Translations under genes and position numbers: made by a program
Source of the DNA: a virus
DNA length: 20,795 nt
Direction: 5' to 3' (one strand)
IMG/VR virus record: IMGVR_UViG_3300020404_002052
Span: 1 to 20,795 of that record
Notes under the pieces: generated by a model
What the model was told of the DNA's origin: nothing
Database searches by the model: none
Seen by the model: the letters and a program-made list of their open reading frames with translations, nothing else
Shown: one piece after another, positions 1 through 20,795 of the stretch
Layout of the letters: every line of letters starts with the position of its first letter
How positions within the stretch are numbered: the first letter of the stretch is position 1

Positions 1-45
1 AATTGGCCAGAAGATCAGTTAAAAATTGTTCCATTAAGTATATAG
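1..45 (+). CDS. 3' end of an unidentified upstream gene (partial)
   Basis: The first 45 bases read in frame 1 as NWPEDQLKIVPLSI followed by TAG. The open frame runs off the left edge. Its position directly upstream of gp25 makes another baseplate gene likely (gp53 or gp5 would be reasonable in a T4-like phage), but 14 residues are too few to recognise a family, so this is inference from synteny only. The stop codon is 24 bases before the gp25 start. Confidence 0.5.
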   Translation, partial: NWPEDQLKIVPLSI

Positions 46-66
46 TTAATTTTTAACATAAATAGT
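46..66 (+). promoter_or_regulatory. Candidate T4-type late promoter upstream of gp25
   Basis: The 24-base gap before gp25 contains TTAATTTT (46-53) and CATAAATA (57-64), continuing as TAAATAGT (59-66). CATAAATA differs from the T4 late-promoter box TATAAATA at one position. The same two blocks recur before the gene at 14132. If transcription begins 5-6 bases after the box, as at T4 late promoters, the first transcribed base would fall at or next to the gp25 ATG. That would leave no leader, in keeping with the absence of a Shine-Dalgarno sequence. The motif match is seen; promoter activity is inferred. Confidence 0.5.
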
Positions 67-69
67 TGT

Positions 70-453
70 ATGAGTAATATTATTGGCTATACAACAAAAA
101 ACACAAAATCAACTGCAAAAGTCCTTGTAGGTTTAGATCTTGCAAAACAGGATCTCGAAAACCATTTTCATATTCGCAAGGGCGAAAAGTGGACTAATCC
201 AGAGTTTGGTAGTAACCTACCTTATTTGGTATTCCAACCTTTGGACGATCTTACAGTAAACGAAATAGAAGAAGATGTAATCAATATTGTAAATTACGAT
301 CCACGTTTTACGCTAAGTGACTCTACTGTAACTGTAGATCAAGATGCACATTTTGTATATGTAAGTGCCAATTTAATATATCTCCCTACCAAAACTGCAA
401 CAGAGTTGCAACTCAAATTTGATAAAGAGTTTGAAGAAACTCTAGAGTATTAA
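70..453 (+). CDS. 25: Baseplate wedge subunit gp25-like (gp25/W family)
   Basis: The gene encodes a 127-aa protein, close to the length of T4 gp25 (132 aa). gp25 is the small, lysozyme-fold-related (but not lytic) protein at the core of the contractile-tail baseplate wedge, where it joins gp6 and gp53 around the tube end. The family signature is clear: residues 28-50 hold DLENHFHIRKGEKW followed by TNPEFGSNL, and DPRF occurs at 77-80. Only one ATG is possible in this frame, because the next upstream codon signal is a stop at 43-45 and no internal Met exists. No Shine-Dalgarno sequence precedes it; see the late-promoter entry. The stop is separated from the gp6 ATG by a single base, so the two are surely one transcription unit. 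The gp25-gp6 adjacency fits marine T4-like phages rather than T4 itself, where these genes are apart. Confidence 0.93.
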   Translation: MSNIIGYTTKNTKSTAKVLVGLDLAKQDLENHFHIRKGEKWTNPEFGSNLPYLVFQPLDDLTVNEIEEDVINIVNYDPRFTLSDSTVTVDQDAHFVYVSANLIYLPTKTATELQLKFDKEFEETLEY

Positions 454-454
454 A

Positions 455-3400
455 ATGGCACAAAACACTAGACAAACAAAACTATTTGCGGCCGAAGACT
501 ACACGATAGTATACGATAGCTTTATCAATGCAAATTTACAAGCATATGATTTTGATACTATACGTTCTGCTATGGTAGACTATGTTCGCAACAATTATCC
601 TGAAAATTACAACGACTGGATTGAATCAGCAGAATTTGTTGCACTACTTGATGTAGTTGCACAGTTTGGACACAACCTAGCATTTAGAATTGATCTAAAC
701 ACACGCAACAACTTTTTAAGCACAAGTGAAAGACAAGAAAGTATTTTTAAACTTGCAGAATTTTTAGGTTACACACCAAAAAGAAATGTGCCAGCATTTG
801 GTGAAATGAAGATTGTAAGTGTAAAGACAAACGAAGCAGTTATTGGTAGCGAAGGAACAAGTTTAGGTGGTAAGGAATTAAGATTTGAAAATACATCTAG
901 TATAAACAACATGGATGATTTTATTACTGTAATGAATGCATTAATGCAAGACAGTAATACATTTGGTAGTCCAGTAAAACAATCAATTATTGAAAATGTC
1001 ACTCATCAATTTTACAAATTAAAAAATAATGCAAACCAAATAAAATTTAATCTTATTGGTAGCGCAGCAGGTAAGTCAAGCGTTTTTAATGCTATTGGAC
1101 TAGATATTAATAATAGAGGTATCGTTGAAGAAGTAACACCTGATAGAAATAATGCTTTTAGTATTGTTTACAAAAATGACGGTCAAGGCATTACAAGTGC
1201 AAAAACAGGATTTTTTGTTGGATTAAAACAGGGTGATTTACAGTCTAGAGATTTTCCCATTAACGACCCTATTTCTAACATGAAAATTGACATTGATGTG
1301 GAAAATATCAACAATACTGATGTTTGGGTTTCTACAGTAAATGAAGCAGGTGACAGTTTAGCATACTGGACTAAAGTAGAAAATGTTTTTGGACAAAACG
1401 AAATTTACAATGTATTGCCAGGATCAGAAAGAAATATTTTCAGTGTTAAGACACGTGAAAATAATCAAATAAGTGTTTGCTTTAGCGATAGTAATTTTGG
1501 CAATCTACCAAAGGGTATTATCAGAGTATGGTTTAGAACAAGTGTTGATCAAACTTATACATTACGTCCAGATGATCTAGGACCTCAAAAAATAACAGTA
1601 AACTATATTGGTTCAGACGGCAATCAGTATCAAGCTGTATTGGGTATACAGTTAAAAGCACCTGTGATTGGAGCTACATTAGCAGAAACAGCTAATAGCA
1701 TTAAAGAAAATGCTCCACGCAATTACAGCGCACAAGGTAGAATGATCACAGCAAGTGATTATAATAATGTTATTCAAACTCAAAGCCAGGATGCACTTAA
1801 AATTAAATCAATTAATAGAACACACAGTGGACACAGCAGATACATTCATACAATGGATCCAACAGGTGCATACACAAGTGTAAATGTTTTTAATAAAGAT
1901 GGTAAACTGTATGCATACGAAAATACAGAAAGTATATCAACTGCAACAAACGAATCATCAAATCAAGTTTATAACAAGTATGTTAAAAACATTTTAAATA
2001 ATAGTGAGTTTTTAAATTTATATTATACAAAGTTTCCATTTGAAAGTTTAAAGCCACAATCATATAATGTCAATACATACGAGTGGCAAATATCCGAAGA
2101 TAATCCAATTGGTGAAAACAATGGTTGGTTCAGTCAAGGTGACACTATTGTAAAAGTAGGTAGGTCGCAAACAGAATATGTCAAAAATATTGAAGTAGGA
2201 AGTTTGATTGAGTTTTCTGATGCAAACGGCGAAAATGCAAAATGGGCAAAGGTAGTAAACATTTACAACAACGGATTAGGTGTATATGATCAAGCCGGTG
2301 CACCAACTGGACTTACTTCTGTAGGCAAAGGCAGTATTGTTCTTGATGCAAATATTCCAAAAGGAAAATATATTAAGTGTATCTATCCTGCATTTAATAG
2401 AGTGTTTAGTGATAGAGAAACACAAATAATATTAGGATATTTAAAATCAACAAAAACTTTTGCAATTTATTATAATTTTATAAACACAAGTTGGGAAATA
2501 TTTGAACCTACTGTGGGTGCCGATAGTTCAGCACCATTTACAACTTATAATACAACTAACAATCAAGAAAACTGGTTACTATGGTTTGAATACAATAATG
2601 GATCATATTCGATATTAAGCAGAACAATTAGATTTGAATTTAGTAGCGAAAATGTAGAATTTAGTAATATATCAAATGAATATAAACTAGATACATATAC
2701 ACTTAAGAATGAAAAAGATAAAGTTACTATTTTAAATGATCAATTTGAAGAAGCAGGAACATTTTTTATAAGCGGATATTTTACAGATAAAAATGGTGTG
2801 CCAGATTCGAATAGAGTAATTGTATCTCTTGAAGATTCAAATAATGATGTTAGACCAGATAATCCAAGAGCATTTGACGATATTATTGTATCATCAACTT
2901 ATCTGTTTGATTATGACAACGACGGAGACTTAGATAATATTTCGGGTAAAGAAAATTTAAGATTTGAATGGGAACATAATCCAGATAGAAATGTTTTAGT
3001 AGACCCTAGTTTTACAAATATAATTGATGTTTTTGTATTAAGTAATTCTTATGACTCAGAATTTAAACAGTATCTACTTGGTAAAAGAGATATACCAAAC
3101 CCACCAACAAGTTTTCAACTATCAAAAACTTTTAGTGATGTTGAAAATAAAAAAGCTATGAGTGATAGTGTTGTATATAGAAGTGTAACATATAAACCTT
3201 TATTTGGTAACACTGCACAAACACAACTGAAAGCTAGATTTAGAGTTATTAAATTACAAGGAAGTAATGTAACTGACAATGATGTAAAAACTAAAATCAT
3301 TGAAAAAATAGATGAATATTTTAAAATTGAAAATTGGGATTTTGGCGAAACATTTTATTTCACAGAACTTGCAGCATTTGTTCACAAAGAGCTAAGTGGA

Positions 3401-3565
3401 CTAATCAGTAGCTTTGTAATTGTTCCACAAGGAGCAGACAGTGTGTTTGGAGATCTATTTGAAATTAAACCAATGAGCAGTGAATTGTTTATACCAGATG
3501 TAAAAATTGAAGACATTGATATTATCGATGCAATCACAGATACAAATATTAGAGCAGGACAGTAG
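455..3565 (+). CDS. 6: Baseplate wedge subunit gp6-like, enlarged (J-type protein)
   Basis: The protein has 1036 aa; T4 gp6 has about 660. gp6 forms the inner ring of the T4 baseplate by linking neighbouring wedges and belongs to the baseplate-J-like group. The N-terminal part is typical: residues 32-116 include DFDTIRSAMVDYV, EFVALLDVVAQFGHNLAFRI, LSTSERQESIFKLAEFLGYT and P. The C-terminal part, about 900-1036, has the domain expected at the end of gp6 (YRSVTYKPLFGNTAQTQLKA, then a final segment with ELAAFVHKELSGLISSF). The extra length is mostly in the middle, roughly 480-880, which I cannot assign to T4 gp6. It contains a calcium-loop-like stretch, DYDNDGDLDN, at residues 819-828. The start lies one base after the gp25 stop, with only weak AGAG as ribosome site. 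The C-terminus ends in RAGQ, encoded by a 14-bp repeat that recurs in the next gene. Confidence 0.9.
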   Translation: MAQNTRQTKLFAAEDYTIVYDSFINANLQAYDFDTIRSAMVDYVRNNYPENYNDWIESAEFVALLDVVAQFGHNLAFRIDLNTRNNFLSTSERQESIFKLAEFLGYTPKRNVPAFGEMKIVSVKTNEAVIGSEGTSLGGKELRFENTSSINNMDDFITVMNALMQDSNTFGSPVKQSIIENVTHQFYKLKNNANQIKFNLIGSAAGKSSVFNAIGLDINNRGIVEEVTPDRNNAFSIVYKNDGQGITSAKTGFFVGLKQGDLQSRDFPINDPISNMKIDIDVENINNTDVWVSTVNEAGDSLAYWTKVENVFGQNEIYNVLPGSERNIFSVKTRENNQISVCFSDSNFGNLPKGIIRVWFRTSVDQTYTLRPDDLGPQKITVNYIGSDGNQYQAVLGIQLKAPVIGATLAETANSIKENAPRNYSAQGRMITASDYNNVIQTQSQDALKIKSINRTHSGHSRYIHTMDPTGAYTSVNVFNKDGKLYAYENTESISTATNESSNQVYNKYVKNILNNSEFLNLYYTKFPFESLKPQSYNVNTYEWQISEDNPIGENNGWFSQGDTIVKVGRSQTEYVKNIEVGSLIEFSDANGENAKWAKVVNIYNNGLGVYDQAGAPTGLTSVGKGSIVLDANIPKGKYIKCIYPAFNRVFSDRETQIILGYLKSTKTFAIYYNFINTSWEIFEPTVGADSSAPFTTYNTTNNQENWLLWFEYNNGSYSILSRTIRFEFSSENVEFSNISNEYKLDTYTLKNEKDKVTILNDQFEEAGTFFISGYFTDKNGVPDSNRVIVSLEDSNNDVRPDNPRAFDDIIVSSTYLFDYDNDGDLDNISGKENLRFEWEHNPDRNVLVDPSFTNIIDVFVLSNSYDSEFKQYLLGKRDIPNPPTSFQLSKTFSDVENKKAMSDSVVYRSVTYKPLFGNTAQTQLKARFRVIKLQGSNVTDNDVKTKIIEKIDEYFKIENWDFGETFYFTELAAFVHKELSGLISSFVIVPQGADSVFGDLFEIKPMSSELFIPDVKIEDIDIIDAITDTNIRAGQ

Positions 3566-3599
3566 TAATGGCAGGTAATAAGAAAAGAGCAGGACAGTA
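3551..3599 (+). repeat. 14-bp direct repeat across the gp6/giant gene junction
   Basis: AGAGCAGGACAGTA occurs at 3551-3564 and again at 3586-3599, a 35-bp period. The first copy encodes the last residues of gp6 (RAGQ and part of the stop) and includes the AGGA (3556-3559) that serves as ribosome site for the giant gene, 8 bases before its ATG. The second copy lies inside the giant gene and encodes RAGQ at its residues 7-10. The repeat is exact by direct reading; whether it arose by a local duplication is unknown. Confidence 0.85.
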
Positions 3600-6500
3600 T
3601 CCTAATAGTAAGGTTAGTGCAACTAATTTCTTACCAAAAACATTTCAAAGCGATACTAACAAGTCTTGGCTGGATAGCACACTTGATCAAATGATAAGCA
3701 AAGGTAATTTAAAAGATTATCATGGGTTTATAGGTAGTATACATGGAAGCGAAAGAACTTTTAATGAAACGTATATTGACATTATCAACAATAACAAAGC
3801 AAAACAAATTAGCCAATTACAGCCTGGCATTGTTTTAAAAGACAACGAAAACAAAATTACAAACACACTTGCATTTGATGATGTTGTAAATGCTTTACAA
3901 ACTAATTTTACAAATTACAATTACGCAAGTGCATATTCAAGTCAAGGATACGTTTTTAATCCGCCAGTGAATATTGATATGCTGGTAAACTTTAGTTCAT
4001 ACTACTGGGCACAAAATTTACCAATATACACAGCAACAAACACAGGTGCCACAGTAGATATATTTGATGAAATCGATAATCAAGCAGTTTACGAATTAAC
4101 AGATGACAACAATACTTTTAAGTTACATAACGGTATGATTATTAAGTTTTCAGGTAACTGGGGAACAACTGCAACAGATAATACGTATATAGTAACAGGC
4201 GTAGGCACAGGTATTAAATTAATCCTATTCAGAGATACAACAGGTAAAACTATGTATTCTAATCAATACAAGGGTAATATTAGATCAGATGGCTATTGGG
4301 ATAGAAATGTAGTATATACTGTAGAATTTAGAACAGGAAGTAAATATGCTGGACAATCTTCATTAGATATGATATTAGCATACAATGCAGACACGGCAGC
4401 AGATAAACCAGTATTCTTTGATGGATTTAATTTACTTAGACATGAATCAAACAATGATAAACTTGTAAAAAATATGTATGTAATATTACCAGATCAAACA
4501 GGTGTTTACTATTTAGAAGTAGGTGACGGAACAGTTACAGCTACAGCTATAACACCAAACAGTAACTTAGGTGAATCATATGATATTGAATCTTGGGACT
4601 TTGAACAGGTAATAGAAACAGAACCAGATTATATTGTTATTGCAAAAGATGATAGTAGACAAACAGCTTGGTCAAGAATTAATAACTGGGTTCATATCAA
4701 CTGTTTAAGAACTTTGAAACAAATCATACCACATATGGATTTGTCGTTGTATGCTAATGCTACCTATCAAGCAAAGAGAAGTATTATTGAATTTGAAACT
4801 AAAATGAATTTGTTTGAAGGTGCTGATTATATTGCGAGCACAGATATGCAGTGGCTTGGTAATATTGACTACTATGTAAAACCAGAAGGTGATTACTTAC
4901 CAACAGTAAGCGGCAGTGATTTGATTATGCCAGCTGAAGCAAACATAGAAAATGGTAGTCTTGTTATATTCACAGATACATACAACACACATGTTTATAA
5001 AATGACAGGTGGTGTATTAGTTGAACATAAAGCAATAGTAAATGGATACACAGCATTTATAGATTACACACCTCATAATGATTTAAAAGAATATGAAAAA
5101 TGCGATGTATATTTTACTAGTGCAGGTATTCAAAAAAGTCAAGCAAAAACTTTAGCAAATCAAGAGCCTCTATTTAAAGTTTATACTATAGACAACGTTG
5201 AAGTATCTCAATACGACTACAACTTTAAAGGCAACAAAGTGTTTGGCTACAAAACTGGCACAGGTAACACTGATCCAATACTTGGCAAAAAATTATCATA
5301 CAAAGATACAGCAAAAGGCGCCGAATATGAATTTGAAAATTGTTTAAACACTTACAATCTTGATTATATTATTGCTGATACAATTGATCCAAAACTTGGA
5401 CATAATTCAAAAGCCAAAGGATACAATTATTTTAAACAAGATAATAAACTTGTTACACTTTACAAAACAAGTGATATTGTATTTGGTGCATACGAGCATT
5501 TACAGTATGTTATCACAGAAGCACAAATAGCATCACAACAGTTTGATATTCCAATAGGCTTTAGTAACTATAGACCTACATTTGAATATTTTGTATATAT
5601 GGTTGATGGTAAAATTAATCTCAAAGAAACAACTTCTCAAGGAACAAGCATTAATAAAAATGTTGACAGATTCAAAGATGGCATTTTAGTTGATACAACT
5701 TCGACTATTAAGATTACTAATTTAACAGATGATGATTTAGTTTTTGCAAATAACAGTATTACTATTACATCAGGAGCAACACAAGAATTAACTTCAATTG
5801 TAAATGATAGTGCAGAGTATAATAATCAAAGTGTATTCAAAATAACAGTAGCAGATAGTATTAACAATCACTTTCACAGATTAACAAAAAATGGAATAAA
5901 CTTTGACACATCTGATGTTACAGTGAATTCAAATACAACAACTATTAATACAACAAATTGTAAAGCAGGAGACATAATTGATATTGAATTTATCAATAAT
6001 GATGTAGACAACGCAACAAACAATCCAAGTTTCCCTACACTATGGCAATCGAACAGCAACAATGAAATGTTTGATAGCTTTACAATAACCGAAACAGCTG
6101 ATCATTGGAAAGATATGATGTTAGCAATTCCAGGTTTCAATGGTGTCCCTTTTGGAGAAAATAACTATAGTAGTTCTATTAGACTTGCATCATACGGTGG
6201 TAAAATATTTTTAAACGAAAGCACAGGTATAATGCACGACATACAATACATGGACAAAGAATTTAGTATTACAGGTGCATTATATGAACAAGGACAAGAC
6301 TATGATGCCTTTATTACTAGATTTAGAAATCAAGTGAGACGTGTATATTCATCGGGTGCAGTTACAAATATTTCAGAAGTTGTAAACAAAACATTAAAAA
6401 TATTACTTGCAAATAAAAAAGGCACAGATCTTTATGAGACAAGTAATATGTTATACACAGAAGAACCGATTACTAAAACGTTTACAATAGATAATAATCA

Positions 6501-9500
6501 AACTACATTTACTATAGATAAAATTGCAGGCGGAGATAGAAACATTAGAGATCATGTTTATGTTTGGTTAAATGATGACAAAGACAACAATGATGTAATA
6601 TTGAGAAGAATACTTGTAAAAGACAAAGAATACACAGTAAATGGCGACAAGATTAATCTACTAATCACACCTCAAGTAAGTGTAAGTGGACAATTTCCAA
6701 GTGTAGAAATTAGTTATTACCAAATGGATACAAAATCATTTGTTCCTCAAAGTCTTGTTAAGTTGGGAATACAAGTTGGTCAAGAACCTAAAGTTGTAGA
6801 TGACAAACTAATCACGCATGACAATAGAAATTACACACTAACATCTAATGCAGATTTATTTAATTTAAACACAGCAACATTTGATATTGTAAATGCTGCA
6901 CAATACGAATTAGAATGTATGATATATGCAGGACTAGTAAAAGATGATTTACTTTACTCTAATACAACACACAAATCTGTAGACAAGTATATTCCAAGTC
7001 AACACAGAAGCACATGGTATTCAAATGCTATGCTTGATGAATATGTTTACACATACTATAGCAAATGGGCAAGAACAAATAATTATCCGGTAGTCATTGA
7101 AGACTTAGTGTATGATGTTAACGATAGTAAAACATGGAATTACAAAGATATGACTTCTACTATCCTTGGATCAAATAATGATTTCGTTGATACACATTTA
7201 CCTGGACATTATGTAGGCATTTACAATATAATATTTGGAACAGCAACTCCTCATTTAACACCATGGCACATGCTAGGCTTTAACTTTAAGCCTCAATGGT
7301 GGGATACGTATTATAGTTGGACAGATGCAACAAAAAGAACAGCATTAATTTCTGCACTGAGATTCGGCAACACAAATAATCCTGCAGATAATATTACACA
7401 AGAAATCACATATGCAAGACACGCATGGGATTGGGCAAATAAAGCACCAGTAGATACAAGTGGTAATTTAGTAGATCCAAAAGATATACTAGGAACGCCT
7501 AGTGTGCTTGAAGCAAGCAAACCTTTTAAATTTGGAGACTGGGGTCCAACAGAACAATTATTTAGACAAACTGCCCAATGTAACGCAATCACAATAGATG
7601 CTATTTTAAAACTAAAACCAGCACAAGCATTTACAGAATTCTTTCAACCAGGATCGTTTATAACAGTTGAAAATGATGATTCAAAATTTATTGTAAGTGA
7701 ACTTATAAACAAAATGGTAAACAGTAAGTCATTTATGTTACCTGGTTACAAAAGCAACAAAGTTTTAAATGCTGTAAAAATAAACACAAATCATACATAT
7801 ACAAACACAGCAAACGAAAGTAGTATAGTTTATGGTAACAAGTTTAATCAAAACTTTACACCAGTTGTAAATTTTGATTCAGCTGGACAAGTAGATAATA
7901 TTATTGTAAACAAAAGACTTTTTGATATTGTTGACGAAGCAGTGTTTACAAGCAACGTTTTGGATAATAATTTAGATTTAGAATATGAATACACAGAAGC
8001 AGAATATGTAGCAAACGGTATAAGCCAAGCTCAATATAATTATACAGTAAGAAATAGATTTACAGATTTAGCAGAACAAAATTATACAAACCTAGATACA
8101 CAACTTATTCAAAAGCTAAATGGTTTTACAACAAAAAGCAGTATGAGCTTTTTTGCAGAAAGTGGTATAGATGGATCGTTTGCTGTATCCGACAACGATT
8201 ATAATATTACCATGCATAGAGAGTATCCTAATACATTAATTAATGCAAGTCAACTTGTAATTAAAAAAGAACCTGAAGGATACCAAATCAAAGGTGCTAG
8301 CACTAATAGACAAGAATTTTCTTTTCTTGAACCAAATATTAGTGGACCAGATACTTTTACTGAAATTGATGTATCAAACAGAGTAATTAAAAAATATAGA
8401 AAGTTTTCAAGCACTCCTAGTATTTTAGAATATGGATCAGTATTAAATAAAATACAAGATGTTTATACTTTTATAAGAGGCTATTTTGCTTACTTAGAAA
8501 ATAATGGATTTAAATTCCCTACAAGCAAAGATGCACATGCAAATACATTTGTAAGATGGACTGTCAGAGCAGAAGTAGGACAAGAAATCACAATAGACTT
8601 AGGAAAAATTATAGAGTTTACTGCAAACCATGGACATGTTTGTGAGTCTGGAACTTTTGAATATTTTGCAAACAACATTAACTTTAGAGATGGATCTGAA
8701 GCATCAAAAGAAAACCTAGTGGTATCACGTAAACAAGGCAAAGTAGTATTTGAAAACAAACAAGAAAAATCATTTGGCAACATAACAGTAGCAGTGGTTG
8801 ATTTTGAACATGCAGTAGTGTTTAACAACAGAACAATTTTTAATAATGTTTTGTTTGACGATGTTAAAATGTCAAGACAAGATAGATTAATTGCAAGAGG
8901 CGGAGTTACAAAAGAATGGAATGGTGAGAAAAAGGCACCTGGTTACTTAATATTTGATGATCATATTGTTCAAAACTTTGACAGTAGTGTTGAAGAAATA
9001 AACGAATATTATAGAACTGATATAGCCGAATTTAACCCAAATGTTAAAAAAGCAAAAGACATCAGCATAGGCAATATTGATAGAGACTGGGTTGAAAATT
9101 TACATCTAGATCCAAATGTTATTACTAGATTTTATCAAGGTGCAATAAAAGAAGCTGGCACAAATGCAAGTGTGGATAGGCTTGCTAGATTTATTAAAGG
9201 TGCAGAAGATATTCAAGTGTTTGAAAAATATATGTTTAACCATAGTTACTTTGGTGATACTACAAGAAAGCAAAGCACAGAAATAAAAATATTGCAAAAA
9301 GAACTTGGAAATAATCCACAGGTTATAGAATTTTCTGAAACACCAAGTGCTTCAAAAAGCATTGCAATTACAAGTGATGATTCTAGATTTGTAAACAAAA
9401 ATAAAACAGAATTTAACATAGCAGATTTTTCAAGTGTAGAAACTAAATTAAATACTGCTGGTAGCCCATTATCAACAGAGGCTAGATACTATGCATTTAA

Positions 9501-12500
9501 CACAACAGAAATGCCAAATGTATACGATAGCACAGCAGATTATGCACAAATTGAAAGTTGGTCTTCTACAAAAGTTTATGGTTTTGGAGACATAGTTAGA
9601 AGACAAGCAGGTCTGTATAAATGTATTGTAGACTCTACTGGACTAAGAAGAGTAGATACAGGTATATTTGAAACAGGTAGTAGGAGTAATCCATTTTTTC
9701 CTAGTGGAACAGTTGTAAACATAGAAGACAATCCTGTAACACTTACAGAAAGCACACAGGTAATAAATGATATTATTGCAACAGGCACTGTGGTTAATCC
9801 TACTGTCAACAATTTAGATCAACTTTCAATAAATGGTAATGTGTTAACTTTTAGAGGAACAAACAGCTCACAAGGTGTTATTGGTCCGGCTCAACTATTA
9901 GGTAACATTGCTAATCCAATTTTTCAAACAAAAGCAGGCAAAGCAATTGTTATCAATGGCACAACAGTAGATTTTGATGACATACCTTCTAATATCCAAC
10001 AAAATACAGCAATTATAGATATAGGTGTAACACCTCCAAATGTTGATGAAACATTTACAGTAGATACAGTAACACCTCTTTCAACATATACCATTGCTAC
10101 ACCTTTATCTCCAACAACATTTGGTGTGTTACAAGTAACAGTAGACAGTGTAACATTAGCGAGCGGAGACTTTAGTGTTGCTGGTCAAGATATAACAATT
10201 AATAATCCAGCTTTACTTGGAGGCGAAACAATAATAGTTAGCCTTACACATCAACCAGTAATAGACCTACTCAACACTTATACTATTTCACAAGCATTAA
10301 GTGTTACAGGATATCAACTTGAAAGTGTTATTGTAGACGGCACAACATTAACATCTAGCGATTTTACACTTGCTGGTCAAGATATTATACTGAATAATGT
10401 AAGCCAATACAGCGAAGGTGATGCAATACAAATTAATTTATTCCATGTTGATAATGGAATGACAACAACAGAAATTATTAATAAAATTACAAATACAGTT
10501 CCTAATGTAACAGCATCATTGGATAACAATGCAATATTATTAGAGTTTACAGGAGCAAATACTACCGATCAGCTTATACTATCAGCTGGTGTAGTAAATG
10601 CAGAACTAGGTTTTGCTACAGCAGGCGAGTCATCAAATGTTGTAGTAGGTATATCGTATGCACCTCTTACTATGCAAGAAGTCATTGATCAAATAAATGG
10701 ATTTGCATCATTTAGCCTAGATAATATAACAGCTTCTGAATCAAGTAATCAACTTGTAATTACAAAAACACAAATTGCATTTGGCGAAATAATGTCAATT
10801 GGCACAGGCAGAACAATATTTGGTTTTGATAGTTCTTATCAATTTGAAACTGTTACAAGTCCAACAAAGGTAAGTGGTGCTAATGCAGTTATACAAATAA
10901 ACAATCACTTAACATCACAAGGCATAACAAATATTACAGTATCTCTTGTGTCTAACAGAATTAATATCACAGCAGATGCTCAAGCAGTAGATTTTGGAAA
11001 TACAGACTTCAATAATATAGCAGGTTTACCAACAGGATTACAAACAAATACTAATACTAGTATTGAAAATACATTTAATTATTTTGGAGAAAATGATCCA
11101 AATAATGATTGGCAGATATTATCAGACGACCAAGATCCTGCATTATTTAATATTTGGACAGTGAATGACAGCGATTATGCTGTTGACACAATAGACAATA
11201 TAAAAACAAAGTTCAACGGTTGGAATGTTTTTCAAATGCAAAATCATGGACTATATACAGTTGATCCAGATCCAGAAGAAGATTGTGGAATTTGTGCAGG
11301 CAAATCAACATCAGATGGCAATGATGCTAGAATAACAACAATATCATCACATGGACTCAAGGCAGGTGATTATGTAATGTTGTTAAACACAACAACTCAA
11401 CCAAATATAGATGGTATACATAAAGTTACACAAGTTGATGAATTTAATGACAGAATATTTTTCATTGATAAATTTATTGATGTTTGTGGAAATGCTAGTG
11501 CAGTTATGATATTACGTCCTCAACGTTTTGAAGATGTTGCACAAAGAGACTTGAATCAAAACATTACAAATAGATCTTTAGTATATGTTGATAAAGTAAT
11601 CGGAGGCATTGAAGATCCAGTAACTACAAATGTATTTACTACAAATATAGATGCAAACGGTGTTGTAACATTTGAAGATACTCGATTTACAAAATACAGA
11701 ATTTTAAATAACGATGTTGAAAATATAACAATTTACGATCATGACAAAAATAAAACTTTAAAACAACTTGAACTTTTTGATCCATTAAGAGGTATTATTC
11801 CAGGAATAGCAAATTCAGAAATTGATATGACAGCTGATGTCGATACAGCCGCGTATAACAATACAAGTAACGAAGAATATACACCGGTTACAGAAAATTA
11901 TTGGTCACAGGATCAATTAGGCAAACGTTGGTGGGATACAAGCACACTAACTTATTATGATTATGATCAAGGTGACTATGCATATCAAAGTAGCCATTGG
12001 GGTAAAATATTTCCAGGCTCAAGTGTAGATGTTTATGAATGGACAAAGTCATCTGTAGGCCCAGAAGATTATGCAAAAGAAGTTGAAAATCAAACAGAAA
12101 TGTTTGGCGTAGTTGCATCTGGTGAGGCTTACTTTGTTTATGATCCTATTCTACAAGAAAATTATTATTACTATTCAACAGTAGAAGAGTGGGACAATAA
12201 ATTAGGCACATACTCAACATGTTATTACTTTTGGGTTAAAAATAAAAACACAGTGCCTTTTGGAAAGGACCTGTCAACAAGTGCAGTTGCAGATATAATT
12301 GAAAATCCTACAGCAAACGGTATTAGTTGGTTTGCAGCACTTACACCTACAACTACAAACAACACAATAACACATACTAGCGGTAACGCATTTATACTTT
12401 CAAATGCTGACATATATTTAAATGATACTAGCACTGTTATTCAAATCAATAGAGTGCCAGCAGGTATAAACCACAATAGTTGGACAACAATTGCAAAAGA

Positions 12501-14082
12501 TAGAGATTTAATTCCAGATTATTATTATATTGGCTTAAGAAGCAACCTTGCTACAGTTGATGCACTTGAAAACACATTACCAAATTATAATGCACATCCT
12601 TATTGTAGATATGGCGATGATAGAGAAAAAATACAAACTTGGTTCATTGATCATAAACAAGCTAGACAAAATGCTATGGTAGTTATAAATCATTTACTCA
12701 AAGATATTAATTTATATACTGATTATTATGATATTTGGGATAGGGAATTTGTAAAAAATAATATGCCAAACAAAACTTGGAAGTGGGCAAGTTACGTTAG
12801 CAAGGATAGAAATCCATTTGTAGTGCCAAGTATCACTATAAACAATGTCAATGAACTTGATACATTAGATACAAGCAAGGTTAAAACAGTTAAACTTAAA
12901 ATAACAAGCGAGGGTTTAGACAGAAGTGAAATTTGGGAATACATAAATTCTAACTGGGTTATTACAGAAAAAGCAAATGCAACTATAGAATTAGAAGAAA
13001 TTGTTGCTAAGAAGAGAGCAGGATGGGATCAACAAGCATGGGACACTACCATTTGGGATAACACTGAAACAAGAGATTGGTGGAGAACAATTATTGACGC
13101 AAGCAGAAACGATTGGTTTATTGACTTGAATATTGTTAAGTTTAACAAACTATTCTTTGCAATGGTTGATTACACATTTAGTGAACAAGATCAAACCAAT
13201 TGGTGTCATAAGACAACTTATGTAAAACTTGATATAACGCATAGTATTAACACTAAGTTACGCAAATATACAAGAAGCACAATGAATAATATTATAGGTT
13301 ATGTTGATACACTTAAACCTTTCCATACAAAAGTAGATGAAATATTAGACATACAAAAAACAAAAGAAGAAACTGCAATAGCAATCACAGAAGATCCTAA
13401 GCAAGTTATACATCTTGAATATGATGATTTGACTAGCATATTTACAGGCGACACAAGAGATCATGGGTCTGCTTGGGATATACTTGCAGGAGAATCCTCA
13501 GGCAATGACTGGAGCTTTGCAGAAACATATGATAATGGAGCATTCCACCAGCCACACTTGTTTGGAAGTGAAAACAATCCTAATAGACAACACAATTTAA
13601 AAGTTAGTTTTGGATCATTAACAGGTTTCAAAGTGCAAACTAATACTACAGCAAACACAGTAGATAACAATACAAGAACATTTGTATACATGAAAAATAT
13701 AGATTCAGACATTCCATTAATTGTATCACTCGAAGAAAGCAAATCTGCACTTACAACAACTGAAATGACATTTGCAGGAAACACAGTAACATTAGATGAT
13801 GCAAGTGCATTTGCAGATACAGGCATTGCATATATTAATAATGAATTTTTACAATATAATAAAAATGGTAATGATTTAAGTATTATTACAAGATCAACAA
13901 TGAACTCATTAGAGTTACAACATGCAATAGGCAGTGTAATTGTTGACGTAACAAATAGTTTCCTAACTTCAGCAGAAATAGGAACAACAATGCTCAACGA
14001 TATGGGCGAGAGTATATTAACAAGCACAGACAGTTTAGCGGCTGTTGAGCTACAAGCACTAGGAAAAGGCATAGAGATATAA
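3568..14082 (+). CDS. Giant 3504-aa multidomain virion protein in the gp7/gp8 position
   Basis: This single uninterrupted frame takes half the window. It follows gp6 with a two-base gap and an AGGA ribosome site at 3556-3559. By synteny it holds the place of T4 gp7 (about 1030 aa) and gp8 (about 330 aa), so a peripheral baseplate-wedge role is the best guess; I cannot show homology to either. The following can be seen, with residue positions. A conserved FNPPVNIDMLVNFSSYYW segment lies at about 130-147. A Trp-rich block at 1232-1365 contains PWHMLGFNFKPQWW and GDWGP. FYQGAIKEAGT lies near 1850. A chitin-binding-type-3-like motif spans 1998-2019 (W, Y, GD, V, Y, C). Two tandem 64-aa repeats occupy 2173-2293, and further beta-type repeats 2298-2491. 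CGIC is at 2573-2576, followed by HGLKAGDYVML. GKRWWDTSTLTYYDYDQGDY and FPGSSVDVYEW lie near 2785-2820. FNKLFFAMVDYTFSEQ lies near 3193-3210. The C-terminal domain, about 3397-3470, has ITRSTMNSLELQHAIGSVIV. There is no signal peptide or membrane segment. Arginine is almost always AGA. Several of these blocks resemble large structural proteins of marine T4-like phages as I remember them. Other possibilities are a host-contacting tail appendage or a fusion of several wedge genes. Confidence 0.8.
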   Translation: MAGNKKRAGQYPNSKVSATNFLPKTFQSDTNKSWLDSTLDQMISKGNLKDYHGFIGSIHGSERTFNETYIDIINNNKAKQISQLQPGIVLKDNENKITNTLAFDDVVNALQTNFTNYNYASAYSSQGYVFNPPVNIDMLVNFSSYYWAQNLPIYTATNTGATVDIFDEIDNQAVYELTDDNNTFKLHNGMIIKFSGNWGTTATDNTYIVTGVGTGIKLILFRDTTGKTMYSNQYKGNIRSDGYWDRNVVYTVEFRTGSKYAGQSSLDMILAYNADTAADKPVFFDGFNLLRHESNNDKLVKNMYVILPDQTGVYYLEVGDGTVTATAITPNSNLGESYDIESWDFEQVIETEPDYIVIAKDDSRQTAWSRINNWVHINCLRTLKQIIPHMDLSLYANATYQAKRSIIEFETKMNLFEGADYIASTDMQWLGNIDYYVKPEGDYLPTVSGSDLIMPAEANIENGSLVIFTDTYNTHVYKMTGGVLVEHKAIVNGYTAFIDYTPHNDLKEYEKCDVYFTSAGIQKSQAKTLANQEPLFKVYTIDNVEVSQYDYNFKGNKVFGYKTGTGNTDPILGKKLSYKDTAKGAEYEFENCLNTYNLDYIIADTIDPKLGHNSKAKGYNYFKQDNKLVTLYKTSDIVFGAYEHLQYVITEAQIASQQFDIPIGFSNYRPTFEYFVYMVDGKINLKETTSQGTSINKNVDRFKDGILVDTTSTIKITNLTDDDLVFANNSITITSGATQELTSIVNDSAEYNNQSVFKITVADSINNHFHRLTKNGINFDTSDVTVNSNTTTINTTNCKAGDIIDIEFINNDVDNATNNPSFPTLWQSNSNNEMFDSFTITETADHWKDMMLAIPGFNGVPFGENNYSSSIRLASYGGKIFLNESTGIMHDIQYMDKEFSITGALYEQGQDYDAFITRFRNQVRRVYSSGAVTNISEVVNKTLKILLANKKGTDLYETSNMLYTEEPITKTFTIDNNQTTFTIDKIAGGDRNIRDHVYVWLNDDKDNNDVILRRILVKDKEYTVNGDKINLLITPQVSVSGQFPSVEISYYQMDTKSFVPQSLVKLGIQVGQEPKVVDDKLITHDNRNYTLTSNADLFNLNTATFDIVNAAQYELECMIYAGLVKDDLLYSNTTHKSVDKYIPSQHRSTWYSNAMLDEYVYTYYSKWARTNNYPVVIEDLVYDVNDSKTWNYKDMTSTILGSNNDFVDTHLPGHYVGIYNIIFGTATPHLTPWHMLGFNFKPQWWDTYYSWTDATKRTALISALRFGNTNNPADNITQEITYARHAWDWANKAPVDTSGNLVDPKDILGTPSVLEASKPFKFGDWGPTEQLFRQTAQCNAITIDAILKLKPAQAFTEFFQPGSFITVENDDSKFIVSELINKMVNSKSFMLPGYKSNKVLNAVKINTNHTYTNTANESSIVYGNKFNQNFTPVVNFDSAGQVDNIIVNKRLFDIVDEAVFTSNVLDNNLDLEYEYTEAEYVANGISQAQYNYTVRNRFTDLAEQNYTNLDTQLIQKLNGFTTKSSMSFFAESGIDGSFAVSDNDYNITMHREYPNTLINASQLVIKKEPEGYQIKGASTNRQEFSFLEPNISGPDTFTEIDVSNRVIKKYRKFSSTPSILEYGSVLNKIQDVYTFIRGYFAYLENNGFKFPTSKDAHANTFVRWTVRAEVGQEITIDLGKIIEFTANHGHVCESGTFEYFANNINFRDGSEASKENLVVSRKQGKVVFENKQEKSFGNITVAVVDFEHAVVFNNRTIFNNVLFDDVKMSRQDRLIARGGVTKEWNGEKKAPGYLIFDDHIVQNFDSSVEEINEYYRTDIAEFNPNVKKAKDISIGNIDRDWVENLHLDPNVITRFYQGAIKEAGTNASVDRLARFIKGAEDIQVFEKYMFNHSYFGDTTRKQSTEIKILQKELGNNPQVIEFSETPSASKSIAITSDDSRFVNKNKTEFNIADFSSVETKLNTAGSPLSTEARYYAFNTTEMPNVYDSTADYAQIESWSSTKVYGFGDIVRRQAGLYKCIVDSTGLRRVDTGIFETGSRSNPFFPSGTVVNIEDNPVTLTESTQVINDIIATGTVVNPTVNNLDQLSINGNVLTFRGTNSSQGVIGPAQLLGNIANPIFQTKAGKAIVINGTTVDFDDIPSNIQQNTAIIDIGVTPPNVDETFTVDTVTPLSTYTIATPLSPTTFGVLQVTVDSVTLASGDFSVAGQDITINNPALLGGETIIVSLTHQPVIDLLNTYTISQALSVTGYQLESVIVDGTTLTSSDFTLAGQDIILNNVSQYSEGDAIQINLFHVDNGMTTTEIINKITNTVPNVTASLDNNAILLEFTGANTTDQLILSAGVVNAELGFATAGESSNVVVGISYAPLTMQEVIDQINGFASFSLDNITASESSNQLVITKTQIAFGEIMSIGTGRTIFGFDSSYQFETVTSPTKVSGANAVIQINNHLTSQGITNITVSLVSNRINITADAQAVDFGNTDFNNIAGLPTGLQTNTNTSIENTFNYFGENDPNNDWQILSDDQDPALFNIWTVNDSDYAVDTIDNIKTKFNGWNVFQMQNHGLYTVDPDPEEDCGICAGKSTSDGNDARITTISSHGLKAGDYVMLLNTTTQPNIDGIHKVTQVDEFNDRIFFIDKFIDVCGNASAVMILRPQRFEDVAQRDLNQNITNRSLVYVDKVIGGIEDPVTTNVFTTNIDANGVVTFEDTRFTKYRILNNDVENITIYDHDKNKTLKQLELFDPLRGIIPGIANSEIDMTADVDTAAYNNTSNEEYTPVTENYWSQDQLGKRWWDTSTLTYYDYDQGDYAYQSSHWGKIFPGSSVDVYEWTKSSVGPEDYAKEVENQTEMFGVVASGEAYFVYDPILQENYYYYSTVEEWDNKLGTYSTCYYFWVKNKNTVPFGKDLSTSAVADIIENPTANGISWFAALTPTTTNNTITHTSGNAFILSNADIYLNDTSTVIQINRVPAGINHNSWTTIAKDRDLIPDYYYIGLRSNLATVDALENTLPNYNAHPYCRYGDDREKIQTWFIDHKQARQNAMVVINHLLKDINLYTDYYDIWDREFVKNNMPNKTWKWASYVSKDRNPFVVPSITINNVNELDTLDTSKVKTVKLKITSEGLDRSEIWEYINSNWVITEKANATIELEEIVAKKRAGWDQQAWDTTIWDNTETRDWWRTIIDASRNDWFIDLNIVKFNKLFFAMVDYTFSEQDQTNWCHKTTYVKLDITHSINTKLRKYTRSTMNNIIGYVDTLKPFHTKVDEILDIQKTKEETAIAITEDPKQVIHLEYDDLTSIFTGDTRDHGSAWDILAGESSGNDWSFAETYDNGAFHQPHLFGSENNPNRQHNLKVSFGSLTGFKVQTNTTANTVDNNTRTFVYMKNIDSDIPLIVSLEESKSALTTTEMTFAGNTVTLDDASAFADTGIAYINNEFLQYNKNGNDLSIITRSTMNSLELQHAIGSVIVDVTNSFLTSAEIGTTMLNDMGESILTSTDSLAAVELQALGKGIEI
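10084..10446 (+). repeat. Two tandem 64-aa protein repeats inside the giant gene
   Basis: Residues 2173-2236 and 2237-2293 of the giant protein align with a period of 64 codons (192 bp). Shared positions include TYTI at the start, V-x-VD, TL-x-S-x-DF, AGQDI and NN, ending with L-x-H. At DNA level GCTGGTCAAGATAT occurs at 10180-10193 and again exactly 192 bases later at 10372-10385, so the copies arose by duplication or are held close by selection. Each unit alternates hydrophobic residues as in beta-sandwich domains. Further, less similar units with an I-x-x-IN opening and V-x-x-S middle follow to about 11040. They look like the hook-IN or Ig-like modules common in tail proteins; this last assignment is inference. 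Confidence 0.75.
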
Positions 14083-14126
14083 TATAAGTATATTTAATTT
14101 TATGCTAAATAGTGTAAAGGAATAGG
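14083..14126 (+). promoter_or_regulatory. Candidate late promoter and ribosome site for the 197-aa gene
   Basis: The 49-base gap after the giant gene contains TATAAGTA (14083-14090), TTAATTTT (14094-14101) and GCTAAATA (14104-14111), continuing as TAAATAGT (14106-14113). The TTAATTTT/TAAATAGT pair matches the gap before gp25, with spacing 4 instead of 5. TAAATA is the core of the T4 late-promoter box. Downstream, AAAGGA (14116-14121) and TAGG (14123-14126) provide a ribosome site before ATG 14132. Late-promoter function is inferred from the motif and its repetition. Confidence 0.5.
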
Positions 14127-14131
14127 CAACG

Positions 14132-14725
14132 ATGTATAACACAACAGATAATGCAAACTTATCATTTCACGGTCATGTATTGATCAGTGATGCAGACACG
14201 GGTGAAGTTCTGCTAGATAAGTTTAATGCAATTAATTTTGAAAACATGGCCATTGCAATTGCTAATTTACTAGCCAATCAAACAGATGCAAATGGAAATG
14301 GCTTTTACATTTCTAAAATAGCATTTGGTCGTGGCGGAACAATAGTTGATGCAAACGGTAACATTACATATAAAACACCAAAAACAAATGGTTCACAAGG
14401 TTCTTTATATGAACCAAACTTTGGAGCAAACGCTGATCAAGTTGTTGAGAAAGCTGTTGGTTCATTTGAAATATCCGAATCAGCTGGACAAACATTTAGA
14501 GACTTAACAAGTGTTGTAACACTTGATTACTCGGAACCAGCAGAAGCACTTGCAAGCGATAATGCTTCTAACTTTGATGATGCACAATCATATGTATTTG
14601 ATGAGTTAGCATTAGTTGGAGACAATGATGCTTTACTTACTCATTTAATTTTTCACCCAATACAAAAAAGCCTTAACCGTAAACTAGAGATTCGATATAC
14701 TCTAAGAATAACAGCAGGAAATTAA
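14132..14725 (+). CDS. Conserved T4-like virion structural protein (197 aa)
   Basis: The protein is soluble in appearance, with no signal peptide or membrane segment. It opens with NANLSFHGHVLISDADTGEV followed by LLDKFNAINFENM, and has FGRGGTIVDANGNITY near residues 65-80. It ends with VFDELALVGDNDALLTHLIF, HPIQKSLNRKLEIRYTLRI. I recognise this pattern (HGHV-x-I-x-D, D-x-NAI-x-x-ENM, GNGGT, LTH-x-IFHP-x-QKSLNR) from proteins annotated as structural or hypothetical in marine T4-like phages. That is from memory and has not been searched. It sits between the giant gene and fibre-type genes, so a baseplate or fibre-attachment role is plausible but unproven. Ribosome site AAAGGA ends 10 bases before ATG. 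It is the first gene after a candidate late promoter, and the next gene starts one base after its stop. Confidence 0.75.
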   Translation: MYNTTDNANLSFHGHVLISDADTGEVLLDKFNAINFENMAIAIANLLANQTDANGNGFYISKIAFGRGGTIVDANGNITYKTPKTNGSQGSLYEPNFGANADQVVEKAVGSFEISESAGQTFRDLTSVVTLDYSEPAEALASDNASNFDDAQSYVFDELALVGDNDALLTHLIFHPIQKSLNRKLEIRYTLRITAGN

Positions 14726-14726
14726 A

Positions 14727-15620
14727 ATGGCATATTCAATTAATAAAAGAAATGGAACTATAACAATTGTCGAAGGTCAACTCAATACTGAAACTAGCCT
14801 GCAACTCGTTGGTAAAGATTATTTTGGATATGGTGATGCAATAGCACAGAGTTTTGTAGATTTACTACAGAATTTTGCAAGCGACACAGCTCCAACATCT
14901 CCAATTGAGGGGCAGATTTGGTATGATACAAGCAATAACTTTCTTCGTGTTTACAATGCAAAAGACTCTAATAATCCTGTAGTTGACACTGATGGTAGTT
15001 GGGCGACAATAGACTTAGGATCATCAGGTCCTACTATAATAAAAGACACAACAAATGTCGATCATGAAATATTAGTCTTATACCAAAACGGATTAGCAGT
15101 AGCTGCATTAAGTTCAGAAGCGGCATTCACAGTCCATGCAAGTGATGCTCTAAAATCATCTTTTGCTGATATCAAAACAGGTATCACATTAAGTGGCGCA
15201 GCAAATATGAAGTTTCATGGCACAGCAACAACAGCAGAATATGCTGACTTAGCTGAGTTATACTCAAGTGATAAAGATTACGATGCAGGCACAGTTGTTA
15301 AAATTGGCGGCGATGCAGAAGTTACTGAAACAACTTTTATAAGAGATGAAGATGTATTTGGTGTAGTATCAACTGACCCAGCATACTTAATGAACAGCAT
15401 GCTACAAGGAACAAGTGTTCCAGTTGCACTAGCTGGTAGAGTTCCTTGTAAAGTAATGGGAGAAGTTACAAAAGGTCAAAGACTTACATCAAGCGATACA
15501 CCAGGTGTAGCAATTGGTGCACCAAGTGATGCAACACACAGACAAGTAATTGGAAGAGCATTGGAAAACAAGACAACAGAAGAAGTTGGTTTAATAGAAA
15601 TAATTGTTGGAGTAAAGTAA
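14727..15620 (+). CDS. Tail-fibre-type virion protein with YADLAE/VPVALAGRVP C-terminal domain
   Basis: The protein has 297 aa in three parts. Residues 1-95 form an N-terminal module with LVGKDYFGYGDAIAQSFVDL, LQNFA, then GQIWYDTSNNFLRVY at 62-76. This is the repeat-like module I know from fibre and structural proteins of marine T4-like phages. Residues 108-165 form a linker (HEILVLYQNGLAV, FADIKTGITL, MKFHGTATTA). Residues 171-297 form a compact C-terminal domain: EYADLAELY, GTVVKIGG, VFGVVSTDPAYLMNS, VPVALAGRVPCKV, GRALE. Such domains end many phage fibres and bacterial surface proteins; some relatives are trimerisation or intramolecular-chaperone-like. I cannot say whether this one is cleaved. 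AGGA at 14716-14719 is a good ribosome site, eight bases before the ATG. The likely role is a short tail fibre or baseplate decoration. Confidence 0.8.
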   Translation: MAYSINKRNGTITIVEGQLNTETSLQLVGKDYFGYGDAIAQSFVDLLQNFASDTAPTSPIEGQIWYDTSNNFLRVYNAKDSNNPVVDTDGSWATIDLGSSGPTIIKDTTNVDHEILVLYQNGLAVAALSSEAAFTVHASDALKSSFADIKTGITLSGAANMKFHGTATTAEYADLAELYSSDKDYDAGTVVKIGGDAEVTETTFIRDEDVFGVVSTDPAYLMNSMLQGTSVPVALAGRVPCKVMGEVTKGQRLTSSDTPGVAIGAPSDATHRQVIGRALENKTTEEVGLIEIIVGVK

Positions 15621-16820
15621 TTGTCTACACCTTTTAATCCTAATGCTAGCGTAAGCGCATCTGAATTTATGACAAACCTTGTAACGTTTTATAACGATTA
15701 CTGGAGTGATCCTGCTGGCAGTTTTAGTTTTGATGCACAGCATACAGTAGACTTGGATAGAAGAAAAGGTTGGGGACAAGATCAAGTAAATGTAAAAGGT
15801 ATAACTGAAACAAGTGTAGCAACGGGACAACTTGTAGAAGCTGAACACTTGAACTCAGTTATTGCACAAGTAAATGCAGGATTGCAACACATAGACAACA
15901 GTTTAACTTTACTTGGTAGTGTATCACAAAATGCATTAATAACAGCTTCAGAAGTAGAAGCAGTTAGACAACAGATATCAGGAACTATTGATACAAGAAA
16001 GTTCGAAGTTGGTGATGATTCAAGTATGATTACTGTAATTGATGATGAAAACAATGCAGTAGACCCAAATGATCTTTCAAGCCTAGGAACTCCTTGGAGT
16101 GAGGATTTATACATAGAATACAAATACACATTTACAGATTATAATCATGCCAGACACTTTTTTAACAGTGGAGGTGAACTTACAATCAAACTTGATATGA
16201 CAAATCATAACACACCAGGAAATCTAATATGGGATGAAATTTTTGAATCATTTGGCCACATAGGTATAGGTGCAGTAAATAGTCAAGCAACACAAGAAGC
16301 TGGAGATTTATATCAAGCTCCTAACCTTATTCCTAACAGAGGTTTTTATTCTATTACACCTTCATTCACTACACTATTCGAAACAGCAGGTGCTTATTCA
16401 GTTGGCGATCCTGGAAGTGGTGCTTATATATACGCATTTATACAAAGTGCATACAATAGTAGAAGAATAAAAGTAGAAGGCAAAGGTGTAGATAGTTCAT
16501 CAGGATTTGATATAATTATAAGAGTATCTCTATTAGAAGATGAAGACGATAACTTTCCAATCACAGGTAGAATTTCAGCAGACATAGGATACAAAATAGC
16601 TGAACTTAGCCCGGACAATGGAACAGGTGACATGAATCCATATACAGGTGTTCCTGGTTCAACACAATATAGATTTCAAGCTATAGTAGATCCAACAGTA
16701 ACATTAACAACAACATGGACACCAGACGATTTACCAGATCCAGTGCAAGTTACTTGGGATGCAGGCGATCCTGGTGTTAACTGGACTCAAACAGATACTT
16801 ACACGTTTGACGAATTATAA
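15621..16820 (+). CDS. Tail-fibre/baseplate-type structural protein with FFNSGGE motif, TTG start
   Basis: The protein has 399 aa. The chosen start is TTG at 15621, immediately after the previous stop. It is supported by GGAG at 15609-15612 (8-base spacing) and by a natural N-terminus, MSTPFNPN; the next in-frame ATG (15669) would drop 16 residues and has no comparable site. Residues 43-90 contain VDLDRRKGWGQDQVNVKG followed by a helical stretch (VEAEHLNSVIAQVNAGLQHI). Residues 165-190 carry YKYTFTDYNHARHFFNSGGE. The ARHFFNSGGE pattern is one I associate with fibre or baseplate proteins of marine phages. The C-terminal third is beta-rich, Thr/Asp/Pro-rich and ends in DTYTFDEL. No catalytic motif is apparent. 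It is the last gene of the structural block; 56 bases with a sigma-70 promoter follow. Confidence 0.75.
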   Translation: MSTPFNPNASVSASEFMTNLVTFYNDYWSDPAGSFSFDAQHTVDLDRRKGWGQDQVNVKGITETSVATGQLVEAEHLNSVIAQVNAGLQHIDNSLTLLGSVSQNALITASEVEAVRQQISGTIDTRKFEVGDDSSMITVIDDENNAVDPNDLSSLGTPWSEDLYIEYKYTFTDYNHARHFFNSGGELTIKLDMTNHNTPGNLIWDEIFESFGHIGIGAVNSQATQEAGDLYQAPNLIPNRGFYSITPSFTTLFETAGAYSVGDPGSGAYIYAFIQSAYNSRRIKVEGKGVDSSSGFDIIIRVSLLEDEDDNFPITGRISADIGYKIAELSPDNGTGDMNPYTGVPGSTQYRFQAIVDPTVTLTTTWTPDDLPDPVQVTWDAGDPGVNWTQTDTYTFDEL

Positions 16821-16823
16821 GTA

Positions 16824-16852
16824 TTGACAACTTTAAATTTTTATCATACAAT
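16824..16852 (+). promoter_or_regulatory. Strong sigma-70-type promoter for the GT cassette
   Basis: TTGACA at 16824-16829 is a perfect -35 box. TACAAT at 16847-16852 is one base from the TATAAT consensus, and the spacer of 17 bp is optimal. It lies in a 56-base AT-rich gap right after the structural block. Transcription would begin near 16859, giving a leader of about 18 bases to the ATG at 16877. Early genes of T4-like phages are read by unmodified host RNA polymerase from such promoters. The sequence match is direct; early timing is inferred. Confidence 0.75.
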
Positions 16853-16865
16853 AAAAAAATCTTAT

Positions 16866-16870
16866 AGGAG
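16866..16870 (+). promoter_or_regulatory. AGGAG ribosome-binding site
   Basis: AGGAG ends six bases before ATG 16877. It is among the best Shine-Dalgarno sequences in the window, where several other genes have weak sites or none, so the first gene of this cassette should be translated well. Confidence 0.75.
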
Positions 16871-16876
16871 TAATCT

Positions 16877-17224
16877 ATGGACGAACGTCTTCAGAAAGCG
16901 TTAGAGTTTAGTAACTATACCGCTACAATCAACAATCAAAAAAGAAATATTAAAAACAGGTTTGAACAACTTAGACTTGTTCATTTTAGTGGTGGAGTTT
17001 TTATTGCCAATCACGAAACTATCTCATTTATAAAAACAATGATAGAGATGGATCATACTTCTGGTATATTAATAGATAGCAAAGAAAATCCCATCAGCAT
17101 TAAAAGTTTTAGAGAATTACTTGAAAGGCTAATGGATGCATATTTTAGTGCAACAACAGAATACGAAGCCGAGTATGCTAAAATTAAAAAAGCACGAAAT
17201 ATTAAGTCGCTAATGGATTGGTAA
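16877..17224 (+). CDS. Small conserved helical protein of unknown function (115 aa)
   Basis: The protein is charged and mostly helix-forming: MDERLQKALEFSNYTATINN, QKRNIKNRFEQL at the N-terminus, a hydrophobic FSGGVFIANHETISFIKTMI centre, then KSFRELLERLMDAYFSATTE and a Lys-rich end. No transmembrane segment, metal motif or enzyme signature is visible. I have the impression of similar 'LEKALEFSN...LNNQK' proteins in marine T4-like phages, annotated as hypothetical, but cannot confirm it. It is the first gene behind a strong sigma-70 promoter and AGGAG site. Its stop overlaps the next gene's ATG by one base (TAATG), so translation of the two is probably coupled. A structural or assembly role cannot be excluded. 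Confidence 0.7.
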   Translation: MDERLQKALEFSNYTATINNQKRNIKNRFEQLRLVHFSGGVFIANHETISFIKTMIEMDHTSGILIDSKENPISIKSFRELLERLMDAYFSATTEYEAEYAKIKKARNIKSLMDW

Positions 17225-18111
17225 TGTCAGAAATACAAGAGCAACGTGGTGTTTGTTTTTTTGCATACAATAACAGTCAAATAGATTATGTGGAACTTGC
17301 AACACTAGCCGCACTATATGTAAAAGAAAATTTAAATCTTCCTGTGTGTTTAATCACAGACGAAGGCAGTGAAGCATGGCTACAGCAATCAAAACCAGAG
17401 CTAGCAGAAAGATGTTTTGATTATATTGTTCTCACAAATGACGAAATGAAAAAAAATAATAGAATACATTATGATAGTCCTTGGTTTGAATTTAGCGCAC
17501 AGTTTAACAACAGCAACAAACACAAAGTATATGAATATAGTCCATTTGAACAAACTATACTGCTAGACATTGATTATATTGTAAAGACAGATTTCTTGCA
17601 TAATCTTTTTAATTATCAAGGAGTATGTATGTTTGACAAAGCAATTAATATCAGAAATCAATTGCCATTACTCAGAGAAACTATGTTACATGAGGCAGGT
17701 ATTAAAATGTGGTGGAGCACTGTAGTTTACTTTGATCGTAGTGATATGAGTAAATTATTTTTTGATACATGGGCACATATTGCAGATAACTATGAATTCT
17801 ATCAATATCTTTACAACTTTCCTCCAAAATTATTCCGCACAGATTATTGTGTAAGCATAGCAAGTCATATTTTAAATGGTATGACAGAAAGTAATGTAAT
17901 CAATTCTATTCCTACACAAATGACAAATGTGGGACAGCGTGACGATATTAACGAAGTTCAAAGTAAAAATAATTGGATCTTTATTGCTAACGATCAAAAA
18001 GAGAATTGGAAAAACATTGTTGTCAACAATGGTATAATGGATATACATTGTATGAATAAACGTTCATTGGGTAGACATTATAATAAGTTGGTGGAGTTTT
18101 TTAATGAGTAG
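17224..18111 (+). CDS. GT-A-fold glycosyltransferase-like protein (first of two paralogues)
   Basis: The protein has 295 aa from ATG 17224. A TTG two codons upstream (17218) is open but has no better signal, and the ATG forms a TAATG overlap with the previous stop. The N-terminal half reads like a nucleotide-sugar-binding GT-A fold: GVCFFAYNNS, LPVCLITDEG, then SPFEQTILLDIDYIV, with D115-I-D117 as a DxD-type metal site at the end of a hydrophobic strand. The second half has WWSTVVYFDRSD and RTDYCVSIASHIL, then a conserved-looking Pro (SIPTQM). This fits a sugar transferase acting in the cytoplasm, but donor and acceptor are unknown and no named GT family can be assigned by eye. It overlaps the next gene, its paralogue, by 8 bases. 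Arginine codons are 5 CGN of 10, unlike the paralogue (0 of 9). Confidence 0.65.
   Translation: MSEIQEQRGVCFFAYNNSQIDYVELATLAALYVKENLNLPVCLITDEGSEAWLQQSKPELAERCFDYIVLTNDEMKKNNRIHYDSPWFEFSAQFNNSNKHKVYEYSPFEQTILLDIDYIVKTDFLHNLFNYQGVCMFDKAINIRNQLPLLRETMLHEAGIKMWWSTVVYFDRSDMSKLFFDTWAHIADNYEFYQYLYNFPPKLFRTDYCVSIASHILNGMTESNVINSIPTQMTNVGQRDDINEVQSKNNWIFIANDQKENWKNIVVNNGIMDIHCMNKRSLGRHYNKLVEFFNE
18015..18031. repeat. Short inverted repeat, 8-bp arms with 1-base centre
   Basis: CATTGTTG, T, CAACAATG reads the same on both strands apart from the centre base. It lies inside the first GT-like gene. Eight-base arms can occur by chance in AT-rich DNA, so function is doubtful. Confidence 0.4.
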
Positions 18112-18934
18112 AGGATATGTTATACAAGCAGATACAGATCCAGAATTGTATCAAGCAGAGCTTTTGGCAAATAGTATAAAAATTAAAAACAAAGATGCTC
18201 AAGTATGTTTGGTAACTAGTAGGAATCTCGAAGCTGATGCATTTAACGATATCGTTAAATATGAATTTTATATGCACGAAGAAGTAGCAAACATTAGGCA
18301 AAAAGATTGGCAGTTGTATTGGTGTAGTCCATATGAATACACTATTGCTATGGATTGTAAATCTATTGTTATGGAATCACATGACAACCTTTGGGATTAT
18401 TTAATAGACAATCACAGTGTTTGCTTGCCTACTGTTGTAAAAGATTTTAGAAACAATGTATTAGTAGATAAACAACTTTCTAAATACGAACAAGAATACA
18501 AATACAAAAAAGCATACGGTAATTGTTTTTATTTTGACAAAAGCGAGGAAAGTCTTCAATACTTTAAATTTTTAGATCCACTGTGTAGAGATTGGAGATC
18601 TGCAGAAGGATCCTTGTTTCAAAAACAACATGCCAACAAAGAGTATTACAGTGACTTAATTCATACTGTGGCTGCCAACAGTATGAGATTTGATGTGTTT
18701 CCTATATCAAATGATATTTTAAGTTATATCGATATGAACATCGCATGGAGTGATGGTATATTGCCAGACGGAGAAAACTGGCTTGATGTTATGAGTGTGT
18801 GGAGCACAGATATAGCAACTCTTAAAATACAAAATTATAGTATTAATAATACCTTATACTATCACGAAGATAGCTTTTACAATAATGAAATAGCAGATGA
18901 CTTTAGAAACTACAGAGAAGCAATTAACAAATAA
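18104..18934 (+). CDS. Second GT-like paralogue with degenerate DxD motif
   Basis: The protein has 276 aa and is related to the preceding one along its whole length. AQVCLVTSRN matches LPVCLITDEG, SPYEYTIAMDCKSIV matches SPFEQTILLDIDYIV, HSVCL matches QGVCM, NCFYFDKSE matches TVVYFDRSD, and FPISN matches IPTQM. The key difference is at residues 84-86: D-C-K replaces D-I-D, so the second metal-binding Asp is lost. Either the protein is an inactive partner or regulator, or it is a metal-independent or otherwise altered transferase. The paralogy is seen directly; the functional consequence is inference. GGTGGAG at 18090-18096 is a good ribosome site, and the ATG overlaps the upstream stop by 8 bases. 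All nine Arg codons are AGA/AGG. The gene contains a perfect 20-bp palindrome. Confidence 0.65.
   Translation: MSRGYVIQADTDPELYQAELLANSIKIKNKDAQVCLVTSRNLEADAFNDIVKYEFYMHEEVANIRQKDWQLYWCSPYEYTIAMDCKSIVMESHDNLWDYLIDNHSVCLPTVVKDFRNNVLVDKQLSKYEQEYKYKKAYGNCFYFDKSEESLQYFKFLDPLCRDWRSAEGSLFQKQHANKEYYSDLIHTVAANSMRFDVFPISNDILSYIDMNIAWSDGILPDGENWLDVMSVWSTDIATLKIQNYSINNTLYYHEDSFYNNEIADDFRNYREAINK
18241..18260. repeat. Perfect 20-bp palindrome
   Basis: ATTTAACGAT is followed directly by its exact reverse complement. The site is inside the second GT-like gene, where it encodes FNDIVK. A perfect 20-bp palindrome without spacer is rare in 21 kb even with high AT content. It could be a dimeric-protein binding site or chance within coding constraints. 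It is not followed by a T-run, so it is not a terminator. Confidence 0.7.
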
Positions 18935-19874
18935 AAAATACTGGATAAGTTTTGTAGAAGCTACTGGAAAAGTTGTAGGAATATCGGCTACAGAACCAAA
19001 TAAAGTAGATGATAAATTTACCGTAATACAATCAGATAATGAAGATTTAAGATTACTTTTAAAAGGAAAAGCCAATATCAAAAATTATTTGGTAAAGAAA
19101 AATGCTTTAACAAATGATTGGTTGTTCAGTAAAAAAAGTAAAGAATTAGAACTTCAGCCAATAAGGAAAAAGTTTGAACAAGTTCCTTTGTCAACTAATG
19201 CAGAAGAGAATGATATCTTTGTAAATTTTTACAAGCAAAGCATGAAAGCAGTTATTACACTAAACAAAACAAGAGTTATAAAAAATAACAATTTAGCAAC
19301 AATAAGTGATGTTGTGGAAAACGAATATAGCTTGTTAAATTTATTTGTTTGTAAGAAAAACGATCCTGATAAACTTATTACTATTATTGAAGTAGATGCA
19401 AAACTACTAGTGAAGTATGGTAAACTACTTTTAGATTTACCAGAAACTATATTAAAATATGCAGACATAGATAAAATAAGTATATTTGTTCTTCCTGTTT
19501 TTGAAAAGTATGGTATTAGTTTTGTAGACAAATTTATCGAAACACCAGATTTAAAAGGACAATCAAAACTTATCAATCAAAATACACACGATGATGCATT
19601 AATAAATATATATGCAGTTAATGATAATGTTTTAGAAATAAAAAACAACACAAATGAATCACAGTTTAGTTTGTTTTATAACCAAAGTAATTTAAGATTT
19701 ATAGTATGTAACAAACATGTTGATAACTTCATAGGAGGGTTTGAAGTAAATGTAAATGAATTATTGTCAACTGATAGTATAAAAATAAAACTAGATTTTG
19801 AAATACCTGATAAACCATTATTCTTTTACAAAAATAATAACATATCAGTATCATACAACGGAGAGAAAACATGA
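18897..19874 (+). CDS. Unrecognised 325-aa phage protein
   Basis: I do not recognise this protein. It begins MTLETTEKQLTNKKYWISFV, with VGISATEPNK after it; a hydrophilic, Lys/Asn-rich body follows, with no signal peptide, membrane span or obvious enzyme motif. Central segments (LVKYGKLLLDLPETILKY, KISIFVLPVFEKYGISFV) suggest alternating helices and strands, and the end (GFEVNVNELLSTDSIKIKL) looks beta-rich. The start overlaps the previous gene by 38 bases with no Shine-Dalgarno sequence. No later ATG, GTG or TTG is available near the N-terminus, so translational coupling is likely. Its stop overlaps the next ATG (ATGA). Lying between two GT-like genes it may be a partner or acceptor protein, but that is context only. 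All four Arg codons are AGA/AGG. Confidence 0.6.
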   Translation: MTLETTEKQLTNKKYWISFVEATGKVVGISATEPNKVDDKFTVIQSDNEDLRLLLKGKANIKNYLVKKNALTNDWLFSKKSKELELQPIRKKFEQVPLSTNAEENDIFVNFYKQSMKAVITLNKTRVIKNNNLATISDVVENEYSLLNLFVCKKNDPDKLITIIEVDAKLLVKYGKLLLDLPETILKYADIDKISIFVLPVFEKYGISFVDKFIETPDLKGQSKLINQNTHDDALINIYAVNDNVLEIKNNTNESQFSLFYNQSNLRFIVCNKHVDNFIGGFEVNVNELLSTDSIKIKLDFEIPDKPLFFYKNNNISVSYNGEKT

Positions 19875-20795
19875 GCAACATGACTAGTATCAACGAATTT
19901 GATATAGTTTTTATTAGCTTCGACGAGCCAAATGCAGATGAGAACTACAACGACTTATTAGAAAAATGTCCATGGGCACAACGTAGTCATGGTGTGTTTG
20001 GTAGTGATGCAGCACACAAAGCTGCAGCAGACTTAGCAGAGACAGATAGATTCATTACTATCGATGCAGACAACATTGTTGATCCTGCATTCTTTGGTGT
20101 AGAAGTAGACATGGCACGTATACGAGATACAGATGTTGTTAGTTGGGCAGGTAAAAATACTATCAACGGATTAGTTTACGGCAACGGCGGTATTAAGTGT
20201 TGGCCTAAAGAAGTTGTATACAATATGCAAACACATGAGAATGCACCAGCAGGTGATAAACGTGCGCAAGTAGATTTTTGCTGGAATATTCATTATATTC
20301 AGATGAACAATATCTATTGTAATGTAATGAACAACGGCAGTCCATTACAAGCATGGCGTGCAGGATTTCGTGAGGGTGTTAAGATGGGATTAGTAGATGG
20401 TGATGTAATTGATCCTCGCTATTTAAAAGAACGTGTGCATGATAAAAACTACAAAAGACTACTTACATGGATGAGTGTTGGCGATGATGCCGAAAATGGA
20501 ATATGGGCTGTGTATGGTGCAAGGCTAGGTTGTCACATGACAAACATTGCAAGAACAGAGTGGGATTGGAAAAACGTAAGAGACTTTCGTTGGCTTACTA
20601 ATTTTTTTGAGACAGATGTTCTTCCACAATTTCAAAACAATGACGATCAATTGTGTAAACGCACAGGCACACGTTGGAACTATGATGCTGTGCTAAACGC
20701 AAGCAACGAACTTGGGTATGAACTACGCAGAGATTTGGATTTGGAAATTGCTGACCTAGGAGTAGAAGGAAGTAAATTCTTTAAAGAAGTTTACA
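19871..20795 (+). CDS. GT-A-like glycosyltransferase family protein, C-terminus cut by window edge
   Basis: The frame is open from ATG 19871 to the right edge (308 codons, no stop). The start overlaps the previous stop as ATGA, with GGAGAG just upstream. The N-terminus reads FDIVFISFDEPNADENYNDL, then HGVFGSDAAHKAAADLAETD, then FITIDADNIVD with D65-A-D67 as the DxD motif, and VYGNGGIKCWPKEVV further on. This 'DIVFIS-x-DEPNAD' plus 'GSDAAHKAA' plus DxD pattern is one I recall from cyanophage and other marine phage proteins classed as glycosyltransferase-like. The metal-dependent sugar-transfer reaction is inferred from the motif; donor and acceptor are unknown. Twelve of 18 Arg codons are CGN, and the gene looks less AT-rich than its neighbours, which suggests a different history or stronger expression. 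Confidence 0.75.
   Translation, partial: MSNMTSINEFDIVFISFDEPNADENYNDLLEKCPWAQRSHGVFGSDAAHKAAADLAETDRFITIDADNIVDPAFFGVEVDMARIRDTDVVSWAGKNTINGLVYGNGGIKCWPKEVVYNMQTHENAPAGDKRAQVDFCWNIHYIQMNNIYCNVMNNGSPLQAWRAGFREGVKMGLVDGDVIDPRYLKERVHDKNYKRLLTWMSVGDDAENGIWAVYGARLGCHMTNIARTEWDWKNVRDFRWLTNFFETDVLPQFQNNDDQLCKRTGTRWNYDAVLNASNELGYELRRDLDLEIADLGVEGSKFFKEVY

Follow-up and report, generated by a model that had tools for sequence, protein, structure and literature searches.

The question raised by this locus is what a run of five overlapping genes, here called A to E, does behind the virion genes of an uncultured phage. An initial annotation of the same DNA had read the run as a phage glycosylation module, and our analysis supports that reading through the predicted folds of B and E, the paralogy of B and C, and the promoter upstream of A. 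The window analyzed is the complete IMG/VR record IMGVR_UViG_3300020404_002052, 20,795 bp, and its features are as follows.

57..64, plus strand: late-type box CATAAATA upstream of gp25 (from sequence; same motif at virion genes of the 221-kb relative G001)
70-453: gp25
455-3565: gp6
3568-14082: giant structural protein, 3,504 aa (PHROG 'virion structural protein')
14105..14111, plus strand: late-type box CTAAATA upstream of o197 (control position; no sigma-70 site there)
14132-16820: three further genes (o197, o297, o399) between the giant protein and A
16824..16852, plus strand: sigma-70-type promoter TTGACA-N17-TACAAT upstream of A (11/12 match; conserved)
16866..16870, plus strand: putative ribosome-binding site AGGAG (GGAG-type site in nearly all relatives)
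16877..17224, plus strand: gene A, 115 aa, conserved protein
17224..18111, plus strand: gene B, 295 aa, predicted GT8/GT24-like GT-A glycosyltransferase with intact catalytic residues
17566..17574, plus strand: DxD of B, Asp-Ile-Asp, residues 115-117, invariant
18104..18934, plus strand: gene C, 276 aa, B paralogue, probable pseudo-glycosyltransferase
18353..18361, plus strand: degenerate DxD of C by alignment, Asp-Cys-Lys, residues 84-86
18897..19874, plus strand: gene D, 325 aa, fast-evolving protein
19871..20794, plus strand: gene E, truncated where the contig stops (308 aa out of about 328), divergent predicted GT-A protein

Gene layout and transcription signals

The giant protein is baseplate-associated and common to GAP32-type jumbo phages, although at an identity of only about 22-30%, and the closest cultured relatives of gp6 and the giant protein are the GAP32/CBB and Wroclawvirus jumbo phages. 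Genes A to E all lie on the plus strand, with successive overlaps of 1, 8, 38 and 4 nt, as expected from the tight overlap described in the initial annotation. The same annotation had placed the five genes at the end of the virion block; what ends here is the 20,795-bp contig, i.e., the whole record.

The sigma-70-type promoter consists of TTGACA (16824-16829), a 17-nt spacer, and TACAAT (16847-16852), and ends 24 nt 5' of the A start codon. It is the top sigma-70-like site within the last 10.8 kb of the window. Taken alone, the sigma-70-like sites in our scan are not above chance (63 observed, 54.5 expected from shuffles), and a single match is weak evidence, but its conservation upstream of A makes the case for a promoter strong. 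Among 40 distinct relatives, 35 have a match of at least 11/12 no more than 90 nt upstream of A, where 0.15 would be expected; for o197, o297, o399, B, C, D and E, the 33-41 relatives scanned per gene showed no such upstream match. Judged by this conservation, we take the promoter before A to be real. Three earlier proposals thus stand: a near-consensus sigma-70 promoter, an AGGAG ahead of A, and a promoter separate from those of the structural genes, since among the block genes scanned only A has the site.

Late-type signals are also present in the family. The box [AC]TAAATA lies upstream of o197 in 36/36 loci, and in the 221-kb relative it precedes gp25, o197, the likely sheath, tube and portal genes, and other virion genes, which indicates that the box marks virion genes. 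It is also found upstream of A in 30 of 40 relatives, where 6 are expected; in 21 of these 30 it sits at a fixed offset, 7-8 nt into the spacer of the sigma-70 promoter. The window copy upstream of A carries neither ATAAATA nor CTAAATA and reads TTTAAATT, and its own late box has decayed. Host-type and late-type signals thus overlap upstream of A in the family, and the window copy has the host-type signal only. The initial annotation had assigned late-type boxes to the upstream structural genes, as we find at gp25 and o197, and had them there instead of at the cassette; the latter part holds for the window copy but not for most relatives. No terminator-like site was found between o399 and A in a scan of the window, and so late read-through into A is also possible. 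The conservation of the late box in relatives suggests that the cassette is expressed early as well as late, and that early expression does not replace the late one. Elsewhere in the 221-kb relative, three sigma-70-like promoters before small unrelated genes (G001:145823, 148193, 214247) have near-identical spacers (two TTTATACCAAGATGTCT, one AATTAACCAAGATGTCT), suggesting a repeated early-promoter element.

Proteins encoded by the block

Searches of Pfam, PHROGs, NCBIfam and PDB with the sequences of A, B, D and E returned nothing usable, and weak PHROG matches, e.g., DnaD-like for E and endonuclease for D, were rejected as chance. The predicted structure of B is more informative. AlphaFold, supplied with 28 relatives, gave a model with pLDDT 93.1 and pTM 0.92, and a Foldseek search of the PDB returned 126 matches at E ≤ 0.001; the 50 listed are all GT-A enzymes, with UGGT, GlyE, glycogenin and LARGE1 leading among the matches listed. 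Residues D115 and D117 of the metal-binding DxD, and also H275 and K279, are kept in 71/71 distinct loci. Classification as a GT-A glycosyltransferase of the GT8/GT24 kind is strongly supported by the model, and the GT-A fold proposed earlier for B is borne out. The Pfam Glyco_transf_8 model found no match among 28 B members at E ≤ 0.1, and the spacing of the C-terminal His and Lys (H275, K279) differs from HxxGxxKPW, the C-terminal motif of GT8 enzymes. We refer to B as GT8-like and do not file it as GT8.

Profile comparison of B and C (hhalign, 98.4%) identifies them as paralogues, and the C profile matches glycogenin (E 3.4e-6), in agreement with the two GT-A-like paralogues of the initial annotation. 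The equal catalytic role which that description implied for the two proteins is not supported. In the alignment to glycogenin, the DAD motif corresponds to Asp-Cys-Lys in the window C, and the aligned His is Tyr. Among 71 loci, C retains both the DxD and the aligned His in 20; the DxD is missing in 51, and in 48 of these the His is lost as well. The replacements are diverse (DCA, DCK, DPA, SPY, RKQ and others). Mapped on the B tree, loss and retention of the C DxD need 3 changes, which places the loss deep in the tree as a property of whole clades rather than as scattered noise. With its 3 pairs, a test of joint DxD/His loss that allows for phylogeny is too small to reach significance. C is likely to be catalytically dead in the clade of the window. 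What is new here is the combination of catalytic residues intact in B (71/71) with motifs lost in C (DxD, 51/71), from which it follows that the window encodes an active/pseudo-glycosyltransferase pair, C probably being the pseudo-glycosyltransferase partner of its working twin B, with a role that we infer. Among the papers searched, none dealt with a phage pseudoglycosyltransferase.

The remaining proteins of the block are less easily placed. Protein A is well conserved (57% mean pairwise identity, 41 relatives) and has no convincing family match in sequence searches. D is fast evolving (31% mean identity) and in one lineage is fused to E in an ORF of 595 aa (locus L038 in G003). E is much more conserved, with a mean identity of 71% and an invariant DxD (D65/D67). 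Its AlphaFold model has pLDDT 91.4, and its best PDB matches are nearly all GT-A enzymes (WrtF, TarS, RmlT, TarP), though weak (E 4e-4 to 7e-3, TM 0.3-0.4), consistent with the earlier description of E as GT-A-like. The best viral structure matches are two large uncultured-phage proteins (TM 0.61). Pfam GT2 models matched none of 22 E members. Profile comparison finds E unrelated to B and C, and homology between B and E was rejected (hhalign, 2.6%).

Homologues of E are also encoded in Roseobacter-group chromosomes, with a GT4 gene directly upstream in Ruegeria and a GT4-like ORF in the corresponding position of the other Roseobacter-group loci that were read. Five such loci (L186, L189, L191, L193, L201), from Roseibium, Ruegeria, Tateyamaria and related bacterial genomes, encode E homologues of 37-43% identity beside the GT4-like gene and opposite a caspase-like gene. 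Exchange between phage and bacterium is a possible explanation for the bacterial homologues. Most long relatives have second E copies; the one in the 221-kb contig (L077:15881-17615, G001:75881-77615; 33-36% identity) adjoins an Anp1-like glycosyltransferase and lies behind fibre-like genes with late boxes. In three loci (L004:12660-13420, L013:12677-13451, L016:12668-13430) an extra gene of ~250 aa, nitroreductase-family-like by sequence alone, is inserted between D and E.

Downstream island and distribution

The operon does not stop at E. In relatives it runs on into a variable island of radical-SAM and sugar genes, and the A-E genes are consequently the conserved front of a longer modification island, inside which the window ends. 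The initial annotation had called the cassette self-contained, which cannot be maintained: the contig stops before E does, and relatives show further genes of the operon. Among 222 same-strand ORFs downstream of E, 117 contain CxxxCxxC, and three of four radical-SAM ORFs tested from the 221-kb relative pass the cut-off of N_Twi_rSAM (NCBIfam 'twitch radical SAM'). Among the papers searched, none dealt with twitch radical-SAM proteins in phages. Sugar-nucleotide genes occur in the island of some relatives (NTP transferase, NDP-sugar epimerase/dehydratase of the epimerase/GDP-mannose dehydratase type, UDP-glucose dehydrogenase), as do methyltransferases, and sulfotransferase- and SGNH-like proteins, judged only from their sequences, are encoded downstream of E. 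One locus (L056:12306-13055) has an apparent fusion of a cytidylyltransferase-like domain with a mannose-6-phosphate isomerase C-terminal domain. In four others (L018:13643-15254, L039:13628-15777, L024:13613, L040:13843) dihydrofolate reductase and thymidylate synthase, or a Thy1-like gene, directly follow E and replace the radical-SAM genes in that slot.

The order giant protein-o197-o297-o399-A-B-C-D-E is kept wherever the contig reaches, in about 40 contigs, and phage-like contigs from bins of Gammaproteobacteria, Rickettsiales and Bdellovibrionia contain the same module. Relatives of B are encoded in at least 456 IMG/VR stretches, whereas 50,697 phage records have neither a relative of B nor the A-E gene order. 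In tblastn searches of a phage collection (INPHARED), A, B, D and E had no match, nor did the E paralogue or divergent E and A homologues; a divergent C had one weak match, in an uncultured 484-kb phage. A-E are a core module of a large, widespread family of uncultured marine phages, and the module is so far without an isolate in which to study it.

Possible acceptors and known systems

We tentatively propose, at a little less than an even chance, that a glycan/protein modification operon is anchored by the baseplate-fibre block and has A-E as its conserved front. Together with the island, they probably decorate either the tail of the phage or the surface of the host cell, the virion or host-glycan function being one that we infer. 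With a nucleotide sugar as donor, B would transfer the first sugar or sugars, and C would be its non-catalytic partner, binding the acceptor or stabilizing B. D may be an adaptor for E, to which it is fused in one lineage, and E would add a further sugar. The downstream radical-SAM enzymes may modify the same product.

None of the A-E proteins has a membrane segment (maximum 19-residue hydropathy below 1.2), which makes it probable that the acceptor is soluble and cytoplasmic. This, the fixed link to virion genes and the late box that most relatives carry lead us to prefer as acceptor, still tentatively, one of the baseplate or fibre proteins of the virion whose genes lie immediately upstream. 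A mirror-tree test for the acceptor gave co-divergence with o399 for D (partial r 0.40) but not for C; as the distances are saturated, this is kept as a hint only, and the co-divergence could reflect that saturation or shared ancestry. Nearly level with this, and only narrowly less favored, is the reading that the module remodels a host envelope glycan (O-chain or similar) early in infection, leading to superinfection exclusion or the blocking of competing phages; its place next to the fibres would then reflect that module and fibres both evolve with the receptor. The host-type promoter would allow early expression, and B has a GT8-like fold, GT8 enzymes being typical of LPS synthesis. Sugar-nucleotide genes are present in some islands, and E has the Roseobacter-group homologues described above, near a GT4 gene in Ruegeria. 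The literature also points toward the envelope, since the host recognition cluster of pelagimyophages has been read as modifying the O-chain (PMC7029224). However, the missing membrane segments fit an envelope acceptor poorly, there is no flippase, polymerase or GtrA-type anchor among the 25 island Pfam families listed (of 25 + 16), and the late box of most relatives points to late expression too.

Action of the glycosyltransferases on phage DNA, on hydroxymethylated bases as a protection against restriction, is the classical role of such phage enzymes (T4; PMC12619734), and is highly unlikely here. The block sits with virion genes, and a thymidylate-synthase-family gene, from the family of the dCMP/dUMP hydroxymethylases, is missing in four of six long relatives including the 221-kb contig, although contigs may be incomplete; the six also gave no Tet/JBP match in a search whose control was silent as well. 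It is formally possible that C is a gene in decay and that the block amounts to two ordinary glycosyltransferases, B and E, which act independently and are carried as auxiliary genes. C does evolve fast (35% mean identity, compared with 57% for B), and its motif has degenerated in a variety of ways. Nevertheless, all relatives examined have C at its usual position with an uninterrupted reading frame, and it retains a few near-invariant residues; we regard decay as improbable.

B resembles glycogenin (GT8) and the UGGT catalytic domain (GT24) in its GT-A fold and DxD, and the C profile matches glycogenin; the differences lie in identity (10-16%), TM (about 0.4-0.5), the lack of a Pfam GT8 match, and the loss of DxD and His in C. 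In the GtfA/GtfB pairs of serine-rich repeat adhesins, two homologous glycosyltransferases act on the adhesin, and the one without catalysis binds the acceptor. They are GT4-like GT-B enzymes of Gram-positives, in contrast to the GT-A proteins here, and the shared feature of a homologous pair with one inactive member is an analogy only. The most elaborate form of our proposal is a dedicated phage machine that glycosylates its own tail/adhesin proteins through an active/inactive GT-A pair, in which a GtfA/GtfB-like division of labour evolved independently in another fold and radical-SAM enzymes complete the decoration, as a core property of a widespread uncultured marine phage family; in all its parts together this is rather unlikely. 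The cultured GAP32/CBB and Wroclawvirus jumbo phages share the gp25-gp6-giant structural protein block, but have no annotated A-E-like module behind the giant protein and gave no tblastn match. Moraphages are large aquatic T4-like phages with several core glycosyltransferases, are mostly freshwater, and have predicted Bacteroidota hosts (PMC12619734). We considered whether our lineage belongs to the moraphages; their typical lysyl-tRNA synthetase is absent from six long relatives, and it appears to be another group.

The closest known system is the host recognition cluster (HRC) of pelagimyophages and cyanomyophages, a hypervariable, non-syntenic region beside the baseplate gene VrlC described by Zaragoza-Solas et al. 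2020 (PMC7029224). GT8 is its most represented glycosyltransferase family; it contains radical-SAM cassettes and genes of the rfaE and UDP-glucose 6-dehydrogenase type, and its proposed role is modification of the host O-chain (PMC7029224). Our locus is likewise an island beside a baseplate/fibre block, with glycosyltransferases and, as seen in relatives, radical-SAM and sugar genes. The initial annotation had suggested an undescribed system, which in the strong sense is not supported: a 2020 study had already described islands rich in GT8 and radical-SAM genes next to the tail/baseplate genes of such marine T4-like phages (PMC7029224). The differences are that A-E are strictly syntenic and conserved, with only the downstream part varying, and that the locus has its own promoter, an active/inactive pair and a separate lineage. 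The HRC lies directly after VrlC; A-E follow the 3,504-aa giant protein, which matches GAP32-type jumbo phages and may or may not correspond to VrlC, and three genes. The island appears to work like, and to extend, the pelagimyophage GT8/radical-SAM cluster. The role of the HRC glycosyltransferases and radical-SAM enzymes has so far been answered mainly by analogy (LPS or DNA), and a fixed active/pseudo pair beside the baseplate provides a testable hypothesis for them.
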